Below are positions 1 through 64,000 of a stretch of DNA of 64,000 bases, in pieces. Numbering within the stretch: position 1 is the first letter of the stretch; the number at the start of each line of letters is the position of its first letter. A model generated the notes under the pieces. That model was not told the origin of the DNA, did not search any database, and worked only from the letters and a program-made list of their open reading frames with translations. Origin of the DNA: an uncultured Ruminococcus sp. (GTDB taxonomy: Bacteria; Bacillota; Clostridia; Oscillospirales; Acutalibacteraceae); the NCBI GenBank assembly GCA_905233755.1, contig CAJODM010000006.1, positions 31,880 to 95,879 on the forward strand, in the 5' to 3' direction. A program made the position numbers and the translations under genes.

Positions 1-608
1 TATTATTATTCGAGAACCGGCGGCGCACTGGTCAAGGATTGCACCTACTTCATCTCGAGAACCAACGGTCTGCTGCCTGCCGGCACCTACACCTTCGATG
101 AGAACGGTGTGATGCAGGTCGGCGGTACCGAACCCGATCCCGAAGCGGAGAATGGCATCGTGAACGAGAACGGGACGCTGTACTACTATGTCGACGGTGT
201 GAAGCAGGATATCGGGTTGTTCGAATATGAGGGTAACTATTATTATTCGAGAACCGGCGGCGCACTGGTCAAGGATTGCACCTACTTCATCTCGAGAACC
301 AACGGTCTGCTGCCTGCCGGCACCTACACCTTCGATATGAGAACGGTGTGATGCAGGTCGGCGGTACCGAGCCCGAGCCCGATCCCGAAGCGGAGAACGG
401 CATCGTGGATGAGAACGGCACGCTGTACTACTATGTTGACGGTGTGAAGCAGGATATCGGGCTGTTCGAGTATGAGGGTAACTATTATTACTCGAGAACC
501 GGCGGCGCACTGGTCAAGGATTGCACCTACTTCATCTCGAGAACCAACGGCCTCATGGATCCCGATACTTACACCTTCGATGCGAACGGCGTGATGCAGG
601 TCGACTAA
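1..608 (+). pseudogene. C-terminal part of a tyrosine-rich repeat surface protein, frameshifted, 5'-truncated by window
   Basis: The window opens inside this gene. Frame 1 is open from base 1 and encodes repeats of about 79 residues with cores YYYVDGVKQDIG, YYYSRTGGALVKD, CTYFISRTNGL and YTFDENGVMQ. In the second unit TTCGATGAG has become TTCGATATGAG (extra AT at 335-338). This shifts the frame and ends it at TGA 349-351. A second frame then stays open through the third unit to TAA 606-608, so about 85 residues are lost. The Tyr/Gly-rich repeats recall cell-wall- or glucan-binding modules, so an exported or surface protein is likely but unproven. The AT doubling could be a real slippage mutation or a sequencing error inside a repeat. 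Confidence 0.6.
1..608 (+). repeat. Tandem 237-bp coding repeat, about 2.5 copies
   Basis: Units start at 1, 238 and 483, each at TAT TAT TA(T/C) TCG AGA ACC. Unit 1 is 237 bp. Unit 2 is 245 bp because of the 2-bp AT insertion and a 6-bp insertion in the Glu-Pro linker (GAGCCC GAGCCC). Unit 3 ends at the stop codon and its late part has diverged (GLMDPDTYTFDANG). High identity between units makes the array prone to recombination and to assembly error. Confidence 0.9.
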
Positions 609-643
609 CACATTTAACTGATATGTAAACGCTAATAGTGCCT

Positions 644-683
644 GGGGATGGAGCGCATGCTCCATCCCCGGGACATCGTTTGT
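644..683 (+). terminator. Hairpin terminator after the repeat protein
   Basis: Perfect 11-bp stem GGGGATGGAGC (644-654) / GCTCCATCCCC (659-669), four-base loop, followed by a weakly T-rich tail (TCGTTTGTTT). It lies 35 bp after the stop codon. Confidence 0.55.
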
Positions 684-725
684 TTCAAGCAAGATTATTC
701 TCTTTATGGGTAGTCTTGCTTGAAA
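683..725 (+). promoter_or_regulatory. Long-stem hairpin in the leader of the glycosyltransferase cluster
   Basis: Perfect 12-bp inverted repeat TTTCAAGCAAGA (683-694) / TCTTGCTTGAAA (714-725) with a 19-base loop, ending 20 bp before the ATG at 746. No T-tract follows, so it is more likely an RNA structure or operator than a terminator. No known riboswitch signature is recognised. Confidence 0.35.
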
Positions 726-745
726 TAAACCGGTTGTGAGGACAT

Positions 746-2053
746 ATGGATAGAAGAATTCTGATCGTAGGTACCGTTCCTTACAATAAAAAAATGACCT
801 CCAGGGCGTTTGACGCCTATTTCGGCGACATGAACCGCGACTGCCTATGCCAGATCTTCTCCCATCCGATGGCGCCGCAGAAGGGGCATTGTGCATCGCT
901 GTATCAGATCACGGACGCGATGCTGCTGAGAAAGGCGATGGGGAAGAGCACCGTTGTCGGCAGACAGTGGAGCTATGACGAGCTGTCGGACAGCAGCGGC
1001 GATCCCTCCGATCACGTGGACACTAGCCGCGTGTTTCGCAAGCTGTATCGGATCGGATCGCGCAAAAACGCCTTTACCTGCCTTCTCAGAAAGGGACTGT
1101 GGGCGAAGAGAAGATGGTGCACCGAACAACTGAACGCATGGCTCGATGCCTTTAAGCCCGAATGTGTATTTCTGAGCTTTTCGGACGATTTCTTTATTCC
1201 TGAGATCGCGCTGTATGTCGCTCGTAGGTTTGACATCCCGATCGTATCCTCTATCGGCGACGATTACTACTTCAACGACCGCTTCTCTCTCAACCCCTTC
1301 TACATTATCTATCGCAGCAAATACAAGAAGCTGATCCGATCGGTGTTCTCCCATGGCGGCAGCGCGATCTATATCAGCGACAAGATCAGAGATAAGTATA
1401 ACAGCGAGTTTATGCTCGACGGCGAAACGGTTTACCTGTCCTCCGAGCTCGAGCATCGCGCCTTTCGACCGGTCGATACGCTCGATCCGTCTATCTGCTA
1501 CTTCGGCAATATCCGTCAGGGCAGGAACGAGTCGCTTTCCATGATCGCATCGGCGCTCGGCACGATCAACCCCGCTTATCGGCTGACGGTGTGCTCCGCC
1601 CAGAACGACGGGGATATCGTCAGCGTATTGACCAAGAACCCGCATGTCGACTTTCTCGGGGCGATCCCCTATGAGGAGGTCAAGCGGCGATCTGTCGAAT
1701 CGGACGTGCTCGTGATCGTTGAGGGCTTCAAGCAAAAGCACATCAACGCGACCCGCTACTCGCTCTCGACCAAAGCATCTGATTCGATCCGGAGCGGGGC
1801 GGCGATATTTGTGTTCGGCTCGCCCGAATGCGGCGTGATCGAGTATATGGCCGATACGGGTTGCGCCGAGGTATGTTGCGATCCAAAGGAGCTCGAAGCG
1901 TCGCTGAGGCACCTGCTGTTCTCTGTCGAGTTCCAGCAGAAGTGTTATACCCGTGCCGAAGAGGTATATGAAGAGAATCACCTGCCCGCTCACAGCCGGG
2001 CGGTGTTCAGACAGGTCGTAGAGAAGGCGGTGGACAGATATGGAACAGCATGA
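746..2053 (+). CDS. Glycosyltransferase-like protein (GT-B type)
   Basis: A 435-residue soluble protein that begins MDRRILIVGTVPYNKK, the usual start of a first Rossmann domain in GT-B glycosyltransferases. The second half has the expected order: ICYFGNIRQGRNESL, a strand (VDFLGAIPYEEV), a 'degenerate donor-site' region and a C-terminal helix ending in AEEVYEENH. I infer sugar transfer to a surface glycan, because the next three genes are also transferases and a flippase follows. Weak GAGG ribosome site 5 bp before ATG. Acceptor and donor cannot be told. Its last 14 bp overlap the next gene, so translation is probably coupled. Confidence 0.6.
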   Translation: MDRRILIVGTVPYNKKMTSRAFDAYFGDMNRDCLCQIFSHPMAPQKGHCASLYQITDAMLLRKAMGKSTVVGRQWSYDELSDSSGDPSDHVDTSRVFRKLYRIGSRKNAFTCLLRKGLWAKRRWCTEQLNAWLDAFKPECVFLSFSDDFFIPEIALYVARRFDIPIVSSIGDDYYFNDRFSLNPFYIIYRSKYKKLIRSVFSHGGSAIYISDKIRDKYNSEFMLDGETVYLSSELEHRAFRPVDTLDPSICYFGNIRQGRNESLSMIASALGTINPAYRLTVCSAQNDGDIVSVLTKNPHVDFLGAIPYEEVKRRSVESDVLVIVEGFKQKHINATRYSLSTKASDSIRSGAAIFVFGSPECGVIEYMADTGCAEVCCDPKELEASLRHLLFSVEFQQKCYTRAEEVYEENHLPAHSRAVFRQVVEKAVDRYGTA

Positions 2054-2870
2054 GAGCTTTGAGGTGATCATCAGCTCGTGTGAACGGTTCTCGGATCTGT
2101 GGGACGCCTACTTCTGCCTGCTGGATACGTCATGGCCGGATCGACCCGACCGTATCCACCTGGTCACCGACTGTCCGACCGAGAAGCGCTATGACGGCGT
2201 CAACATCGTCTGTGCGGGCGAGGGGACAGAGATAACCGAGCGGCTGCGCACAGCGCTCGAACAGATACATTCGGAGTATATCCTCTTTACCTTGGACGAT
2301 TACTTCCTGACAGAACCGATCCACACTGCCGATATCCGGCGCGCGATCGCCTTCATGGCGGACAACAAGGTGGATTTTCTCCGATTATATCCCGCCTCCC
2401 GCCGGTATCTCAGGCGTGACGGCGCCCGCGCCTGTGACGGGTACCCGGGGTACTACATCCGTGATATCAGCACGGGCAACTACAAGATCACCCTGACGCC
2501 CGGCATCTGGCGAACGGATTTCATGCGACAGACTGTGAGAAGCCGCCTGAACGCGTGGGAGTATGAGGTCGCCCTGACGCCAATGGCAAGAGAACTCAAC
2601 GCTGTGTGCGCGATCTCGAACCACAACGAGTTTCCGTATCTCGACGTGATCCGAAAAGGAAAGCTCCTGCGACGGGCCGACCGCTACTTCAAGCGCCACC
2701 CGATCTACCGCTCTGATCGCGAGGTCATGAAGCTGCGCGATGAGCTGATGCTCGGGTTCAGAACGCACCTCAAGCATATACTGCCCAAAAGCGGGGTTAA
2801 TCAACTCAAGAAGACGATGATACAGCGGGGCTATCGGTATTACAGCCCCCTGGAGGATGAACACAGATGA
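2040..2870 (+). CDS. Glycosyltransferase-like protein, GT-A fold, DD-motif
   Basis: 276 residues. The N-terminus (FEVIISSCERFSDLWDAYF) and the segment EYILFTLDDYFL around residue 85 look like a GT-A nucleotide-sugar domain; the Asp pair in LDDYF is a candidate for the metal-binding DXD. The middle region (SRRYLRRDGARACDGYPGYY, then WRTDFMR) fits an acceptor-binding half. It starts inside the upstream gene and overlaps the next by ATGA. This is the same arrangement seen in operonic polysaccharide clusters. No membrane segment is visible. The exact family is not certain. Confidence 0.55.
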   Translation: MEQHESFEVIISSCERFSDLWDAYFCLLDTSWPDRPDRIHLVTDCPTEKRYDGVNIVCAGEGTEITERLRTALEQIHSEYILFTLDDYFLTEPIHTADIRRAIAFMADNKVDFLRLYPASRRYLRRDGARACDGYPGYYIRDISTGNYKITLTPGIWRTDFMRQTVRSRLNAWEYEVALTPMARELNAVCAISNHNEFPYLDVIRKGKLLRRADRYFKRHPIYRSDREVMKLRDELMLGFRTHLKHILPKSGVNQLKKTMIQRGYRYYSPLEDEHR

Positions 2871-4102
2871 AAGTGCTATGGGTATGCACCTCTCCGGTAG
2901 GGCCGATGGCGCGAGCGCTGGGCATAGACTATCAGGGCTCGAGCGGCGGCTGGATAGGTGCCGAATACGACAAGCTCACACACAGCACCCATGAGCTTGT
3001 GTTCCTGACGATGATCGGTTCTGTCGATCATGGCACCGTTTTGAGAAAAGAATACGAGAATGCCTCGATGTACTACATCGGCAGACCAAAGGTCACCTTT
3101 GGGATCGAACCGCCCGAGTGGATGCACCGCAGCGTAAGACAGGTCATCGGCGAGGTTTGCCCCGATATCATCCAGATCTGGGGGACAGAGTCCGTTCTCA
3201 GCGTTGCGGCGGCCGCCTGTGATACCGGCGCGCAGAAGCTCTTGTTCCTGCAGGGGATTATCGGGCTGTATGTCCGATACAAGCGGTTCGCTCTCTCCGG
3301 CGAAGAGAAGCTCTCGCTGCGATACAAGCTCGCCGATACCGTCAAGAGCCGGATGTATCACAAGCAGGCATCGCTCGAGGAGCAGATCCTCAAGCAGGTA
3401 TCCGGCGTTATCCTGGATAACGACTTTTCCGAGGGCTACTGCACCCGCGTGAACCCGACGCTGCACACGATCCGATATCCGTTGCTGCCGCAACAGGTGT
3501 ACTTCCGGAACAGATGGGCTGACGATATGTGCGAACCCCACTCTATCTTCACCATAGCGGGGTCGAGCCCGATGAAGGGGCTCCATCTACTGCTCTCGAT
3601 TGTCTCGCGGCTGACAGAGAGATATCCGGATATACGGCTGTATGTTCCCGGTACCTTCAGCCGGTCGCTGCGGGAGAAAAGCGGCAACCCGTCGAACGAA
3701 TACGAGAAGCTGCTATACAGGATCATCAGCGAGAAGCATCTCGAGGATACCGTCGTTTTCACCGGCAAGCTCGATGCACAGCAGATGGCGGCATATATGT
3801 GCAGATGCGCGCTGTTCGTCAACCCGTCGTGCACAGAGGTGCACGCGCTGTCGCTCAGAGAGGCGATGGCGGTCGGTATGCCGTGTATATCATCCGTCTG
3901 CGGTTCTGTATCGGAATTTGTGTTTCATGCGGACAACGGACTGCTGTACCGCTATACCGAGCCCGAGATATGCGAGAGCTATATCATCCGGCTGTTTGAG
4001 AATCGTGAGGAGCGCTGTCGGCTGTCAGAACGCGCCCATAACACCTGGGCCGCTGTCGAGGGGCACGACCTTAGTGCGGTATATGATGCGATCGAACGCT
4101 GA
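2867..4102 (+). CDS. Glycosyltransferase family 4 protein
   Basis: 411 residues with a clear GT-B/GT4 layout. The N-terminal domain starts MKVLWVCTSPVG and has the Gly-rich loop SSGGWIGAEYD. The C-terminal domain has FTIAGSSPMKGLHLLL, a VVFTGKLDAQQM strand, and the donor-site block CTEVHALSLREAMAVGMP (the E-x7-E motif of retaining GT4 enzymes) followed by GSVSEFV and DNGLLY. It likely transfers a hexose from a nucleotide sugar to a lipid- or glycan-linked acceptor at the inner face of the membrane. ATGA overlap with the gene before; 16 bp to the next. Confidence 0.85.
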   Translation: MKVLWVCTSPVGPMARALGIDYQGSSGGWIGAEYDKLTHSTHELVFLTMIGSVDHGTVLRKEYENASMYYIGRPKVTFGIEPPEWMHRSVRQVIGEVCPDIIQIWGTESVLSVAAAACDTGAQKLLFLQGIIGLYVRYKRFALSGEEKLSLRYKLADTVKSRMYHKQASLEEQILKQVSGVILDNDFSEGYCTRVNPTLHTIRYPLLPQQVYFRNRWADDMCEPHSIFTIAGSSPMKGLHLLLSIVSRLTERYPDIRLYVPGTFSRSLREKSGNPSNEYEKLLYRIISEKHLEDTVVFTGKLDAQQMAAYMCRCALFVNPSCTEVHALSLREAMAVGMPCISSVCGSVSEFVFHADNGLLYRYTEPEICESYIIRLFENREERCRLSERAHNTWAAVEGHDLSAVYDAIER

Positions 4103-4118
4103 AACGGAGAGATATACC

Positions 4119-5258
4119 ATGAAGATCGTGATGATCTCGAATTTCTTCAACCATCATCAACAGCCGCTGTCCGACGCGCTGTCGCACTCTGCGGACGAGT
4201 ACCTGTTCATCTCTACCTCTCCCATCCCTCAGGAGCGGCTGGAGCTTGGGTATCGTGAGCCCGAGGCGAGCTATATCCTCAAAGTGTTATCGGACGAGGA
4301 CAGGGCCTATGCAATGCGCAAGGTCGACGAAGCCGATGTTGCCATCATCGGCTCTGCGCCCGAATCATATATCCGCGGCCGCCTTTCTCAGAAGAAGCTG
4401 ACCTTTCGCTACTCGGAGCGGCCGCTGAGAAAACCGCACGAATCATGGAAATACCCGATCCGCCTGATCCGGTGGAGACGGAACAATCCTGTCGGCGCAC
4501 CGCTCTATCTGCTGTGCGCCGGCGCCTATACGGCGGGTGATTTTGCCCGATTCGGGCTCTTTGGCGGCAAGGCGTATCGCTGGGGGTATTTTCCCGAGAC
4601 GCGGCGATATGCCGACATCGACGCGCTGATGAACACGAAGGAGCGTTGCTCGCTGTTATGGGTGGGAAGGTTCCTGCGCTGGAAGCATCCCGAGACGGCG
4701 ATCTATGCCGCCGATATACTCAGGAAGCGCGGATATGACTTTACGCTGACGATGATCGGTGACGGCGAGATGCTGCCTGCTATCCGCGATCTGATCGCCG
4801 AATACGGGCTTGCTGATCGTGTTCGCCTGATCGGCGCGCTGCCGTATGACAGGGTCAGAGCGTATATGGAGCGCAGCGAGATATTCCTCTTCACCTCCGA
4901 TCAGCGCGAGGGATGGGGAGCGGTTCTGAACGAGGCGATGAACAGCGCCTGTGCCGTGATCGTGTCTGACCGGATCGGCTCGGTTCCCTATCTGATACAG
5001 GATGGGGTGAACGGGATGACGGTCGAGTGCTGTGATGCAGGGGCGCTTGCCGACAAGATCGGCTATCTGATGACGCATACTCCCGAGCGCCGATCACTCT
5101 CAGCCGGTGCGTATCGGACCGTGATCGACTGCTGGAACGCCGACACGGCGGCAGAGCGGCTGATCGCACTGTGCGATTATCTGCTCTCAGGCAGAGACAC
5201 CAATGGGCTGTATGATGACGGTCCGTGCAGCAAAGCACCGCTACTGACCGACGGCTGA
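4119..5258 (+). CDS. Glycosyltransferase family 4 protein
   Basis: 379 residues starting MKIVMISNFFNHHQQPLSD. The C-terminal half carries LLWVGRFLRWKHPETAI, FTLTMIGDGEMLP, RLIGALPYDRV and the donor motif TSDQREGWGAVLNEAMNSA, with the two Glu of the GT4 E-x7-E motif. ATG 4119 is chosen over the upstream in-frame ATG at 3642. It has GGAGA 9 bp before it, the domain begins there, and the extra 159 codons would lie wholly inside the previous gene. Probably works in series with the three upstream transferases. Confidence 0.85.
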   Translation: MKIVMISNFFNHHQQPLSDALSHSADEYLFISTSPIPQERLELGYREPEASYILKVLSDEDRAYAMRKVDEADVAIIGSAPESYIRGRLSQKKLTFRYSERPLRKPHESWKYPIRLIRWRRNNPVGAPLYLLCAGAYTAGDFARFGLFGGKAYRWGYFPETRRYADIDALMNTKERCSLLWVGRFLRWKHPETAIYAADILRKRGYDFTLTMIGDGEMLPAIRDLIAEYGLADRVRLIGALPYDRVRAYMERSEIFLFTSDQREGWGAVLNEAMNSACAVIVSDRIGSVPYLIQDGVNGMTVECCDAGALADKIGYLMTHTPERRSLSAGAYRTVIDCWNADTAAERLIALCDYLLSGRDTNGLYDDGPCSKAPLLTDG

Positions 5259-5279
5259 CGCCGTTATCTGCTAATATAC

Positions 5280-5325
5280 ATCGTCCGATGTTGACGCGCT
5301 GTCTGCGTGTCAATGTTCGGCGATG
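5280..5325 (+). other. Imperfect inverted repeat between glycosyltransferase and flippase genes
   Basis: GTTGACGCG and CGTGTCAAT pair (with G-U) around a CTGTCTG loop, and the flanks CATCG / CGATG continue the stem. There is no T-tract directly after it, so it is a weak terminator at best. It lies in the 113-bp gap that separates the transferases from the flippase gene. Confidence 0.35.
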
Positions 5326-5371
5326 ATCGGATGCGTTCGATATATAGAACAAGTGTTAAGGAAGGGTTCCT

Positions 5372-6898
5372 GTGAGGAAGAACAGAGGGTTCGGGCTGGT
5401 CCTGTCATATCTATATACTATCGTGAATATGATCAGCGGTCTGGTGCTCTCCTTCTATCTGCTGTTGACCTTGGGCGATACCGAGTACGGCCTGTACCAG
5501 ACCGTGGCGTCGTTCGCCGGGTATCTTGCGCTGCTGGAGTTCGGGACGGGCACCGTGATGACGCGGAACATTTCTGTCTGTCTGAACAGCACTTCACCTG
5601 AGGACAGGGAGGATGCGCTGAACCGCAACTACTCTACCATCTGGCTGATCTCGCTGGTTCTGTCCGCTGTTATGGCGCTCGGCGGATTGATCTTCTATAT
5701 CAACCTCGGTGACATCTATGCCAAGACCATGACCGCCGCGCAGGTCGCCTATGCGAGGAAGATCATCCTCTTCATGTTCGGCTATATCATCCTCAGCTAC
5801 CTGACCCAGAACACGAACGGTTTTCTGCTCGCGCATGAGGAATATACCTTTGCCAAGGCGCTGTCGCTGATCCGTGTGATCCTCAAAACCGTCATGCTGC
5901 TGGTACTTATCAGCTTTTATCACTATGCGATCCTGATCGCGGTCGTTGAGCTGTCGCTGAGCATCGCGGTATTCATCGTGACGGTGATCTACAGCCGGCT
6001 GAAGTATCATGTGAAGCTGTCGCCGCGCTGCTTTGATAAGAGGATCTTTCTCTCGTCGATCCCGCTGTGCCTTGCGCTGTTGATGCAGACGCTCACCAAC
6101 CAGGCAAACAGCAACGTCGACAAATTTGTCATCGGCGTGACGATGAGCATGGAGAGCGTCGCGCTGTACTCGGTCTCACAGTTTGTGTTCTCTATGTTTT
6201 CGAATATCGCGACCATCCCTGTTCCCATGTTCATGCCGGAGATCTCCCGTAACATGGCCCGGAACCTGACGCCCAAAGAGTTCACCGACACGCTGATCCA
6301 CCCCTGTCGGCTGACGACGGTTATCTGCGGGAGCTTGGTGTGCGGGTTCTTCGCTGTGGGTCGACAGTTTATATCCCTGCTCTATACCCCCGAGAAGGAG
6401 GAGGCATGGCTATACGCGATGATCATCATCGTGCCGACCTTTGTCAGCATGACCGATGCGGTGATCCTCAACGTGCTGGACTGTGCCAACAAACGGCTGT
6501 TTTCTTCAGTGGTGCTTCTGCTCACCACGATCGCCAACATCATCCTGACGGTATGGTTCATCAACCTATGGGGGATCATCGGTGCGGTGATCGCTACGGC
6601 TATCACCCTGTTTATCGGGAATATCTTTGTGATCAACCTCTATTATTACAAGCAGTTCGGCATACGGGTGCTGTATCTTTACAAAGAGGCGTACAAGGGC
6701 ATACTGCCGTTCCAGCTTGCAGCGGGAGTGGCAGCGTACTTTGTCGCTTCACTGATCCCGCATACGCTGCTCTCGCTCCTTGTGGGTGGGGTAGTTTATG
6801 TGCTGATCAGTTCTTCGCTCATTTATTTCTTCGGGCTCAGCACGCAAGAGAAGGACCGGCTCCACACCCTGCTCAGGAAGATCAGGATGAAGAAGTGA
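5372..6898 (+). CDS. Oligosaccharide flippase, MOP/MATE superfamily (Wzx-like)
   Basis: 508 residues with about 14 hydrophobic segments spread over the whole length. The opening (GFGLVLSYLYTIVNMISGLVL, then GDTEYGLYQTVASFAGYLALLEFG) is typical of polysaccharide-biosynthesis flippases. It should move an undecaprenyl-linked oligosaccharide, made by the four upstream enzymes, across the cytoplasmic membrane. GTG start with AAGGAAGGG 5 bp upstream; no better ATG in frame nearby. A polymerase (Wzy) is not visible in the window, so the cluster is either incomplete here or continues to the left of base 1. Confidence 0.85.
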   Translation: MRKNRGFGLVLSYLYTIVNMISGLVLSFYLLLTLGDTEYGLYQTVASFAGYLALLEFGTGTVMTRNISVCLNSTSPEDREDALNRNYSTIWLISLVLSAVMALGGLIFYINLGDIYAKTMTAAQVAYARKIILFMFGYIILSYLTQNTNGFLLAHEEYTFAKALSLIRVILKTVMLLVLISFYHYAILIAVVELSLSIAVFIVTVIYSRLKYHVKLSPRCFDKRIFLSSIPLCLALLMQTLTNQANSNVDKFVIGVTMSMESVALYSVSQFVFSMFSNIATIPVPMFMPEISRNMARNLTPKEFTDTLIHPCRLTTVICGSLVCGFFAVGRQFISLLYTPEKEEAWLYAMIIIVPTFVSMTDAVILNVLDCANKRLFSSVVLLLTTIANIILTVWFINLWGIIGAVIATAITLFIGNIFVINLYYYKQFGIRVLYLYKEAYKGILPFQLAAGVAAYFVASLIPHTLLSLLVGGVVYVLISSSLIYFFGLSTQEKDRLHTLLRKIRMKK

Positions 6899-6958
6899 GC
6901 GGCCGTCCCGAGCAGCGATTGTTAGGACGCAACAGCATATCAAGAGGAGGAATGATAC

Positions 6959-8260
6959 ATGAGAATGTACGATATCATTCGCAAAAAACGCGACGGTTGT
7001 GAGCTCTCTGCTGAAGAGATTCGGTTCTTCATCGACGGATATGTGCAGGACAGAATACCGGATTATCAGGCGGCGGCGCTGTGTATGGCGATCTACTACC
7101 GCGGGATGACCGACGCCGAGACGGTCGCGATGACCGAGTGTATGGCGCAGTCGGGCGATACGGTCGATCTGTCACGGTTCGGTGCGCTCTCGGTCGACAA
7201 GCACTCGACCGGCGGCGTGGGTGACAAGACCTCGCTCATCATCTGTCCCATCGTCGCGTCCCTCGGCTGCAAGGTCGCCAAGATGTCCGGACGCGGGCTC
7301 GGCCATACCGGCGGTACCGTCGATAAGCTCGAGTCGATCCCCGGGTATCGTGTCACGATGTCGCAGGAGGCGTTTATGCATCAGGTCGAGGAGATCGGCA
7401 TCGCTGTCATCGGCCAGTCGGGCAACCTTACCCCCGCGGATAAGAAGCTCTATGCGCTGCGCGACGTCACCGCCACGGTGGATTCGATCCCGCTGATCAC
7501 CTCGAGCATCATGAGCAAGAAGCTCGCTGCCGGCTCGCGCAACATCGTTCTCGATGTGAAGGTCGGAAGCGGCGCGTTTATGAAGACCCCTCAGACAGCG
7601 ACCGAGCTCGCCCGTACGATGGTGAACATCGGCAAACAGTGCGGGCGGAACGTCTCTGCGCTCATCACCGATATGAACCGCCCGCTGGGACGAGCAATCG
7701 GCAATACGCTGGAGGTCATTGAGGCGGTCGAGGTACTGACCGGCAAGCGGCGCGGCGACCTGTATGAGGTGTCTGTCGCGCTCGCGACCGAGATGGTGAC
7801 GCTCGTCAAGGGGATCAACGATCCCGAAGCGCGTTCTCTGGTCATCGACGCGATCGACAGCGGCGCGGCCTTTGATAAGCTCAAAGAGTGGATAGCCGCT
7901 CAAGGCGGCGATATCCGCTATTTGCAGGATACCTCACGCTTTGAGACCCCCTCCTGTATCACACCGGTTATCAGCCCCGCTGACGGCTATATCACCGCGA
8001 TGGACACCGAGCGCATCGGCAGCGCCGCGGTGCTCCTAGGCGCCGGCCGCAGCCGCAAGGACGAGCCGATCGACTATGCGGCGGGTATCATCGTCGAGCA
8101 AAAGACCGGGGATCGGGTCTCAGCGGGCGAGGTGCTCGCGACCCTGTATTCCAACGATGAGCGGGCGATATCCCCCGCGACAGAGCGCTATCTTGGCGCG
8201 ATATCATTCGGCGACGAGCCACCTGAGAGCGGCAAACTCATACTCGGCGTGGTAGGATAA
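6959..8260 (+). CDS. pdp: Pyrimidine-nucleoside phosphorylase
   Basis: 433 residues, the usual length. Cleaves thymidine, deoxyuridine or uridine with phosphate to the base and (deoxy)ribose-1-phosphate in the cytosol. Signature VDKHSTGGVGDKTS (phosphate loop), KMSGRGLGHTGGTVDKLES, and the SSIMSKKLAAG segment are all present; the C-terminal domain has the lipoyl-like fold region (DGYITAMDTERIG). ATG 6959 is chosen because AGAGGAGG ends 8 bp before it. First gene of the salvage run; deoC follows after 9 bp. It is probably the pyrimidine arm that feeds deoxyribose-1-P to DeoB and DeoC. Confidence 0.93.
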   Translation: MRMYDIIRKKRDGCELSAEEIRFFIDGYVQDRIPDYQAAALCMAIYYRGMTDAETVAMTECMAQSGDTVDLSRFGALSVDKHSTGGVGDKTSLIICPIVASLGCKVAKMSGRGLGHTGGTVDKLESIPGYRVTMSQEAFMHQVEEIGIAVIGQSGNLTPADKKLYALRDVTATVDSIPLITSSIMSKKLAAGSRNIVLDVKVGSGAFMKTPQTATELARTMVNIGKQCGRNVSALITDMNRPLGRAIGNTLEVIEAVEVLTGKRRGDLYEVSVALATEMVTLVKGINDPEARSLVIDAIDSGAAFDKLKEWIAAQGGDIRYLQDTSRFETPSCITPVISPADGYITAMDTERIGSAAVLLGAGRSRKDEPIDYAAGIIVEQKTGDRVSAGEVLATLYSNDERAISPATERYLGAISFGDEPPESGKLILGVVG

Positions 8261-8269
8261 GGAGAAGCT

Positions 8270-8950
8270 ATGGAAGTCAGAGAAATACTTACACACGTGG
8301 ATCACACCCTGCTTTCACAGGATGCGACAATAGATCAGATACGCGCGATATGCGACGACGGCATCCGCTATGGATGCGCGTCGGTGTGCATCCCGCCGTC
8401 CTATGTGAAAGAGGCGAAGGCATACGTCGGCGACCGGCTGACGCTGTGTACCGTCATTGGGTTCCCGAACGGCTACAGTACGACAGCGGTCAAGTGCAGT
8501 GAAGCCGCCGATGCTGTCAACAACGGTGCCGATGAGATCGACATGGTCATCAACATCGGCTGGCTGAAGGATAAGAGATACGACGAGTTGCTCGCTGAGA
8601 TCAACGCCGTGAAGTGCTCCTGCAGCGGCCGGCTGCTCAAGGTCATCATCGAGACCTGTCTGCTGAATGATGAGGAGAAGGTGAAGATGTGCGAGATCGT
8701 CTCGGCGTCCGACGCTGACTTCATCAAGACGTCGACCGGCTTTTCGAGCGGCGGCGCAACGCGCGAGGATATCCGGCTGTTCTCCGAGCATGTGACGAAC
8801 GGGCTGCAGATCAAGGCAGCCGGCGGGATCAAGTCGCTCGACGACGCTGAGGCCATGCTTGCGCTCGGCGCGTCCCGCCTGGGCACCAGCCGTATCGTAT
8901 CATTGGTAAAAGGAGGATCAGACCATGGCAGTCAAAACACCGCATATTAA
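8270..8950 (+). CDS. deoC: Deoxyribose-phosphate aldolase
   Basis: 226 residues, class I aldolase that splits 2-deoxyribose-5-phosphate into acetaldehyde and glyceraldehyde-3-phosphate. Visible catalytic residues: Asp91 in DEIDMV, the Schiff-base Lys153 in DFIKTSTGF, and Lys182 in IKAAGGI. The final residues run past the usual end, because the gene overlaps deoD by 26 bp (8925-8950). Upstream GGAG site 6 bp before ATG. It closes the deoxyribose branch begun by Pdp, DeoD and DeoB. Confidence 0.95.
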   Translation: MEVREILTHVDHTLLSQDATIDQIRAICDDGIRYGCASVCIPPSYVKEAKAYVGDRLTLCTVIGFPNGYSTTAVKCSEAADAVNNGADEIDMVINIGWLKDKRYDELLAEINAVKCSCSGRLLKVIIETCLLNDEEKVKMCEIVSASDADFIKTSTGFSSGGATREDIRLFSEHVTNGLQIKAAGGIKSLDDAEAMLALGASRLGTSRIVSLVKGGSDHGSQNTAY

Positions 8951-9677
8951 CCTATTGGATGATTCGCTCGGGTTCGGCAGAACCGTGCTGATGCCCGGTG
9001 ATCCGCTCAGAGCGAAGTTCATCGCCGAGCATTTTCTGGAGCATCCGGTGCTCGTCAATTCTGTCAGGGGCGTGAACGGCTATACCGGCACCTATGACGG
9101 CGTCAAGGTATCGGTCATGGCCAGCGGCATGGGGATGCCCTCTATCGGCATCTACAGCTATGAGCTGTACAAGTACTTCGGTGTCCAGAACATCATGCGT
9201 ATCGGCTCAGCCGGCGCGATCAGCAAGGATGTTGCGGTGCGCGATATCGTCGCGGGGATCGGCGCATGTACGAACTCGCACTTTGCCGCCCAGTACGGGC
9301 TGTGCGGCACGGTCGCGCCGGTATGCGACTTTGATATGCTGTCGGCGGCAAAGTCGGTCAGCGATCAGATGGGGATCGAGCTTAGGATCGGCAACCTCTA
9401 CTCCTCCGACACCTTCTATGACGATACCCACTCTTCGACCGACTGGGAGAAGGCGGGGTGCCTTGCGGTCGAGATGGAGGCAGCCGCCCTCTATATGACC
9501 GCCCAGCGGCTGCATATGCGCGCGCTTGCGGTATGCACCATCTCCGACCTTGCCTATCCGCCGTTCACAGGCCTTGACGCCAAGGAGCGCGAACAGTCGT
9601 TCACTCAGATGATGGAGCTTGCGCTGAGGACCGCGACGATCCTCGATCGCCTCCCCGACAGAGAGTTGAGGGAGTAA
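8925..9677 (+). CDS. deoD: Purine-nucleoside phosphorylase, DeoD type
   Basis: 250 residues; phosphorolysis of purine (deoxy)nucleosides. Family signatures: PHIN at the N-terminus (active-site His), MPGDPLRAKFIA (phosphate-binding Gly and Arg), GMGMPSIGIYSYEL, RIGSAGAI, and EMEAAALY near residue 180 that contacts the ribose. This is the hexameric type, not the trimeric one. Ribosome site AAAGGAGG lies inside deoC, 8 bp before the start. DeoB follows after 2 bp. Confidence 0.95.
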   Translation: MAVKTPHINLLDDSLGFGRTVLMPGDPLRAKFIAEHFLEHPVLVNSVRGVNGYTGTYDGVKVSVMASGMGMPSIGIYSYELYKYFGVQNIMRIGSAGAISKDVAVRDIVAGIGACTNSHFAAQYGLCGTVAPVCDFDMLSAAKSVSDQMGIELRIGNLYSSDTFYDDTHSSTDWEKAGCLAVEMEAAALYMTAQRLHMRALAVCTISDLAYPPFTGLDAKEREQSFTQMMELALRTATILDRLPDRELRE

Positions 9678-9679
9678 CG

Positions 9680-10852
9680 ATGGACAAGCGTGTATTTCTG
9701 ATTGTTCTCGACAGCTGCGGCGTGGGCTTCATGCCCGACGCGGCAGATTTCGGCGATGTCGGCGCGAACACGATGCGTTCGATCTCCCGCTCCGCCGAGT
9801 TCCACCTGAAGAACCTGTTGCACCTCGGGCTGAACACGATGGACGGTGTCGATTATCTCGGGCATAACGACAGTCCCGCGGGGGCGGTGGCGCGGATCGC
9901 CGAGCTCTCTCGCGGCAAGGACACCACCGTCGGTCACTGGGAGATCGCCGGTGTGATCTCTGAGCGTGCGCTGCCGACCTATCCCGACGGGTTTCCGAGC
10001 GAGGTTTTGGACGCGTTTTCTGCGCGTGTGGGACGCGGTATTCTGTGCAACAAGCCGTACTCCGGCACCCGGGTCATCATGGACTACGGCGACGAGCACG
10101 TCCGCTCCGGCAAGCTGATCCTCTATACCTCTGCCGACAGCGTGTTCCAGATCGCCGCGCACGAGGATGTCGTGCCGGTGGAGCAGCTGTATACTTACTG
10201 CCGTATCGCACGCGAGATCCTGCAGGGCGAGCATGGGGTCGGCCGGGTGATTGCGCGCCCCTTTATCGGGTCGAGCGGCAGCTATACGCGCACCTCGAAC
10301 CGTCACGACTTCTCGCTCGAGCCGCCGCGCAGGACGATGCTCGACTATCTGAAGGATAGCGGGCTTGACAGTATCGCGGTCGGCAAGATCTATGATATCT
10401 TTGCAGGGCACGGCATCACCGATCATACCTTCACTAGCGGCAACACCGACGGTATGGAGCAGACGCTCGCACTTGCCGATCGCAGCTTTCACGGATTGTG
10501 CTTTGTGAACCTGGTGGACTTCGATATGCTGTACGGTCACCGCAACAACGTCGACGGCTATGCCGCTGCGCTGTCAGAGTTCGACCGCTGGCTCGACCGG
10601 TTTTTGCCCAAGCTGCGCGACGACGATATCCTGATGATTACCGCCGATCACGGATGCGATCCCGGCTATACCTGCAGCACCGACCACAGTCGCGAGTATA
10701 TCCCGCTTCTGCTGTACGGCAAGCATATCAACCCCGTCAACCTCGGCACCATGACCGGGTTTTGCAACATCGGCAAAACCGTGCTCGACTATCTGGGTGT
10801 CGACAACGATATCGCCGGAGAGAGCTTTTTGGGTGAGATCTATGACGGATAG
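9680..10852 (+). CDS. deoB: Phosphopentomutase
   Basis: 390 residues of the alkaline-phosphatase superfamily; converts (deoxy)ribose-1-phosphate to the 5-phosphate for DeoC or the pentose pathway. Metal ligands are visible as Asp11 (IVLDSCG) and in ITADHGCDPGY and STDHSREYIPLL near the C-terminus. The phosphorylatable Thr is in KDTTVGHWE (about residue 82). The cap domain lies between. Sits between deoD (2-bp gap) and cdd (11-bp overlap), so it is clearly part of one transcript. Confidence 0.96.
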   Translation: MDKRVFLIVLDSCGVGFMPDAADFGDVGANTMRSISRSAEFHLKNLLHLGLNTMDGVDYLGHNDSPAGAVARIAELSRGKDTTVGHWEIAGVISERALPTYPDGFPSEVLDAFSARVGRGILCNKPYSGTRVIMDYGDEHVRSGKLILYTSADSVFQIAAHEDVVPVEQLYTYCRIAREILQGEHGVGRVIARPFIGSSGSYTRTSNRHDFSLEPPRRTMLDYLKDSGLDSIAVGKIYDIFAGHGITDHTFTSGNTDGMEQTLALADRSFHGLCFVNLVDFDMLYGHRNNVDGYAAALSEFDRWLDRFLPKLRDDDILMITADHGCDPGYTCSTDHSREYIPLLLYGKHINPVNLGTMTGFCNIGKTVLDYLGVDNDIAGESFLGEIYDG

Positions 10853-11276
10853 AGAACTGATAGCAGTCGCGTTCGATGCGATGCGGCGCGCCTACACGCC
10901 CTACTCGCATCATCAGGTAGGAGCCGCCCTGCTCACCCGATCGGGCAAGGTGTACGCGGGCTGCAATATCGAGAACGCCGCGTTTTCGCCCACCGTGTGC
11001 GCCGAACGCACGGCGTTCTTTAAGGCGGTGTATGACGGCGAGCGAGCATTCGACAAGATCGCAGTCGTCGGCGGACTTGACGGAATCGTCACCGACTACT
11101 TCTCTCCCTGCGGCGTCTGCCGCCAGGTGATGTCCGAGTTCTGCGAGGACGACTTTTCGGTGATTATAGCAAAAAGTGAGGACGATTATTTGGTGAAAAC
11201 TCTGAATGATTTGTTATCTTGTCGGTTTTCGCCACAACATCTTGTAGATAATCCACAAAATAATAATATATGTTGA
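10842..11276 (+). CDS. cdd: Cytidine deaminase
   Basis: 144 residues, the homotetrameric short type; deaminates cytidine and deoxycytidine to the uracil nucleosides that Pdp can cleave. Zinc ligands Cys53, Cys90 and Cys93 (CAE and PCGVC) and catalytic Glu55 are all present. ATG 10842 gives the family N-terminus (TDRELIAVAFDAMRRAYTPYS); the in-frame ATG at 10797 would add a tail inside deoB. The C-terminus (SPQHLVDNPQNNNIC) is a little longer than usual. The gap that follows contains a new promoter. Confidence 0.94.
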   Translation: MTDRELIAVAFDAMRRAYTPYSHHQVGAALLTRSGKVYAGCNIENAAFSPTVCAERTAFFKAVYDGERAFDKIAVVGGLDGIVTDYFSPCGVCRQVMSEFCEDDFSVIIAKSEDDYLVKTLNDLLSCRFSPQHLVDNPQNNNIC

Positions 11277-11301
11277 AATTTGGTGACAGATTTGTTATCA
11301 T
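11273..11301 (+). promoter_or_regulatory. Sigma-A promoter for the nucleoside ABC transporter
   Basis: TTGAAA (11273-11278), 17 bp, TATCAT (11296-11301). It overlaps the cdd stop codon and would give a leader of about 80 nt. A short GC-rich palindrome (AGGGGAGAGCTCCCCT, 11352-11367) lies just upstream of the very strong site TAAGGAGG at 11373-11380. Confidence 0.5.
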
Positions 11302-11389
11302 ATACATAGCAAGTTTTTGTACAGCAGGTTTTGCATAGCAGCTTGCATAATAGGGGAGAGCTCCCCTAAATTTAAGGAGGAAATCTAAA

Positions 11390-12550
11390 ATGAAAAAAAT
11401 TCTTGCGCTGATCCTTGCCGTGCTGTTTGTGTGCGGCGCGCTGGCTGCCTGCGGCGGCTCGACGACCACCGAGGACACGACCGCTGACACAGCGGAAGAG
11501 CCGGCAGAGCCGGCAGCTGCCGACTTTTCGGTGGCGATGATCACCGACTACGGCGACATCACCGACCAGTCCTTCAACCAGACCACCTACGAGGCGTGCA
11601 AGGAGTACTGCGACACCAACGGCGTTGACTTTAAGTACTACAAGCCCGCTTCCGACTCGGACGAGGATCGCGTTGCGATGATCGACTCTGCGATCGACGA
11701 GGGGTATAACGTTATCGTGATGCCCGGCTATGCGTTCGCCGCCGCGATCGCCCAGACCGCGCCGAACTATGAGGACGTCACCTTCATCGCGCTGGATGTA
11801 TCTGAGTATGACCTGACCTCTGCCGGTCTTGAGGAGCTCCCCGCGAACCTCTACTCTGCTGTTTATCAGGAAGAGCTCTGCGGCTATATGGCAGGCGTTG
11901 CTGCCGTGAAGCTCGGTTACACCAAGCTCGGCTTCCTCGGCGGTATGGCGGTTCCCGCTGTTATCCGTTACGGCTATGGATTTGTCCAGGGCGCCGACGC
12001 TGCTGCCGAAGAGCTGGGTGTTGACGTGTCTGTCAACTATGCTTACGGCAACCAGTTCTACGGCGACGCCGACATCACTGCGGCGATGGATACATGGTAC
12101 AACGACGGCGTTGAGGTCGTCTTTGCCTGCGGCGGCGGTATCTTCACCTCGGCTGCCGAGGCAGCTGCCAAGGTTGACGGCAAGGTCATCGGCGTTGACG
12201 TTGACCAGGCGGCCACCATCGACGGCACCTATGGCGAGGGCATGACCGTTACCTCTGCAATGAAGGGTCTTGCTCCCACCGTCAAGACCATGCTCACCGC
12301 TGTTGCCGATGGCACCTTCGAGGGCGGCAAGGTCGAGAACCTCGGTCTCGTCTCCGAGAATCCGGATGAGAACTATGTCCAGCTCCCCACTGCTACCACG
12401 CAGTTTGCCGACGGCTTCACCGCTGAGGACTATGCGGCTCTCGTTGCCGATATGTTCAGCGGCGCCATCACCGTGAACAACGATACCACCATCACTGCTG
12501 CCGACAACGCGAAGACCATCACCGTCAACGACCTCGGCAACATCAAATAA
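11390..12550 (+). CDS. bmpA: BMP-family lipoprotein, nucleoside-binding component of ABC transporter
   Basis: 386 residues. A lipoprotein signal peptide (MKK, hydrophobic stretch, LAAC lipobox with Cys21) is followed by an acidic Thr/Glu linker and a periplasmic-binding-protein fold of the basic-membrane-protein/PnrA family: AMITDYGDITDQSFNQTTYE, then GGMAVPAVIRYGYGF and VFACGGGIFTSAAEAA. In known systems (B. subtilis NupN, PnrA of Treponema) such proteins bind purine nucleosides outside the membrane. Context with Pdp, DeoD, Cdd and Udk agrees. Strong Shine-Dalgarno and its own promoter suit a highly expressed binding protein. Confidence 0.9.
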   Translation: MKKILALILAVLFVCGALAACGGSTTTEDTTADTAEEPAEPAAADFSVAMITDYGDITDQSFNQTTYEACKEYCDTNGVDFKYYKPASDSDEDRVAMIDSAIDEGYNVIVMPGYAFAAAIAQTAPNYEDVTFIALDVSEYDLTSAGLEELPANLYSAVYQEELCGYMAGVAAVKLGYTKLGFLGGMAVPAVIRYGYGFVQGADAAAEELGVDVSVNYAYGNQFYGDADITAAMDTWYNDGVEVVFACGGGIFTSAAEAAAKVDGKVIGVDVDQAATIDGTYGEGMTVTSAMKGLAPTVKTMLTAVADGTFEGGKVENLGLVSENPDENYVQLPTATTQFADGFTAEDYAALVADMFSGAITVNNDTTITAADNAKTITVNDLGNIK

Positions 12551-12586
12551 TCCGCTGTTATTACAGGCGATACGATCGAATGAAGC

Positions 12587-12624
12587 GGCCTGCCAAAAGT
12601 TCCACCTCTTGGCAGGCCTTTTCT
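12587..12624 (+). terminator. Attenuating terminator between binding protein and ABC ATPase
   Basis: Perfect 10-bp stem GGCCTGCCAA (12587-12596) / TTGGCAGGCC (12609-12618), 12-base loop, then TTTTCT. It sits inside the transporter operon, 36 bp after bmpA, so it probably lowers expression of the membrane components relative to the binding protein. Confidence 0.75.
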
Positions 12625-12643
12625 ATCAAAGGAAGTGGTAAAT

Positions 12644-14182
12644 GTGTCAAGTGAATACGCGATCGAGATGCTGCATATCACCAAGCGGTTCCCCGGGATC
12701 ATCGCCAACGACGATGTGACTCTGCGCCTGAAGAAGGGCGAGATCCACGCCCTCCTCGGCGAGAACGGCGCCGGCAAGTCTACCTTGATGTCGGTGCTGT
12801 TCGGCCTCTATCAGCCCGAAGAGGGCGAGATCCGCAAGGACGGTGAGCGTGTCGAGATCAAGGATCCGAACGACGCCAACCGCCTGGGGATCGGTATGGT
12901 GCATCAGCACTTCAAGCTGGTCGAGTGCTTCTCGGTACTCGATAACATCATCCTCGGCGTCGAGCCCAACTCGATGGGATTCCTCAAGAAGTCCGAAGCC
13001 CGCGAGAAGGTGAACGAGCTGTCTCAGCGCTACGGGCTGTCGGTCGATCCCGACGCGATCATCGAGGATATCACTGTCGGCATGCAGCAGCGCACCGAGA
13101 TCCTGAAGATGCTCTATCGCGAGAACGAGATATTGATCTTCGACGAGCCGACCGCGGTGCTGACCCCGCAGGAGATTACCGAGCTGATGACGATCATGAA
13201 GAATCTCAGCAACGAGGGCAAGTCCATCCTCTTCATCTCCCATAAGCTCAACGAGATCATGCAGGTCGCCGACCGGTGTACCGTCCTTCGAAAAGGACGC
13301 TATATTGATACCGTCGATGTGGACAAGACCACCGTCGAGGAGCTCTCCTCGCTGATGGTCGGGCGCAACGTCAGCTTCCATATCGAGAAGGGCGAGCCGA
13401 ACATCGGCGATACCGTGCTGAGCGTGCGCGGGATGACGATGACCTCGCGTATCCACAAGAAGGACGTCGTCAAGGACGTGTCCTTTGATGTGCGCGCCGG
13501 CGAGATCGTCTGTATCGCCGGCATCGACGGCAACGGCCAGACCGAGCTTGTACACGGTCTGACGGGGCTCGAGCCCATCCGTTTTGGCAGCATCACCCTG
13601 CTCGGCAGGGACGTCTCCCACACCTCTATCCGAAAGCGCAGCACCCTTGGCATGAGCCATATCCCCGAGGATCGGCACAAGCACGGGCTGGTGCTCGACT
13701 ACTCGCTGGAGAACAACCTTGTGTTGCAGCGGTATTTTGAACCCGAATTCACCAACCGCTTCGGGTTCCTCAAGAAGAAGAACATCCGCGCCTACTCCGA
13801 TCGGCTGATCGAAGAGTACGATATCCGTTCGGGCGAGGGCTCGGTAACCATCGCGCGCAAGATGTCCGGCGGCAACCAGCAGAAGGCGATTGTCGGGCGT
13901 GAGATCGACAAGGATCCCGAGCTCTTGATCGCGGTCCAGCCTACCCGCGGGCTGGACGTCGGCGCGATCGAGATGGTTCACAAGGAGCTGGTTCGCCAGC
14001 GCGACGAGGGCAAGGCGGTGTTGCTTGTATCGCTCGAGCTCGACGAGGTCATGGACGTGTCCGACCGGATCCTCGTGATGTACGAGGGCGAGCTTGTCGG
14101 CGAGTTCGACTCCAAGGCGGTCACCGTCGATCAGCTCGGACTGTATATGGCAGGCGCCAAGAGAGATGAGGTGCACGTATGA
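12644..14182 (+). CDS. nupO: ABC transporter ATP-binding protein, duplicated domains (NupO type)
   Basis: 512 residues with two ABC modules. First: Walker A GENGAGKST (39-47), a Q-loop (MVHQHFK), an atypical signature (VGMQQRTEI) and Walker B ILIFDEPTAVL. Second: degenerate Walker A (GIDGNGQTEL), signature MSGGNQQK and a modified Walker B region (VQPTRGLD), as usual for sugar/nucleoside importers of this kind. GTG 12644 is preferred over GTG 12635 because AAAGGAAG lies 8 bp before it and would overlap the other. Couples to the two permeases that follow; ATGA overlap with the first. Confidence 0.9.
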   Translation: MSSEYAIEMLHITKRFPGIIANDDVTLRLKKGEIHALLGENGAGKSTLMSVLFGLYQPEEGEIRKDGERVEIKDPNDANRLGIGMVHQHFKLVECFSVLDNIILGVEPNSMGFLKKSEAREKVNELSQRYGLSVDPDAIIEDITVGMQQRTEILKMLYRENEILIFDEPTAVLTPQEITELMTIMKNLSNEGKSILFISHKLNEIMQVADRCTVLRKGRYIDTVDVDKTTVEELSSLMVGRNVSFHIEKGEPNIGDTVLSVRGMTMTSRIHKKDVVKDVSFDVRAGEIVCIAGIDGNGQTELVHGLTGLEPIRFGSITLLGRDVSHTSIRKRSTLGMSHIPEDRHKHGLVLDYSLENNLVLQRYFEPEFTNRFGFLKKKNIRAYSDRLIEEYDIRSGEGSVTIARKMSGGNQQKAIVGREIDKDPELLIAVQPTRGLDVGAIEMVHKELVRQRDEGKAVLLVSLELDEVMDVSDRILVMYEGELVGEFDSKAVTVDQLGLYMAGAKRDEVHV

Positions 14183-15339
14183 GAAAGCTGTTGAAGAACG
14201 AGGGCGTCCAGTCCCTCATCGCGTCTCTGCTGTGCATTGTGCTCGGTCTCTTGATCGGGTATATCGTCCTGCTGTTCATCAACCCGTCGGGTGCGTTCGA
14301 CGCCATTATTGATATTATCAAGAATTTCTTTAACTATGCCAAGGCGCAGCTGCAGATCAAGAACCTCGGCAACACGCTCGTCAAGACCGCGCCTCTTCTC
14401 CTGTGCGCGCTGTCGGTGCTGTTCTGCTACAAGGTCGGGCTGTTCAACATCGGCGCGGCGGGCCAGTATGTCGCCGGTGCGTGCGCGGGCTTGTATGCGG
14501 CGCTCGCATGGGGATGGAGCTGGTTGCCCTGTCTGCTGTTTGCGATCGCTGCGGGCGCGGTGCTCGGTGTTATCGTCGGACTGCTCAAGGCGTACTTCAA
14601 CGTCAACGAGGTCATCTCCGGCATCATGCTCAACTGGATCGGGCTGTATACGACCAACATGATCCTGACCAACGTCAAGGAGACCACCAGCCCCTACACT
14701 CTGCATATCCGCACGGCAAACCCGTCGGCGATCCTCCCCTCGGCGGGGCTGGATAAGCTGTTCAGCGGGAACATGTATGTCTCGATCGCGATCCCGCTTT
14801 CGATACTCGTGGCGGTAGTGATCCTCATCCTGCTCGAGAAGACAAAGCTCGGTTATGAACTCAAGGCGACCGGCTTCAACAGGAATGCCGCAAAGTACGC
14901 CGGCATGGCCCAGAAGCGCAACATCATCTTGACGCTCGTTATCGGCGGTGCTCTTGCCGGGTTGGGCGGTGCGCTGCTGTACCTGACCGACTATGAGCAG
15001 TGGATGTGCACCGTGTCCTCGGTTCCCGGCATGGGCTTCAACGGGATCGCCGCCGCGTTCCTCGGCGGGCTGAATCCCATCGGCACCATCTTTGCCTCCT
15101 TCTTCATCCAGCATATCACCTCGGGCGGTGCATATGTCGACAAGACGATGTACTGCTCCCAGATCTCCGAGCTGATCTCCGCCATCATCATCTATCTGTG
15201 CGGATTTGTGTTCTTCATCAAGTATGCGTTCAACCTCTATCTTTCTAAGAAAGAGACCCGCTCCGACACTCGCTTCACGAAGAAGGAGATGGACGAGGTC
15301 AGGGATGCCTCCGCTTTGAAAGGAGGTGACGAGGGATGA
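14179..15339 (+). CDS. nupP: ABC transporter permease, nucleoside type (NupP)
   Basis: 386 residues with about ten hydrophobic segments. The BPD_transp_2-type signature region GALAGLGGALLYLTDYE and the segment ATGFNRNAAKYAGM are typical of the first permease of BmpA systems. An uncharged loop precedes a Lys/Arg-rich C-terminal tail. It forms the heterodimeric channel with the next protein and the ATPase. Start overlaps the ATPase stop by ATGA and its stop overlaps the next start in the same way. Confidence 0.9.
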   Translation: MRKLLKNEGVQSLIASLLCIVLGLLIGYIVLLFINPSGAFDAIIDIIKNFFNYAKAQLQIKNLGNTLVKTAPLLLCALSVLFCYKVGLFNIGAAGQYVAGACAGLYAALAWGWSWLPCLLFAIAAGAVLGVIVGLLKAYFNVNEVISGIMLNWIGLYTTNMILTNVKETTSPYTLHIRTANPSAILPSAGLDKLFSGNMYVSIAIPLSILVAVVILILLEKTKLGYELKATGFNRNAAKYAGMAQKRNIILTLVIGGALAGLGGALLYLTDYEQWMCTVSSVPGMGFNGIAAAFLGGLNPIGTIFASFFIQHITSGGAYVDKTMYCSQISELISAIIIYLCGFVFFIKYAFNLYLSKKETRSDTRFTKKEMDEVRDASALKGGDEG

Positions 15340-16277
15340 GCTTGCTAATCCAATATACGCTGATCTTTGCATCGGTGCTGACCCTTGTCGCTTTGGGCGG
15401 ATGCTTCTCCGAGCACTCGGGCGTCATTAACCTCGGACTCGAGGGGATCATGGTCATCGGCGCCCTCGGCGGCGCGCTGATGATGCGGTACCTGCCCGCC
15501 GATCTGTCGCCGTTTTTGATGGTGGCTGTCGTGATACTGGGCGCGGTGATCTTTGGCGTGGTCTACTCGGCGCTGCTCGCGGTCGCGTGTATCAACCTCA
15601 AGGCGGATCAGACAATCATCGGTACCGCGCTGAATATGCTCGGCACCGCCGCCGCCACCGTCGCGGTCAAGGCGATCAACACCGCTGAGAACCCTGACGA
15701 CGTCTCCTCCACCATCACCTATGTCCGCCCGAAGAAGGCGTTCATCATCAACATCAACGGCTTCGAGTTCAACTGGTTCATGGTGATCGCGGTCGTTGTG
15801 CTCATCATCGCGTTTGTTGTGCTGTACAAGACCAAGTTTGGGCTGCGGCTCATGGCGTGCGGCGAACATCCCCAGGCGGCGAACTCGGTCGGCATCAGCG
15901 TCTATAAGATGCGCTGGGCGGGTGTGCTGATCTCCGGCGCGCTCGGCGGGCTGGGCGGTATCTGCTATATCCTCGCCGGTGTTTCCGAGTGGAAGTTCGA
16001 GAACGGCGTTGCTGGGTTCGGATTCCTCGCGCTTGCTGTCATGATCTTCGGCCAGTGGAAGCCGATGCGGATCGCGCTGGCGGCGCTGTTGTTCGGGTTC
16101 TTCAGGGCGTTATCCAACGTCTACTTCGGATTTGACTTTCTCGCCGCTCTCAATATCCCCAGCGCGGTCTACAACATGATGCCGTACATCATCTCACTGC
16201 TCGTGCTTGCGTTCACCTCCAGACGGTCGCGCGCGCCCAAGGCAGAGGGTATCCCGTACGACAAGTCGATGCGATAG
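15336..16277 (+). CDS. nupQ: ABC transporter permease, nucleoside type (NupQ)
   Basis: 313 residues, about nine membrane segments. Early motif GGCFSEHSGVINLGLEGIM and the later block ACGEHPQAANSVGISVYKMR are hallmarks of the second permease in these importers, followed by ALGGLGGICYILAG. Ends with a short basic tail. Ribosome site AAAGGAGGTGA is inside the gene before. udk follows after 9 bp. Confidence 0.92.
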   Translation: MSLLIQYTLIFASVLTLVALGGCFSEHSGVINLGLEGIMVIGALGGALMMRYLPADLSPFLMVAVVILGAVIFGVVYSALLAVACINLKADQTIIGTALNMLGTAAATVAVKAINTAENPDDVSSTITYVRPKKAFIININGFEFNWFMVIAVVVLIIAFVVLYKTKFGLRLMACGEHPQAANSVGISVYKMRWAGVLISGALGGLGGICYILAGVSEWKFENGVAGFGFLALAVMIFGQWKPMRIALAALLFGFFRALSNVYFGFDFLAALNIPSAVYNMMPYIISLLVLAFTSRRSRAPKAEGIPYDKSMR

Positions 16278-16286
16278 GAGACAGCG

Positions 16287-16904
16287 ATGGATGTACTGCT
16301 GATCGGGATCGCCGGCGGCTCCGGCTCGGGAAAATCGACGCTGACGCGGCTGATACGGGAACGCTTTGCCGATGATGTGACGGTCATCTATCATGATGAC
16401 TACTACAAGCCGTTCGATGAGCTTCCGTTCGAGGAGCGCGTCAAGGTCAACTTTGACGAACCCTGTTCCTATGATACAGAGCGGATGGTGCGCGACCTTA
16501 TCGCGCTCAAATCGGGCGAGCCGGCGCAGATCCCCGTCTATGACTATACCGCCTATGTTCGCACCGAAAAGGTACGACAGGTTTGTCCGACCAAGGTGGT
16601 ACTGGTAGAGGGGATCCTCGTGCTCAGCGAGAGGGCGCTGTGCGAGCTCTTTGATATACGGGTGTTTGTCGATACCGATGCGGATATCCGCATCATCCGA
16701 CGCATCCGCCGCGATATGCGCAAGCGCGGCCGCACCTTCGAGAGCATCACCGAGCAGTATATGGCGACCGTCAAACCGATGCACGAACGCTATGTTGAGC
16801 CGTCGAAGAAGAACGCCGACATCGTTATTCTCGGCGGGGGCAAGAACCCTGTCGCGCTCGACCTGCTCTTTCACAAGATCAACAGCCATATCGCCGCAGT
16901 CTAA
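16287..16904 (+). CDS. udk: Uridine kinase
   Basis: 205 residues; phosphorylates uridine and cytidine to the monophosphates, trapping imported nucleosides. P-loop GGSGSGKST at 10-18, HDDYYKP and the DEPCSYD segment that binds the nucleoside, and VLVEGILVL are all visible, with RRDMRKRGRTF in the lid. Last gene of the salvage and uptake run; a strong terminator follows. Udk gives a route from imported ribonucleosides to nucleotides, whereas Pdp, DeoD and DeoC burn the sugar. Confidence 0.95.
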   Translation: MDVLLIGIAGGSGSGKSTLTRLIRERFADDVTVIYHDDYYKPFDELPFEERVKVNFDEPCSYDTERMVRDLIALKSGEPAQIPVYDYTAYVRTEKVRQVCPTKVVLVEGILVLSERALCELFDIRVFVDTDADIRIIRRIRRDMRKRGRTFESITEQYMATVKPMHERYVEPSKKNADIVILGGGKNPVALDLLFHKINSHIAAV

Positions 16905-16955
16905 CGCTGCGCGGTTGCCTACAGCCGCTGTGTGCCCGAGATTTGACGGATCAGG

Positions 16956-16990
16956 GGAGCAGGAATCCGATCGGTTCCTGCTCCTTTTCT
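16956..16990 (+). terminator. Terminator of the nucleoside operon
   Basis: 10-bp stem GGAGCAGGAA (16956-16965) / TTCCTGCTCC (16975-16984), 9-base loop that is itself partly paired, and TTTTCT. Confidence 0.85.
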
Positions 16991-17041
16991 ATGAAAATCG
17001 CTTGACTTTTCTCTTGCCGTATGATACTATATTTATGCTCT

Positions 17042-17130
17042 GGAGAGGTGTCCGAGTGGTTTAAGGAGCTAGTCTTGAAAACTAGTGATCCCGCAAGGGA
17101 CCAAGGGTTCGAATCCCTTCCTCTCCGCCA
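17042..17130 (+). tRNA. tRNA-Ser (anticodon UGA)
   Basis: Acceptor GGAGAGG (17042-17048) pairs with CCTCTCC (17120-17126), then G and an encoded CCA. Anticodon stem CTAGT/ACTAG with loop CTTGAAA gives TGA. Long variable arm (TGATCCCGCAAGGGACCA) and T-arm AGGGTTCGAATCCCT, as expected for a class II tRNA. Confidence 0.97.
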
Positions 17131-17160
17131 ACCATCATCTCTCTCACCGATACTTCACAC

Positions 17161-17250
17161 GGAGGATTACTCAAGTGGTGAAGAGGCTCCCCTGCTAAGG
17201 GAGTAGGTCGCTAACGCGGCGCGAGAGTTCGAATCTCTTGTCCTCCGCCA
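17161..17250 (+). tRNA. tRNA-Ser (anticodon GCU)
   Basis: Acceptor GGAGGAT pairs with GTCCTCC (17240-17246), G, encoded CCA. Anticodon loop CTGCTAA in stem TCCC/GGGA gives GCT. Long variable arm (GTAGGTCGCTAACGCGGCGC) and T-arm AGAGTTCGAATCTCT. Confidence 0.97.
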
Positions 17251-17294
17251 GCCCGAAAATGGCTTATTCAAGCCATTTTCGGGCTCTTTCTTTT
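17251..17294 (+). terminator. Strong terminator of the tRNA-Ser pair
   Basis: Perfect 15-bp stem (17251-17265 / 17270-17284; GCCCGAAAATGGCTT) with loop ATTC, then TCTTTCTTTT. It begins directly after the CCA end of the second tRNA. Confidence 0.95.
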
Positions 17295-17350
17295 GTCTAA
17301 AAATTCGCCGTGTCCTTTGCCGTGTCCTTTATGGATACTGTGTTTTATAT

Positions 17351-17420
17351 AAACTTGATATTCTTTGCGGTCAAATTTTCGTGAGGATTTGTTGTCGGTC
17401 TTGACATACGTCAGTATCCT
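17351..17420. repeat. 70-bp flanking repeat, left copy
   Basis: Aligns without gaps to 22770-22839 (49 of 70 positions equal by hand count). Contains GGTCTTGACA followed by the hairpin ATAC-gtca-GTAT (17406-17417). The right copy has AGGC-gcca-GCCT at the same place, so two base pairs changed together. Confidence 0.6.
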
Positions 17421-17728
17421 GATCGGACTTTTATCAGAGGTCGTATCTGTTTGCGGCTTTTGTCGAAATTATCTTTTTTGTTCGATCTTCCCATCAACAG
17501 CCCAAATGCGTTTGTGTATGGCCTGTTACTCATGTACATTGTGCATAAATATATTAGTCGTAATTTTGGATTGCATGACAGTCAGCAATATGTTAGAATA
17601 TGTGTGCGAGTAAAAAATATGTAGCCACTGATTAATTCACGCCTTATGGCTGGGCGCACAACTTGCCTGCATCTTTTCCGCCATTTGTCCTCTCGCCGCA
17701 ACTTAGGGGAGTTGCGGGGTTCCAAAAT

Positions 17729-17768
17729 AATAATCCTTATCCATACGTCAGTATGCATGCGGATTATT
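17729..17768. repeat. Nested palindrome containing the same ATACgtcaGTAT core
   Basis: AATAATCC (17729-17736) and GGATTATT (17761-17768) form an outer 8-bp stem. Inside lies ATACGTCAGTAT (17743-17754), identical to the core hairpin of the flanking repeat at 17406-17417. Confidence 0.5.
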
Positions 17769-17881
17769 TGTATTCTCTGACGAAAATCTGACTACGCAAT
17801 TTGTACACCCGAACTAATCATTGTCTACTTAAGGATAATTAAGCACTTTCAAAAGTGTTCTGTTTCTGTCAGAGTGGCTGA

Positions 17882-17949
17882 AAAGGTGTTTCTCCGGAAG
17901 AGCGATCTTCGTTCTTGGCACAGATGAGGGCTTAGACCTTTGCCGGAGC
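17882..17949 (+). promoter_or_regulatory. Structured leader upstream of the SpoIIE-type phosphatase
   Basis: AAAGGT (17882-17887) can pair with ACCTTT (17936-17941), and CTCCGG (17893-17898) with CCGGAG (17944-17949). The two helices cross, so they form either a pseudoknot or alternative states, as in some riboswitches. It ends 50 bp before the start codon. No named riboswitch consensus is recognised. Confidence 0.3.
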
Positions 17950-17998
17950 GTCCGTAATAAAACCAATTGCCGAGTGAATAAGAAGAGGGTAAAGACAA

Positions 17999-19504
17999 AT
18001 GATCAAGAAACAAAAAGATAATTCCGCAATATTCGGATTGATTTTTACCATTTCGTCAACCGTATTCATTATTGCGCTCGGCATTCCGTTCTTCACGGAA
18101 CCAAGGTTGAAGAATGGTCTGTACCACGCCGGCGTGGATTCAATGGGATCGCTTTTCTGTGCGGCGCTGTTTTTCGGATGTATGAAGCAGAACGGCAACG
18201 GGATAAGCGCTTTGAGAAACTTGATCGTTCTTGTAAGCGCCTGCTTTGCGGTTAATGAAGCGACGTATTACACGCTGGGTGTGCCGGATTGGAGCACGAT
18301 CTGTTTTGTCCTTTGTCTGATCAGCAAACTGTTGGATCTTGTGATGATCTATCTCTTCTACTCCTATGTAAAAGATACGCTTGGTTTCAAGGGGAAGCTT
18401 GCAAAACTAGCAAAAAAAGTCATTCCTGTTTTGCTGGTGTTTGAAACGCTCGTTCTCTTATCCAATATTTTCTATCCGACAACGTTTTATTTTGACGCCG
18501 CCGGAATGTATCATTCGAGCGCGTTTTCTTTGGCAGAGGATATTTATCTTGTCGCTACGTCCGTTCTTACGGCGATACTGATCATCATGAGCCATAACCC
18601 GCGCAATCAGAAAGCGGCGGCGCTTACGTTTATCCTGTTCCCGCTGATCGAATACGCGTTTTGGGGAGGGCAGTTCGGCAATTCTGCTCAGTACGGAACG
18701 GTTCTGATGTCGATGATCATTATGTACTGCGTCATATTCATAGACAAGAGCAAAAAGCTGGCGTCCACACAGACGGATCTGCGCATCGCGTCTAAGATCC
18801 AGGCGGACGCCCTGCCTCCAACCGCACCGGAGTTTGAAGATTTTCCGAAACTGATCCTGCGGGGCTGTATGAACACCGCCAAGGAGGTCGGCGGTGACTT
18901 CTACGATTATTTCCCGATTGACGAAAACCATTTCTGCTTCCTTATAGCCGATGTGTCCGGCAAGGGTACACCTGCCGCGCTCTTTATGATGACGGCAAAG
19001 ACCATGATTAAGGACTACGCTCTGACAAAAGACACCACATCGGAAATCTTTACCGCAGTCAACGCTCGGCTTTGCGAAAATAACGACGAGGGAATGTTTG
19101 CCACCGCGTGGATCGGCATTCTCGATACCCGGACGATGACGCTCCGGTACACAAACGCCGGACACAATTACCCTATCCTGCAGCGCAAGGGTCAGCCCTG
19201 CGAGTTGATGGAGAAATCACACGGACTTTTTCTTGCCGGAATGGAATTCACGAGATACAAGCAAAGTGAGATCATGCTCGAGCCGGGTGACCGTTTGCTT
19301 CTGTACACCGATGGCGTCACGGAAGCTCACGACCGGAGAAAAATGCTCTACGGCATCGAACGGCTGAAAAAGGTGTTAGAAAACTCCAAAGATGCCCCTG
19401 GAGAAAAGGTGCTTGAGAACATCCTCGACGATATAAGCGTTTTTGCCGATGGGGTTGCGCAGTACGACGATATTACAATGGTTGTTCTGACCATCAAAGA
19501 ATAG
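17999..19504 (+). CDS. Membrane-bound SpoIIE-family protein phosphatase (PP2C/RsbU type)
   Basis: 501 residues. Residues 1-255 hold about seven hydrophobic segments (GLIFTISSTVFIIALGIPFF, later LLVFETLVLLSNIF and YGTVLMSMIIMYCVIFI), then the PPM catalytic domain: KEVGGDFYDYF, ADVSGKGTPAALFM, NAGHNYP, LYTDGVTEA and QYDDITMVVL, with all metal-binding Asp/Gly positions kept. Such proteins remove phosphate from a STAS anti-anti-sigma factor in response to a membrane-sensed signal; a STAS gene lies 2 kb downstream. No RsbW-like kinase is in the window. Codon use is more AT-rich than in the flanking operons. Confidence 0.9.
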   Translation: MIKKQKDNSAIFGLIFTISSTVFIIALGIPFFTEPRLKNGLYHAGVDSMGSLFCAALFFGCMKQNGNGISALRNLIVLVSACFAVNEATYYTLGVPDWSTICFVLCLISKLLDLVMIYLFYSYVKDTLGFKGKLAKLAKKVIPVLLVFETLVLLSNIFYPTTFYFDAAGMYHSSAFSLAEDIYLVATSVLTAILIIMSHNPRNQKAAALTFILFPLIEYAFWGGQFGNSAQYGTVLMSMIIMYCVIFIDKSKKLASTQTDLRIASKIQADALPPTAPEFEDFPKLILRGCMNTAKEVGGDFYDYFPIDENHFCFLIADVSGKGTPAALFMMTAKTMIKDYALTKDTTSEIFTAVNARLCENNDEGMFATAWIGILDTRTMTLRYTNAGHNYPILQRKGQPCELMEKSHGLFLAGMEFTRYKQSEIMLEPGDRLLLYTDGVTEAHDRRKMLYGIERLKKVLENSKDAPGEKVLENILDDISVFADGVAQYDDITMVVLTIKE

Positions 19505-19563
19505 GATAAAGAAAAATAACGCTTCCAAAAGATGAAAACGGAAATTTCGTTCTATGCTTTTGT

Positions 19564-19686
19564 TAGGTTTTTACAAAAGCGGTTATGTACATCACGCTCC
19601 TTTGCGACAGGATTATCGCAGGGTGTTTTGTTGGCGAATCGGGAGTCGCGGCAATCAGTGCGATCCTGCCCATAACCGGGATATGA
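19564..19686 (+). pseudogene. Remnant of a MATE-family efflux transporter
   Basis: Between in-frame stops at 19564-19566 and 19684-19686 the frame reads VFTKAVMYITLLCDRIIAG then CFVGESGVAAISAILPITGI. This follows the N-terminal MATE pattern (membrane helix, D-R-I-I-A-G, G-E-S-G-V-A-A-I, P). Only about 38 codons survive and the protein stops where a second helix should continue. It may be the relic of a gene lost between the phosphatase and the kinase genes. Short, so the call is tentative. Confidence 0.4.
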
Positions 19687-19728
19687 TTTGCTTTTGGTGT
19701 AAGAAAGAATCGCTGCGGAGATGGAATA

Positions 19729-21339
19729 ATGTATATTATTATTTACGATTTTGGAACCAGCAGCTTGAAGACCTGCCTATTTGATGTGGGCGAGAGGATT
19801 ACCATAGCAGCGTCATCAAACGCCTCCTACGGGCTCTATATCCTGGAAAACGGCGGCGCCGAGCAGGATACCGAGGAGTGGTGGCGGGCGATCTGTGATA
19901 CGACCAAAGAGCTATTCATAAAATCAGACGTCAGCCCCGAGGAGGTGTCCGGTCTCGCCTTCTGCGCACAGATGCAGGGTGTGGTTCTTGTCGACGATAA
20001 CGGAAAGGCGCTTCGCCCCGCGATGAGCTATATGGACTGCCGAGGTGTGCGTGAATATAAGGACTGTATGGGAAAGGGAATCATCAAGGTCTCCGGCTGC
20101 AGTCTGTACAAGCTTCTTCGAAATTTACGGGTGAACTACGCCGGATCGACCAGCGTCAAGGATCCGGTATGGAAATACAAGTGGGTTGAAAACAACGAGC
20201 CGGAGATATTCGCAAGGGTCGATAAATGGCTGGATGTCAACGACTACCTTGTCTCTCGCTGTACCGGGAAGATCATCCGCACAGCCGACTCCGCTTTCGC
20301 AACCTTTCTCTACGACACCCGAAAGGGCAAGGAAGGGTGGAACAAAGGGCTTCTAAAAATGTACAAGGTGAAACCTGAGCATTTGCCGCTGATCATAGAC
20401 TCCACTGATCTCGTCGGAGGGTTGACAGATGAAGCGGCGAGCGATCTCGGTTTGAAAGCCGGTACCCCCGTTTTCGGAGGCGGCGGCGACACGACCTTTG
20501 TCAACATCGGCGCTGGATGTACGACGCCGGGCGACACACATATTTATTTCGGTACGTCCGGCTGGGTATCAACGTATCTCGACTACCAGACGGTTGATAT
20601 TAACGCGATGATCACCGGTGTACTATCGGCAAATCACGGATACTTCAACTATTATGCTGAGCTGGAAACGGCGGGCAAGTGCTACGAATGGGTCAAGGAT
20701 CACCTCGCATTTGATAAGATCAACATGTACCCCGAGAAAACCGAGATCACGGACGATTTCAAAAGCGAGTTCACAAGTCTATACGACTATATGTCCGCCG
20801 AGGTCAGCAAGTCTCCACCCGGAGCGAACGGGGTGATCTTTACCCCCTGGCTTCACGGTAACCGCTGCCCCTTTGAGGACGCGAACGCCGCCGGAATGTT
20901 CTTCAATATCAAGATCGACACCGACAAGCGTGATATGATCCGTGCCGTGCTCGAGGGAATCTGCTATCATTTACGCTGGCTGCTGGAATGCGAAGCAAAA
21001 AAAGTCAAAACCTCCGATACGGTAAGGTTTGTCGGCGGCGGATCGCTGTCGCCGGTTATCTGCCAGATGCTCGCCGATATCACCGGAAGAACGATAGAAA
21101 CCGTTGATAACGCTCAAAAGGTAGGCGCCATGGGAGCCGCCATTGTCGCGGCGGCCGGGCTGACCGGAGAGGACGCAAATGACCTTTCGCGGCGGATCGT
21201 TACAGCCAACCGCACCTACCTGCCTGAATCGAAAAATCATGGGATTTACGAGCGCAACTACGCCGTTTTCAAAAAGCTGTATAAATCCAACGCCGCGCAC
21301 TTCAAAACGTTGAATTCTAAAATAGGAGAAGCGGAATAA
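19729..21339 (+). CDS. FGGY-family carbohydrate kinase (xylulokinase-like)
   Basis: 536 residues. The N-terminal ATPase half starts MYIIIYDFGTSSLKTCLFD, has CAQMQGVVLVDDNGKAL and SYMDCRGVREYKD; the C-terminal half has GGGDTTFVNIGAGCTTPGD, the ATP-binding FGTSGWVST and RFVGGGSLSPVICQMLADI, then KVGAMGAAIVAAAG. It should phosphorylate a pentulose or other sugar/polyol. No isomerase or sugar transporter is next to it, so the substrate is open. Preceded by the MATE remnant; weak ribosome site (GGAGATGG). AT-rich codon use like its neighbours. Confidence 0.85.
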   Translation: MYIIIYDFGTSSLKTCLFDVGERITIAASSNASYGLYILENGGAEQDTEEWWRAICDTTKELFIKSDVSPEEVSGLAFCAQMQGVVLVDDNGKALRPAMSYMDCRGVREYKDCMGKGIIKVSGCSLYKLLRNLRVNYAGSTSVKDPVWKYKWVENNEPEIFARVDKWLDVNDYLVSRCTGKIIRTADSAFATFLYDTRKGKEGWNKGLLKMYKVKPEHLPLIIDSTDLVGGLTDEAASDLGLKAGTPVFGGGGDTTFVNIGAGCTTPGDTHIYFGTSGWVSTYLDYQTVDINAMITGVLSANHGYFNYYAELETAGKCYEWVKDHLAFDKINMYPEKTEITDDFKSEFTSLYDYMSAEVSKSPPGANGVIFTPWLHGNRCPFEDANAAGMFFNIKIDTDKRDMIRAVLEGICYHLRWLLECEAKKVKTSDTVRFVGGGSLSPVICQMLADITGRTIETVDNAQKVGAMGAAIVAAAGLTGEDANDLSRRIVTANRTYLPESKNHGIYERNYAVFKKLYKSNAAHFKTLNSKIGEAE

Positions 21340-21552
21340 AATATGAATTGATCAGAGTCGTCAGATTTCCTCCTTTTCTCTATTTCTGTCGACGCTGTTG
21401 AAATTTTTTCGTTTGCTCTGCCAAACGCCTTTACGACCTTGCCTTACCGGGGCAAAAATCTGATTGCGTTGATTCTGTCGATGATTTGCAACTTCATATT
21501 GTATAGACGTTATATTGCATAATAAAATAACACAAACAGGAGGAAGAATCAA

Positions 21553-21858
21553 ATGGATCTGAAATTGACAACAAATAATGATGGCGCAGCCCTTACCGTA
21601 GCTCTGAACGGAGAACTTAATACGTTTACTGCGCCGGACCTGAAGACTGTTTTGGAGGAAAAACTTGCTGAAACAGACGCTTTGTATCTGGATTTTGCAG
21701 GGTGCGACTCTGTTTCATCCGCGGGCCTTCGCGTTCTTCTCAATACGTTCAAGAAAATGAGAGCGAAAAAGGGCACGATGGAATTTATGAACATCGGTCC
21801 GAATTTTTCCGAGGTATTGAACATCACGGGGCTTGACGTCGTGTTCAATCTCAAGTGA
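21553..21858 (+). CDS. STAS-domain anti-sigma factor antagonist
   Basis: 101 residues, a lone STAS domain: LNGELNTFTAPDLKTVLEE, LYLDFAGCDSVSSAGLRVLL with candidate phosphorylation Ser55/Ser56, and a C-terminal helix ending VLNITGLDVVFNL. In partner-switching systems the Ser is phosphorylated by an RsbW/SpoIIAB kinase and freed by a PP2C phosphatase such as the one at 17999. Strong site AGGAGGAAG 7 bp before ATG. A HAD phosphatase gene follows after 25 bp and probably shares the mRNA. Confidence 0.9.
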   Translation: MDLKLTTNNDGAALTVALNGELNTFTAPDLKTVLEEKLAETDALYLDFAGCDSVSSAGLRVLLNTFKKMRAKKGTMEFMNIGPNFSEVLNITGLDVVFNLK

Positions 21859-21883
21859 GAGGTGATTTACTGAAGGTCAGACT

Positions 21884-22510
21884 ATGAACGTATATGATTT
21901 TGATGGGACAATCTATCACCCGGACTGTGCGATAAGCTTTGCGCTTTGGTGCATGAATCGGCACCCTTCTTTATGGTTCACGTTTTTCCCGAAGGCGCTG
22001 AAAAGCATGATCGGGCACAAACTCGGGAAGGTGCCGCGCTATGTGATGGAACGCACGTTTTTCAGCTTTCTTTGCAAGGTCGACGACTTCGACGAGCAAA
22101 TAGAGAAATTTTGGGACAAGCATGAAAAGCGGATCTCCGCTTGGTATCTTGCGCAGAAAAAATCGGACGATCTTATTATCAGCGCTTCCCCGAAGTGTAT
22201 CATCGAACCTATCACCAAAAGACTCGGCGTGAATTGTATAGCGTCCGATTACGATCGGGAGGTCGGTGCATTCGTTGACAACCTGATGTACGCACGAGAA
22301 AAAGCTGCGTATATTTTCGACCAGGGGTTCCCGGAAATTGAGAATTTTTATTCAGATTCCCTTGCGGACACGCCGATGGCGCTTTGCGCTGAAAAAGCGC
22401 ACCTTATCACCGACAAAGCGCAGAAGGTGAATGACTGGCCAAAACTTGACGTTGCAACGTTGAAGAAGGTGCATGAAAAGATCGAAACGGGTTGGTCGGT
22501 TCACCTATAA
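21884..22510 (+). CDS. HAD-superfamily phosphatase
   Basis: 208 residues. Motif I is right at the N-terminus, VYDFDGTIYHPD, with the nucleophile Asp and the acid Asp two residues on. A helical cap (CMNRHPSLWFTFFPKAL...) follows. Motif II is LIISASPK and motif III/IV is FYSDSLADTPMA. This layout fits the phosphoserine-phosphatase-like (HAD-IB) group. Substrate unknown. It is the last gene of the AT-rich module and probably cotranscribed with the STAS gene. Confidence 0.8.
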   Translation: MNVYDFDGTIYHPDCAISFALWCMNRHPSLWFTFFPKALKSMIGHKLGKVPRYVMERTFFSFLCKVDDFDEQIEKFWDKHEKRISAWYLAQKKSDDLIISASPKCIIEPITKRLGVNCIASDYDREVGAFVDNLMYAREKAAYIFDQGFPEIENFYSDSLADTPMALCAEKAHLITDKAQKVNDWPKLDVATLKKVHEKIETGWSVHL

Positions 22511-22668
22511 TCAGTCCGTTAAACCGGATAACTCATCGCTATCGTACACGATGCGCACATCGACTGCAACTCAATAATGGCTTTTGCGCTATATCGGCTG
22601 TTTCATATAATGGATTTATAGTGCCCGCCCAGTAGCGCACTTGATGTGTGCACGGGCGATGGCTATAC

Positions 22669-22697
22669 GAAAATTGCGTGCCGAAGGCACGATTTTC
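22669..22697 (+). terminator. Hairpin terminator candidate downstream of the HAD gene
   Basis: GAAAAT-tg-CGTGCC (22669-22682) pairs with GGCACG-ATTTTC (22686-22697) around loop GAA; only TG is bulged. TTGTC follows. Confidence 0.4.
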
Positions 22698-22769
22698 TTG
22701 TCAAGATAATTTGATATGCGAAAAGTAGTTCTTTCGATGGGTGTATGTACTTATACTTATTTTCAATAG

Positions 22770-22839
22770 AAACTCGACATTCTTATCGGTCTGATTTCCG
22801 CTATACTTCGTTATCGGTCTTGACAGGCGCCAGCCTGCC
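22770..22839. repeat. 70-bp flanking repeat, right copy
   Basis: Gap-free counterpart of 17351-17420. Shares AAACT-GA-ATTCTT--CGGTC and CGGTCTTGACA; its hairpin AGGC-gcca-GCCT (22825-22836) replaces ATAC-gtca-GTAT with two compensatory pairs. Confidence 0.6.
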
Positions 22840-22895
22840 TGCACTTTCTGCACCGATCATTTATGGAAGGAGTTCTCATAGAGTTAAAAATCCAT

Positions 22896-22924
22896 TTGAC
22901 GGATGCGGTGTTTTTTGATATGAT
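22896..22924 (+). promoter_or_regulatory. Sigma-A promoter of the metal exporter
   Basis: TTGACG (22896-22901), 17 bp, TATGAT (22919-22924), giving a transcript start near 22931. This lies after an upstream in-frame ATG at 22863 and helps decide the start of the next gene. Confidence 0.65.
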
Positions 22925-22955
22925 AATAGCCGAATATGGGACAAGGGATGTAACT

Positions 22956-23813
22956 ATGTCAGTTTTCTTAGGATTGCTATGGGAGACGGTCGTCGACTGT
23001 CTGAAGATGCTGCCGATCCTGTTCCTCGCGTATCTGCTGATGGAATTCATTGAGCGCAAGGCGGGTGAGCGGCTCAACCGGATCGTCGCGGGCGTCGGAT
23101 ATGCGGGGCCTGCCCTCGGCGGGCTGCTGGGCGCGGTTCCTCAGTGTGGGTTTTCGGGCGCGATAGCGGGATTCTATGCCGCCGGTATCGTGACGCTCGG
23201 CACCCTGCTCTCGGTATTCCTGTCGACCAGCGACGAGATGCTGCCGATCCTCCTGTCGTCGCGCATCCCGATCGCCGAGATCTTCAAGATCCTGCTGCTG
23301 AAGGTCGCCGGCGGGATAGCGGCGGGCTTTATGATTGATATCGTGCTGCGGCTGCTGCGCCGTCAGCGTTATACCGACAGCGAGCATATCCACGATTTTT
23401 GTGAGCAGGAGCACTGTGACTGTGAGGAGAGCATCTTTGTCTCGGCGATCCGCCATACGCTGAAGGTGATGGCGCTGATCTTTGCGGTATCGCTCCTGTT
23501 GAACATCCTCTTCGAGCTATGGGGGACAGAGGCGCTGCGATCTGTCGTGACATCGGTGCCGGTAGTGGGCGAGATGGTGCTCGCGCTGATCGGGCTGATC
23601 CCCAACTGCTCGGCGTCGGTGCTGATCACTAACCTCTATGTCGAGAACGTCATCACCGCGTCCCAGCTTATCGCGGGGCTGATGGCGAACGCCGGCGTCG
23701 GGCTGGTGGTGCTCTTCCGGCTGAACAAGCGCATGAAGGAGAATTTCGGCATCGTCCTGCTGCTATATGTCTGTGCGGTATTGCTCGGGCTGCTGGTCGG
23801 CTTGATCTGGTAA
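22956..23813 (+). CDS. Putative 10-TM heavy-metal exporter / manganese transporter (ArsP_2-like)
   Basis: 285 residues with about ten hydrophobic segments in two halves. Each half has a Cys motif inside a helix pair: GAVPQCGFSGAIAG and LIPNCSASVLITN. Between the halves is a metal-ligand-rich loop (HIHDFCEQEHCDCEE). This is the pattern of the family annotated as putative heavy-metal or manganese exporters. The substrate is unknown. ATG 22956 is chosen over 22863 because the promoter lies between them and AAGGGA sits 7 bp upstream. Confidence 0.7.
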   Translation: MSVFLGLLWETVVDCLKMLPILFLAYLLMEFIERKAGERLNRIVAGVGYAGPALGGLLGAVPQCGFSGAIAGFYAAGIVTLGTLLSVFLSTSDEMLPILLSSRIPIAEIFKILLLKVAGGIAAGFMIDIVLRLLRRQRYTDSEHIHDFCEQEHCDCEESIFVSAIRHTLKVMALIFAVSLLLNILFELWGTEALRSVVTSVPVVGEMVLALIGLIPNCSASVLITNLYVENVITASQLIAGLMANAGVGLVVLFRLNKRMKENFGIVLLLYVCAVLLGLLVGLIW

Positions 23814-23847
23814 GTTCACGTTCTCGCCGCTTTGAGCGGAAAAGTGC

Positions 23848-23876
23848 TTTACTTTCGCGCTTTATTGTGTTAAGAT
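23848..23876 (+). promoter_or_regulatory. Promoter candidate for the yerC operon
   Basis: TTTACT (23848-23853), 17 bp, TAAGAT (23871-23876), about 40 bp before the yerC start. Confidence 0.4.
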
Positions 23877-23914
23877 AATACTGTTATCGTAATTATATCA
23901 AGGAAGTGTCTGCT

Positions 23915-24208
23915 GTGTCTGCAAAACCGAATGTAGAATTTACCCATGATCTGTACCGCGCGATCCTCACGCTCGAGACCGAGGAGGAGTGCGAGGCGTT
24001 CTTCCGCGATTTGTGCACCATCCCCGAGCTCAAGGCGCTGTCCCAGCGGTTCGCGGTTGCCATGATGCTAGATAAGAACATGGTATATAACAAGATTGTC
24101 GAGGCGACGGGCGCGTCTACCGCGACCATCAGCCGTGTCAAACGGTCGCTCGACTATGAGAATGCCGGCGGTTATACCCTCGTGTTCGACCGCCTGAAGG
24201 ACGAATGA
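23915..24208 (+). CDS. yerC: YerC/YecD-family TrpR-like DNA-binding protein
   Basis: 97 residues, all helical. FRDLCTIPELKALSQRFAVA and the helix-turn-helix YNKIVEATGASTATISRVKR match the YerC family, relatives of the Trp repressor found near purine or housekeeping genes in Firmicutes. Target operon not evident. GTG 23915 is chosen because AAGGA lies 10 bp upstream; GTG 23906 would leave one base. ATGA overlap with the methyltransferase gene. Confidence 0.85.
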   Translation: MSAKPNVEFTHDLYRAILTLETEEECEAFFRDLCTIPELKALSQRFAVAMMLDKNMVYNKIVEATGASTATISRVKRSLDYENAGGYTLVFDRLKDE

Positions 24209-24945
24209 GCGGATACAGCGCCTTCTCGCGCTTCTATGACGCGTTGACGTTCAACGCGGGCTATGCCGAGCGCGCCGATTATATCGAACGTATGATGAGA
24301 GAGCTCCGTCATGATATGGGGCTTTCTCTTGATTTAGCGTGCGGAACGGGTTCGCTGACCTGTGAGCTGGCCGCGCGCGGGGCGGATATCTATGGGATCG
24401 ACGCGTCGCCCGATATGCTCAGCGAGGCGATGAACAAGGCGCAGGACAACGGTCTCCCCATCCTTTTTCTGTGCCAGCGGATGCAGGATATCGACCTGTA
24501 CGGTACGATCGATACCTGTCTGTGTACCCTCGACAGCATCAACCACCTTACCGATCTGCGCGACGTCAAGAGGACGTTCGAGCGGGTATCGCTGTTCATG
24601 AACCCGGGCGGGGTGTTCCTGTTCGATGTCAACACCGTGTACAAGCACCGCCATGTCCTCGGCGACAACACCTTTGTCTATGATACGAGCGATGTGTTCT
24701 GTGTGTGGCAAAATTCTCTGAAAGAAAATAACATCATCCAGATGGAGCTCGAGCTGTTCGAGCGCGACGGAGGCGTCTATCGCCGTTATACCGAGCATAT
24801 CCGCGAGCGCGCCTATGAGATCGGCGAGCTGACGGACGCGCTGACGGCGGCGGGGTTTTCTGATATTCGGGTATATGACGACATGACCTTTGCGCCGCTT
24901 CTAAACGACAGCGAGCGCGCGGTCATCACCGCGAGAAAGAAGTGA
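24205..24945 (+). CDS. Class I SAM-dependent methyltransferase
   Basis: 246 residues. Motif I LDLACGTGSLTCELA near residue 45, then YGIDASPDMLSEA (acidic SAM-ribose contact), a DTCLCTLDSINHL motif IV region and FLFDVNTVYKHRH. This is the small-molecule methyltransferase type often found beside YerC and Hsp33 in Clostridia. Substrate unknown. Opens inside yerC; hslO follows after 6 bp. Confidence 0.85.
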   Translation: MSGYSAFSRFYDALTFNAGYAERADYIERMMRELRHDMGLSLDLACGTGSLTCELAARGADIYGIDASPDMLSEAMNKAQDNGLPILFLCQRMQDIDLYGTIDTCLCTLDSINHLTDLRDVKRTFERVSLFMNPGGVFLFDVNTVYKHRHVLGDNTFVYDTSDVFCVWQNSLKENNIIQMELELFERDGGVYRRYTEHIRERAYEIGELTDALTAAGFSDIRVYDDMTFAPLLNDSERAVITARKK

Positions 24946-24951
24946 GAGAGT

Positions 24952-25827
24952 ATGGACAAGATCATCCGATGTATCACCGATGACGGCGCCGTGATGGTGT
25001 CTGCGATCGATTCGACCGACATCGTCTACAAGGCGAGTGTGATCCACGGCCTTTCTCCGGTCGCGTCCGCCGCGCTGGGTCGACTGCTGTCGGCAGCATC
25101 GATGATGGGCGCCCAGCTCAAGAGCAGCCGCTCGTCGGTGAATATCCAGTTCGACGGCGACGGCCCGCTCTGCACCGTGATGGCGGTAGCCGATTCGTCC
25201 GGCAACGTCAAGGGATATGTCGGGAACCCATCGTGTCCCACCACCCGCTATGACAGCGGCAAGCTGAACGTCGCCGCCGCGGTAGGGCAGGGGACGCTGA
25301 GCGTGATGAAGGACTTCGGCGAGGGCGAGCCATATATCGGCAAGGTACCGATCATTTCCGGCGAGATCGCCGAGGATATCACCTCCTACTATGCTTCCTC
25401 CGAGCAGATTCCCACTGTATGCGCGCTGGGGGTGCTGGCTGATAAAGAGGACGGCCAGGTGCTCCTGTCGGGCGGGCTGTTGATCCAGCTGCTGCCGGGC
25501 GCTGACGACAGCACCATCGACCGGATCGAGTCGAACGTCGCCTCCCTCGACTCGGTGACGACGATGCTTGCCAAGGGCATGTCCGCGCTCGATATGTGCC
25601 ACGCCGCGCTTGACGGGTTTTCGGTCGAGGTGCTCGACGAGTTCGAGGTCAAGTATGTCTGCGGCTGCTCCAAGGAGAAGATCGAGGGGCTGATCGCGAA
25701 CATGCCCGTATCAGAGATACAGGCGATGATCGACGAGGATCACGGGGCAGAGGCGTCCTGCCGCTTCTGTAACCGCCGATACACCTTCCATGAATCGGAG
25801 CTGCGTGCAATCCTGCGGAAAAAATAA
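24952..25827 (+). CDS. hslO: Redox-regulated chaperone Hsp33
   Basis: 291 residues. Holdase that is activated when its zinc centre is oxidised. N-terminal core MDKIIRCITDDGAVMVSAID and LGRLLSAASMMGAQLK; C-terminal redox switch YVCGCSKEKI and ASCRFCNRRYTF provide the CxC and CxxC zinc ligands about 30 residues apart. Length is normal for the family. The last gene before the tRNA promoter. Confidence 0.96.
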   Translation: MDKIIRCITDDGAVMVSAIDSTDIVYKASVIHGLSPVASAALGRLLSAASMMGAQLKSSRSSVNIQFDGDGPLCTVMAVADSSGNVKGYVGNPSCPTTRYDSGKLNVAAAVGQGTLSVMKDFGEGEPYIGKVPIISGEIAEDITSYYASSEQIPTVCALGVLADKEDGQVLLSGGLLIQLLPGADDSTIDRIESNVASLDSVTTMLAKGMSALDMCHAALDGFSVEVLDEFEVKYVCGCSKEKIEGLIANMPVSEIQAMIDEDHGAEASCRFCNRRYTFHESELRAILRKK

Positions 25828-25847
25828 TCAAAATTATTCTAAACCCC

Positions 25848-25876
25848 TTGACATTTGTGATGAAATCATGTATTAT
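25848..25876 (+). promoter_or_regulatory. Promoter of the tRNA cluster
   Basis: TTGACA (25848-25853), 17 bp, TATTAT (25871-25876), 31 bp before the first tRNA. It lies 20 bp after the hslO stop. Confidence 0.8.
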
Positions 25877-25907
25877 AATTTAGTCGCAAAAAAGAGGCGA
25901 ACGGTTG

Positions 25908-25983
25908 GGGAGCATAGCTCAGCTGGGAGAGCACCTGCCTTACAAGCAGGGGGTCACAGGTTCGAGCCCTGTTGTTCCCACCA
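25908..25983 (+). tRNA. tRNA-Val (anticodon UAC)
   Basis: Acceptor GGGAGCA / TGTTCCC, anticodon stem CCTGC/GCAGG with loop CTTACAA (TAC), T-arm ACAGGTTCGAGCCCTGT, encoded CCA. D-arm GCTCAGCTGGGAGAGC is normal. Confidence 0.97.
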
Positions 25984-25989
25984 TTATAC

Positions 25990-26066
25990 GGCCCGGTAGT
26001 TCAGTTGGTTAGAACGCTAGCCTGTCACGCTAGAGGTCGACGGTTCGAGCCCGTTCCGGGTCGCCA
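25990..26066 (+). tRNA. tRNA-Asp (anticodon GUC)
   Basis: Acceptor GGCCCGG / CCGGGTC, anticodon stem CTAGC/GCTAG with loop CTGTCAC (GTC), T-arm ACGGTTCGAGCCCGT, G discriminator, encoded CCA. Confidence 0.97.
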
Positions 26067-26071
26067 CTTTT

Positions 26072-26140
26072 GCCTCTGTAGCTCAGAGCAGGGGACTGAA
26101 AATCCCCGTGTCGATGGTTCGATTCCGTCCGGAGGCACCA
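26072..26140 (+). tRNA. tRNA-Phe (anticodon GAA) lacking the D-loop
   Basis: Acceptor GCCTCTG (26072-26078) / CGGAGGC (26130-26136), anticodon stem GGGGA/TCCCC with loop CTGAAAA (GAA), T-arm ending normally, A discriminator, CCA. The D-arm reads GCTC-A-GAGC: the loop is a single base, where GTTGGTA or similar is expected. The gene is 69 bases, about 7 short. Without G18-G19 the elbow contact to the T-loop cannot form, so this copy may be non-functional or mis-sequenced. Confidence 0.75.
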
Positions 26141-26146
26141 ATATTT

Positions 26147-26222
26147 GCGGATGTAGCTCATCTGGTAGAGCGCCACCTTGCCAAGGTGGAGGTAGCGGGT
26201 TCGAGCCCCGTCATCCGCTCCA
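26147..26222 (+). tRNA. tRNA-Gly (anticodon GCC)
   Basis: Acceptor GCGGATG / CATCCGC, anticodon stem CCACC/GGTGG with loop TTGCCAA (GCC), T-arm GCGGGTTCGAGCCCCGT, T discriminator, encoded CCA. Confidence 0.97.
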
Positions 26223-26230
26223 TAGACGTT

Positions 26231-26264
26231 AAAAGGGCTTAAACACTTCGCTTAAGTCCTTTTT
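26231..26264 (+). terminator. Terminator after tRNA-Gly
   Basis: 12-bp stem AAAAGGGCTTAA (26231-26242) / TTAAGTCCTTTT (26252-26263) with one G-U pair and a 9-base loop. The Ts are part of and follow the stem. Confidence 0.7.
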
Positions 26265-26274
26265 GAATAGATAC

Positions 26275-26349
26275 GGTGACATAGCCAAGTGGTAAGGCCA
26301 GGGTCTGCAAAACCCTCATTCCCCGGTTCAAATCCGGGTGTCACCTCCA
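26275..26349 (+). tRNA. tRNA-Cys (anticodon GCA)
   Basis: Acceptor GGTGACA / TGTCACC, anticodon stem AGGGT/ACCCT with loop CTGCAAA (GCA), T-arm CCCGGTTCAAATCCGGG, T discriminator, encoded CCA. Short D-arm GCCAAGTGGTAAGGC is usual for tRNA-Cys. Confidence 0.97.
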
Positions 26350-26354
26350 CCGAA

Positions 26355-26393
26355 GAACGCCTCATTTGTGTGTCAAATGGGGCGTTCTTGAAT
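26355..26393 (+). terminator. Hairpin after tRNA-Cys
   Basis: AAGAACGCCTCATTT pairs with AAATGGGGCGTTCTT (one T-G wobble) around a 7-base loop. No T-tract follows, so termination may be weak or Rho-assisted. Confidence 0.5.
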
Positions 26394-26419
26394 CTAGTGT
26401 GCAGTAAAGTACAGGGGGT

Positions 26420-26911
26420 ATGATGATGCAGCCGCAGCAGCTTGTCCATCCTTTTCCGCCGCTGTTCGACCGCGAGTCGCGCGTGCTGATCCTCGGGTCG
26501 TTCCCGTCGGTAAAGTCGCGTGAGCAGATGTTCTTCTACGGCCATCCGCAGAACCGGTTCTGGCGTGTGATCGCGCGGCTCTATGATGCTCCCGAGCCGA
26601 CCGATATCGAACAGAAGACGCACCTGATCCTCTCGCATCACCTTTCGCTGTGGGACAGCATCCGTTCGTGTACCATCGTCGGATCGTCCGACAGCTCGGT
26701 GCGCGATGTCACGCCCAACGATCTGTCCGTCATCCTCGACCACAGCCGCGTGGAGCGGATCTTCTGTAACGGTGCGCTGTCGCACCGTATGTATCATCGG
26801 TATATCGAACCCATCATCGGGATCCCGGCGGTGAAGCTGCCGTCCACCAGCCCTGCGAACGCGTCGTACTCGCTCGAGCGGCTCGTGCGCGAGTGGCGGG
26901 TGATTCTGTAA
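26420..26911 (+). CDS. DNA-deoxyinosine glycosylase (uracil-DNA glycosylase superfamily)
   Basis: 163 residues. Removes hypoxanthine (deaminated adenine) and perhaps uracil from DNA in base-excision repair. Family blocks: RVLILGSFPSVKSREQMFFY, GHPQNRFWRVIARLY, the SLWDSIRSC region and LPSTSPAN near the C-terminus (motif equivalent to the DNA-intercalating loop). Three ATGs in a row (26420, 26423, 26426); the run AGGGGG is best spaced for the third. The RNA methyltransferase gene follows after 15 bp. Confidence 0.85.
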   Translation: MMMQPQQLVHPFPPLFDRESRVLILGSFPSVKSREQMFFYGHPQNRFWRVIARLYDAPEPTDIEQKTHLILSHHLSLWDSIRSCTIVGSSDSSVRDVTPNDLSVILDHSRVERIFCNGALSHRMYHRYIEPIIGIPAVKLPSTSPANASYSLERLVREWRVIL

Positions 26912-26926
26912 TAGTAGGAGAGAGTC

Positions 26927-28036
26927 ATGAACTTTGTCGCACCGTGCCTGTTAGGGCTCGAGGGGCTGCTCGCAAACGAGCTGAGATACTGCGGGATCAC
27001 CGATGTCCGCGCCGAGAACGGCAGGGTGCTGTTCTCCGGTGACGAGCGCACTATGGCGCGCTCGAACATCTGCTCTCGCATGGCACAGCGGGTGATGATC
27101 CTGCTTTCTGAGTTTTCGGCGACCGACTTCGACGCTCTCTTTGAGGGGGTGAAGGCGATCGACTGGCACCGGTATATCGGTGTGACAGATGCGTTCCCCG
27201 TTGTCGGCAGCAGCGTGTCATCGCGCCTAAGCTCTGTTCCAGCATGCCAGAAGATCATCAAGAAGGCCGTTGTCGAGCAGCTGACACAGCACTACGGTGT
27301 GAGCTGGTTCGATGAGACCGGTGTACAGATGCGCATCCGGTTTCTCCTTCTGCGGGATCGCGTCAGCATCATGCTCGACACCTCGGGCGAGCCGCTCCAC
27401 AAGCGCGGCTACCGCGCCGCATCCAACATGGCGCCCATCCGCGAGACGCTCGCCGCGGCGCTCGTTGAGCTGTCGCGCGTGCGGTCGAACCATACCGTCA
27501 TCGACCCCTTCTGTGGCAGCGGCACGATCCTCATCGAGAGCGCAATGAAGGCGATGCACATCATGCCCGGGGTGTCGCGGCGGTTTGCTTTCGAGGATTT
27601 TCCATGGATGAACGCCGCTGTGACCGATAAGGAGCGCGAGCGCGCCCGCGCGGGAGAGGATCGCGACGCCGACTTTCTTGCCTATGGCTATGATATCGAC
27701 GAGGATGCGCTCATCCTCGCCTCAGAGAACGCGCGGATCGCCGGCGTAGGGGAGAAGATTAAATTCGATAGAAGAAATATAACCGATTATACCGATACCC
27801 TGTCCTATGCCACCGTCATCACGAACCCGCCCTATGGCGAGCGGATGCTGGATATCGAATCGGCGCGTGATCTGTACCGCGTGATGGGGCGGGTGTTCGA
27901 GCGAAAGCCGCACCATTCCTATACGATCATCTCGCCCGACGAGCGGTTCGAGGAGCTGTTCGGCCGTCCCGCCGACCGCCGTCGAAAGCTCTATAACGGG
28001 ATGTTGAAGTGTCAGGTGTATATGTACTATCGCTAA
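26927..28036 (+). CDS. THUMP-domain 23S rRNA (guanine-N2) methyltransferase, RlmL/YpsC type
   Basis: 369 residues. N-terminal ferredoxin-like and THUMP region (MNFVAPCLLGLEGLLANEL, then DWHRYIGVTDAFPV); the linker LHKRGYRAASNMAPIRETLA; a C-terminal Rossmann domain with motif I VIDPFCGSGTILIE, AYGYDIDEDALILA and the N2-methyltransferase motif TNPPYGERM. Acts on 23S rRNA by family knowledge. Translation start has GGAGAG 7 bp before the ATG. Confidence 0.9.
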   Translation: MNFVAPCLLGLEGLLANELRYCGITDVRAENGRVLFSGDERTMARSNICSRMAQRVMILLSEFSATDFDALFEGVKAIDWHRYIGVTDAFPVVGSSVSSRLSSVPACQKIIKKAVVEQLTQHYGVSWFDETGVQMRIRFLLLRDRVSIMLDTSGEPLHKRGYRAASNMAPIRETLAAALVELSRVRSNHTVIDPFCGSGTILIESAMKAMHIMPGVSRRFAFEDFPWMNAAVTDKERERARAGEDRDADFLAYGYDIDEDALILASENARIAGVGEKIKFDRRNITDYTDTLSYATVITNPPYGERMLDIESARDLYRVMGRVFERKPHHSYTIISPDERFEELFGRPADRRRKLYNGMLKCQVYMYYR

Positions 28037-28042
28037 CGGCTA

Positions 28043-28071
28043 TTGACATCATTCGACAAATCCGATATAAT
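28043..28071 (+). promoter_or_regulatory. Consensus promoter of the metK leader
   Basis: TTGACA (28043-28048), 17 bp, TATAAT (28066-28071): both hexamers match the sigma-A consensus exactly. Transcript start is near 28078. Confidence 0.9.
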
Positions 28072-28090
28072 AGAGAAAACTGAACATACC

Positions 28091-28218
28091 ACTTATCAAG
28101 AGCGACTGAGGGACAGGCCCTGTGACGTCCGGCAACCTGCATGAGGCAAGGTGCTAATTCCTGCGGTATCACCGAGAGATGAGTTATGCGGCTCCGACTG
28201 ATACTGTCGGAGCTTTTT
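28091..28218 (+). promoter_or_regulatory. SAM-I (S-box) riboswitch with terminator
   Basis: Hallmark order: CTTATCAAGAG (P1 and kink-turn start), GACTGAGGGAC, GGCCC, CCGGCAACC, GGTGCTAATTCC, then GAGAGATGAG closing P1 near 28183. The expression platform is the terminator GCTCCGAC (28191-28198) / GTCGGAGC (28206-28213) followed by five Ts. When SAM is bound, transcription should stop before metK. Confidence 0.96.
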
Positions 28219-28249
28219 AGTTGGTATGGTATTCTAGGGGAGAGAGACT

Positions 28250-29428
28250 ATGTCCTATCTGTTTACTTCCGAATCCGTTACCGAGGGGCATCCCGACAAG
28301 GTCTGCGACAGGATATCCGATTCGATCCTCGACGCGATCCTGCTGCAGGACAAGAACGCCCATGTCGCGTGCGAGACCACCGCGACCACCGGACATATCC
28401 ATATCATGGGCGAGGTCAGCACCACCGCCGAGGTGGATGTCGAGGCGATCGCCCGCCGCGCGGTATGCGAGATCGGCTATGATTCGCCCGACAAGTTCTT
28501 TGACGGGAACACCTGTGAGGTGAGCGTGCTGCTCGACCGCCAGTCGCCCGATATCGCGATGGGCGTGAACGCGTCCTATGAGCAGAAGTCGGGCGAGAGC
28601 GACTCGGACTCGCTGATCGGTGCGGGCGACCAGGGGATGATGTTCGGCTATGCCTGTGACGAGACCGAGGAGCTGATGCCGCTTTCGATCTCGCTCGCGC
28701 ATCGGCTGGCAATGCGGCTGACCCAGGTGCGCCGCAACGGCACGCTGCCGTATCTGCGCCCAGATGGGAAGACCCAGGTGACCGTCGAGTATGACGGTGA
28801 TCGCGCCTGTCGCATCGACACCGTCGTCCTGTCGACCCAGCACGCCTCTGACGCCGATCTCGATACGATCCGCGCGGATATCATCGACACGGTGATCCGT
28901 CATGTGATCCCTGCTGAGCTGCTCGACAGCGCGACCAAGATCTATGTCAATCCCACCGGACGGTTCGTCATCGGCGGACCCGAGGGTGACGCCGGGCTGA
29001 CCGGCAGGAAGATCATCGTCGATACCTATGGCGGCTATGCCCGCCACGGGGGTGGCGCCTTCTCGGGCAAGGACCCGACCAAGGTGGATCGCTCGGCGGC
29101 ATACTATGCCCGCTATATCGCGAAGAACATCGTTGCCGCCGGGATCGCCCGCCGTGCCGAGGTACAGCTCGCCTATGCCATCGGTGTTGCAAAGCCAGTG
29201 TCGGTGATGGTCGATACCTTTGGAACGTCCGACTACACGAACGAGCAGATCGCCCGCGCGGTGAACAGGGTGTTCGACGCCCGTCCGTCGGCGATCATTA
29301 GGGAGCTGCGGCTCCTTGATACCCGCTATGCGCCGCTGTCGTCCTATGGCCATATGGGCAGGACCGACCTGGGCGTTCGCTGGGAGGACACGGATAAGAC
29401 GGACGCGCTCAGACAAGCGCTGCAATAA
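28250..29428 (+). CDS. metK: S-adenosylmethionine synthetase
   Basis: 392 residues. Makes SAM from methionine and ATP, releasing phosphate and pyrophosphate. Signature residues: GHPDK at 13-17, [12 protein letters not shown] near 125, [16 protein letters not shown] near 265, and a C-terminal ALQ end, all normal. GGGAGAG site 8 bp before ATG. Its leader is the SAM-I riboswitch, so the enzyme is repressed by its product. Confidence 0.98.
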
Positions 29429-29432
29429 TTTT

Positions 29433-29461
29433 CAGGAGGGTAACATACCCTCCTGCTTTTT
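29433..29461. terminator. Terminator of metK
   Basis: 10-bp stem CAGGAGGGTA (29433-29442) / TACCCTCCTG (29446-29455), loop ACA, then CTTTTTC. It stands between convergent genes. Confidence 0.9.
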
Positions 29462-29554
29462 CTTTTGACCGATTTGTTCTTCTTCTCCGCCGTTTTCACC
29501 TCTATTGATCATCGCGGGTGCACCGGCGGGGATAGAGCGGATTGCTCCTATCTA

Positions 29555-29902
29555 TTATCCGATCAGCCCCATCGAGACCGACAGGGCGCGGTTGATCTCT
29601 TGCATGGATCGGTCATCGACCGCTCCCATGCGCTCCTTGAGCCGCCGCTTGTCGAGGGTGCGCACCTGTTCGAGCAGCACGATCGAATCCTTTGTCAGCC
29701 CGCTGTCGGCGGCATCGATCGGGATATGGGTCGGCAGCTTGGACTTGGTGATCCGCGAGGTGATCGCGGCGGCGATGACGGTGGGCGAGTAGCGGTTGCC
29801 CACGTCGTTCTGTACGATCAGCACCGGCCGCACCCCGCCCTGCTCCGATCCGACGACCGGGCTGAGATCGGCATAGTAGATATCTCCGCGTTTTATGTTC
29901 AC
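29555..29902 (-). CDS. mazF: MazF/PemK-family mRNA interferase (EndoA-like)
   Basis: 115 residues, the length of B. subtilis EndoA. Begins [20 protein letters not shown] with the conserved RGDIY and the Gln/Gly loop [14 protein letters not shown]; then [11 protein letters not shown] and [14 protein letters not shown]. Ribosome-independent RNase that cleaves at short sequence motifs when its antitoxin is degraded. GTG start, GGAG 9 bp upstream. No MazE-like antitoxin frame is next to it: upstream is a CDF transporter and downstream the metK terminator. Confidence 0.93.
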
Positions 29903-29953
29903 ATTTTCACGCTCCTATGTTTTCTACAGATAGTGTTGACGGTTTCGCCGGTT

Positions 29954-30835
29954 TTATTCCGACGGTCGGATGACTTCGATCACGCTGTCCATCCCGAGCT
30001 CCTCTGTGAGCGCCGACTTGATACGCCTGCTGTCGGCAGTCCCGCTTAGGGTGATCTCGGCGATTCGCCGCATCGGGCCGTAGTCATGCACACGGATATC
30101 AAGGGTCAGTATCTGCGCGCTGTGCGCACATACGATATCCGCGATATCGTCGATCGTCTTGTCCGACGCCGCCGCGCCCAATAGGGGAGATAGCGCGTCC
30201 TTCATCGACAGCGCTCCCGCATAGAGGATGCACATCGCCACCATCACCCCGCATATACCGTCGATGTTGACGCCGCACAGCCGTTCAACCGCCATCGACA
30301 GCAGGATCGCCAGTGTTGCAAAGCAGTCCGACAGCGAGTCGACCGCCGCAGCGCGCATCCCCGACGAGTCGAGCGAGCGGCCGAAGTGCCGGTTGTACAG
30401 GTACATGAACAGCTTGATACCGATCGCGAACAGCAGGATCACCACCACGCACAGCCGCGGCTGTGTTGCGGTGGGGTGCACGATCTTCTGTATAGAAGAG
30501 ATCATCAGCCGCCCGCCCACCGACAGGATAGCCGCCGATATCAGCATTCCCGAGAGATACTCGACCCTTCCGATGCCGAACGGGTACCGCGATCCGGTGC
30601 GTACATCGGCGAGCTTGAACCCCAGCAGCGACAGCAGCGATGATCCCGCGTCTGATAGATTGTTGAACGCGTCAGCGGTGATGGCGATAGAGCCGGATAT
30701 CGTGCCGGCGATGGTCTTCAGCAGGAACAGCGAGAGATTCAGCGCAATCCCCAGCCCGCTGAACAGGATGCCCAACGCGCGTCGGCGGCTTCGTTCATCG
30801 GCGTCGGGCATATATTTTGACAGAAAATTTTCCAT
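29954..30835 (-). CDS. Cation diffusion facilitator family transporter
   Basis: 293 residues. Six-helix CDF fold with the metal-site motifs ADAFNNLSDAGSSLLSL in TM2 and AAVDSLSDCFATLAI in TM5, and a C-terminal cytoplasmic metallochaperone-like domain (ILTLDIRVHDYGPM). TM2 has Asn in place of the usual His of the HxxxD tetrahedral site, a change seen in manganese or other non-zinc exporters. Probably exports a divalent metal in exchange for protons. AGAGGA site 7 bp before ATG. Confidence 0.9.
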   Translation of the reverse strand: MENFLSKYMPDADERSRRRALGILFSGLGIALNLSLFLLKTIAGTISGSIAITADAFNNLSDAGSSLLSLLGFKLADVRTGSRYPFGIGRVEYLSGMLISAAILSVGGRLMISSIQKIVHPTATQPRLCVVVILLFAIGIKLFMYLYNRHFGRSLDSSGMRAAAVDSLSDCFATLAILLSMAVERLCGVNIDGICGVMVAMCILYAGALSMKDALSPLLGAAASDKTIDDIADIVCAHSAQILTLDIRVHDYGPMRRIAEITLSGTADSRRIKSALTEELGMDSVIEVIRPSE

Positions 30836-30851
30836 ATTTTCCTCTTAGCAT

Positions 30852-30879
30852 TTTACAAAGTTCCGATTATGAGTATAAT
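30852..30879 (+). promoter_or_regulatory. Promoter of the DMT transporter gene
   Basis: TTTACA (30852-30857), 16 bp, TATAAT (30874-30879); ATG is 41 bp downstream. Confidence 0.7.
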
Positions 30880-30919
30880 ATGAGAGAACGGTCGTTATGT
30901 GAAGAGAGGGGGTGGACAT

Positions 30920-31786
30920 ATGCGGCTCGGCGCGCGTCAGAAGGGGATCGCCTTCATTATCCTGTCGGCGTTCTTCTTTGCGGCGATGAACATGTTCGTC
31001 AAGCTCTCGGGCGATCTGCCGACCTTTCAGAAGGTGTTCTTTCGCAACGCCATCGCCGCTGTCATCGCCCTTATAATTCTAATTAAGAATAAATCTCCCA
31101 TCCGACCAAAGTCACGGCATACCCTGCCGTTCCTGATTCTGCGCACGGTGTGCGGGCTGCTGGGCGTGATCTGTAACTACTATGCGCTCGATCGTCTGGT
31201 GCTTGCCGACGCGTCGATCCTGAACAAGATGGCGCCGTTCTTCGCGGTGATCTTCTCGTTCTTTTTGATGAAGGAGCGGCCGCGCCTGTACCAGTGGCTG
31301 ACGATCGGCGGGGCGTTCTTCGGGGCGTTGCTGGTGATCAAGCCGAGCTTTGGTAACCTCTCGCTCATGCCGTCTTTGATCGGGTTTCTCAGCGGGATGT
31401 TCGCGGGTGCGGCGTATGCCTGTGTGCGGCGGCTGGGCACGATGGGCGAGAACAACAGCTATATCGTCTTTTTCTTCTCGGCGGCGTCCACCGTCGTCGT
31501 GGCGCCGGTGTTCCTCCTTAGTTACGAACCGATGACATGGCTGCAGCTGACCTACCTCTTGTGTGCGGGAGGGTGTGCTGCGCTGGCTCAGTTCGCGGTC
31601 ACCGCCGCCTATACCTGTGCGCCTGCCAAGGAGATCTCGGTCTATGACTTCTCCCAGATCCTGTTCGCATCCCTGCTGGGGTTTGTTGTGTTCTCGGAAC
31701 TGCCGGATATGCTGAGCGTCATCGGGTATATCGTGATCGTCTCGATGGCGATACTGAACGATATCGTCGCCCGCCGCATATCATAA
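30920..31786 (+). CDS. DMT-superfamily (EamA) transporter
   Basis: 288 residues with ten hydrophobic segments in two EamA repeats: KGIAFIILSAFFFAAMNMFV and LMPSLIGFLSGMFAGAAYAC each open one half. Conserved RTVCGLLGVICNYYALDRL and LNKMAPFFAVIFSFFLMKER. Such proteins export or import metabolites such as amino acids; the substrate cannot be read. ATG 30920 with GAGAGGGGGT upstream is chosen over an in-frame GTG at 30899. It stands just before the Ile T-box, but a new promoter separates them. Confidence 0.85.
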   Translation: MRLGARQKGIAFIILSAFFFAAMNMFVKLSGDLPTFQKVFFRNAIAAVIALIILIKNKSPIRPKSRHTLPFLILRTVCGLLGVICNYYALDRLVLADASILNKMAPFFAVIFSFFLMKERPRLYQWLTIGGAFFGALLVIKPSFGNLSLMPSLIGFLSGMFAGAAYACVRRLGTMGENNSYIVFFFSAASTVVVAPVFLLSYEPMTWLQLTYLLCAGGCAALAQFAVTAAYTCAPAKEISVYDFSQILFASLLGFVVFSELPDMLSVIGYIVIVSMAILNDIVARRIS

Positions 31787-31815
31787 ATGTAACCGGAAAA
31801 AGTCTTGAAAACCTC

Positions 31816-31843
31816 TTGACAAATCTGAAATCTGTGCTAATAT
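31816..31843 (+). promoter_or_regulatory. Promoter of T-box leader 1
   Basis: TTGACA (31816-31821), 16 bp, TAATAT (31838-31843), directly upstream of stem I. Confidence 0.75.
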
Positions 31844-31849
31844 GTATTA

Positions 31850-32123
31850 GACAAATGAATCTAAAGGCAATGACGAAGACGGTCTTGGTACTTTTCTTTT
31901 CAGAGAGTCGGCGGGTGGTGCGAGCCGACAGAGAACGCCTCTGACCCATCCCTTCCGAGCCGGAGGTCCGAACGGCATCGCTCAGTAGACGCCTCCCGTG
32001 ATTGCTGCGTCAAGGCATAGGGGTTGTTGGACCCTGATGAGCGGCCGTTTTTATACGGCAAGTTGAGTGGTACCGCGGATGTGATTTTCACACTCGTCTC
32101 AATGGTGAGACGGGTGTGTTTTT
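31850..32123 (+). promoter_or_regulatory. T-box riboswitch 1, specifier read as ATC (Ile)
   Basis: Stem I elements: AATGACGAAGA (31870-31879), AGAGAG bulge, apical GGTGGTGCGAG, 3' strand ending CTTCCGAGC. The antiterminator bulge TGGTACCGCGG lies at 32068-32078. The terminator stem CACACTCGTCTCA (32089-32101) / TGAGACGGGTGTG (32106-32118) is followed by TTTTT. GAAG (31875-31878) pairs with CTTC (31952-31955); the triplet before it in the specifier loop is ATC (31948-31950), an Ile codon. The T-box itself is certain; the codon is my manual fold. Confidence 0.95.
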
Positions 32124-32141
32124 GTTTTGCAAGAACCTGCT

Positions 32142-32211
32142 CTGCGCTCACCCCGCTGTTTTGCCGACGCTTCCTCTATCACGATACGGCAGAAGGCGGG
32201 ATCGAGCGCAG
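32142..32211 (+). promoter_or_regulatory. Extended hairpin between T-box 1 terminator and start codon
   Basis: Three nested stems in register: CTGCGCTC (32142-32149) / GAGCGCAG (32204-32211), CCGC (32153-32156) / GCGG (32196-32199), TGCCG (32162-32166) / CGGCA (32187-32191), with a 20-base loop. It lies in the 137-bp gap before ATG 32260 and has no T-tract. There is no equivalent after T-boxes 2 or 3. Confidence 0.5.
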
Positions 32212-32259
32212 CGTCACACGGCTTTATTTGTCAAATATCCTTTATCGGAGGTCATGATG

Positions 32260-34524
32260 ATGACACATGTTGAGAACGAGACCCTGCAGGAGGTCGCCCG
32301 CCGCATCCGAGAGATGCGCGAGATCAGCGCTTTCTCGATTGCCGAGATGGCAGAGAAGACCGAGCTGTCGGTGCGCGAGTATGAGGACTATGAGAACGGA
32401 CGCGAGGATCTGCCGTTCACCTTTGTTCACAAGTGCGCGCTGGCGTTCGGCATCGGGATTACCGACCTGCTCGAGGGCGAGTCGGCACGGCTCAAGTCCT
32501 ATACCGTCACCCGCCGCGGCGGCGGCCGCCAGACCGCCGAGGAGGAGGGCATCTCGATCGTGAACGTCGCCCCGATGTTCAAGAACAAGATCGCCGAGCC
32601 CTACTTCTGCAAGTATGACTATGACGAGCGGCTGCAGAACAAGCCGATCCATTTGACCAAGCACAACGGTCAGGAGTTCGACTTTGTCATCTCCGGAAAG
32701 ATGAAGATTCAGATTGGCAACAACTTCGAGACCCTTGCTGCCGGCGACAGCATCTACTATAACTCGGCCACGCCTCACGGCATGATCGCCGTGGACGGCG
32801 AGGACTGCAAGTTCATTGCTGTGATCCTGCCGGGTGAGAAGGAGGTCGAGGAGCGTGAGGATGAGCTCATGCGCGCCCATATTGCCCACAAGCCCCTCAT
32901 CTCCGAGCAGTTCATCCGCACCATCGAGGACGAGAACGGCTATCTCAAGGCGATCAGCTTCAAGAACGAGGAGAAGTTCAACTTTGCGTTCGACTGTGTG
33001 GACGCTATCGCCAACAACACCCCCGACAAGCTCGCCATGCTCCATATCGACAAGCACAAGGTCGAGCGCCGCTTCACCTTCAACGATATGAAGCGCAAGT
33101 CGAACCAGGCCGCCAACTACTTCAAGTCGCTCGGCATCCAGCCCGGCGACAAGGTGATGCTGGTACTCAAGCGTCACTACGAGTTCTGGTTCGCGATCCT
33201 GGGCCTGCACAAGCTCGGCGCGATCGCGATCCCCGCGACCAACCAGCTGCTCGCTCATGACTTCGAGTACCGCTTCAATGCGGCGGGCGTGTCGGCGATC
33301 GTTGCGACTGCCGACGGCGTTGTCGCCGACGCGGTGGACGAGGCGCAGAAGAGCTGCCCGTCCCTCAAGACCAAGATCCTCGTCGGCGGCAAGCGCGACG
33401 GCTGGAACGACTTTGACAGCGAGTTCGACCTGTACTCTGCCCACTTCTACCGTACGGTCGAGACGCCGTGCGGCGAGGACACGATGATCATGTTCTTCAG
33501 CTCCGGCACCACCGGCTATCCCAAGATCGCCGCCCATAGCTACAAGTACCCGCTCGGTCACTATGTTACCGCCAAGTACTGGCACGGCGTCGATCCCGAC
33601 GGACTGCATTTTACCATCTCCGACACCGGCTGGGGCAAGGCGCTGTGGGGCAAGCTGTACGGCCAGTGGCTCTCCGAGGGCGCGGTGTTCACCTATGACT
33701 TTGACCGGTTCCATGCCGACGATATCCTGCCGATGTTCAAGAAATACAATATCACTACCTTCTGTGCGCCGCCGACGATGCTGCGCATGATGATCAAGGA
33801 GGATATCAGCAAGTATGACCTATCTTCGATCGTGCATATGACGACCGCGGGCGAAGCGCTGAACCCCGAGGTCTCGCGCCAGTTCCGCAAGGCGACGGGG
33901 CTAAGGATCATGGAGGGCTTCGGCCAGACCGAGACCACGCTGTGTATCGGCAACCTCTTCGGAACCGTGCCCAAGCTCGGCTCGATGGGGCTGCCCATCC
34001 CCGGGTATGACCTCGACCTCGTCGACCCCGACGGCAACCCCGTTCCCGACGGCGAACCCGGCGAGATTGTGGTGCGCACCGACAAGCGCATCCCCTGCGG
34101 GCTGTTCAAGGGCTACTACGGCGACGAGGAGGCGACCCGTGCGGCATGGCACGATGGGATGTATCATACCGGCGATACCGCGTGGCGGGACGAGGACGGC
34201 TACCTGTGGTATGTCAGCCGCGTGGATGATGTCATCAAGAGCTCCGGCTATCGTATCGGCCCGTTCGAGATCGAGTCGGTCATCATGGAGCTGCCGTATG
34301 TGCTCGAGTGCGGCGTGTCCGCCGCCCCCGACGAGGTGCGCGGTCAGGTCGTCAAGGCGTCCGTCGTGCTCGTCAAGGGGACAGAGCCCACCGAAGAGCT
34401 CAAGAAAGAGATCCAGAACTATGTCAAGCAGCACACAGCCCCGTATAAATATCCGCGTATCGTCGTCTTTCGCGACAGCTTGCCCAAGACCATCAGCGGC
34501 AAGATCCAGCGCAATAAGTTGTAA
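32260..34524 (+). CDS. XRE-cupin-acyl-CoA ligase fusion 1, probably for 2-methylbutyrate (Ile branch)
   Basis: 754 residues in three parts: an XRE helix-turn-helix (about 5-65; REISAFSIAEMAEKTELSV), a cupin (about 145-225; HNGQEFDFVISGKMKIQIG) and an acyl-CoA synthetase of the AMP-binding family (about 260-754). Visible motifs are FFSSGTTGYPKIAAH (ATP loop), EGFGQTETTL, YHTGDTAWRDEDG, DDVIKSSGYRIGPFE and the catalytic Lys in SGKIQRNKL. It adenylates a carboxylic acid and transfers it to CoA. The branched short-chain substrate is inferred from the Ile T-box and the VOR/IlvE genes downstream. Third of three ATGs chosen (GGAGG 8 bp before it). Confidence 0.85.
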   Translation: MTHVENETLQEVARRIREMREISAFSIAEMAEKTELSVREYEDYENGREDLPFTFVHKCALAFGIGITDLLEGESARLKSYTVTRRGGGRQTAEEEGISIVNVAPMFKNKIAEPYFCKYDYDERLQNKPIHLTKHNGQEFDFVISGKMKIQIGNNFETLAAGDSIYYNSATPHGMIAVDGEDCKFIAVILPGEKEVEEREDELMRAHIAHKPLISEQFIRTIEDENGYLKAISFKNEEKFNFAFDCVDAIANNTPDKLAMLHIDKHKVERRFTFNDMKRKSNQAANYFKSLGIQPGDKVMLVLKRHYEFWFAILGLHKLGAIAIPATNQLLAHDFEYRFNAAGVSAIVATADGVVADAVDEAQKSCPSLKTKILVGGKRDGWNDFDSEFDLYSAHFYRTVETPCGEDTMIMFFSSGTTGYPKIAAHSYKYPLGHYVTAKYWHGVDPDGLHFTISDTGWGKALWGKLYGQWLSEGAVFTYDFDRFHADDILPMFKKYNITTFCAPPTMLRMMIKEDISKYDLSSIVHMTTAGEALNPEVSRQFRKATGLRIMEGFGQTETTLCIGNLFGTVPKLGSMGLPIPGYDLDLVDPDGNPVPDGEPGEIVVRTDKRIPCGLFKGYYGDEEATRAAWHDGMYHTGDTAWRDEDGYLWYVSRVDDVIKSSGYRIGPFEIESVIMELPYVLECGVSAAPDEVRGQVVKASVVLVKGTEPTEELKKEIQNYVKQHTAPYKYPRIVVFRDSLPKTISGKIQRNKL

Positions 34525-34579
34525 AGCTTTTTGACCCCGCGTATATGGCATTTTGTCTAAATTTTCTGCAAAAAATTTA

Positions 34580-34608
34580 TTGACAAATACCAAAGAATGT
34601 GCTACCAT
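34580..34608 (+). promoter_or_regulatory. Promoter of T-box leader 2
   Basis: TTGACA (34580-34585), 17 bp, TACCAT (34603-34608). Confidence 0.75.
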
Positions 34609-34611
34609 ACT

Positions 34612-34900
34612 ATCTGTAAAGGCAACGACGAAGAGGGTACGGTCCCTCGTCTCCCAGAGAGGAAGCGGTTGGTGCGAGCTTCTGTGACGGTCTCCGTATT
34701 TGTAGCTTCCGAGCCGAGGAGAAGAAAGCCGGCTGTCTTGTCCGGTGACTAGACCTCCTCCGTGATGACTGCGTGAAGGTATAGGGATTACAGGATCCTG
34801 AGAGAGGCAGCGATGAGATATCTGGGCTGCAATTTGAGTGGTACCGCGGATGTGATTTTCACACTCGTCTCAAAGATTTACTTTGGGACGGGTGTTTTTT
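34612..34900 (+). promoter_or_regulatory. T-box riboswitch 2, specifier read as GTA (Val)
   Basis: Same architecture as T-box 1: AACGACGAAGA, AGAGAG, GGTTGGTGCGAG, CTTCCGAGC, then TGGTACCGCGG (34839-34849) and a terminator (34861-34875 / 34881-34895) followed by Ts. Helices GAAG/CTTC (34630-34633 / 34706-34709) and TACGG/CCGTA (34638-34642 / 34694-34698) enclose a loop TTT-GTA-G, placing GTA (Val) at 34702-34704. The 3' strand between apical loop and specifier is 19 nt in both T-boxes 1 and 2, which supports the register. Confidence 0.95.
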
Positions 34901-34921
34901 CGTCCCGGAAAGAGGTTTATG

Positions 34922-37207
34922 ATGGATCACATTAACACACTGGACGCGAAGATCAGGGAGATGGCATCGCGTATCCGTGAGCTGCGCGACCTGCTCGGCA
35001 AGACCCCCGAGGAGATGGCGGCTTCGACCGGCGTCACCGTTGACGAGTATCTTCGGTGCGAGTCGGGGGAAGAGGACCTCAACTTTGCCTTCATCTATCG
35101 GTGCGCCAAGGTGCTGTCCGTGAACGTCACCGATATCATCGAGGGCATCAGCCCGAACCTTGCCTCCTATACCGTCACCCGCCGCGGCGGCGGTCAGAAG
35201 GTGTCCCAGGCACACGGCATGACCTACTACAACCTCGCTTATGCGTTCCGCAACCGGATCGCAGAGCCCTTGTATGTCAAGTCCAAGTACAACCCTGCCG
35301 CCCAGGATAAACCCATCGAGCTGACGACTCACGACGGTCAGGAACTCGACCTCGTTGTCGAGGGTGAGCTGATGGTCCAGGTCGGCGAGCACAAAGAGGT
35401 GCTCGGGCCGGGGGATTCTATCTACTTTGACTCCGATACGCCCCACGGCATGATCGCTGTCGGCGGTCGGGACTGTGTGTTCTATGCCATCGTGCTCAAC
35501 CCCACCGGCGAGCCGATCCCCGAGCTGTCTGCCGACGCCCAGATCGCCGATACGAGCGTCATCACCGCCGACAATAAGCCCAGAGTATATCAGAAGTTCG
35601 TCGACTTTGAGGTCAACGAGATGGGCACCCCCACTAACATCACCTTCAAGAACACCGACAAGTTTAATTTCGGCTTCGATGTGATCGACGAGATCTCCTA
35701 CAAGGATCCCGAGAAGCTTGCGATGCTGCATATCTCGCGCGATAAGACCGAGCGTCGGTTCACCTTCACCGATGTGCGCCATCATTCTGCCCAGTGCGCG
35801 AACTACTTCAAGTCGCTGGGCATCAAGAAGGGCGACCGCGTCATGCTGGTGCTCAAGCGTCACTACCAGTTCTGGTTTGCGATCGTCGGGCTGCACAAGC
35901 TCGGCGCTATCGCGATCCCTGCGACCAACCAGCTTCAGGCGCATGATTTCGAATACCGGTTCAAGACCGCCGGCGTCAGCGCGATCCTCTGCACCGCCGA
36001 CGGCGACACCGCCTTCGAGGTCGACAAGGCGTGCAACAGCTTTCCCCAGATCACGAAGATCATCGTCAACGGCGAGCGCGACGGCTGGCGCACCTTTGAT
36101 GAGGAGTACACGCTGTTCTCCTCTCACTTCGAGCGCACCGAGGACTCGCCGCAGGGCGACGATTTGATGCTGATGTACTTTACGTCGGGCACCTCGGGTT
36201 ATCCGAAGATCGCCGCTCACTGTCACAAGCTCGCGCTCGGTCACTTCCAGACCGCCAAGTTCTGGCACAACGTCGATCCCGACGGGCTGCACTTCACCAT
36301 CTCGGACACCGGCTGGGCGAAGGCGGCATGGGGCAAGCTGTACGGCCAGTGGCTGTGCGAGGCGCCGCTGTTCATCTATGACTTTGACCGCTTCGATGCC
36401 GCCGACATACTTCCCATGTTCAAGAAATACAATATTACTACCTTCTGTGCGCCGCCGACGATGCTGCGCATGATGATCAAGCAGGATATCTCGAAGTACG
36501 ATTTCTCGTCCGTCAAGCGGATGACCACCGCGGGCGAGGCGCTGAACCCCGAGGTGTACCGCCAGTTCGAGAAGAGCACCGGACTGCAGATCATGGAGGG
36601 CTTCGGCCAAACCGAGACCGCCGTCATCATCTGCAATATGATCGGCGCTCCCCACAAGATCGGCTCCATGGGCAAGCCGTCGCCCATCTATGACCTGCAC
36701 CTGATCGACAAGGACGGCAACGACGTGCCCGACGGCGAGCCCGGCGAGGTGGTCATCAACATCAGCGAGGGGCTGCCGTGCGGACTTGCGGTATTCTACT
36801 ACAACGACGTCGAGTCCACCCGCAAGACATGGCGCAACGGCTACTACCATACCGGCGACCTTGCGTGGCGCGATGAGGACGGGTTCTTCTATTATGTCGG
36901 TCGTGTGGACGACGTCATCAAGAGCTCCGGCTACCGCATCGGCCCGTTCGAGATCGAGTCGGTCATCATGGAGCTGCCGTATGTGCTCGAGTGCGGCGTG
37001 TCCGCAGCACCCGACGAGGTGCGCGGTCAGGTCGTCAAGGCATCTATCGTTCTCGTACCCGGGACCGAGGGCACCGACGAGCTCAAGAAGGAGATCCAGG
37101 ACTATGTCAAGCAGCATACCGCCCCGTACAAGTACCCGCGTATCGTTGTCTTCCGTGACAGCTTGCCCAAGACCGTCAGCGGCAAGATCCAGCGCAACCT
37201 GCTCTAA
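34922..37207 (+). CDS. XRE-cupin-acyl-CoA ligase fusion 2, probably for isobutyrate (Val branch)
   Basis: 761 residues, a tandem paralogue of the gene before with the same order: XRE helix-turn-helix (RELRDLLGKTPEEMAASTGV), cupin (HDGQELDLVVEGELMVQVG) and AMP-binding ligase (YFTSGTSGYPKIAAH, EGFGQTETAV, YHTGDLAWRDEDG, SGKIQRNLL). Residues around the A8 hinge (DDVIKSSGYRIGPFEIES) are identical in both, and 65 bp of DNA there match exactly. ATG 34922 gives 6 bp to AAAGAGG; ATG 34919 is also possible. The Val T-box suggests isobutyrate, the acid matching valine after carboxylation and transamination. Confidence 0.85.
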   Translation: MDHINTLDAKIREMASRIRELRDLLGKTPEEMAASTGVTVDEYLRCESGEEDLNFAFIYRCAKVLSVNVTDIIEGISPNLASYTVTRRGGGQKVSQAHGMTYYNLAYAFRNRIAEPLYVKSKYNPAAQDKPIELTTHDGQELDLVVEGELMVQVGEHKEVLGPGDSIYFDSDTPHGMIAVGGRDCVFYAIVLNPTGEPIPELSADAQIADTSVITADNKPRVYQKFVDFEVNEMGTPTNITFKNTDKFNFGFDVIDEISYKDPEKLAMLHISRDKTERRFTFTDVRHHSAQCANYFKSLGIKKGDRVMLVLKRHYQFWFAIVGLHKLGAIAIPATNQLQAHDFEYRFKTAGVSAILCTADGDTAFEVDKACNSFPQITKIIVNGERDGWRTFDEEYTLFSSHFERTEDSPQGDDLMLMYFTSGTSGYPKIAAHCHKLALGHFQTAKFWHNVDPDGLHFTISDTGWAKAAWGKLYGQWLCEAPLFIYDFDRFDAADILPMFKKYNITTFCAPPTMLRMMIKQDISKYDFSSVKRMTTAGEALNPEVYRQFEKSTGLQIMEGFGQTETAVIICNMIGAPHKIGSMGKPSPIYDLHLIDKDGNDVPDGEPGEVVINISEGLPCGLAVFYYNDVESTRKTWRNGYYHTGDLAWRDEDGFFYYVGRVDDVIKSSGYRIGPFEIESVIMELPYVLECGVSAAPDEVRGQVVKASIVLVPGTEGTDELKKEIQDYVKQHTAPYKYPRIVVFRDSLPKTVSGKIQRNLL

Positions 37208-37239
37208 CCGATCCGGCTTTCCGCTATAGGAGCAATGTT

Positions 37240-37902
37240 ATGAACTACAAACGACTGACTATCCTCTGCGGCCACTATGGCTCGGGCAAGACGAACATTG
37301 CCGTGAATATGGCATATGCGCTCGCCTCCCAACGTGATCACGTAGCGGTCGCCGACCTCGACATCGTGAACCCGTACTTTCGCACCAAGGACTCGCAGGA
37401 GGACTTTGACGAGCGGGGGATCCGGCTGATCGTGTCTGAGTTTGCCTCGTCGAACGTCGATCTGCCGTCGATGCCCGCCGATCTGTACGCGATCACCGAC
37501 GACCGGTCGCTGTCCGTCATCATGGATATCGGCGGCGACGACCGCGGCGCGCTCGCGCTCGGGCGGCTGCGTGATGCGATCCTCGATGAGGATGACTATG
37601 AGATGTATATGGTTGTGAACCGCTACCGCCCGCTGACCCCCGACGCCGACACGACGATCGAGGTGATGCGCGAGATCGAACGCGCGTGCGGCATCCCGTT
37701 CACCGGTATCATCAACAACTCGAACCTCGGTGACGAGACGGACGCCGAAACGGTGCTGTCCTCTGTCGCGTATGCCGATCAAGTGGCGGAGAAGGCCTCT
37801 CTGCCGCTCGTTCTCACCACCGTCAGAGAGGACCTCTATGATTCTTTGAAAGAAAAATTAAGCCCATTGTTATGTCTGCATTTACAGGCAAAACCGATAT
37901 AA
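37240..37902 (+). CDS. ParA/MinD-like P-loop ATPase next to the 2-oxoacid oxidoreductase
   Basis: 220 residues of the SIMIBI NTPase class. Walker A ILCGHYGSGKTNIAVNMA, switch region VADLDIVNPYFRTKDSQ, and VIMDIGGDDRGALALGRL in the Walker B place. Proteins of this kind occur beside 2-oxoacid:ferredoxin oxidoreductases in anaerobes and are often labelled cobyrinate synthase- or CooC-like; a role in cofactor or Fe-S delivery to the complex is plausible but unproven. 25 bp before the ferredoxin subunit gene. AGGAG site 9 bp before ATG. Confidence 0.75.
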   Translation: MNYKRLTILCGHYGSGKTNIAVNMAYALASQRDHVAVADLDIVNPYFRTKDSQEDFDERGIRLIVSEFASSNVDLPSMPADLYAITDDRSLSVIMDIGGDDRGALALGRLRDAILDEDDYEMYMVVNRYRPLTPDADTTIEVMREIERACGIPFTGIINNSNLGDETDAETVLSSVAYADQVAEKASLPLVLTTVREDLYDSLKEKLSPLLCLHLQAKPI

Positions 37903-37927
37903 CGAATACTGTAGAAGGGAAATGAAT

Positions 37928-38134
37928 ATGGCTAAACTTACGTTCAAAACCGACAACTGCAAGGGTTGCTCGCTGTGCGTGGATGCCTGTCCCAAGGGGA
38001 TCCTGAGGATAGCGACCGACAAAATCAACAAGAAGGGTCATCACCCCGCCGAGTGTTTCGACGAGGACAAATGCATCGGTTGTGCGTCGTGCGCGATGAT
38101 GTGCCCCGACTGTATCATCAAGGTAGAAAGGTAG
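37928..38134 (+). CDS. 2-oxoacid:ferredoxin oxidoreductase, delta (2[4Fe-4S] ferredoxin) subunit
   Basis: 68 residues with two 4-Fe clusters: CKGCSLCVDACP and CIGCASCAMMCP. It shuttles electrons between the TPP centre of the complex and cell ferredoxin. ATG 37928 is chosen (GAAGGGA 7 bp upstream) over ATG 37922. It begins the four-gene set delta, alpha, beta, gamma, the usual order for clostridial VOR-type enzymes. Confidence 0.92.
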   Translation: MAKLTFKTDNCKGCSLCVDACPKGILRIATDKINKKGHHPAECFDEDKCIGCASCAMMCPDCIIKVER

Positions 38135-38141
38135 TGAGGAT

Positions 38142-39202
38142 ATGGCTGACAAGATTTTGATGAAGGGCAACGAGGCGATCGCCGAGGCGGCTATCGTTGC
38201 CGGATGCCGTCACTATTTCGGCTATCCGATCACCCCTCAGACCGAGATCGCCGCCTACATGGCCAAGAAGATGCCCAAGATCGGCGGCGTGTTCCTGCAG
38301 GCAGAGTCCGAGATCGCCGCGATCAACATGGTTTACGGCGTCGCCTCTGCCGGCAAGCGCGTGATGACCTCCTCCTCGTCGCCCGGCGTATCGCTCAAGG
38401 GCGAAGGGCTGTCATATCTGGCGGGGTCCGACCTGCCGTCCCTCATCGTGAACGTCCAGCGCGGCGGCCCGGGGCTCGGCGGCATCCAGCCGTCCCAGTC
38501 CGACTACTTCCAGTCCACTCGCGGCGGCGGTCACGGCGACTATCACATGATCGTCCTTGCCCCCGCATCGGTACAGGAGATGGCGGAGCTGACCGTCAAG
38601 GGATTTGAGCTTGCCGATACCTATCGCATGACCTCGATGATCCTTGCCGACGGCACGATGGGCCAGATGATGGAGCCGGTCTCACTCGATATCGAGGTCA
38701 AGCCCATGATCGACAAGCCGTGGGCGACCACCGGTACCAAGATGGCGCGCAAGCATAACATCGTTAACTCCCTTTCGCTCGTGCCCGAGGAGCTCGAACA
38801 GCTCAACTTCGCCCGCTATGAGCGCTATCGTACTATCGAAGAGAACGAGACCATGTTCGAAGAGTATCTGGTCGAGGATGCCGATATCGTCCTTGCGGCG
38901 TTCGGTATCGCGGCGCGTGTCTCAAAGAACGCCGTCGACGAAGCCCGCAAGCGGGGCATCAAGGCGGGGCTCATCCGCCCGATCACCCTCTGGCCGTTCC
39001 CGAAGGCACCGTTCATGGCGGCTGCCGAACACGCCAAGGCGTTCCTCTCGGTCGAGCTGAACATGGGTCAGATGATCGAGGACGTCCAGCTTGCGACCGG
39101 GTGCAAGGCGCCCGTCTATCTGTGCAACCGCGCGGGCGGCATGATCCCCGATCCCAAGCAGGTGCTGCAGTCTATTATCAATATCAACGGAGGTGAAAAC
39201 TG

Positions 39203-39203
<1 letters not shown>
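38142..39203 (+). CDS. vorB: 3-methyl-2-oxobutanoate:ferredoxin oxidoreductase, alpha subunit
   Basis: 353 residues. N-terminal pyrimidine domain: GNEAIAEAAIVAGCRHYFGY, PITPQTEIAAYMAKKMP, LQAESEIAAINMVYGVASAG, then SSSPGVSLKGEGLSYLAG; C-terminal transketolase-like domain LVEDADIVLAAFGIAAR and LRPIT-like LIRPITLWPFP. It matches the VorB type rather than the pyruvate enzyme. Cleaves branched 2-oxoacids to acyl-CoA, CO2 and reduced ferredoxin, and can run in reverse. One-base overlap with the next gene. Confidence 0.93.
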
Positions 39204-39960
<757 letters not shown>

Positions 39961-39961
<1 letters not shown>

Positions 39962-40500
39962 TGAGCACGAAGAATATGCTTTTTTCCGGCTTCGGCGGTC
40001 AGGGTATCCTCTTCGCCGGCAAGTTCATCGCCTATAAGGGGCTGATCGAGGATCAGCAGGTATCGTGGCTGCCGTCCTACGGGCCCGAGATGCGCGGCGG
40101 CACCGCGTCGTGCTCGGTCATCGTGTCCGATACCCCTGTCGGCTCGCCGATCGTGTCGAATCCCGATATCCTCGTCGCTATGAACCTGCCGTCCCTCGAC
40201 CGGTTCGAGGACGCGGTCGTCCCCGGCGGGATGATCATCGCCGACTCTACCCTTATCGAGCGCAAGGTAGCACGCGATGATGTTCGGGTGTTCTATATCC
40301 CCGCGACACGCCTTGCATCCGACAACAAGCTCGGCAACCTTGCCAACATGATCATCGTCGGCAAGCTCCTCAAGGAGATCGGCGAGTATTCTGAGCAGGG
40401 GCTGTCCGCCGCTCTCGATAAGGTCATCTCGGCGAAGCATGCCGACATGAAGGATGTCAACCTTGCCGCTATCCGGTTGGGTGCTGCCTACAGCGAATAA
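39961..40500 (+). CDS. 2-oxoacid:ferredoxin oxidoreductase, gamma subunit
   Basis: 179 residues. FSGFGGQGILFAGKFIAYKG is the gamma-domain signature; WLPSYGPEMRGGTASCSVIVS and NPDILVAMNLPSLDRF follow as usual. Completes the delta-alpha-beta-gamma enzyme. ilvE follows after 15 bp, tying oxoacid chemistry to transamination. Confidence 0.95.
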
Positions 40501-40515
40501 GAAGGAGAGAGAACC

Positions 40516-41577
40516 ATGGAGATCAAGTTTGTAGAGAACAATCATTTGAAAGAGAAGCCCGCTGCCTCTGCGCTCGGGTTCGGCAAGTACTTCACCGACT
40601 ATATGTTCCGATGGACATACAGCAGGGAAGAGGGCTGGCATAATGCCCGGATCGTTCCGTTCGAGAACCTCTCGATCCATCCCGCCTCGACCGTGCTGCA
40701 CTACGGTTCCGAGATCTTCGAGGGGCTCAAGGCATACCGCCGTGCCGACGGCAAGGTACAGCTCTTTCGCCCCATCGAGAACATCCGACGTATGAACCGC
40801 TCGGCAGAGCGTCTGTGCCTGCCCGAGCTGCCCGAGGACGAGACGCTGGAGGCGCTGCTCAAGTTCGTCAAGCTTGAACAGGATTGGACGCCGTCCGATA
40901 AGGGTACATCCCTCTACCTGCGTCCGTTCATGTTCGGCAACGACGAGTCGCTGGGCGTGCACGCAGTGCATAACGCCGAGTTCATCATCATCGCGTCACC
41001 TGTCGGCTCGTACTATGCCCAGGGCATCAATCCGGTCGGCATTATGATCGAGGACGAGGATGTCCGTGCGGTACGCGGCGGCACCGGCTATGCCAAGTGC
41101 GGCGGCAACTATGCTGCGTCCAACCGTGCCGGCGAGCGCGCCGAGCAGCAGGGCTATGCCCAGGTGCTGTGGCTTGACGGCGTCACCCGCCGCTATATCG
41201 AAGAGGTCGGCGCGATGAACGTCATGTTCAAGATCTCCGGCAAGGTCGTCACCCCGATGCTCTCGGGTTCGATCCTCCCGGGTATCACCCGTATGTCCTG
41301 CCTTGAGCTGCTCCGGTCCGAGGGGTATGACGTCGAGGAGCGGCTGCTCTCGATCGACGAGCTGGAAGAGGCAATGGAGAACGGTACTCTGGAAGAGGCG
41401 TGGGGCTGTGGCACTGCTGCAGTGATCTCGCCCATCGGCGAGCTGTGCTACAAGGGCAAGAAGTACACCGTCAACAACGGCGAGATCGGCGAGCTGTCAC
41501 AGCACCTCTACGATACCCTGACGGGTATCCAGTGGGGCGAGCGAGAGGACACCTTCGGCTGGATCACCGAGATTTGA
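40516..41577 (+). CDS. ilvE: Branched-chain amino acid aminotransferase
   Basis: 353 residues, fold type IV PLP enzyme. PLP Lys194 in GTGYAKCGGNYAAS; substrate-site blocks YGSEIFEGLKAYRRADGKV and LRPFMFGNDESLGV; EEVGAMNVMF (Glu for the alpha-carboxylate side) and SGSILPGITR. Interconverts Val, Ile and Leu with their 2-oxoacids. Placed directly after the VOR genes, it supplies the last step of the proposed fatty-acid-to-amino-acid route. GAAGGAGAG 7 bp before ATG. Confidence 0.96.
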   Translation: MEIKFVENNHLKEKPAASALGFGKYFTDYMFRWTYSREEGWHNARIVPFENLSIHPASTVLHYGSEIFEGLKAYRRADGKVQLFRPIENIRRMNRSAERLCLPELPEDETLEALLKFVKLEQDWTPSDKGTSLYLRPFMFGNDESLGVHAVHNAEFIIIASPVGSYYAQGINPVGIMIEDEDVRAVRGGTGYAKCGGNYAASNRAGERAEQQGYAQVLWLDGVTRRYIEEVGAMNVMFKISGKVVTPMLSGSILPGITRMSCLELLRSEGYDVEERLLSIDELEEAMENGTLEEAWGCGTAAVISPIGELCYKGKKYTVNNGEIGELSQHLYDTLTGIQWGEREDTFGWITEI

Positions 41578-41593
41578 TATCGGTTGAGTTATC

Positions 41594-41626
41594 AAAGCGG
41601 CAGGAGCTTCCTGCCGCTTTTTGTTT
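41594..41626 (+). terminator. Terminator after ilvE
   Basis: 12-bp stem AAAGCGGCAGGA (41594-41605) / TCCTGCCGCTTT (41609-41620), loop GCT, then TTGTTT. Confidence 0.92.
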
Positions 41627-41784
41627 GCTATATGCAGCAGGTTCGGATAATCCATACCGGGATAGGCACAGTGTTTCGCTGTTATATCCTTGCATCTATG
41701 TTGTGAAAATAACCGGAAACCGTTATATTTCTGGCTCGTGCGATGCGCATAATTGCAAAATCGAAATTTTCGTTCGTGAATCTG

Positions 41785-41813
41785 TTGACAATTCGATTTT
41801 GTTGTGCTATAGT
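41785..41813 (+). promoter_or_regulatory. Promoter of T-box leader 3
   Basis: TTGACA (41785-41790), 17 bp, TATAGT (41808-41813). The 150 bp between the ilvE terminator and this promoter show nothing else I can name. Confidence 0.85.
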
Positions 41814-41821
41814 ACTGTACA

Positions 41822-42077
41822 GCTAAATGCGTTGATGAAATTATTCACGGCATCACGCCATGTCAGAGAGCCGCCGGTTGGTGAGAGGCGGTATGGAAGT
41901 GCCGCTGAAGTCTCATTTCGGAGCAGAGTCGCCGAACTTTCAGTAAGCGGCTACGGAGTGTCCCGTTATCATGGCAGAGGACTTGTCAGAGTCCGACGAG
42001 TGACCGTACATCAGTACGGTAAGCAGGGTGGTACCGCGATGAATGTCGTCCCTGAGGCAATGCCTCGGGGATTTTTT
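41822..42077 (+). promoter_or_regulatory. T-box riboswitch 3, specifier read as CTC (Leu)
   Basis: GTTGATGAAA and CAGAGAG, apical GGTTGGTGAGAG, GTAAGCGGCTACGG and CCCGTTATC (stem II region), antiterminator TGGTACCGCG (42029-42038), terminator TCCCTGAGGC (42049-42058) / GCCTCGGGGA (42062-42071) and TTTTTT. GAAA (41837-41840) pairs with TTTC (41916-41919) and CGGCA (41848-41852) with TGCCG (41900-41904). In the register used for T-boxes 1 and 2 the specifier is CTC (41912-41914), Leu. Confidence 0.95.
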
Positions 42078-42135
42078 GTTGTCCCGCCCGCCTGTCGCTC
42101 CCGCATAATATATGGATGAAAAGAGGAGTTATTTC

Positions 42136-43509
42136 ATGAAGCAGATCCACATCGCAGACACGACCCTACTCGGTATCGGCAACGCCCTTTCCTTTAAGGA
42201 GAAGCTCGACATCGCCCGCAAGCTCGATCGACTGTCGGTCGACGCCATCGAGCTGCCCGAGATCACCGGCGCGAAGGCCGATACTCTGCTGGTGCGAACG
42301 ATCGCCTCGTTCGTGACGAACAGCGTGATCTCGGTCGGCGCGACCTCGTCGCTGTCGTCGATCAACTATGCCGCCGAGGCGCTCAGCTCTGCCGAGCACG
42401 GCCGCATCCGCATCGAGCTGCCGATGTCGGCGGCGATCATGGAGTACTCCCTGCACAAGAAGCAGGACAAGATGTGCGCCTATATCACCGAGATGGTCTC
42501 TGCCGCAAAGGCAAAGTGTGACGACGTCGAGTTCTGTGCCGTTGATGCGACACGTGCCGAACGGGCGTTTCTTGCAGATGCGCTTACCGCTGCCGTCACA
42601 GCCGGTGCGACCTCCGTGGTGCTGTGTGACAGCGCGAGTCTCTATATGCCCGATGACTTTGCCGCCTTTGTCGAACGGATGACCGCGGATATCGGCGTTC
42701 CGGTCGGCGTGATGGTCAACAACAAGAACGCTACCGCCGTTGCCGCTGCTGCGCTATGCGTCAAGGACGGCGTGTCCATCGTCAAGACCGGCGTCAAGGG
42801 TGAGGCGACCCCGCTGCGCGACTTTGCGGCGATGATCGACGCCTATCGCGAGAACTATGCTATCGAGACCGGTGTTCGCGTGACCGAGCTGCACCGTGCC
42901 GTCGACCAGATCGAGTGGGTCATCGGCGGCAAGAACGCCGAGGTGCCGCGCCCGACCGAGGTCATCGATGACGGGATCAAGCTGTCGGTGAACGATACCA
43001 AGGAGACCGTCGCCGATACCGTCGCGTCCCTCGGGTATGATCTGTCGGACGAGGACGGCGACAAGGTGTACAGCGAGTTTCGCCGCATCGCCAGAAGAAA
43101 GCAGGTCAGCTTGCAGGAGCTCGACGTGATCGTTGCCTCGACCGCTCTGCAGGTCCCCGCGACCTATACGATCGAGAGCTATGTCATCAACTCGGGCAAC
43201 ATCATCACCGCCTCGGCACAGATCAACCTCCTGAAGGACGGTAAGTCGATCGGCGGCGTATCGGTCGGCGACGGGCCGATCGACGCCTCGTTCCATGCAC
43301 TCGACGAGATCATCGGCCGCCATTTCGAGCTTGACGACTTCTCGATCCAGACCGTCACTCGTGAGAAGGACGCGATGGGCAGTGCGCTGGTGCGCCTGCG
43401 CTCGGGCGGCAAGATCTATTCCGGCACCGGGCTGTCGACCGATATCATCGGCGCATCGATCCGCGCCTATGTGAACGCTGTCAACAAGATCGTCTATGAG
43501 GAGGGCTAA
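42136..43509 (+). CDS. LeuA-like (2-isopropylmalate synthase family) protein without catalytic metal ligands
   Basis: 457 residues: HMGL-like TIM barrel, linker, and an intact LeuA-type regulatory domain (GDGPIDASFHALDEIIG, later STDIIGASIRAYVNAVNKI). In true enzymes DTTLRDGEQ provides Arg and a metal Asp; here it reads DTTLLGIGNAL. The HxHND metal site reads MVNNK (193-197). All three canonical metal ligands appear lost, so normal acetyl-CoA condensation is unlikely. It may be a leucine-binding regulator or partner of the next protein. ATG 42136 has AGAGGAG 7 bp upstream; an in-frame ATG at 42112 has none. Confidence 0.8.
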   Translation: MKQIHIADTTLLGIGNALSFKEKLDIARKLDRLSVDAIELPEITGAKADTLLVRTIASFVTNSVISVGATSSLSSINYAAEALSSAEHGRIRIELPMSAAIMEYSLHKKQDKMCAYITEMVSAAKAKCDDVEFCAVDATRAERAFLADALTAAVTAGATSVVLCDSASLYMPDDFAAFVERMTADIGVPVGVMVNNKNATAVAAAALCVKDGVSIVKTGVKGEATPLRDFAAMIDAYRENYAIETGVRVTELHRAVDQIEWVIGGKNAEVPRPTEVIDDGIKLSVNDTKETVADTVASLGYDLSDEDGDKVYSEFRRIARRKQVSLQELDVIVASTALQVPATYTIESYVINSGNIITASAQINLLKDGKSIGGVSVGDGPIDASFHALDEIIGRHFELDDFSIQTVTREKDAMGSALVRLRSGGKIYSGTGLSTDIIGASIRAYVNAVNKIVYEEG

Positions 43510-43511
43510 GC

Positions 43512-46037
43512 GTGAAGTTTTCATTCTCTACCAAGGGTTGGCACGATAATTCTTTTGAAGAATTTTGTGATATCGCTCAATACCTGAAGTTTGACGGGAT
43601 CGAGCCGCATAACATCAACGGCTCGCTCTTTACCGACCGCGACGGCGCGTTCCATGAGTACACCGCCGCCAGTACCCTGCGTCAGCTTCGCGACCGTGAG
43701 CTGTGCCTTCCCTGTATTGACGTCATTCCGAATATTGCTGATAAAGAATTATATGAAATTTCTATAGAAGAAATAAAGAGTTGCCTCTCCATCGCCTCCA
43801 ACCTGCGCATCCCCAACATCCGCCTGCATGCCAAGCGGAGCGATGATGTCCCCGCCGCTGTCGACAACGTCAGGACCGTCATCGCCGAGGTGCTCCCGCT
43901 CGCTGAGCGCGAGCATATCTCGCTGCTGCTCGAGACACGCGGGCTGTTTGCCGATACAAAGCTGCTGCGCGATACGCTCGAGCACTTTGCCAGCGACTAT
44001 GTCGCGGCTCTGTGGAATATGTCCGCCGCGTACTTTACTGTCGGCGAGAGCGCGGCGCAGGTGATCTCGAACCTCGGTGCATATGTCCGCCATGTCCATC
44101 TCAACGATGCTGTCCGTACCGCTTCTTCTCTCGAGTACCGCATCATCGGCGACGGTGATCTTCCTGTTGCCGAGATGATGAAGGCGCTGCGCTCGGTCAA
44201 CTATGATGGGTTTATCTCGCTGGTATGGACGCCCGACTGGATGCCCGAGCTCGATGATATGGAGATCATCTTCTCCCAGTTTATCAGCTATATGCGGTCC
44301 TTTGCCGATACCTCGAAGAACGAGTCCTCGCTGTACTACAGCAACCGTCACGTCGGGCGCTATGTCTGGAAGAAGGAGACGCTGATCGAGGCGACCTTCT
44401 CCGATGTGCTCGACCGCATGGTAGAGGAGTTCCCCGACCAGCTCGCGTTCAAGTACACCACCCTCGACTACACCCGCACCTACTCCGAGTTCCGCGACGA
44501 CGTGGACGAGTTTGCACGCGCGCTCGTATCGCTGGGCGTCAAGGCGGGTACCCATGTCGCCGTATGGGCGTCGAACGTGCCCCAGTGGTACATCGCGTTC
44601 TGGGCGACCGTCAAGCTCGGCGCGGTGCTCGTCACCGTCAACACCGCCTACAAGATCCATGAGGCAGAGTATCTGTTGAAGCAGAGCGATACCCACACCC
44701 TTGTCATCACCTACGGCGACAAGTTCACCTCCTACGGTCAGATTGTATCCGAGCTGTGTCCCGAGCTTGCCGATACTCTCCCCGGTGAACAGCTCCACGC
44801 AAAGCGCCTGCCGTTTCTGCGCAACGTCATCACCGTCGGCTTTGAGCAGAAGGGCTGTCTGACATGGGAGAAGGCGCTTGCCTATGCCTCCCAGACCCCG
44901 CGCTCGACGGTGCTGCGTATGGCAGCCCGGGTGGATAAGGACGACGTGTGCAATATGCAGTACACCTCCGGCACCACGGGCTTTCCCAAGGGCGTGATGC
45001 TCACCCACTACAACATCGTCAATAACGGCAAGAACATCGGCGATCGGATGGATCTGTCCACCGAGGATCGCATGATGATCCAGGTGCCGATGTTCCACTG
45101 CTTCGGCATGGTGCTGGCGATGACCGCCTCGATGACCCACGGCGTGACGATCCTGCCGCTGCCGTATTTCTCTCCCAAACCCGCGCTTGCCTGTATCAAC
45201 AACGAGCACATCACCGCGTTCCACGGTGTGCCGACGATGTTCATCGCGATGCTGGAGCATCCGGATTTTCCGCGCACCGACTTCTCCTATATGCGCACCG
45301 GGATCATGGCGGGTTCGCCCTGTCCCGTATCGGCGATGCAGGACGTCGTCAACAAGATGCACATGACCGAGATCACCATCGTCTACGGGCAGACCGAGGC
45401 GTCGCCCGGATGCACTATGAGCTCTACCGACGACCCGCTCGAGGTGCGCGTCAACACTGTCGGACGCGAGCTGCCCGAGATCGAGTGCAAGATCGTCGAT
45501 CCCGATACCGGCGAGGAGTGCCCGCCCAACGTCACCGGCGAGTTCCTCGCGCGTGGCTATAATATCATGAAGGGCTACTACAAGATGCCCGAAGAGACCG
45601 CCAAGGCGATCGACGCCGACGGATGGCTGCATACCGGCGACCTCGCCTGCAAGACCGAGGAGGGGAACTACAAGATCACCGGCCGGCTGAAGGACATGAT
45701 TATCCGCGGCGGTGAGAACATCTATCCCAAGGAGATTGAGGAGTTCATCTATACCAACCCCAAGGTGTCGGATGTCCAGGTCATCGGCGTCCCCGACGAG
45801 AACTACGGCGAAGAGATCATGGCGTGTGTCATCCTCAAGGAGGGCGAGACCATGACCGAGCAGGAGATGAAGGAGTTCATCTCCGCCTCGATGGCGCGCC
45901 ATAAGGTGCCGCGGTATATCGACTTTGTCGACAGGTTCCCGATGAACGCCGCCGGCAAGATCCTCAAGTACAAGATGCGCGAGGACGCGGTAGAGAAGCT
46001 CGGCCTGCAGAAGGCGGATAGCGTGGTGACTGCCTGA
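43512..46037 (+). CDS. TIM-barrel (sugar isomerase-like)-acyl-CoA ligase fusion
   Basis: 841 residues. About 1-265: xylose-isomerase/AP-endonuclease-2-type TIM barrel (STKGWHDNSFEEFCDIAQYL, LLLETRGLF, HVHLNDAV). Several metal positions are changed, e.g. ALWNMSAAYF where W-D-x-x-H is usual and SLVWTPD where a final Glu is usual. About 290-835: FadD-type AMP-forming ligase with YTSGTTGFPKGVMLTHYN, VYGQTEASPG, WLHTGDLACKTEEG, GRLKDMIIRGGENIYP and the catalytic Lys in AAGKILKYKMR. Given the Leu T-box, isovalerate is a natural substrate guess. GTG start 2 bp after the LeuA-like stop. Confidence 0.82.
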   Translation: MKFSFSTKGWHDNSFEEFCDIAQYLKFDGIEPHNINGSLFTDRDGAFHEYTAASTLRQLRDRELCLPCIDVIPNIADKELYEISIEEIKSCLSIASNLRIPNIRLHAKRSDDVPAAVDNVRTVIAEVLPLAEREHISLLLETRGLFADTKLLRDTLEHFASDYVAALWNMSAAYFTVGESAAQVISNLGAYVRHVHLNDAVRTASSLEYRIIGDGDLPVAEMMKALRSVNYDGFISLVWTPDWMPELDDMEIIFSQFISYMRSFADTSKNESSLYYSNRHVGRYVWKKETLIEATFSDVLDRMVEEFPDQLAFKYTTLDYTRTYSEFRDDVDEFARALVSLGVKAGTHVAVWASNVPQWYIAFWATVKLGAVLVTVNTAYKIHEAEYLLKQSDTHTLVITYGDKFTSYGQIVSELCPELADTLPGEQLHAKRLPFLRNVITVGFEQKGCLTWEKALAYASQTPRSTVLRMAARVDKDDVCNMQYTSGTTGFPKGVMLTHYNIVNNGKNIGDRMDLSTEDRMMIQVPMFHCFGMVLAMTASMTHGVTILPLPYFSPKPALACINNEHITAFHGVPTMFIAMLEHPDFPRTDFSYMRTGIMAGSPCPVSAMQDVVNKMHMTEITIVYGQTEASPGCTMSSTDDPLEVRVNTVGRELPEIECKIVDPDTGEECPPNVTGEFLARGYNIMKGYYKMPEETAKAIDADGWLHTGDLACKTEEGNYKITGRLKDMIIRGGENIYPKEIEEFIYTNPKVSDVQVIGVPDENYGEEIMACVILKEGETMTEQEMKEFISASMARHKVPRYIDFVDRFPMNAAGKILKYKMREDAVEKLGLQKADSVVTA

Positions 46038-46846
46038 TGGTCAACGGTTTGTATGTTATCGACTCTCACTGCCATATCTATCCCGAGAAGATCGCCTCCA
46101 AGGCGGTCGCCGGCACCGATACCTTCTATGGTACAACTGCCGCGTGTCTGGGCACGGTCAGCGACCTGATCGACGTGAACCGCCAAGCGGGCATCGACCA
46201 CGCGATCGTCCAGTCGGTCGCGACGACTCCCAAGCAGGTGCGCTCGATCAACAGCTTCATCGCCGAGTCTGTCCGCTCGTCGAACGGCCGGCTGACGGGG
46301 CTGGGGACACTGCACCCGGACAGCGACGACCTGCGCGCCGATGTAGAGCATCTCATCTCACTCGGGCTGATCGGCATCAAGCTCCACCCCGATATCCAGC
46401 AGTTCAAGATCGACGACTATCGATGTCTGAAGATCTATGAGCTGTGCGAGGAGTTTGACCTTCCGCTGCTCATGCATACCGGCGACAGCCGCTATGATAA
46501 CTCGAACCCCAACCGCCTCGTGCCGGTGCTCTCGATCTATACGAACCTGCGGCTGATCGGTGCGCATTTCGGCGGCTGGTCGATATGGGAAGAGGCGAGC
46601 CGCAAGCTCTGTGATATCCCGAACCTGTATGTCGATTGCTCGTCCTCGATGCCGTGGCTCGACGACGATACGACGGTCGAGATCATCCGCCGCTACGGCG
46701 CCGATCGAGTGCTGTTTGGCACCGACTTTCCGATGTGGTCGCCGGTCGATGAGATGGAGCATTTTCTGGCGCTCCCGCTCACCGACGATGAGAGGCGCGT
46801 GATCTTCTCCGAGAACGCGAAGAAGGCATACGGCCTGACCCTCTGA
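46037..46846 (+). CDS. Amidohydrolase-2 family (metal-dependent TIM-barrel) hydrolase
   Basis: 269 residues. Metal motif IDSHCHIYPEKIA at the N-terminus (HxH), LIGIKLHPDIQQFKI, LPLLMHTGD, RLIGAHFGGWSIWEEA and VLFGTDFPMWSPVDE (the final Asp ligand), so the active site looks complete, unlike the two TIM barrels before it. The family includes hydrolases and non-oxidative decarboxylases; the substrate here is unknown. Its ATG overlaps the ligase stop by one base, so it belongs to the Leu T-box operon. Confidence 0.82.
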   Translation: MVNGLYVIDSHCHIYPEKIASKAVAGTDTFYGTTAACLGTVSDLIDVNRQAGIDHAIVQSVATTPKQVRSINSFIAESVRSSNGRLTGLGTLHPDSDDLRADVEHLISLGLIGIKLHPDIQQFKIDDYRCLKIYELCEEFDLPLLMHTGDSRYDNSNPNRLVPVLSIYTNLRLIGAHFGGWSIWEEASRKLCDIPNLYVDCSSSMPWLDDDTTVEIIRRYGADRVLFGTDFPMWSPVDEMEHFLALPLTDDERRVIFSENAKKAYGLTL

Positions 46847-46850
46847 TAGC

Positions 46851-46883
46851 AAAAAAGAGAGACTATCCGTCTCTCTTTTTTCT
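46851..46883. terminator. Bidirectional terminator
   Basis: 13-bp stem AAAAAAGAGAGAC (46851-46863) / GTCTCTCTTTTTT (46869-46881), loop TATCC. The A-run and T-run serve both converging genes; it overlaps the 3' end of the minus-strand gene. Confidence 0.9.
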
Positions 46884-47441
46884 ATGGAACAAGCGCGGCA
46901 GACGCCGCCGTTTCTTCTTATTATTCTTATTGAGAAATTTGCTGCAATCATAAAGCGGGTTCAGCGGTCGCGTACTCACCGGGAACCGTCGATCCTCGCG
47001 CTCTTTGATCAGCGCGATGAATTCTTCCTTGCTGCTCGATGCGATCAGCCGTGCGGTGAAGTCGGTGTCCAGCAGCAGCCGCTGCAGGCGGGTTCGCAGC
47101 ATCAGATGCTCGTCCGTATCCTTGTCGCCCGCGATCAGGAAGATGAGCCGCACCGGACGCTTGTCGGGAGCGTTGAACGGCACGCCGTCCTTCACCGTGA
47201 CGACCGTGATCCTCGGCGATGCCAGATCGTGACAACGGGCATAGGGGATCGCGATGCGTCCCGACATGGCGGTGCTTCCCTGATTCTCCCGCTCGTTGAC
47301 GGCATGCCGAAAGCTGTCCATATCACGGATGCCGCCGCTGTCCCGCTGCAGCCGGATGAGCCGCTCGATCGCCTCATCCTTATCGCTCAGCTCGGCGGCG
47401 ATCTCGATATTGTCCTCTGTGATCAGATCCGATATCCTCAT
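46863..47441 (-). CDS. PTS fructose-type EIIA-domain protein with phospho-His replaced by Tyr
   Basis: 192 residues. EIIA-Fru/PtsN fold: LITEDNIEIAAELSDKDEAI, NERENQGSTAMSGRIAIPY, SPRITVVTVKDGVPF and RPVRLIFLIAGDKDTDEHLM. The phospho-accepting His of the usual A-I-P-H motif is Tyr67 (codon TAT, plus-strand ATA). The tail is very basic (KNNKKKRRRLPRLFHRKKR). It cannot act as a standard phosphocarrier; a regulatory or nucleic-acid-binding role is a guess. ATG 47441 is used; a longer frame would run through the divergent kinase gene. Weak ribosome site. Confidence 0.75.
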   Translation of the reverse strand: MRISDLITEDNIEIAAELSDKDEAIERLIRLQRDSGGIRDMDSFRHAVNERENQGSTAMSGRIAIPYARCHDLASPRITVVTVKDGVPFNAPDKRPVRLIFLIAGDKDTDEHLMLRTRLQRLLLDTDFTARLIASSSKEEFIALIKEREDRRFPVSTRPLNPLYDCSKFLNKNNKKKRRRLPRLFHRKKRDG

Positions 47442-47475
47442 ACCGCTAGTATGCGTCGCCAGAGGTTCCTTATGC

Positions 47476-47504
47476 TTGACGCGACGGGTGAATTTTGATA
47501 CAAT
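47476..47504 (+). promoter_or_regulatory. Promoter of the PfkB kinase, probably giving a leaderless mRNA
   Basis: TTGACG (47476-47481), 17 bp, TACAAT (47499-47504). The ATG is at 47511, six bases after the -10 box, so the transcript would begin at or next to the start codon. There is no Shine-Dalgarno (ACCGGC). Confidence 0.7.
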
Positions 47505-47510
47505 ACCGGC

Positions 47511-48395
47511 ATGAGCAAGATTTTTGTTTGCGGGCTTGTGAACCTCGAGACCGACTGTGCTGTCGACGGGTTTCCGATATCCTACAGCCCGGTGGACTAC
47601 AACTTCTATGGGATCCGATCCGTTGCGTCGGGCGTCGGGCTGAACGTCTCGCTCGCGCTCTCGACGCTCTCGGACGAGGTCACGCTGATGAGCTATGCGG
47701 CGAATGACGCCGCCGGAGCGGTGATCCGCGAGGCGGTGCGCTCCATAGCGCGTCCGGTGCTGCTGCCGTGCGCTCAGACGCCCCAGTCCTGTGTTCTCTT
47801 CGACCATTCCGGAGCGCGTCGCGTCTATACCGACCTCAAGGATATGCAAGAGCGCGCACTGTTGGAAGAGGACTTTCGCCCCTATGCCGACGCCGACGCC
47901 TATGTTATCTGCAATATCAACTTCGCGCGGCCGCTGTTGACGCCGGCGTGCGCGACCGGACGACCGGTGTTCACCGATGTGCACTGTCTGTCTGATGTGC
48001 ACGACCCCTATAACGCCGACTTCATGCGTGCTGCCGATGTGCTGTTCATGAGTAACGAGCATATCCGCGGGACAGAGGAGTACTTTGTGCGGGCGATCTC
48101 AGCCACCTATCCGCCCTCGGTTATTGTCGTCGGGATGGGCGCGGACGGCGCGCTGCTGTACGAGCGAAAGGATGATCGGTTCACCCATATACCGGCGATG
48201 CACCTCTCAAGGGTGGTGAATACCGTCGGTGCGGGTGACGCGCTGTTCTCGGCGTTCACCCATTTCTTCCTGAAAGGGGAGCCGCCCGCGCGTGCGCTGA
48301 CGCTTGCGACCGCGTTCGCATCCGTGAAGATCGGCTGCTCGGGCGCGTCGAACGGATTTCTCTCCGAGACAGAGCTATATCAACGGTTATATTAA
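47511..48395 (+). CDS. PfkB-family carbohydrate kinase
   Basis: 294 residues of the ribokinase fold. N-terminal strand IFVCGLVNLETDCAVDGFPI, the GG-like substrate loop VASGVGLNVSLALSTL, and the C-terminal anion-hole/catalytic motif NTVGAGDALFSAFTHFF (GAGD). The substrate is a sugar or nucleoside by family. The divergently oriented EIIA-like gene starts 69 bp away, so the two may share control. Expressed from a promoter that leaves no leader. Confidence 0.88.
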   Translation: MSKIFVCGLVNLETDCAVDGFPISYSPVDYNFYGIRSVASGVGLNVSLALSTLSDEVTLMSYAANDAAGAVIREAVRSIARPVLLPCAQTPQSCVLFDHSGARRVYTDLKDMQERALLEEDFRPYADADAYVICNINFARPLLTPACATGRPVFTDVHCLSDVHDPYNADFMRAADVLFMSNEHIRGTEEYFVRAISATYPPSVIVVGMGADGALLYERKDDRFTHIPAMHLSRVVNTVGAGDALFSAFTHFFLKGEPPARALTLATAFASVKIGCSGASNGFLSETELYQRLY

Positions 48396-48400
48396 CAGAC

Positions 48401-48427
48401 GAACCCCTGTCATCGCGACAGGGGTTC
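48401..48427. terminator. Hairpin between convergent genes
   Basis: 11-bp stem GAACCCCTGTC (48401-48411) / GACAGGGGTTC (48417-48427), loop ATCGC. Little T-richness on either side, so it is a modest terminator. Confidence 0.6.
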
Positions 48428-48470
48428 ATCATTGTATAAAAGGAGAAAAACAAAAAACCGGAAATCAAAT

Positions 48471-48974
48471 TCAGAACACAAAGAAACCGAGCACGCCGAC
48501 AATAATACCGATAGCAGCACCGCCGATGACGTCGCGCACAAAGTGCACGCCCGCCAGCACGCGAACCGCCGCGATCACAGCGGCAATGAACAGCATCACC
48601 ACGCCCAGGTGAACATTGAGATACAGGAACGCCATCGCGATGATGAACGCCGAGACGGTGTGTCGGCTGGGAAAGCTCTTGCCGGACGTGGACTTCTCTA
48701 CGACCGGCGTGAAGTCATACACCTCATACGGGCGTTTCGCGTTGATGATCGCACGAACGATCGTCACCATCAGGAACGTACACAGCGGGATCAGCAAGAC
48801 GCGCAGGAAGCGCTCGCTCAGCACGCCGTCGGTCACAGCGAGGTAGATGAGCTGCAGCGGATAGAACACATACATCACTGCCGGCAGGATATCATGCAGC
48901 GTCTTGACGATGGTCGAGCGCTTTTTGGTACCGCTGAGGTACGCGCTCATCTCACGATACTGTTCCTTTCGCAT
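48471..48974 (-). CDS. PAP2-superfamily membrane phosphatase
   Basis: 167 residues, about five hydrophobic segments. The three phosphatase motifs are present: KRPYEV, SFPSRHTVSAF, and RVLAGVHFVRDVIGGAAIG, with the catalytic His in SRHT and the nucleophile His in GVHFVRDV. Likely removes phosphate from a lipid pyrophosphate such as undecaprenyl-PP or a phosphatidate at the membrane. AAAGGAAG 8 bp before ATG. Confidence 0.9.
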   Translation of the reverse strand: MRKEQYREMSAYLSGTKKRSTIVKTLHDILPAVMYVFYPLQLIYLAVTDGVLSERFLRVLLIPLCTFLMVTIVRAIINAKRPYEVYDFTPVVEKSTSGKSFPSRHTVSAFIIAMAFLYLNVHLGVVMLFIAAVIAAVRVLAGVHFVRDVIGGAAIGIIVGVLGFFVF

Positions 48975-49074
48975 CTTGTCACTTCCTTTCTGTCGTTTTA
49001 TCGTCCTTCTTGTGATTTGCTGTCATTATTATAACAGCTTTCTGTGTTCGATGGCTGAACAAACCGTAACGATT

Positions 49075-50916
49075 TTATGAAGATTTTATGACCGGTTTGT
49101 ATTTTTCGAACCAGTAATCGAGCTCGATGATATACGCCAACACCTGCGGCGCGCGCATCAACTGCCCGTACCACGGGCTTTTGAGCTGATCGGGGTGTTC
49201 CATGATATCGGTGACGCCCTCACGGCTCAAGAACACGTTGACCGTCCGTGTGTCGTCGTTGAGGATCTGACGCACCCGCTTGCTGCACTCGTGCATATAC
49301 ACGGGGTTGTGGGTCTTGGGATATGGGCTCTTCTTGCGATAGACGATATCGCGCGGAAGGATATCCTCGAACGCCTTGCGCACGATCCCCTTCTCGCGTC
49401 CTGCATATGCCTTGAGCTCCCACGGCATGTTATACGCATAGTCCACCACCCGATAGTCACAGAACGGTACCCTGACCTCGAGGCCCGAATACATCGAGCA
49501 CCTGTCCTTGCGCTCGAGCAGACACTGCATGAACCAGTAGAAGTTCAGCATGAACATCTCGCGCATCCTTGAGGATAGGGGAGAGTCGGTCGGCAGCTTG
49601 TCGGTGCGCCGAACGGTCTCGAGATACTTCTCATGCACATATTCTTCACCACGCTTTAGCAGCCCATCACGCACCACCTTGCGGCGGGTGCTCTGCTCGC
49701 GCGACCACGGAAAACATTCTTCGAACAGGATATCGCGGTTGTGGTACCAGGGATAGCCGCCGAACAGCTCGTCGGCACATTCGCCCGACAGCGCGACGGT
49801 GAAGTCCTCCTTGATCCTTCGGCAGAACAGGAGCAGCGACGAGTCGATGTCCACATATCCCGGGACATCCCGCGCGTCAACGCTGTCATACAGCGCGTCG
49901 ACTACGTCCGCGTTGTCGAGGATGACCTCGCGGTGTTCGGCTGCGGTGCTGTCGACCATCAGATGGATATAGTCATAGTCCGCGTTCGGCTGAAAGAGAT
50001 TTTTCTCAAAGTACTTTCGGTTATCGACATACTCGACCGAGTAGGTGTGGATTTCCCCAAGTTTATTTCTTCTATAGAAATTTGCAGCCGTCTGACAGAT
50101 GATGCTCGAGTCGAGCCCTCCGGACAGAAAGAAGCACAGCGGCACATCCGACACGAGCTGACGCTCGATGCTGTCCGTCAGCAGATACCGCACCCGCTCG
50201 ATGGTCTGCTGTTCGTTATCCTCGTGCTCGCGGGCGGTTAGCCGGTAGTAGTGCCGACGACGGAGTATACCGTTCTGATAGATAGCATACTCGCCCGGCA
50301 GCAGCTCCTCGATCCCGTCGAAGATCCCGCATCCGGGCGTTCGCGCCGGCGAGAGGAAGAAGATCTCATACAGTCCCTGTTCCGATATCGTCGGGGTGAC
50401 GACGCCGCTTTGAAGGATCGCCTTGATCTCGGAGCCGAACACAAACCCGCCGCGATACCGATGAAAGAACAGCGGCTTTACCCCGATGCGGTCGCGACAG
50501 AGGAACAGCCGCCGCTGCCTGCTCTCATATATCGCGAACGCAAAGATACCGTTGAGCATCTCTGAGCAGCGCTCACCGTAGCGGCTGTAGAGCTTTAGCA
50601 CCACCTCGGTATCGCTGTGTCCCTCAAAGGTGTACCCGTCGGCGATGAGCCGATCTCTGAGCTCGTCGGTGTTGTACAGCTCGCCGTTATAGACGATGGT
50701 ATAGCTCTCGCGCTCGGTGACAAAGGTCATCGGCTGCTTTCCGTGTTCGATGTCGATGACGGCGAGCCGCCGGTGCAGCAGCGCGATATCCCGCTCGACA
50801 TACGCGCCGTGTTCATCCGGACCGCGCCGCTCTAGCGTTGCGGACATCCGGCTGAGGATATCCTCCTTGTCTCTCATATCGTTATCGGTGCTGAACCACC
50901 CTGCTATCCCGCACAT
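49075..50916 (-). CDS. asnB: Asparagine synthetase, glutamine-hydrolysing
   Basis: 613 residues. Cys2 (MCGIAGWF) is the glutaminase nucleophile; RRGPDEHG and YNGELYN complete that domain. The synthetase half has the ATP pyrophosphatase loop FFLSGGLDSSIICQ and SGECADELFGGYPWY. Makes Asn from Asp, Gln and ATP. Its start lies 35 bp inside the YlbJ-like gene on the same strand, so they probably form one transcript. Confidence 0.95.
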   Translation of the reverse strand: MCGIAGWFSTDNDMRDKEDILSRMSATLERRGPDEHGAYVERDIALLHRRLAVIDIEHGKQPMTFVTERESYTIVYNGELYNTDELRDRLIADGYTFEGHSDTEVVLKLYSRYGERCSEMLNGIFAFAIYESRQRRLFLCRDRIGVKPLFFHRYRGGFVFGSEIKAILQSGVVTPTISEQGLYEIFFLSPARTPGCGIFDGIEELLPGEYAIYQNGILRRRHYYRLTAREHEDNEQQTIERVRYLLTDSIERQLVSDVPLCFFLSGGLDSSIICQTAANFYRRNKLGEIHTYSVEYVDNRKYFEKNLFQPNADYDYIHLMVDSTAAEHREVILDNADVVDALYDSVDARDVPGYVDIDSSLLLFCRRIKEDFTVALSGECADELFGGYPWYHNRDILFEECFPWSREQSTRRKVVRDGLLKRGEEYVHEKYLETVRRTDKLPTDSPLSSRMREMFMLNFYWFMQCLLERKDRCSMYSGLEVRVPFCDYRVVDYAYNMPWELKAYAGREKGIVRKAFEDILPRDIVYRKKSPYPKTHNPVYMHECSKRVRQILNDDTRTVNVFLSREGVTDIMEHPDQLKSPWYGQLMRAPQVLAYIIELDYWFEKYKPVIKSS

Positions 50917-51964
50917 ATCTGCCTCCTGTGATGCTCATCAGAAAGCACGCCGATGCTACCACCAGCGCGACCGAACCCCATATGGTGGCGGAGACCCCCG
51001 CCTGTACCGGTTCGCCGACGGTTGAGAACACGGCAATGCTCTGTGGAAAAATACTGACTAAAATATATGTCAGTATCGCCGCGATTATACCCGATATAAT
51101 TCTATATAAGAAGAATAGTGGCTTTTTCACCCGTATCTCTCCCAGCATCGCATATATCTGAAAGTGGACCGACAGCCCCCCGAACCCGACGAAGAACGCG
51201 ATGATCCATATCGGATATCGCCCGCACAGCCGGTTGCATCCGGTGGTGATCTCCATCACAGCAGACAGCACATCGGCGATATCTCCGCTTCCGATGAGCT
51301 CTCCCATGACCTCGATCGCCGCCGAGAAGATGACGACCATCCCGCACATCGAGAAGGTCGCCTTCGATGCGTCCGAGACCGCGTCTACCAGCAGGTTATG
51401 TGAACGCTGTGAGCGTGTACGACGGTCGTCGATGCTTGTGGGCTTCATCCTCTGACCGACAATGACGGCGGTCGCGAGCGTTGCGGCGGTTTCTGCTATG
51501 AGCAGGATGACCCCCGCGCCCCGTGCGTTCAGCAGCGCCGACCCGATATAGTTGACGACAAATCCCGGCCCCGCGGCCACCGCCATATACGCTGATGCCT
51601 CCGCCTCGGCATCGCTCAGGTCTCCTCGTTCGTGCATCGCAGCCGTCACCCGCGCTCCGACCGGATATCCGCCGATCATCCCGAGCAGCAGCGGCGACAG
51701 GCACGCCCCCGACATCCCGAACACCCGCTTTGTCAGCGGGGTAAGCCAACTGCACAGCCGCTGGGCAACGCCTGAGCGCACGATCATCGACGATACCGCC
51801 ATCAGCAGGAACAGCGATGGCACCAGCACCGAGAGACAGAACCCGATCCCATTCTCGATCCCGCGATAACACGCGGCAGAGTATCGGATGCACAGCCATA
51901 CCATGACCGCAGACAGGAGCAGGAGGAGGATTACTTTTCCTTTTTCGAAATATAACTTCAGCAT
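50882..51964 (-). CDS. ylbJ: YlbJ-like sporulation membrane protein (Gate/nucleoside-recognition domain)
   Basis: 360 residues, about eight hydrophobic segments. IENGIGFCLSVLVPSLFLLM and LLLGMIGGYPVGARVTAAMH (the GGYPVGA motif of the Gate domain), later FSMCGMVVIFSAAIEVM and FFVGFGGLSVHFQIYAML. This order matches YlbJ, which B. subtilis needs for spore formation. ATG 51964 starts the family-like N-terminus (MLKLYFEKGKV); the in-frame ATG at 52003 is possible. Divergent from yqfC, so spore-specific control from the shared gap is likely. Confidence 0.8.
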   Translation of the reverse strand: MLKLYFEKGKVILLLLLSAVMVWLCIRYSAACYRGIENGIGFCLSVLVPSLFLLMAVSSMIVRSGVAQRLCSWLTPLTKRVFGMSGACLSPLLLGMIGGYPVGARVTAAMHERGDLSDAEAEASAYMAVAAGPGFVVNYIGSALLNARGAGVILLIAETAATLATAVIVGQRMKPTSIDDRRTRSQRSHNLLVDAVSDASKATFSMCGMVVIFSAAIEVMGELIGSGDIADVLSAVMEITTGCNRLCGRYPIWIIAFFVGFGGLSVHFQIYAMLGEIRVKKPLFFLYRIISGIIAAILTYILVSIFPQSIAVFSTVGEPVQAGVSATIWGSVALVVASACFLMSITGGRYVRDSRVVQHR

Positions 51965-51979
51965 TTTCGATTCACCGGT

Positions 51980-52009
51980 TAATATATATGCACCCATTCG
52001 CATAAAAAT
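51980..52009 (+). promoter_or_regulatory. Sigma-E-like sporulation promoter candidate for yqfCD
   Basis: TAATATA (51980-51986), 14 bp, CATAAAAAT (52001-52009). This resembles the mother-cell sigma-E pattern (A/T-rich -35 ATATT, -10 CATA...T). yqfC and yqfD are sigma-E-dependent in B. subtilis. Confidence 0.45.
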
Positions 52010-52023
52010 AAATCGGTGATTTA

Positions 52024-52275
52024 ATGTCTAGAGAGAAGAAACGAGAGAAGCCCCTGCTGTCCACCCTTTCTGAGCCGTGCTTCGAGTTCACCGGCAACCG
52101 CGAGGTCGTCATCGAGGGCAGCCGCGGGGTGCTGGGATACTCGCCCGAGAACATCCGTGTGAACACCGCCGCGCTGACGCTGTCGCTGTTCGGCCGCGGG
52201 CTGAACCTGCGGTGTATCTCCGACTCGGCGCTGGTGATTGAGGGAGTTATCACCTCGGTCGAGTTCCATACATGA
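52024..52275 (+). CDS. yqfC: YabP/YqfC-family sporulation protein
   Basis: 83 residues. REVVIEGSRGVLGYSPENIRV and LSLFGRGLNLRCISDSALVIEG are the YabP/YqfC core. The B. subtilis gene is expressed in the mother cell during sporulation and always precedes yqfD, as here. ATGA overlap with yqfD. The ribosome site is weak (GGTGA). Confidence 0.9.
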   Translation: MSREKKREKPLLSTLSEPCFEFTGNREVVIEGSRGVLGYSPENIRVNTAALTLSLFGRGLNLRCISDSALVIEGVITSVEFHT

Positions 52276-53492
52276 GGCGGCCGATGCTCATCGGGATGGT
52301 GCGCTATCTCAGGGGTTTTGTCACCTTCGAGATATGCGGTCGATATCCCGAACGATTCCTGAATATCGCGCTGCGCTCGCATGTGACAATATGGGGTACC
52401 CGCCGCGAACAGGAGCGGCTTTTTGCATCTATGTACGCCGCTGATTACCGCAGGATCCGAGGGCTTGCGCGACGCAGCGAGGTACGGCTGCGGATCGTCG
52501 AACGACAGGGGATGCCGGTGCTCTTGCATCGATATCAAAGCAGGGTCGGCGTCGCTGTCGGCGGATTGATGTTCGCGCTGACGGTATTCGTGATGTCGTT
52601 GTTTTTGTGGAGCGTGGATATTACCGGACTCGAGCGTATCAGCGAGAGCGAGCTGCGTGATGCGCTGCATTCACACGGGGTCTATGTCGGTGCGTTCCAG
52701 CCCGGGCTCGACTATCCGACGATCGCGCGTGAGATGATGCTCGATATCGACGAGATCGGTTGGATGGCGATCAACGTGCGCGCGTCATCCGCGTCGGTCG
52801 AGGTAAAGGAGGAACAGCCAGCCCCAGACGTGACCGATACGAGCGTCCCCGCTAACATCAAGGCGTCGTGTGACGGCACCATCGTCGAGATGCGCGTGGG
52901 CGAGGGGCTGAGCTATATTACCGAGGGGTCGGGGGTGGTCGCCGGTCAGCTTCTGGTCGGCGGGGTGATGACCGATGACCTCGGCGGGGTTCGGCTGGTG
53001 CGCTCGAGCGCCGAGATCCTCGCCCGCACTCACCGCACCGCGTCGTTCTCGCTCGGGCGGGATGAGCGGATGATGCTGCCGACCGGCGAGCGAAGCGAGC
53101 GGCTGCGGGTCCGGTTCCTGACGCTGGAGCTGCCCCTGACAGCGCACGGGGTGGACAGCGAGTATGCCGTCGTGCGGCGACGTACCGAAAGCCCCGTATT
53201 CCATGATTCGACCATGCCTATGGCGCTCCTGCGCGAGTCGGTCACTGCGCTCTCGGTCCAATCGGTCGAGCGGGATGATAATTCTAAGAAAGAAATATTA
53301 GCCAAATACTCCGACCTGTACGAGGCGTTCGTTCTGTCCTCATGCACGGTCGAGAAGCGTACCTATCAAGCTGCGGCAGATGATACAATGACGGTTGACT
53401 ACACCTGTATCGAGGACATCGCCGTGACCGAGGAGATCGGCACCGACGAGAACACCGACCGGCTGCCCGCTCGCGCTCGTTCTGACGAATAA
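52272..53492 (+). CDS. yqfD: Sporulation protein YqfD
   Basis: 406 residues. N-terminal soluble domain (RYLRGFVTFEICGRYPERFLN), one strong membrane segment (GVAVGGLMFALTVFVMSLFLW), then the FtsQ/POTRA-like region that opens SVDITGLERISESELRDALH and a long extracytoplasmic part. Usual partner of yqfC, and evidence that the organism makes spores. The acidic Thr/Glu/Asp tail is a little longer than usual. Confidence 0.92.
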   Translation: MRRPMLIGMVRYLRGFVTFEICGRYPERFLNIALRSHVTIWGTRREQERLFASMYAADYRRIRGLARRSEVRLRIVERQGMPVLLHRYQSRVGVAVGGLMFALTVFVMSLFLWSVDITGLERISESELRDALHSHGVYVGAFQPGLDYPTIAREMMLDIDEIGWMAINVRASSASVEVKEEQPAPDVTDTSVPANIKASCDGTIVEMRVGEGLSYITEGSGVVAGQLLVGGVMTDDLGGVRLVRSSAEILARTHRTASFSLGRDERMMLPTGERSERLRVRFLTLELPLTAHGVDSEYAVVRRRTESPVFHDSTMPMALLRESVTALSVQSVERDDNSKKEILAKYSDLYEAFVLSSCTVEKRTYQAAADDTMTVDYTCIEDIAVTEEIGTDENTDRLPARARSDE

Positions 53493-53495
53493 CAC

Positions 53496-53524
53496 TTGTA
53501 TTTATCGGCGAGCTGTGATATACT
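53496..53524 (+). promoter_or_regulatory. Promoter of the YmdB-like gene
   Basis: TTGTAT (53496-53501), 17 bp, TATACT (53519-53524). Confidence 0.65.
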
Positions 53525-53558
53525 GATTCTACTTTATGGGATAGAAAGAGGATGCTGT

Positions 53559-54332
53559 TTGCGCATATTATGTATCGGTGATGTGGTCGGATCGGTCGGG
53601 TGTCGGTTTTTGCGCCGGACGATCCCCGCGTTCAAGAAGCTGCACGGGGTTGATCTGACGATCTGTAACGGCGAGAATTCTGCCGACGGGAACGGGATCA
53701 CGCCGCGTTCCGCCGACTTTCTCTTCTCCTCGGGTGTGGATATCATCACGCTGGGGAACCACAGCTTTCGTCGGCGCGAGATCTTTGCTTATCTTAACGA
53801 GAGCGACTATATCATCCGCCCGCTGAATTTCCCCGAGGCGACAACTCCGGGCAGGGGGCTCTGTACCGTTGATCTCGGCTATACGCGCGTGTGTGTGTTG
53901 AACCTGATGGGACAGCAGTACATTGACGCGGGGCTGGATAACCCCTTTCTGTGTATTGACCGCGCGCTGAAATCGGTCGATGCTCCGGTGGTGCTGGTCG
54001 ACTTTCATGCCGAGGCGACCAGCGAGAAGCGTGCTATGGGATACTACCTCGACGGCAGGGTATCGGCGGTGTTCGGTACCCATACGCACGTCCAGACGGC
54101 GGATGAAGAGGTGCTGCCCCATGGCACCGGTTATATCACGGATCTGGGTATGACCGGCCCTATCCATTCGGTGATCGGGGTGGACAAGGATATCATTATC
54201 CGCCGCTTCACATCGAAGCTCCCCGAGCGGTTTGACTATGCCGATGGGGATTGCAAGCTCGACTGTGTGATCTTTGACATTGATCATCGCTCCGGCAGAT
54301 GCACGGACGCGGTGCGGTATGAACTGCGCTGA
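53559..54332 (+). CDS. ymdB: YmdB-family metallophosphoesterase
   Basis: 257 residues. LRILCIGDVVGSVGCRFLRR (first Asp), ICNGENSADGNGITPRSADF (Asn-Glu-Asn block), ITLGNHSF, VDFHAEATSEKRAMG and FGTHTHVQTADEEV give the dinuclear metal site of the TIGR00282/YmdB group, which in B. subtilis is a cAMP phosphodiesterase that affects motility and biofilm. TTG 53559 is the likely start: AAAGAGG lies 7 bp before it and the family begins exactly there. Confidence 0.93.
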   Translation: MRILCIGDVVGSVGCRFLRRTIPAFKKLHGVDLTICNGENSADGNGITPRSADFLFSSGVDIITLGNHSFRRREIFAYLNESDYIIRPLNFPEATTPGRGLCTVDLGYTRVCVLNLMGQQYIDAGLDNPFLCIDRALKSVDAPVVLVDFHAEATSEKRAMGYYLDGRVSAVFGTHTHVQTADEEVLPHGTGYITDLGMTGPIHSVIGVDKDIIIRRFTSKLPERFDYADGDCKLDCVIFDIDHRSGRCTDAVRYELR

Positions 54333-54390
54333 TTTAGTATTATTCACCAATATCTGGGATTATCGTCTGTGCTTTTTGTATAGAAAAAGC

Positions 54391-54419
54391 TTGCTTATTT
54401 TTTCATTTTGGTATATAAT
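54391..54419 (+). promoter_or_regulatory. Promoter of the YloV/FakA-like gene
   Basis: TTGCTT (54391-54396), 17 bp, TATAAT (54414-54419). Confidence 0.7.
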
Positions 54420-54461
54420 ACAATGATGTAATATCCTGTAAATTTAAAGGAAGTGTTTACG

Positions 54462-56132
54462 TTGATTAACGGTGAAACTCTCAAACTTGCGATTATCTCC
54501 GGCTCTAACAACATCCAGTCGATCAAGGCACGGATCAATGACCTGAACATCTTTCCTGTACCGGATGGCGATACCGGCACCAACATGTCGATGACTATTT
54601 CGGCTGCAGCGACGATGCTCGCCGATACCGATGACGCCGATGTTGCGACTGTAGCGCATCACACCGCCTCGGCTATGCTGCGCGGTGCGCGCGGAAACTC
54701 GGGCGTTATCACCTCGCTGCTCTTCCGCGGTATCGCAAAGGGCCTCGAGGGCAAGTCCGAAGCCACCGGCGCCGATCTCATCAACGCGCTGGGGCTGGGT
54801 GTCGAAGCTGCCTATAACGCTGTTACCAAGCCCACTGAGGGCACGATCCTGACCGTCGCCCGTATGGCATATGAGGCGGGTCTTGATTCGCTCGAGACCG
54901 AGGACGACCCCGCTGTGCTGTGGGAGATCGTCTGCGATGCGGCTGCCGACGCGCTTGAGCAGACGCCCAAGATGCTCCCCGTGCTCAAGAAGGCGGGCGT
55001 CGTCGATGCCGGCGGCAAGGGCATCCTCACCATCTTCGAGGGCATGCTGTCCGTGTTCCGCGACGGCGAGGTTGTCGAGTATGACGAGCAGGCGTCCGAT
55101 GCCGAGTCTGACGAGGATTTCTTCCGCTCGGCTGCGGCTGAGTTTGATCAGGTGATCAACTTCACCTATTGCACCGAGTTCATCGTCGGGCGCGATCCCG
55201 AGGTCGAGACCGACCCCAACGAGCTGCGCCTGTTCCTCGAGACGATCGGCGATTCGATCGTGATGGTCGCTGATGATGAGATTATTAAGGTTCACGTACA
55301 TACCGAGCAGCCCGGCAACGCGATGCAGCGCGGCCTCGAGTTCGGTCAGCTTCTCACCGTAAAGGTCGAGAACATGAAGGAACAGCACAAGAACGCTAAG
55401 ATAGAGAACGACAAGGCCAAGGAGAAGGCGGCGAAGAAGGACGATGAGCTCACCTATGCCGCGCCGGTCGAGGAATACGGCTTTGTTGCCGTTGCTGCCG
55501 GCGAGGGGCTGAAGAACCTGTTCACCGAACTCGGCTGCAAGAACGTCGTCTCAGGCGGCCAGAGCATGAATCCCTCTACCGAGGATATCATGGCTGCGGT
55601 GAACGCGACCCCCTCGAAGAAGGTCTTTGTCCTGCCGAACAACAAGAACATCATCATGGCGGCGCAGCAGGTCGTTCCGCTGGTACAGGATCGCGAGGTC
55701 ATCATCGTCCCCACCCGCACCATTCCCCAGGGGCTGTCGGCGATGCTCGTGTTCGATCCCGAGGCGGACGCCGAGGTGAACGTCGAGAATATGCTCGAAG
55801 CGGCGAAGAACGTCGCTACCGGTCAGGTGACCTTTGCGGCGCGCGACTCTGAGTTCGGCTCCCGCAAGATCAAGGAGGGCGAGATCATCGGCCTTGATAA
55901 CGGCAAGCTCACCGTCACCGAGAAGACCCCCAACAAGGCACTCTATAAGCTTGCCAAGTCCATGATCGACAAGGAGATGTCCTTTGTCACCCTGATCGCC
56001 GGCGAGGATGTCTCTGACGAGGATGCCCAGGCGGCTGTCTCTCTGCTCGAAGAGAGGTTCTCCGACCAGGTCGACATTACCTTCATCCGCGGCGACCAGC
56101 CCATCTACTACTACATCTTCAGCGTAGAGTAA
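54462..56132 (+). CDS. yloV: DAK2-domain kinase, YloV/FakA type (fatty acid kinase ATP-binding subunit)
   Basis: 556 residues. N-terminal DAK2/DhaL domain with FPVPDGDTGTNMSMTI (Mg-ATP Asp residues) and LRGARGNSGVITSLLFRG; a middle region with a Lys/Glu-rich coiled-coil-like linker (about 315-330); C-terminal FakA domain GGQSMNPSTEDIMAAVN and VLPNNKNIIMAAQQV. Phosphorylates fatty acids held by a FakB/DegV protein, letting the cell use exogenous fatty acids; no FakB is in the window. TTG 54462 (AAAGGAA 9 bp upstream; family start INGETLK) is preferred over GTG 54453. Confidence 0.92.
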   Translation: MINGETLKLAIISGSNNIQSIKARINDLNIFPVPDGDTGTNMSMTISAAATMLADTDDADVATVAHHTASAMLRGARGNSGVITSLLFRGIAKGLEGKSEATGADLINALGLGVEAAYNAVTKPTEGTILTVARMAYEAGLDSLETEDDPAVLWEIVCDAAADALEQTPKMLPVLKKAGVVDAGGKGILTIFEGMLSVFRDGEVVEYDEQASDAESDEDFFRSAAAEFDQVINFTYCTEFIVGRDPEVETDPNELRLFLETIGDSIVMVADDEIIKVHVHTEQPGNAMQRGLEFGQLLTVKVENMKEQHKNAKIENDKAKEKAAKKDDELTYAAPVEEYGFVAVAAGEGLKNLFTELGCKNVVSGGQSMNPSTEDIMAAVNATPSKKVFVLPNNKNIIMAAQQVVPLVQDREVIIVPTRTIPQGLSAMLVFDPEADAEVNVENMLEAAKNVATGQVTFAARDSEFGSRKIKEGEIIGLDNGKLTVTEKTPNKALYKLAKSMIDKEMSFVTLIAGEDVSDEDAQAAVSLLEERFSDQVDITFIRGDQPIYYYIFSVE

Positions 56133-56144
56133 GGAACATAACAG

Positions 56145-56178
56145 AAAGCTGTCAGGCGTTGTTCCTGACAGCTTTTTT
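56145..56178 (+). terminator. Terminator after yloV
   Basis: 12-bp stem AAAGCTGTCAGG (56145-56156) / CCTGACAGCTTT (56164-56175), 7-base loop, T-run to 56178. Confidence 0.93.
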
Positions 56179-56205
56179 GGTATATTATGTGCTGCCGAGG
56201 TGACT

Positions 56206-58245
56206 ATGCCGTCATTGTACGAGGTGCCGCTGACCGCGCTCTCCGGCGTCGGTCAGAAGCGCGCCGAGCTTTTTGCAAAACTGAATATCCGCACCGTCGG
56301 TGATCTCATCCGTTTCTATCCGCGCTCGTATGAGAACTGGGCTGAGCTGACGCCGATCGTCGATCTGACCCACGGGGAAAAGTGCGTGATCCGTGCCCGC
56401 GTCATGGGTGCGGTATCGGTGGTGCGTCTGTCCGGCAACCGGCTGATGGCAAAGGTGCCGGTCGCCGATGATACCGGCTATCTGACGCTCGTCTTCTTCA
56501 ACAACAAGTATATCAGCTCGATGCTGAAGTACGGCGAGGAGTACCTCTTTATGGGGAAGGCGGCGCATGACGGCTATGGATTCCAGATGGTGTCGCCCGA
56601 GTTCAGCCCCGTGGACAAGTCCGGCGCGATCATGCCGGTGTACAACCTGACAGCGGGGCTTACAAACCGTGTGGTGGTGCACGCGGTGAAAGAGGCGCTG
56701 TCGATGCTCCCCGAGACGATTCGCGATCCGCTGCCGTATCAGATCCTTCGGCAGTACGACCTGTGTACCCTGTCCTATGCGCTGCAGCATATCCATTTTC
56801 CGACCGATCAGAGCGCCCTCGAACGCGCACGAACACGGCTGGTGTTCGAGGAGCTGCTGGTGCTCAACCTTGGGATGCGGATGATGCGCACCCGCGCCAG
56901 AGAACGCACCTCGGTGCGGATGACAGAGGACTATACCGGTGCCTTCATCGAGCGGCTGCCGTTCACGCTGACGTCCGCTCAGCGGCGCGCTGTCGCCGAT
57001 TGTGTGGCGGATATGAAAGATCATTCCTATCCAATGAACCGACTGATACAGGGCGACGTGGGCTCCGGAAAGACAGCCGTATGCGCCGCGCTGTGCTATC
57101 ACTGTGTGAAGAACGGCTATCAAGCGGCGTTCATGGCGCCGACCGAGATCCTTGCGCGGCAGCACTATGACACCTTCTCGAAGATGTTCGACGAGACCGG
57201 TATCTCGATCGAGCTGCTGACAGGGGCGCTCTCGAGCGCCGAGAAGAAGAGGGTCCGCGCGCGGATCGAGACGGGCGAGAGCGACATCGTTATCGGCACC
57301 CATGCGCTCTTGTCCGAGAGCACGGTGTTCGACCGTCTCGGGCTTGCGTTGACCGATGAGCAGCACCGGTTCGGCGTCGAGCAGCGGTCGCGCCTATCCG
57401 ATAAGGGCGAGCACCCCCATGTGCTGGTGCTGTCGGCGACCCCGATCCCGCGGACGCTGGGGCTGATCATCTACGGTGACCTCGACGTCACCGTGATCGA
57501 CGAGATGCCCCCCGGCCGCACCGAGGTCAAGACCCTCCTGATCGATTCTGAGAAACGTCACCGTGCGATGGGATTTATCCGCGATCAGATCATCGAGGGG
57601 CGCCAGTGCTATATCGTCACCCCGCTCGTAGACGAATCTGAGAATGAGCTGTCCAACGTGAACGACTATGCCGCCGAGCTGATGCTGGGCGAATTCAGGA
57701 ACATCCCTGTCGGCATCCTTCACGGCAAGATGAAGCCCCGCGACAAGGAAGAGGTCATGTCGTTATTTTCTAATAACGAAATATCCGTCCTTGTCTCCAC
57801 AACCGTCGTCGAGGTCGGCGTCGATATCAAGAACGCCACCGTGATGATGATCGAGAATGCCGAGCGGTTCGGGTTGTCCCAGCTGCACCAGCTGCGCGGC
57901 CGCGTCGGCAGGGGAGAGCACCAAAGCTACTGTATCCTCGTATCCGATAACCAAGGCGACGCGACCCGCCGGCGGCTCTCGACCATGTGCCGTACAAATA
58001 ACGGGTTCGAGATCGCCGACGAGGACCTGCGGCTGCGCGGTCCCGGCGATTTCTTCGGCAGCCGCCAGCACGGTCTGCCAAAGCTGAGCATCGCCGATTT
58101 CTCCGATATCGAAACCCTAGAACGCTCTCAGCAGGCGGCGGCTACCTTGCTGCAGCTCTCGCCCGATTTGAGCGTCGATAGCTTGCGCGGGCTGCGCGCC
58201 GAGATCCGACAGCTCTTTCTCTCTGCCGGAGAGACGCTGAATTGA
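56206..58245 (+). CDS. recG: ATP-dependent DNA helicase RecG
   Basis: 679 residues, normal length. N-terminal wedge/OB domain (LTALSGVGQKRAELFAKLNI); helicase motifs I LIQGDVGSGKTAVC, Ia MAPTEILARQHYD, II LTDEQHRFGVEQR, III VLVLSATPIPRTL, and VI LHQLRGRVGRGEHQ; C-terminal GDFFGSRQHGLP. Remodels stalled forks and branched DNA. ATG 56206 (GAGG 5 bp before) is chosen over GTG 56200. Confidence 0.97.
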   Translation: MPSLYEVPLTALSGVGQKRAELFAKLNIRTVGDLIRFYPRSYENWAELTPIVDLTHGEKCVIRARVMGAVSVVRLSGNRLMAKVPVADDTGYLTLVFFNNKYISSMLKYGEEYLFMGKAAHDGYGFQMVSPEFSPVDKSGAIMPVYNLTAGLTNRVVVHAVKEALSMLPETIRDPLPYQILRQYDLCTLSYALQHIHFPTDQSALERARTRLVFEELLVLNLGMRMMRTRARERTSVRMTEDYTGAFIERLPFTLTSAQRRAVADCVADMKDHSYPMNRLIQGDVGSGKTAVCAALCYHCVKNGYQAAFMAPTEILARQHYDTFSKMFDETGISIELLTGALSSAEKKRVRARIETGESDIVIGTHALLSESTVFDRLGLALTDEQHRFGVEQRSRLSDKGEHPHVLVLSATPIPRTLGLIIYGDLDVTVIDEMPPGRTEVKTLLIDSEKRHRAMGFIRDQIIEGRQCYIVTPLVDESENELSNVNDYAAELMLGEFRNIPVGILHGKMKPRDKEEVMSLFSNNEISVLVSTTVVEVGVDIKNATVMMIENAERFGLSQLHQLRGRVGRGEHQSYCILVSDNQGDATRRRLSTMCRTNNGFEIADEDLRLRGPGDFFGSRQHGLPKLSIADFSDIETLERSQQAAATLLQLSPDLSVDSLRGLRAEIRQLFLSAGETLN

Positions 58246-58271
58246 GCAAGACATAATATTCTTATAAAGAA

Positions 58272-58299
58272 AAAAGCGATGCGCTTCCGCATCGCTTTT
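58272..58299. terminator. Bidirectional terminator recG/pncB
   Basis: 12-bp stem AAAAGCGATGCG (58272-58283) / CGCATCGCTTTT (58288-58299), loop CTTC. Confidence 0.92.
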
Positions 58300-58308
58300 C
58301 ATGTGTTA

Positions 58309-59760
58309 TCACTTCTTGCTCTGCTCGAGCAGCGAGTGCTTGATATCCCACAGCTTCTTCGAGAGGTCCACATAGTAGGTGTGGGGGTTTTCGAACCGCT
58401 TTACCTCGTCCCACAGCGTATTCAGCCCCGCTTTGCAGTAGTTGCGGATATTCGCAAGCGGCGGCAGCTCCTGACATAGCTCGCCGTTCTTGAAATACTG
58501 CTTTCTCAGCTCGACGGCGATGTAGTTATCGACGGTCTTGCGTTTCCAGGTGTGCTCTGGGTCGAACAGCTCATAGGGCTGTGTATCGTCGATGGTCTCG
58601 TCCGCAACGGTGATCACATCGGCGATCGCCTTGTTGGTGTCCTTATCATAGAGGCGATAGAGCTTCTTGAAGCACGGGGTGGTGATCTTCTCGACGTTCT
58701 CGCTGATCTTGATCTTCGGGGTGATCGTGCCGTCGCTGTCCTCGACCGCGACGAGCTTATACACCCCGCCGAACATCGGCTCGCTGGATGAGGTGATCAG
58801 CCGCTCGCCGACGCCGAAGGAATCGACCCGGGCTCCCTGCAGCAGCATATCCTTGATGATATACTCGTCGAGCGAGTTCGAGGCGCAGATCTTGCAGTCG
58901 GGGAACCCCGCGTCATCGAGCATCTTGCGCGCCTTTTTCGATAGGTAAGTGATATCGCCCGAGTCGATCCTGATCCCTGCCGGACGATAGCCGCGCGGCA
59001 GGAGCTCCTCGTTGAAAATCTTGATCGCGTTGGGGATGCCCGATCTAAGCACGTTATAGGTATCGACAAGCAGCGTGCACGACGCGGGATAGAGCCGTGC
59101 ATAGGAGCGAAACGCCTCTTCCTCGCTGTCGAACATCTGCACCCAGCTATGTGCCATGGTGCCCAGCGCCGGAATCCCCATCTCGCGGTCGGCGATGGTA
59201 CACGCGGTGCCGACACATCCGCCGATATAGGTTGCCCGTGCGCCGTAGAACGCCGCGTCGCATCCCTGTGCCCGGCGTGAACCGAACTCCATCACGGCTC
59301 TGCCGTCGGCTGCGCGCGCGATCCGGCTCGCCTTGGTGGCGATGAGGCACTGGTGGTTGATGCACAGCAAGATCATCGTCTCGACAAACTGTGCCTGGAT
59401 CACCGGCCCGCGTACCGTGACAATCGGCTCGCCCGGGAAGATAGGGGTGCCCTCCGGCACCATCCATACATCGCACGAGAACCGAAAGCTGCGGATATAG
59501 TCGAGAAACTCGTTCGAGAAAATGCCCTTCTTCCTCAGATATTCAACATCGTCGTCGGTGAATCGCAGGTTCTGCAGATACCGCACCGCCTGCTCGACGC
59601 CCGCCATGATCGCATAGCCGCCGTTGTCAGGGTTGCGGCGATAGAACATATCAAAGTAGGCGATCTTGTCCTTCAGCCCGTTCTCAAAGTACCCGCCCGC
59701 CATCGTCAGCTCATAGAAGTCGGTGAGCATTGTCAAATTTCGGTTTTCATATCGTTCCAT
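58309..59760 (-). CDS. pncB: Nicotinate phosphoribosyltransferase
   Basis: 483 residues. First step of NAD salvage: nicotinate plus PRPP to nicotinate mononucleotide. TMLTDFYELTMAGGYFENG, EFGSRRAQGCDAAFYGARA, GTMAHSWVQMF with the catalytic-site His, IRIDSGDITYLSKKAR and GVGERLITS are the family blocks; the C-terminal domain (FDPEHTWKRKTVDN) is present, so it is the long Firmicutes form. Consensus promoter upstream with an inverted repeat just after the transcript start. AGGAAGGAAT site before ATG. Confidence 0.96.
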   Translation of the reverse strand: MERYENRNLTMLTDFYELTMAGGYFENGLKDKIAYFDMFYRRNPDNGGYAIMAGVEQAVRYLQNLRFTDDDVEYLRKKGIFSNEFLDYIRSFRFSCDVWMVPEGTPIFPGEPIVTVRGPVIQAQFVETMILLCINHQCLIATKASRIARAADGRAVMEFGSRRAQGCDAAFYGARATYIGGCVGTACTIADREMGIPALGTMAHSWVQMFDSEEEAFRSYARLYPASCTLLVDTYNVLRSGIPNAIKIFNEELLPRGYRPAGIRIDSGDITYLSKKARKMLDDAGFPDCKICASNSLDEYIIKDMLLQGARVDSFGVGERLITSSSEPMFGGVYKLVAVEDSDGTITPKIKISENVEKITTPCFKKLYRLYDKDTNKAIADVITVADETIDDTQPYELFDPEHTWKRKTVDNYIAVELRKQYFKNGELCQELPPLANIRNYCKAGLNTLWDEVKRFENPHTYYVDLSKKLWDIKHSLLEQSKK

Positions 59761-59781
59761 GATGATTCCTTCCTGTCAATG

Positions 59782-59827
59782 TTTGCCAACGGCAAAACAC
59801 TATAATTTGTATGTCATAGAATGTCAA
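59782..59827 (-). promoter_or_regulatory. Promoter and palindrome upstream of pncB
   Basis: On the minus strand TTGACA (59827-59822), 17 bp, TATAGT (59804-59799). Immediately downstream TTTGCC-aac-GGCAAA (59796-59782) is an inverted repeat at about +1 to +17, a fitting place for a repressor. A direct repeat ATGTCA lies across the spacer. Regulator unknown; it does not clearly match the NiaR pattern I know. Confidence 0.7.
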
Positions 59828-60070
59828 CCACAATTATAACATAATTGTCTACAAAATGCACGCGATATTTCTCCCAAAAAATTAAAAGTTTGTAACAAAT
59901 TCGAGAAAAAAGTTTCAAATTTTTAAATTTTCTTACAAAAAAGACTTGTTTTTTTTCGAATAACGTATTATAATACTGTTACATAAGGTTTTTGAGAAAT
60001 AAGAATTTCTATTTGGAATTTTCATATCGAATTTTCCGACCGCTATACTGATTGAGTTTGGAGAGATATA
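59828..60070. other. AT-rich intergenic region between pncB and the XRE gene
   Basis: The pncB promoter is on one side and the XRE promoter on the other. Apart from these I see only runs of A and T (59870-59960) and a leader of about 90 nt before the XRE gene, with no clear RNA structure. Confidence 0.5.
59946..59974 (+). promoter_or_regulatory. Promoter of the small XRE regulator
   Basis: TTGTTT (59946-59951), 17 bp, TATAAT (59969-59974). Confidence 0.7.
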
Positions 60071-60322
60071 ATGAGACTACGTAAGCAAGAGTTAGGAGAT
60101 CGTAACCTCGTTGGCGCCCGTGTCGAAGCGGCCAGAAAGAAAAAGGGAATGAAGCAGAAGGAGCTGCTTGCTCAGCTGCAGGTCAACGGCGTTGATATGA
60201 ACGCCTCGGGTCTCTCGAAGCTGGAGGGACAGATTCGGTATGTGACCGATATGGAGCTTGTCGCGCTGGCAGATATCCTGGAGGTTTCTGTAGACTTTCT
60301 GCTCGGCAGAGCGGCACACTGA
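60071..60322 (+). CDS. Small XRE-family transcriptional regulator
   Basis: 83 residues, essentially only a helix-turn-helix. LVGARVEAARKKKGMKQKEL, then the recognition helix region MNASGLSKLEGQIRYVT, and the C-terminal LADILEVSVDFLLGR typical of SinR/Xre folds. No effector domain. Own promoter, long A/T-rich leader and own terminator mark it as a single-gene unit. Target unknown. GGAGAG 6 bp before ATG. Confidence 0.9.
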   Translation: MRLRKQELGDRNLVGARVEAARKKKGMKQKELLAQLQVNGVDMNASGLSKLEGQIRYVTDMELVALADILEVSVDFLLGRAAH

Positions 60323-60361
60323 TTCAATAGGAGTTTTCCAAGCATTTTGGTTTCTGTTTTA

Positions 60362-60403
60362 TTCGGACGGCAGAGTTTTCCGCTCTGCCGTCTGAATTTT
60401 TTT
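60362..60403 (+). terminator. Terminator after the XRE gene
   Basis: 14-bp stem TTCGGACGGCAGAG (60362-60375) / CTCTGCCGTCTGAA (60383-60396), with one G-U pair, then seven Ts. Confidence 0.95.
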
Positions 60404-60452
60404 GACTTCATTCTACCATACTGATTCTATGAATGCAAGGTGGTGAAATGAT

Positions 60453-61430
60453 TTGTCTGAGAAACTGTCGCAGTACCGTCCGCTGCTGCTCTTCTTCGTG
60501 ATATACTCGCTGTGTTTTCTGACGGTGACGGACCTATTTGTCTATCTGCTGCCGTTTATCCTATCGCTCTTGATCGCGGTGGTGATGAAGCCGCTGTACG
60601 AGTATCTGAAGCGGCGGTTCCGGTTCCAGGCGTCGTTCTCGGCGACGGTCATAACACTGCTGGTATTTTTGATCGTGATCGGCGCACTCGGGTTCGTGCT
60701 GTTTCTGGTGATCCGTGAGTTTATCGGCTTTATCTCGACATACAGCGAGGCGATCCGCGACTACATCAGCCGACGCAACTTTTTTGAGGAGCTGTACCAG
60801 ATGGCGTTCTCGGGCGATGTGCTCAAGAACGTGACGGATATCGCCGTCTCGGTGGTGAAGATGGTACCTATCGCAATATCGTTCACCATCATCACCTTTG
60901 TGCTGACGGTCTACTTTCTGAACAACCTCTCCCGCCTCAAGCAGCTCGTGCTCGACCGCGTCGCGACGGGTCAGCGGATGAAAACAGAGCGCACTATCGA
61001 TACCGCCTATGTGTTCATTAGGCGGTTCATCCGCTCCTACCTTATCCTGTACCTGATCACCTTTATCGAGGCGGCGTTCATCTTCTATCTGACCGGTGTG
61101 GGATATCCGCTGTATCTCGCGTTTATCACAGCGTTTGCGGATGTGCTGCCGGTGTTGGGACCGGGATCGGTCTATCTGCCGATCGCAATACGATTTTTTC
61201 TCAAAGGGAATTATATCCAGGCGGTCACGCTCGCGATCTTCTTTTTGATCACCGTGATCATCCGCCAGATTATCGAGCCACGGATCGTCTCCGACTCGGT
61301 GAAGATCAGCCCGATCGTCGTGCTGTCGGCGATCTACTTCTCGATTGTGAGCTTGAACGTATGGGTACTGTTCTATATCCTGCTCCTGGTGATCTCCTAC
61401 AAGATCCTTTCGAGTGCCGGTGTGCTGTAG
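60453..61430 (+). CDS. ytvI: AI-2E-family permease, similar to sporulation protein YtvI
   Basis: 325 residues with about eight hydrophobic segments. PLYEYLKRRFRFQASFSATV, the amphipathic middle region, then FADVLPVLGPGSVYLPIAI and IIRQIIEPRIVSDSVKISPI are the conserved AI-2E/YtvI blocks. The family moves unknown solutes; YtvI is expressed during sporulation in Bacilli. TTG start at 60453 has AAGGTGGTG 8 bp upstream; no ATG in frame is better placed. Confidence 0.85.
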   Translation: MSEKLSQYRPLLLFFVIYSLCFLTVTDLFVYLLPFILSLLIAVVMKPLYEYLKRRFRFQASFSATVITLLVFLIVIGALGFVLFLVIREFIGFISTYSEAIRDYISRRNFFEELYQMAFSGDVLKNVTDIAVSVVKMVPIAISFTIITFVLTVYFLNNLSRLKQLVLDRVATGQRMKTERTIDTAYVFIRRFIRSYLILYLITFIEAAFIFYLTGVGYPLYLAFITAFADVLPVLGPGSVYLPIAIRFFLKGNYIQAVTLAIFFLITVIIRQIIEPRIVSDSVKISPIVVLSAIYFSIVSLNVWVLFYILLLVISYKILSSAGVL

Positions 61431-61463
61431 CCGTTTTCGTGCTGCTGTCTTCGTACAAATCTA

Positions 61464-61492
61464 TTGAAATTATCCGTATCATGCGATATAAT
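61464..61492 (+). promoter_or_regulatory. Promoter of murD
   Basis: TTGAAA (61464-61469), 17 bp, TATAAT (61487-61492). It lies before the chosen ATG 61527 and overlaps an upstream in-frame ATG (61464), which it helps to exclude. Confidence 0.8.
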
Positions 61493-61526
61493 AGATGTGG
61501 ATTTTGATGACACGGAGGATTTCGTG

Positions 61527-62915
61527 ATGAAGCAGAGCATGCAGGCGTTTTTCGATTCTATTAACGGCAAGCGGATCGCCCTGATCGGGATGGGGAGGAG
61601 CCATATGCCGCTGATCCCGCTGTTCACGCGCTATGGTGCTACGGTAATCGCGTGTGATAAGCGCAGCGAAGAGGAGCTTCTCGACGTCGCCGACCGCGCG
61701 CGAGAGGAGGGAGCGATCCTCTCGCTCGGCGAGCATTATCTCGATGATATCGACGTCGATATCGCGCTGCGTACCCCCGGGATGCGGTTCTTCTCCGACG
61801 AGCTCAACCGGCTGCGCGAGCGCGGGGTCGTCATCACCTCCGAGATGGAGATATTCTTTATGATCTGTCCGTGCAGGATCTTTGCGGTGACCGGCTCGGA
61901 CGGCAAGACCACGACCACCACCGTCATCAGCGAGATGCTGCGGTGTGAGGGCTATACCGTTCATCTGGGTGGAAATATCGGCAAGCCGCTCCTGCCCGAG
62001 ATCGAGACGATCCAAGATACGGATGTCGCTGTAGTAGAGCTGAGCTCCTTTCAGCTTATCTCGATGCGCCACAGCCCCGACGTCGCCGTGGTGACGAACC
62101 TGCAGCCCAACCACCTCGATATCCATAAGGATATGCAGGAGTACATTGATGCGAAGAAGAACATTATTCTTTATCAGAATAATAACAATAAAGCTGTGCT
62201 GAACCTCGACAACGAGATCACCCGATCATTCTCTGACGAATGTGTAGGGGAGGTCGCCTTCTTCTCCCGCAGGCAGACAGTCGACAACGGCGCGTATCTT
62301 TCCGGCGATACCATTGTCTACAGTGATCACGGAACAGTTCACGACGTGCTTGATATCCATGATATCCTGATCCCCGGGATGCACAACGTCGAAAACTATA
62401 TGACCGCGATCTCGGCGGTATGGGGCATGGTATCGGTCGAGAACATCCGCCGCGTTGCCTCGTCGTTCGGTGGGGTGGAGCACCGCGCCGAGTTCGTGCG
62501 TGAGATCGACGGGGTGCGGTACTATAACGATTCGATCGCGTCCTCTCCGACCAGAACGGCGAGCGGTACGCTGTCGCTCTATGACTTCAAGATCATCCTC
62601 ATCGCCGGCGGCTATGACAAGCACCTCGACTATACCGAACTCGGCGATATGATCTGCCGCAAAGTGAAGACCCTCATCCTCATGGGCGCCACCGCCGACA
62701 AGATCGAGGCCGCTGTCCGCTCATCGGCTACGTACGCCGACGGCAACCCCGTTATCTTTCGGGTGAAGAACATGGACGAAGCGGTACGCTGCGCTCGCGA
62801 ACACAGCGATGCGGGCGATATCGTGTCGATGTCGCCGGCGTCGGCGAGCTTTGATCTGTATCGGGACTTTGACGCGCGCGGAAAGCACTTCAAGTCGCTG
62901 GTGAACGCGCTGTGA
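61527..62915 (+). CDS. murD: UDP-N-acetylmuramoyl-L-alanine:D-glutamate ligase
   Basis: 462 residues. Adds D-Glu in peptidoglycan precursor synthesis. N-terminal UDP domain (GKRIALIGMGRSHMPLIPLF), ATP loop FAVTGSDGKTTTTTVISEM, ELSSFQL, NLQPNHLDIH (carbamoylated-Lys region follows) and the C-terminal domain YYNDSIASSPTRTASGTL. GGAGG 8 bp before ATG. Unusually it is alone and not in an mra/mur division cluster; a GNAT gene overlaps its stop by GTGA. Confidence 0.95.
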   Translation: MKQSMQAFFDSINGKRIALIGMGRSHMPLIPLFTRYGATVIACDKRSEEELLDVADRAREEGAILSLGEHYLDDIDVDIALRTPGMRFFSDELNRLRERGVVITSEMEIFFMICPCRIFAVTGSDGKTTTTTVISEMLRCEGYTVHLGGNIGKPLLPEIETIQDTDVAVVELSSFQLISMRHSPDVAVVTNLQPNHLDIHKDMQEYIDAKKNIILYQNNNNKAVLNLDNEITRSFSDECVGEVAFFSRRQTVDNGAYLSGDTIVYSDHGTVHDVLDIHDILIPGMHNVENYMTAISAVWGMVSVENIRRVASSFGGVEHRAEFVREIDGVRYYNDSIASSPTRTASGTLSLYDFKIILIAGGYDKHLDYTELGDMICRKVKTLILMGATADKIEAAVRSSATYADGNPVIFRVKNMDEAVRCAREHSDAGDIVSMSPASASFDLYRDFDARGKHFKSLVNAL

Positions 62916-63658
62916 TCCGGCAGGCGACGGGCGACGATATCCTCTCGATATCCGTCGAGTCGTCGTTTGCTGTCCGCATCCGCTCGCTGTACCTGTGCTA
63001 CGGCGATCAGGGGTATTCCTTCGTCGACTTCTGGGTGCAGGAGATGGGGGAGGGGAGCGTTGCTTGGATCTCCCGATTCGAGGATCAGTTCTGCCTATTC
63101 CTCTCCGATGACAGCGATTTGGAGGAGATTGCTCAGTTTCTGAGGTTTTGGGGCGGCAGCGCGGTATTATACGATTCACGGTATACTCTGAATATTCTTT
63201 CTAAGAAAAATATCAGCGGTGATGTCCTCGCGTTTACCGATTCTTATATTTCTATATCAGAATTATATCATCCCGATATACAAGCGTACTATGACGTGCT
63301 GCTGACCTGCGCTGCGGATGACTTTCGCGTACCCCCGTACAGGATGTTCCTGTCCGATGTGGTGCATCGGCAGAACCGCGGTCATTGTACGCTGGTCGGT
63401 GTGCGCTGTGACGGGGTCCTCGCCTCGTGCGCGATGACGGTCAGCGATACTGCGTCCGCATCGATCATCGGCGCGGTTGCGACCCGTCCCGACTATCGCC
63501 GGCGTGGGCTGTCGCGCACGGTGGTGCGCTCGCTGTCGTCGATGCTCAGTACTCAAGGCAAGCGCGTCTATGTCCTCTCATCCAAGAGGGCGAATACCGA
63601 TTTTTATCGCAACTCCGGCTTCTCGGTGGTTGCGGGATTTATAGAAGCTTTTCTCTAG
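62912..63658 (+). CDS. GNAT-family N-acetyltransferase
   Basis: 248 residues. The N-terminal half (IRQATGDDILSISVESSFAV) is a divergent domain; the C-terminal half is the acetyl-CoA site: GAVATRPDYRRRGLSRTVVRSL (the R/Q-x-x-G-x-G/A-like loop) and SSKRANTDFYRNSGFSVVAG. Substrate unknown. GTG start overlapping murD by 4 bp, so its expression is linked to cell-wall synthesis. Confidence 0.85.
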   Translation: MIRQATGDDILSISVESSFAVRIRSLYLCYGDQGYSFVDFWVQEMGEGSVAWISRFEDQFCLFLSDDSDLEEIAQFLRFWGGSAVLYDSRYTLNILSKKNISGDVLAFTDSYISISELYHPDIQAYYDVLLTCAADDFRVPPYRMFLSDVVHRQNRGHCTLVGVRCDGVLASCAMTVSDTASASIIGAVATRPDYRRRGLSRTVVRSLSSMLSTQGKRVYVLSSKRANTDFYRNSGFSVVAGFIEAFL

Positions 63659-63667
63659 GGGGATATG

Positions 63668-64000
63668 ATGGAGAACCTGTTTTCTATTGACGAAAAAATC
63701 CTGAATGTCGCCGAACGTGCGATGGCGCTCTGTGCCGATCATTTTCAGAAGCTCGACCGCATCCAGGCGCATCATCAGCAGAAGATGCTGCGCGCCTTCC
63801 AGCGTGCGGGGGTGAGCGAGGCGATGTTTGCCGGATCGACCGGCTATGGCTATGACGACCGCGGCCGCGATACCCTCGATCAAATCTATGCCGATGTATT
63901 TGACGCCGAGGATGCGCTTGTTCGGCATAACTTTGTCAGCGGAACCCATACGCTTACCGTCGCGCTGTTCGGGATGCTTCGCCCGGGCGATATGATGCTC
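63668..64000 (+). CDS. Methionine gamma-lyase family protein (aluminium-resistance/YnbB-like), N-terminal part
   Basis: 111 codons before the window ends. The start MENLFSIDEKILNVAERAMA, later FAGSTGYGYDDRGRDTLDQI, YADVFDAEDALVRHNFVSGT and HTLTVALFGMLRPGD are typical of the PLP-dependent Met_gamma_lyase family. The PLP Lys would lie beyond the window. ATG 63668 (AGGGGG 6 bp upstream) is preferred over ATG 63665. Confidence 0.85.
   Translation, partial: MENLFSIDEKILNVAERAMALCADHFQKLDRIQAHHQQKMLRAFQRAGVSEAMFAGSTGYGYDDRGRDTLDQIYADVFDAEDALVRHNFVSGTHTLTVALFGMLRPGDMML

Follow-up and report, generated by a model that had tools for sequence, protein, structure and literature searches.

Organization of the locus

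Within the window (the whole stretch of 64,000 nucleotides from an uncultured Ruminococcus sp. that was analysed), three blocks resembling transcription units follow one another on the forward strand, each headed by a T-box leader together with a promoter-like site and a terminator (Table 1). In the first block, an Ile T-box precedes an acyl-CoA ligase that resembles MbcS and MacsMa and is fused to an XRE-cupin regulator; in the second, a Val T-box is followed by a paralogue of this XRE-cupin ligase and then by VorDBAC and IlvE; and in the third, a Leu T-box precedes a LeuA-like protein, a fusion of a TIM barrel with a FadD-like ligase, and an amidohydrolase. A previous reading of the sequence alone had reported three T-boxes, ligases, VOR and IlvE at this place, and this basic observation is confirmed with one correction in the CTC unit: a ligase gene does come directly after the ATC and GTA leaders, but the CTC leader is followed first by the LeuA-like gene and only then by the ligase gene. 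The VOR and IlvE set between the ligase genes is indeed complete, VorD having been read from the sequence and VorB, VorA, VorC and IlvE identified by profile matches; the earlier account did not mention the P-loop gene that separates the Val ligase from VorD. The source genome is 99.78% complete, and the bacterium is likely an inhabitant of an animal gut.

Table 1. Features of the three T-box-headed units, in order along the window
Feature	Position	Strand	Evidence
Promoter-like site, unit 1	31816..31843	+	10/12, TG before second hexamer
T-box leader 1, Ile specifier ATC at 31948-31950	31861..32104	+	RF00230, 76.3 bits, E 1e-15; conserved in relatives
Terminator-like hairpin, leader 1	32089..32118	+	Site scan of region
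P0001, Ile-class acyl-CoA ligase with N-terminal XRE HTH and cupin; predicted 2-methylbutyrate--CoA ligase	32257..34524	+	Profile matches, relatives' tree
Promoter-like site, unit 2	34580..34608	+	Site scan of region
T-box leader 2, Val specifier GTA at 34702-34704	34616..34875	+	RF00230, 66.9 bits, E 2.6e-13
Terminator-like hairpin, leader 2	34861..34895	+	Site scan of region
P0002, Val-class XRE-cupin acyl-CoA ligase; predicted isobutyrate--CoA ligase	34919..37207	+	Profile matches, relatives' tree
P-loop ATPase, CbiA/ParA-like, adjoins VorD also in relatives	37240..37902	+	Profile match, neighbourhoods
VorD, ferredoxin-like subunit, two 4Fe-4S motifs	37928..38134	+	Read from sequence
VorB	38142..39203	+	NF005507, 535.9 bits, curated cut-off 399
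VOR TPP-binding subunit (VorA)	39203..39961	+	Pfam/profile matches
VOR gamma subunit (VorC)	39961..40500	+	Pfam/profile matches
IlvE branched-chain aminotransferase	40516..41577	+	TIGR01123, 409.7 bits, curated cut-off 250.05
Terminator-like hairpin 3' of IlvE, end of unit 2	41594..41620	+	Site scan of region
Promoter-like site, unit 3	41785..41813	+	11/12
T-box leader 3, Leu specifier CTC at 41912-41914	41823..42056	+	RF00230, 120.2 bits
Terminator-like hairpin, leader 3	42048..42072	+	Site scan of region
P0003, LeuA-like protein without catalytic motifs, LeuA_dimer domain retained	42136..43509	+	Profile matches, family alignment
P0004, TIM barrel (AP_endonuc_2) fused to FadD-like acyl-CoA ligase; predicted isovalerate--CoA ligase	43512..46037	+	Profile matches
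P0005, amidohydrolase-2 family protein	46037..46846	+	Profile match

The leaders present the T-box elements in the order AGAGA motif, specifier, TGGTACCGCG antiterminator and terminator. Relative to the Rfam RF00230 gathering score of 93 bits, leader 3 lies above and leaders 1 and 2 below; a chance origin of the leaders is disfavoured because they are conserved in relatives. The specifier column of the covariance-model alignments, a check that the sequence-only reading had itself proposed, holds AUC, GUA and CUC in leaders 1, 2 and 3, respectively, the same codons (ATC, GTA and CTC) as first read. The T-box leaders are flanked by the region's three top promoter-like sites and by three of the four top terminator-like ones; the totals for the region are 9 promoter-like sites versus 6.7 expected from shuffled sequence, and 13 terminator-like sites versus 8.7.

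Specifiers and gene linkage in relatives

Every readable specifier in the relatives fits the class of its ligase, synonymous changes included (GTA/GTC, CTC/CTG). In the tree of 175 distinct ligases, the Ile-clade leaders carry ATC in 80/80 readable cases (one more, L011, is truncated and unread), the Val-clade leaders carry GTA (91) or GTC (3) in 94/94, and a single change suffices to explain the Val label, against a mean of 58 when labels are shuffled. Before LeuA-like genes, the specifier is CTC in 34 and CTG in 3 of the 37 leaders that remain once duplicates are removed. Specifier reading by regular expression gave a wrong codon or none in eight ligase leaders (L012, L097, L099, L101, L102, L121, L122 and L011), and seven of these, all but L011, were read by eye from the sequence. 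One ligase, L105, scores 929 versus 927 bits for the two classes; its leader reads ATC and it is placed in the Ile clade, beside L104, in a long-branch join that the tree program flagged as possibly false.

Each ligase class also lies upstream of VOR or IlvE genes in some genome. The Val ligase adjoins the P-loop gene at the head of the VOR genes in 73 gene runs and IlvE in 5, and the Ile ligase adjoins this P-loop gene in 9 gene runs (8 distinct places). The TIM-ligase adjoins IlvE in 3 gene runs, in two of which the P-loop and VOR genes come next, and it shares an operon with IlvE and VOR genes in loci L148 and L149. In 20 regions from genomes without a LeuA-like match, the TIM-ligase stands directly behind a Leu T-box (CTC or CTG) in five, all among the 15 with the fusion, and no T-box motif was found before it in 15/20 (five of them unfused, and two more starting near a contig end). 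Similarly, the LeuA-like gene has no detected T-box motif ahead of it in 8/20 loci, one of which starts near a contig end.

The standard branched-chain pathway

The source genome has zero matches to KARI_C (ketol-acid reductoisomerase) or ILVD_EDD_N (dihydroxyacid dehydratase), each of which is matched in 14/14 controls. The acetolactate synthase family likewise has no match over the cut-off, the single TPP_enzyme_N match, below the cut-off, being IorA (controls positive in 14/14). Thus, by the families searched, the standard ALS-KARI-DHAD route is missing from this genome. KARI is absent in 19/22 Val-class genomes compared with 27/98 other genomes, related genomes being treated as independent in the Fisher tests. 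It is present in three Val-class genomes, in 14/23 other genomes with an XRE-cupin ligase, and in 13/15 genomes that have the TIM-ligase fusion without a LeuA-like match; the ligases are therefore not confined to genomes lacking the standard route.

The Ile- and Val-class ligases

P0001, P0002 and P0004 all match both domains of AMP-forming acyl-CoA ligases, PF00501 and PF13193, over the Pfam cut-offs. The top NCBIfam model for both P0001 and P0002 is MbcS (NF047394), at 421.7 and 416.3 bits, about half of its equivalog cut-off of 850 bits, and this model (525 positions) spans the ligase part only. We predict that the two proteins work like MbcS and do not file them as MbcS. Among relatives of solved structure, P0002 is closest to MacsMa of Methanosarcina acetivorans (PDB 3etc; 604 bits), which also aligns to the ligase part only. 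MacsMa prefers 2-methylbutyrate (PMC10455477), and MbcS of Staphylococcus aureus is described as having a Km of <10 uM for 2-methylbutyrate and isobutyrate and >500 uM for isovalerate (PMC10026030). The Ile and Val ligases resemble these enzymes of measured 2-methylbutyrate/isobutyrate preference, from which their own substrates are predicted.

The acyl-pocket Trp259 of MacsMa is kept. Of the class-diagnostic residues, Gly/Ala467 is found 4 positions ahead of the aligned tryptophan and Leu/Met-Ala470 1 position ahead. At position 467 (of P0002), the Ile class keeps the Gly of MacsMa in 79/80 members, whereas the Val class has Ala in 94/94. This difference between Ile and Val ligases beside the putative acyl-pocket tryptophan appears to be a new element. 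The last 100 residues of P0001 and P0002 are 93% identical; gene conversion between the two is not claimed, the within-genome median of 91.5% (64 pairs) being barely above the 89% found across genomes.

The Leu unit

P0003 has in common with LeuA (2-isopropylmalate synthase) both the LeuA_dimer domain (100.9 bits) and the fold, the latter supported by sequence and by a low-confidence structure model (Foldseek search with the P0003 model); its best NCBIfam score is 251.5 bits against a cut-off of 532. Unlike LeuA, its family (121 aligned members) lacks the catalytic Arg (0/121), the GEQ motif (gapped in 121/121), both His of the metal-binding HxH (0/121) and the Asn of the RAGN loop, and within LeuA_dimer the Gly and Asp of NGPVDA and the Asp of GLATDI are kept in 121/121. 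With its catalytic motifs lost, P0003 is rejected as a working isopropylmalate synthase. No separate 3-isopropylmalate dehydratase was found in the genome, the sole aconitase-family match being aconitate hydratase, and its sole other HMGL match is OadA. A LeuA-like protein that lacks the catalytic motifs but retains the regulatory domain appears to be a new element, and we propose that P0003 is a pseudoenzyme that binds leucine and regulates the Leu arm.

The Leu ligase, P0004, scores under the cut-off of its best model. The structure models of P0003 (pLDDT 65) and P0004 (pLDDT 62) are weak and insufficient to place pockets. The Leu arm is the weakest of the three arms because its ligase comes from another family and its operon holds two further genes. 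Conceivably, the unit makes or senses leucine by chemistry other than isovalerate activation, for example a reaction involving LeuA-like protein, TIM barrel and amidohydrolase, three non-ligase parts for which isovalerate activation offers no role; the TIM barrel has conserved polar residues, and P0005 retains an HxH motif (read by eye). We consider such chemistry rather unlikely, given the loss of the catalytic Arg, GEQ and complete HxH throughout the LeuA-like family, the fused ligases that elsewhere follow Leu T-boxes without a LeuA-like gene, and the co-operonic IlvE and VOR genes of L148 and L149.

Discussion

The conserved branched-chain specifiers, the missing standard route, the likeness of the ligases and their linkage to VOR and IlvE support the biosynthetic route that the sequence-only reading had suggested. 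We consider it likely that three tRNA-gated units draw on 2-methylbutyrate, isobutyrate and isovalerate to supply Ile, Val and Leu via CoA ligation, reductive carboxylation by VOR and transamination by IlvE, the acids likely being supplied by neighbouring microbes. Uncharged tRNA-Ile, -Val or -Leu would allow transcription past the terminator and hence more of the matching ligase, which would make the branched acyl-CoA, spending ATP to AMP; from this acyl-CoA, CO2 and reduced ferredoxin, VOR would form the 2-oxoacid, and IlvE would aminate the latter to the amino acid. Because the shared VOR-IlvE core sits in the Val unit of this genome, it is predicted to rise upon valine shortage, with Ile or Leu shortage raising only the respective ligase unit. 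More tentatively, it is possible that the standard route has been replaced in these gut Clostridia by three tRNA-gated, acid-fed routes, with LeuA retained only as a pseudoenzyme that senses leucine and thereby controls the isovalerate ligase, and with the XRE-cupin domains adding a second, acid- or CoA-sensing control to the other two ligases.

IlvE and VOR can work in either direction and take part in breakdown pathways of other anaerobes, and the presence of a T-box by itself is no proof of biosynthesis; in a Stickland-like scheme, the two enzymes would oxidise branched-chain amino acids to acyl-CoAs, with the ligases running in reverse or scavenging leaked acids. Several considerations make this scheme improbable. 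AMP-forming ligases are poorly suited to ATP gain, ADP-forming or kinase routes being the norm in catabolism; a breakdown route induced by uncharged tRNA would come on during starvation; neither KARI nor DHAD has a match in the genome, and the ALS family has none over the cut-off; and each ligase class is paired with a leader of its own that matches the amino acid. The anabolic direction, argued from control by uncharged tRNA and from AMP-forming ligases, is soundly reasoned but remains an inference.

Just as improbable, in our view, is a role of the ligases mainly in making branched acyl-CoA primers for membrane fatty acids, on the precedent of MbcS, which in Staphylococcus aureus is described as feeding FabH and fatty acid synthesis (PMC10026030). 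Branched acyl-CoAs could serve both uses, but one T-box per amino acid and the co-operonic VOR and IlvE point to amino acids, and a fatty-acid synthesis family is matched by 0/9 flanking ORFs scanned (three of them without any match). The use of aryl acids (phenylacetate, indoleacetate) as ligase substrates en route to aromatic amino acids, which has a parallel in a work on phenylalanine from phenylacetic acid in rumen anaerobes in the reference list of PMC7356843, is rejected as extremely improbable on the Ile, Val and Leu codons of the specifiers, the nearest relatives of the ligases and the separate IorA that the genome has beside a PaaK-like ligase.

With respect to known systems, the chemistry of the proposed acid-fed supply of Ile, Val and Leu is known from rumen work of the 1960s on carboxylation of branched-chain acids to these amino acids (Allison 1962, 1966; Robinson and Allison 1969; Allison and Peel 1971; cited in PMC7356843). 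The predicted substrates and products are the same, and the acids are growth factors of ruminococci, named as such for branched-chain volatile acids in the title of Allison 1962. Those works are biochemical by their titles, whereas here we propose genes, one ligase per amino acid, and T-box control. The leaders share their architecture and specifier logic with those of the T-box-controlled branched-chain amino acid genes surveyed previously (PMC2494555); the main text of that survey is without the terms 'acyl-CoA', 'ferredoxin' and 'fatty acid', whereas the genes controlled here are acid-activating ligases. The gene set together with its T-box control was not found in the published literature searched.

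The locus thus offers candidate genes for the branched-acid requirement of ruminococci, and paired Ile/Val ligases in the absence of KARI are a possible genome marker of this requirement. Moreover, three ligases with predicted distinct substrates would be a natural case of T-box specifiers annotating enzyme specificity, cross-feeding is predicted in a form readable from DNA, and P0003 is a pointer to a leucine-regulatory pseudoenzyme. Mixed isoacids are fed to yaks and cattle (PMC10311502). In a plasmid collection, one relative covers >80% of the query, that of Parabacteroides distasonis, with 43% identity.

Organization of the locus

The locus consists of three successive transcription units, as delineated by a scan of the window sequence, each of which opens with a promoter-like site, followed by its T-box leader and terminator-like hairpin. 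The sequence-only reading had given the T-box specifiers as ATC, GTA and CTC; these are confirmed for units 1, 2 and 3, respectively, and all are branched-chain amino acid codons. The complete VOR (2-oxoacid:ferredoxin oxidoreductase) and IlvE that it placed between the leaders are likewise found, all within unit 2. Its picture of three ligases behind three T-boxes stands for units 1 and 2, whose ligases are paralogues (64% identical), and has to be amended for unit 3, in which the ligase is the second gene of the operon. We consider it very probable that the locus, as that reading proposed, is a biosynthetic route from branched fatty acids in the case of Ile and Val; for Leu, this interpretation is less firm, though fairly likely.

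Table. Features of the locus and of its surroundings in the window
Feature	Position (nt)	Strand	Content or remark
Three-unit locus	31816-46846	+	units 1 to 3
Unit 1		+	single gene: ligase with N-terminal XRE HTH and cupin domains
Unit 2		+	XRE-cupin ligase, P-loop protein, VorD, VorB, VorA, VorC, IlvE
P-loop gene	37240-37902	+	directly precedes VorD
Terminator-like site	41594-41620	+	closes unit 2
Unit 3		+	LeuA-like protein, TIM-barrel/FadD-like ligase fusion, amidohydrolase
tRNA-Val	25908-25983		anticodon TAC, matching the GTA specifier; one of five clustered tRNAs; lies 8.6 kb before the Val leader
SAM riboswitch	28090-28185		ordinary; ahead of the synthetase gene
S-adenosylmethionine synthetase	28250-29428		

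Conservation of the specifiers

At least 80 related loci, the closest ones, were obtained by searching genome contigs with an alignment of 14 ligases, and 40 further stretches were taken from genomes of the same family; five of the 40 duplicate named loci and are excluded from the counts that follow, in which the window is included. The titles of the loci from genome contigs name Ruminococcus, Clostridia, Oscillospiraceae, Ruminococcaceae and similar groups, in many cases with a ruminant gut site. Among the listed loci, motif search yielded 82 Ile-class leaders (76 read as ATC by script, five as ATC by eye and one truncated), 95 leaders of the Val class (GTA in 91, of which 89 were read by script and two by eye, and GTC in four) and 37 leaders ahead of LeuA-like genes (34 CTC and three CTG); one CTC leader is cut by a contig end. 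The synonymous changes indicate that the amino acid, rather than the codon, is what is conserved. When 175 distinct ligases were placed on a tree, built by a quick method with SH-aLRT support only, a single branch (support 100) separated the 80 ATC rows, together with the unread one, from the 94 GTA/GTC rows; the Val label needs one change compared to 58 in shuffles. The ligase of locus L105 scores equally for both classes and has an ATC leader. A motif match in L128 was rejected as not being a T-box.

Predicted specificity of the ligases

For both the Ile-class ligase of unit 1 and the Val-class ligase of unit 2 (P0002), the top NCBIfam model is MbcS, at scores half of the equivalog cut-off. 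The Km values of MbcS are reported as <10 uM for 2-methylbutyrate and isobutyrate and >500 uM for isovalerate (PMC10026030); these values are in keeping with the Leu ligase belonging to another family. The nearest solved structure to P0002 is 3etc, that of MacsMa, which is described as preferring 2-methylbutyrate, with Trp259 critical in substrate binding (PMC10455477). The Ile and Val classes differ at 39 diagnostic columns, the majority of them within the XRE-cupin part. Two of these columns precede the Trp aligned with MacsMa Trp259 by 4 and 1 residues, an equivalence based on the P0002-3etc alignment and the residue numbering of PMC10455477. At the first, 79/80 Ile-class rows have Gly and 94/94 Val-class rows have Ala; at the second, 78/80 Ile-class rows have Leu, and the 94 Val-class rows have Met (63) or Ala (27). 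The acyl pocket of the Val class may be smaller, which would suit isobutyrate. The XRE-cupin-ligase fusion likely also exists outside Clostridia, given that a relative in a Parabacteroides distasonis plasmid record (NZ_OY725757.1, 223406-225613; 43% identity over 99% of P0002) is annotated as AMP-binding and cupin.

Gene linkage and the Leu arm

The gene runs were listed without six loci that repeat named ones (L144 still duplicates L100). Directly after the Val ligase comes the P-loop gene in 73 runs and IlvE in five; the Ile ligase is followed by the P-loop gene in nine runs from eight distinct places. The fused ligase of unit 3 (TIM-ligase) is followed by IlvE in three runs, in two of which the P-loop and VOR genes come after. 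Whatever ligase stands before it, the P-loop gene directly precedes VorD in every run showing VorD, the window, L144, L145, L148 and L149 among them, and the encoded CbiA/ParA-like protein could be an accessory protein of VOR or a factor in its maturation.

In 20 regions surrounding LeuA-like genes, a Leu T-box was detected in 12 (11 CTC, one CTG) and not found in the other eight. Around TIM-ligases from genomes with no LeuA-like match, it stands directly ahead in 5/20 regions (four CTC, one CTG); no T-box was found in the remaining 15, five of which contain unfused ligases and two more begin near a contig end. In one locus (L084, titled uncultured Lachnospiraceae), a single run contains the LeuA-like gene, the TIM-ligase and the ligases of both the Ile and the Val class; the motif scan detected no T-box in it.

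Alignment of 121 LeuA-like proteins with E. coli LeuA showed that the catalytic Arg and GEQ of RDGEQ occur in none of them, that HxH has lost its first His in 121 and its second in 120, and that the RAGN-loop Asn is missing in all. The Gly and Asp of NGPVDA and the Asp of GLATDI, which belong to the regulatory domain, are kept in 121/121. A low-confidence model of the LeuA-like protein of unit 3 (pLDDT 65) matches isopropylmalate and methylthioalkylmalate synthases, with leucine-bound LeuA among the first ten structural matches. We propose that the LeuA-like protein is a candidate leucine-sensing pseudoenzyme.

The standard pathway in the host genome and its relatives

In the host genome (1.67 Mb, 41 contigs, 99.78% complete), family searches that match in 14/14 control genomes detected neither KARI_C (ketol-acid reductoisomerase, KARI) nor ILVD_EDD_N (dihydroxyacid dehydratase, DHAD), and nothing over the cut-off for TPP_enzyme_N, the one weaker match being IorA. 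The sole aconitase-family match is aconitate hydratase, and HMGL-like matches are limited to the LeuA-like gene and OadA. Eight T-boxes were identified (E up to 1), none ahead of ileS, valS or leuS; of the five outside the locus, four precede pheS, thrS, alaS and a trpB-like gene, and in the case of the fifth, cysS lies one ORF further downstream. The trpB-like gene (TIGR01415, 586 bits) and its T-box possibly serve indole salvage. About 3.4 kb past the right end of the window (contig C6, about 99.3-102.5 kb), IorA (705.8 bits, cut-off 650.9) adjoins a PaaK-like ligase that scores below its cut-off; this pair, which is behind none of the eight T-boxes, represents the equivalent of this logic for aryl acids.

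Of the 120 family genomes with a completeness of at least 90%, 74 have KARI and 76 have DHAD-family genes. Val-class ligases, delimited by a bit score of at least 1189 that was chosen once the list had been seen, occur in 22, with the GTA leader read in the 21 whose leader region was covered (all but G091). KARI is found in 3/22 of these genomes versus 71/98 others (Fisher p 4.5e-7, uncorrected for kinship). Of the 19 lacking KARI, 17 also lack any DHAD-family match; in G004 and G050, such a match is seen at 356-364 bits only, the range of most second copies elsewhere. The LeuA-like protein is encoded in 28 genomes (21/22 Val-class and seven others), all of which carry an XRE-cupin ligase. What counts against simple pathway replacement is the presence of KARI in 14/23 other genomes that carry an XRE-cupin ligase and in 13/15 with the TIM-ligase fusion and no LeuA-like match. 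Such KARI-bearing genomes might exploit a single branched acid as a by-pass. In the one-contig genome G007 and in L154, KARI is present, no DHAD-family match was detected, and a CTG T-box directly precedes the TIM-ligase: the standard pathway is partly missing, with the Leu arm alongside. A class-wide sample of 147 genomes contains 36 that match P0002 with an E value no higher than 1e-230.

Relation to known systems

The known parts are the chemistry and the RNA class; the gene set and control logic were not found in print here. In the open full-text literature (most subscription papers lie outside this scope), none of the papers among the matches listed deals, by its title or abstract opening, with T-box control of branched-acid CoA ligases or with the ruminococcal genes for this route, and no text was found that brings together T-boxes, acyl-CoA ligases, branched chains, ruminococci and an oxidoreductase. 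The biochemical route itself is old (Allison, 1962, 1966; Robinson and Allison, 1969; Allison and Peel, 1971, as cited in PMC7356843), and methanogens are described as drawing on 2-methylbutyrate and isovalerate to make Ile and Leu (review PMC10658910). The locus is predicted to share its chemistry with the rumen carboxylation of branched acids cited in PMC7356843, to which it would add the gene set and T-box control. With the T-box survey PMC2494555 it shares the RNA class; however, acyl-CoA, ferredoxin and fatty acid never occur in the main text of that survey, whereas here T-boxes precede acyl-CoA ligases.
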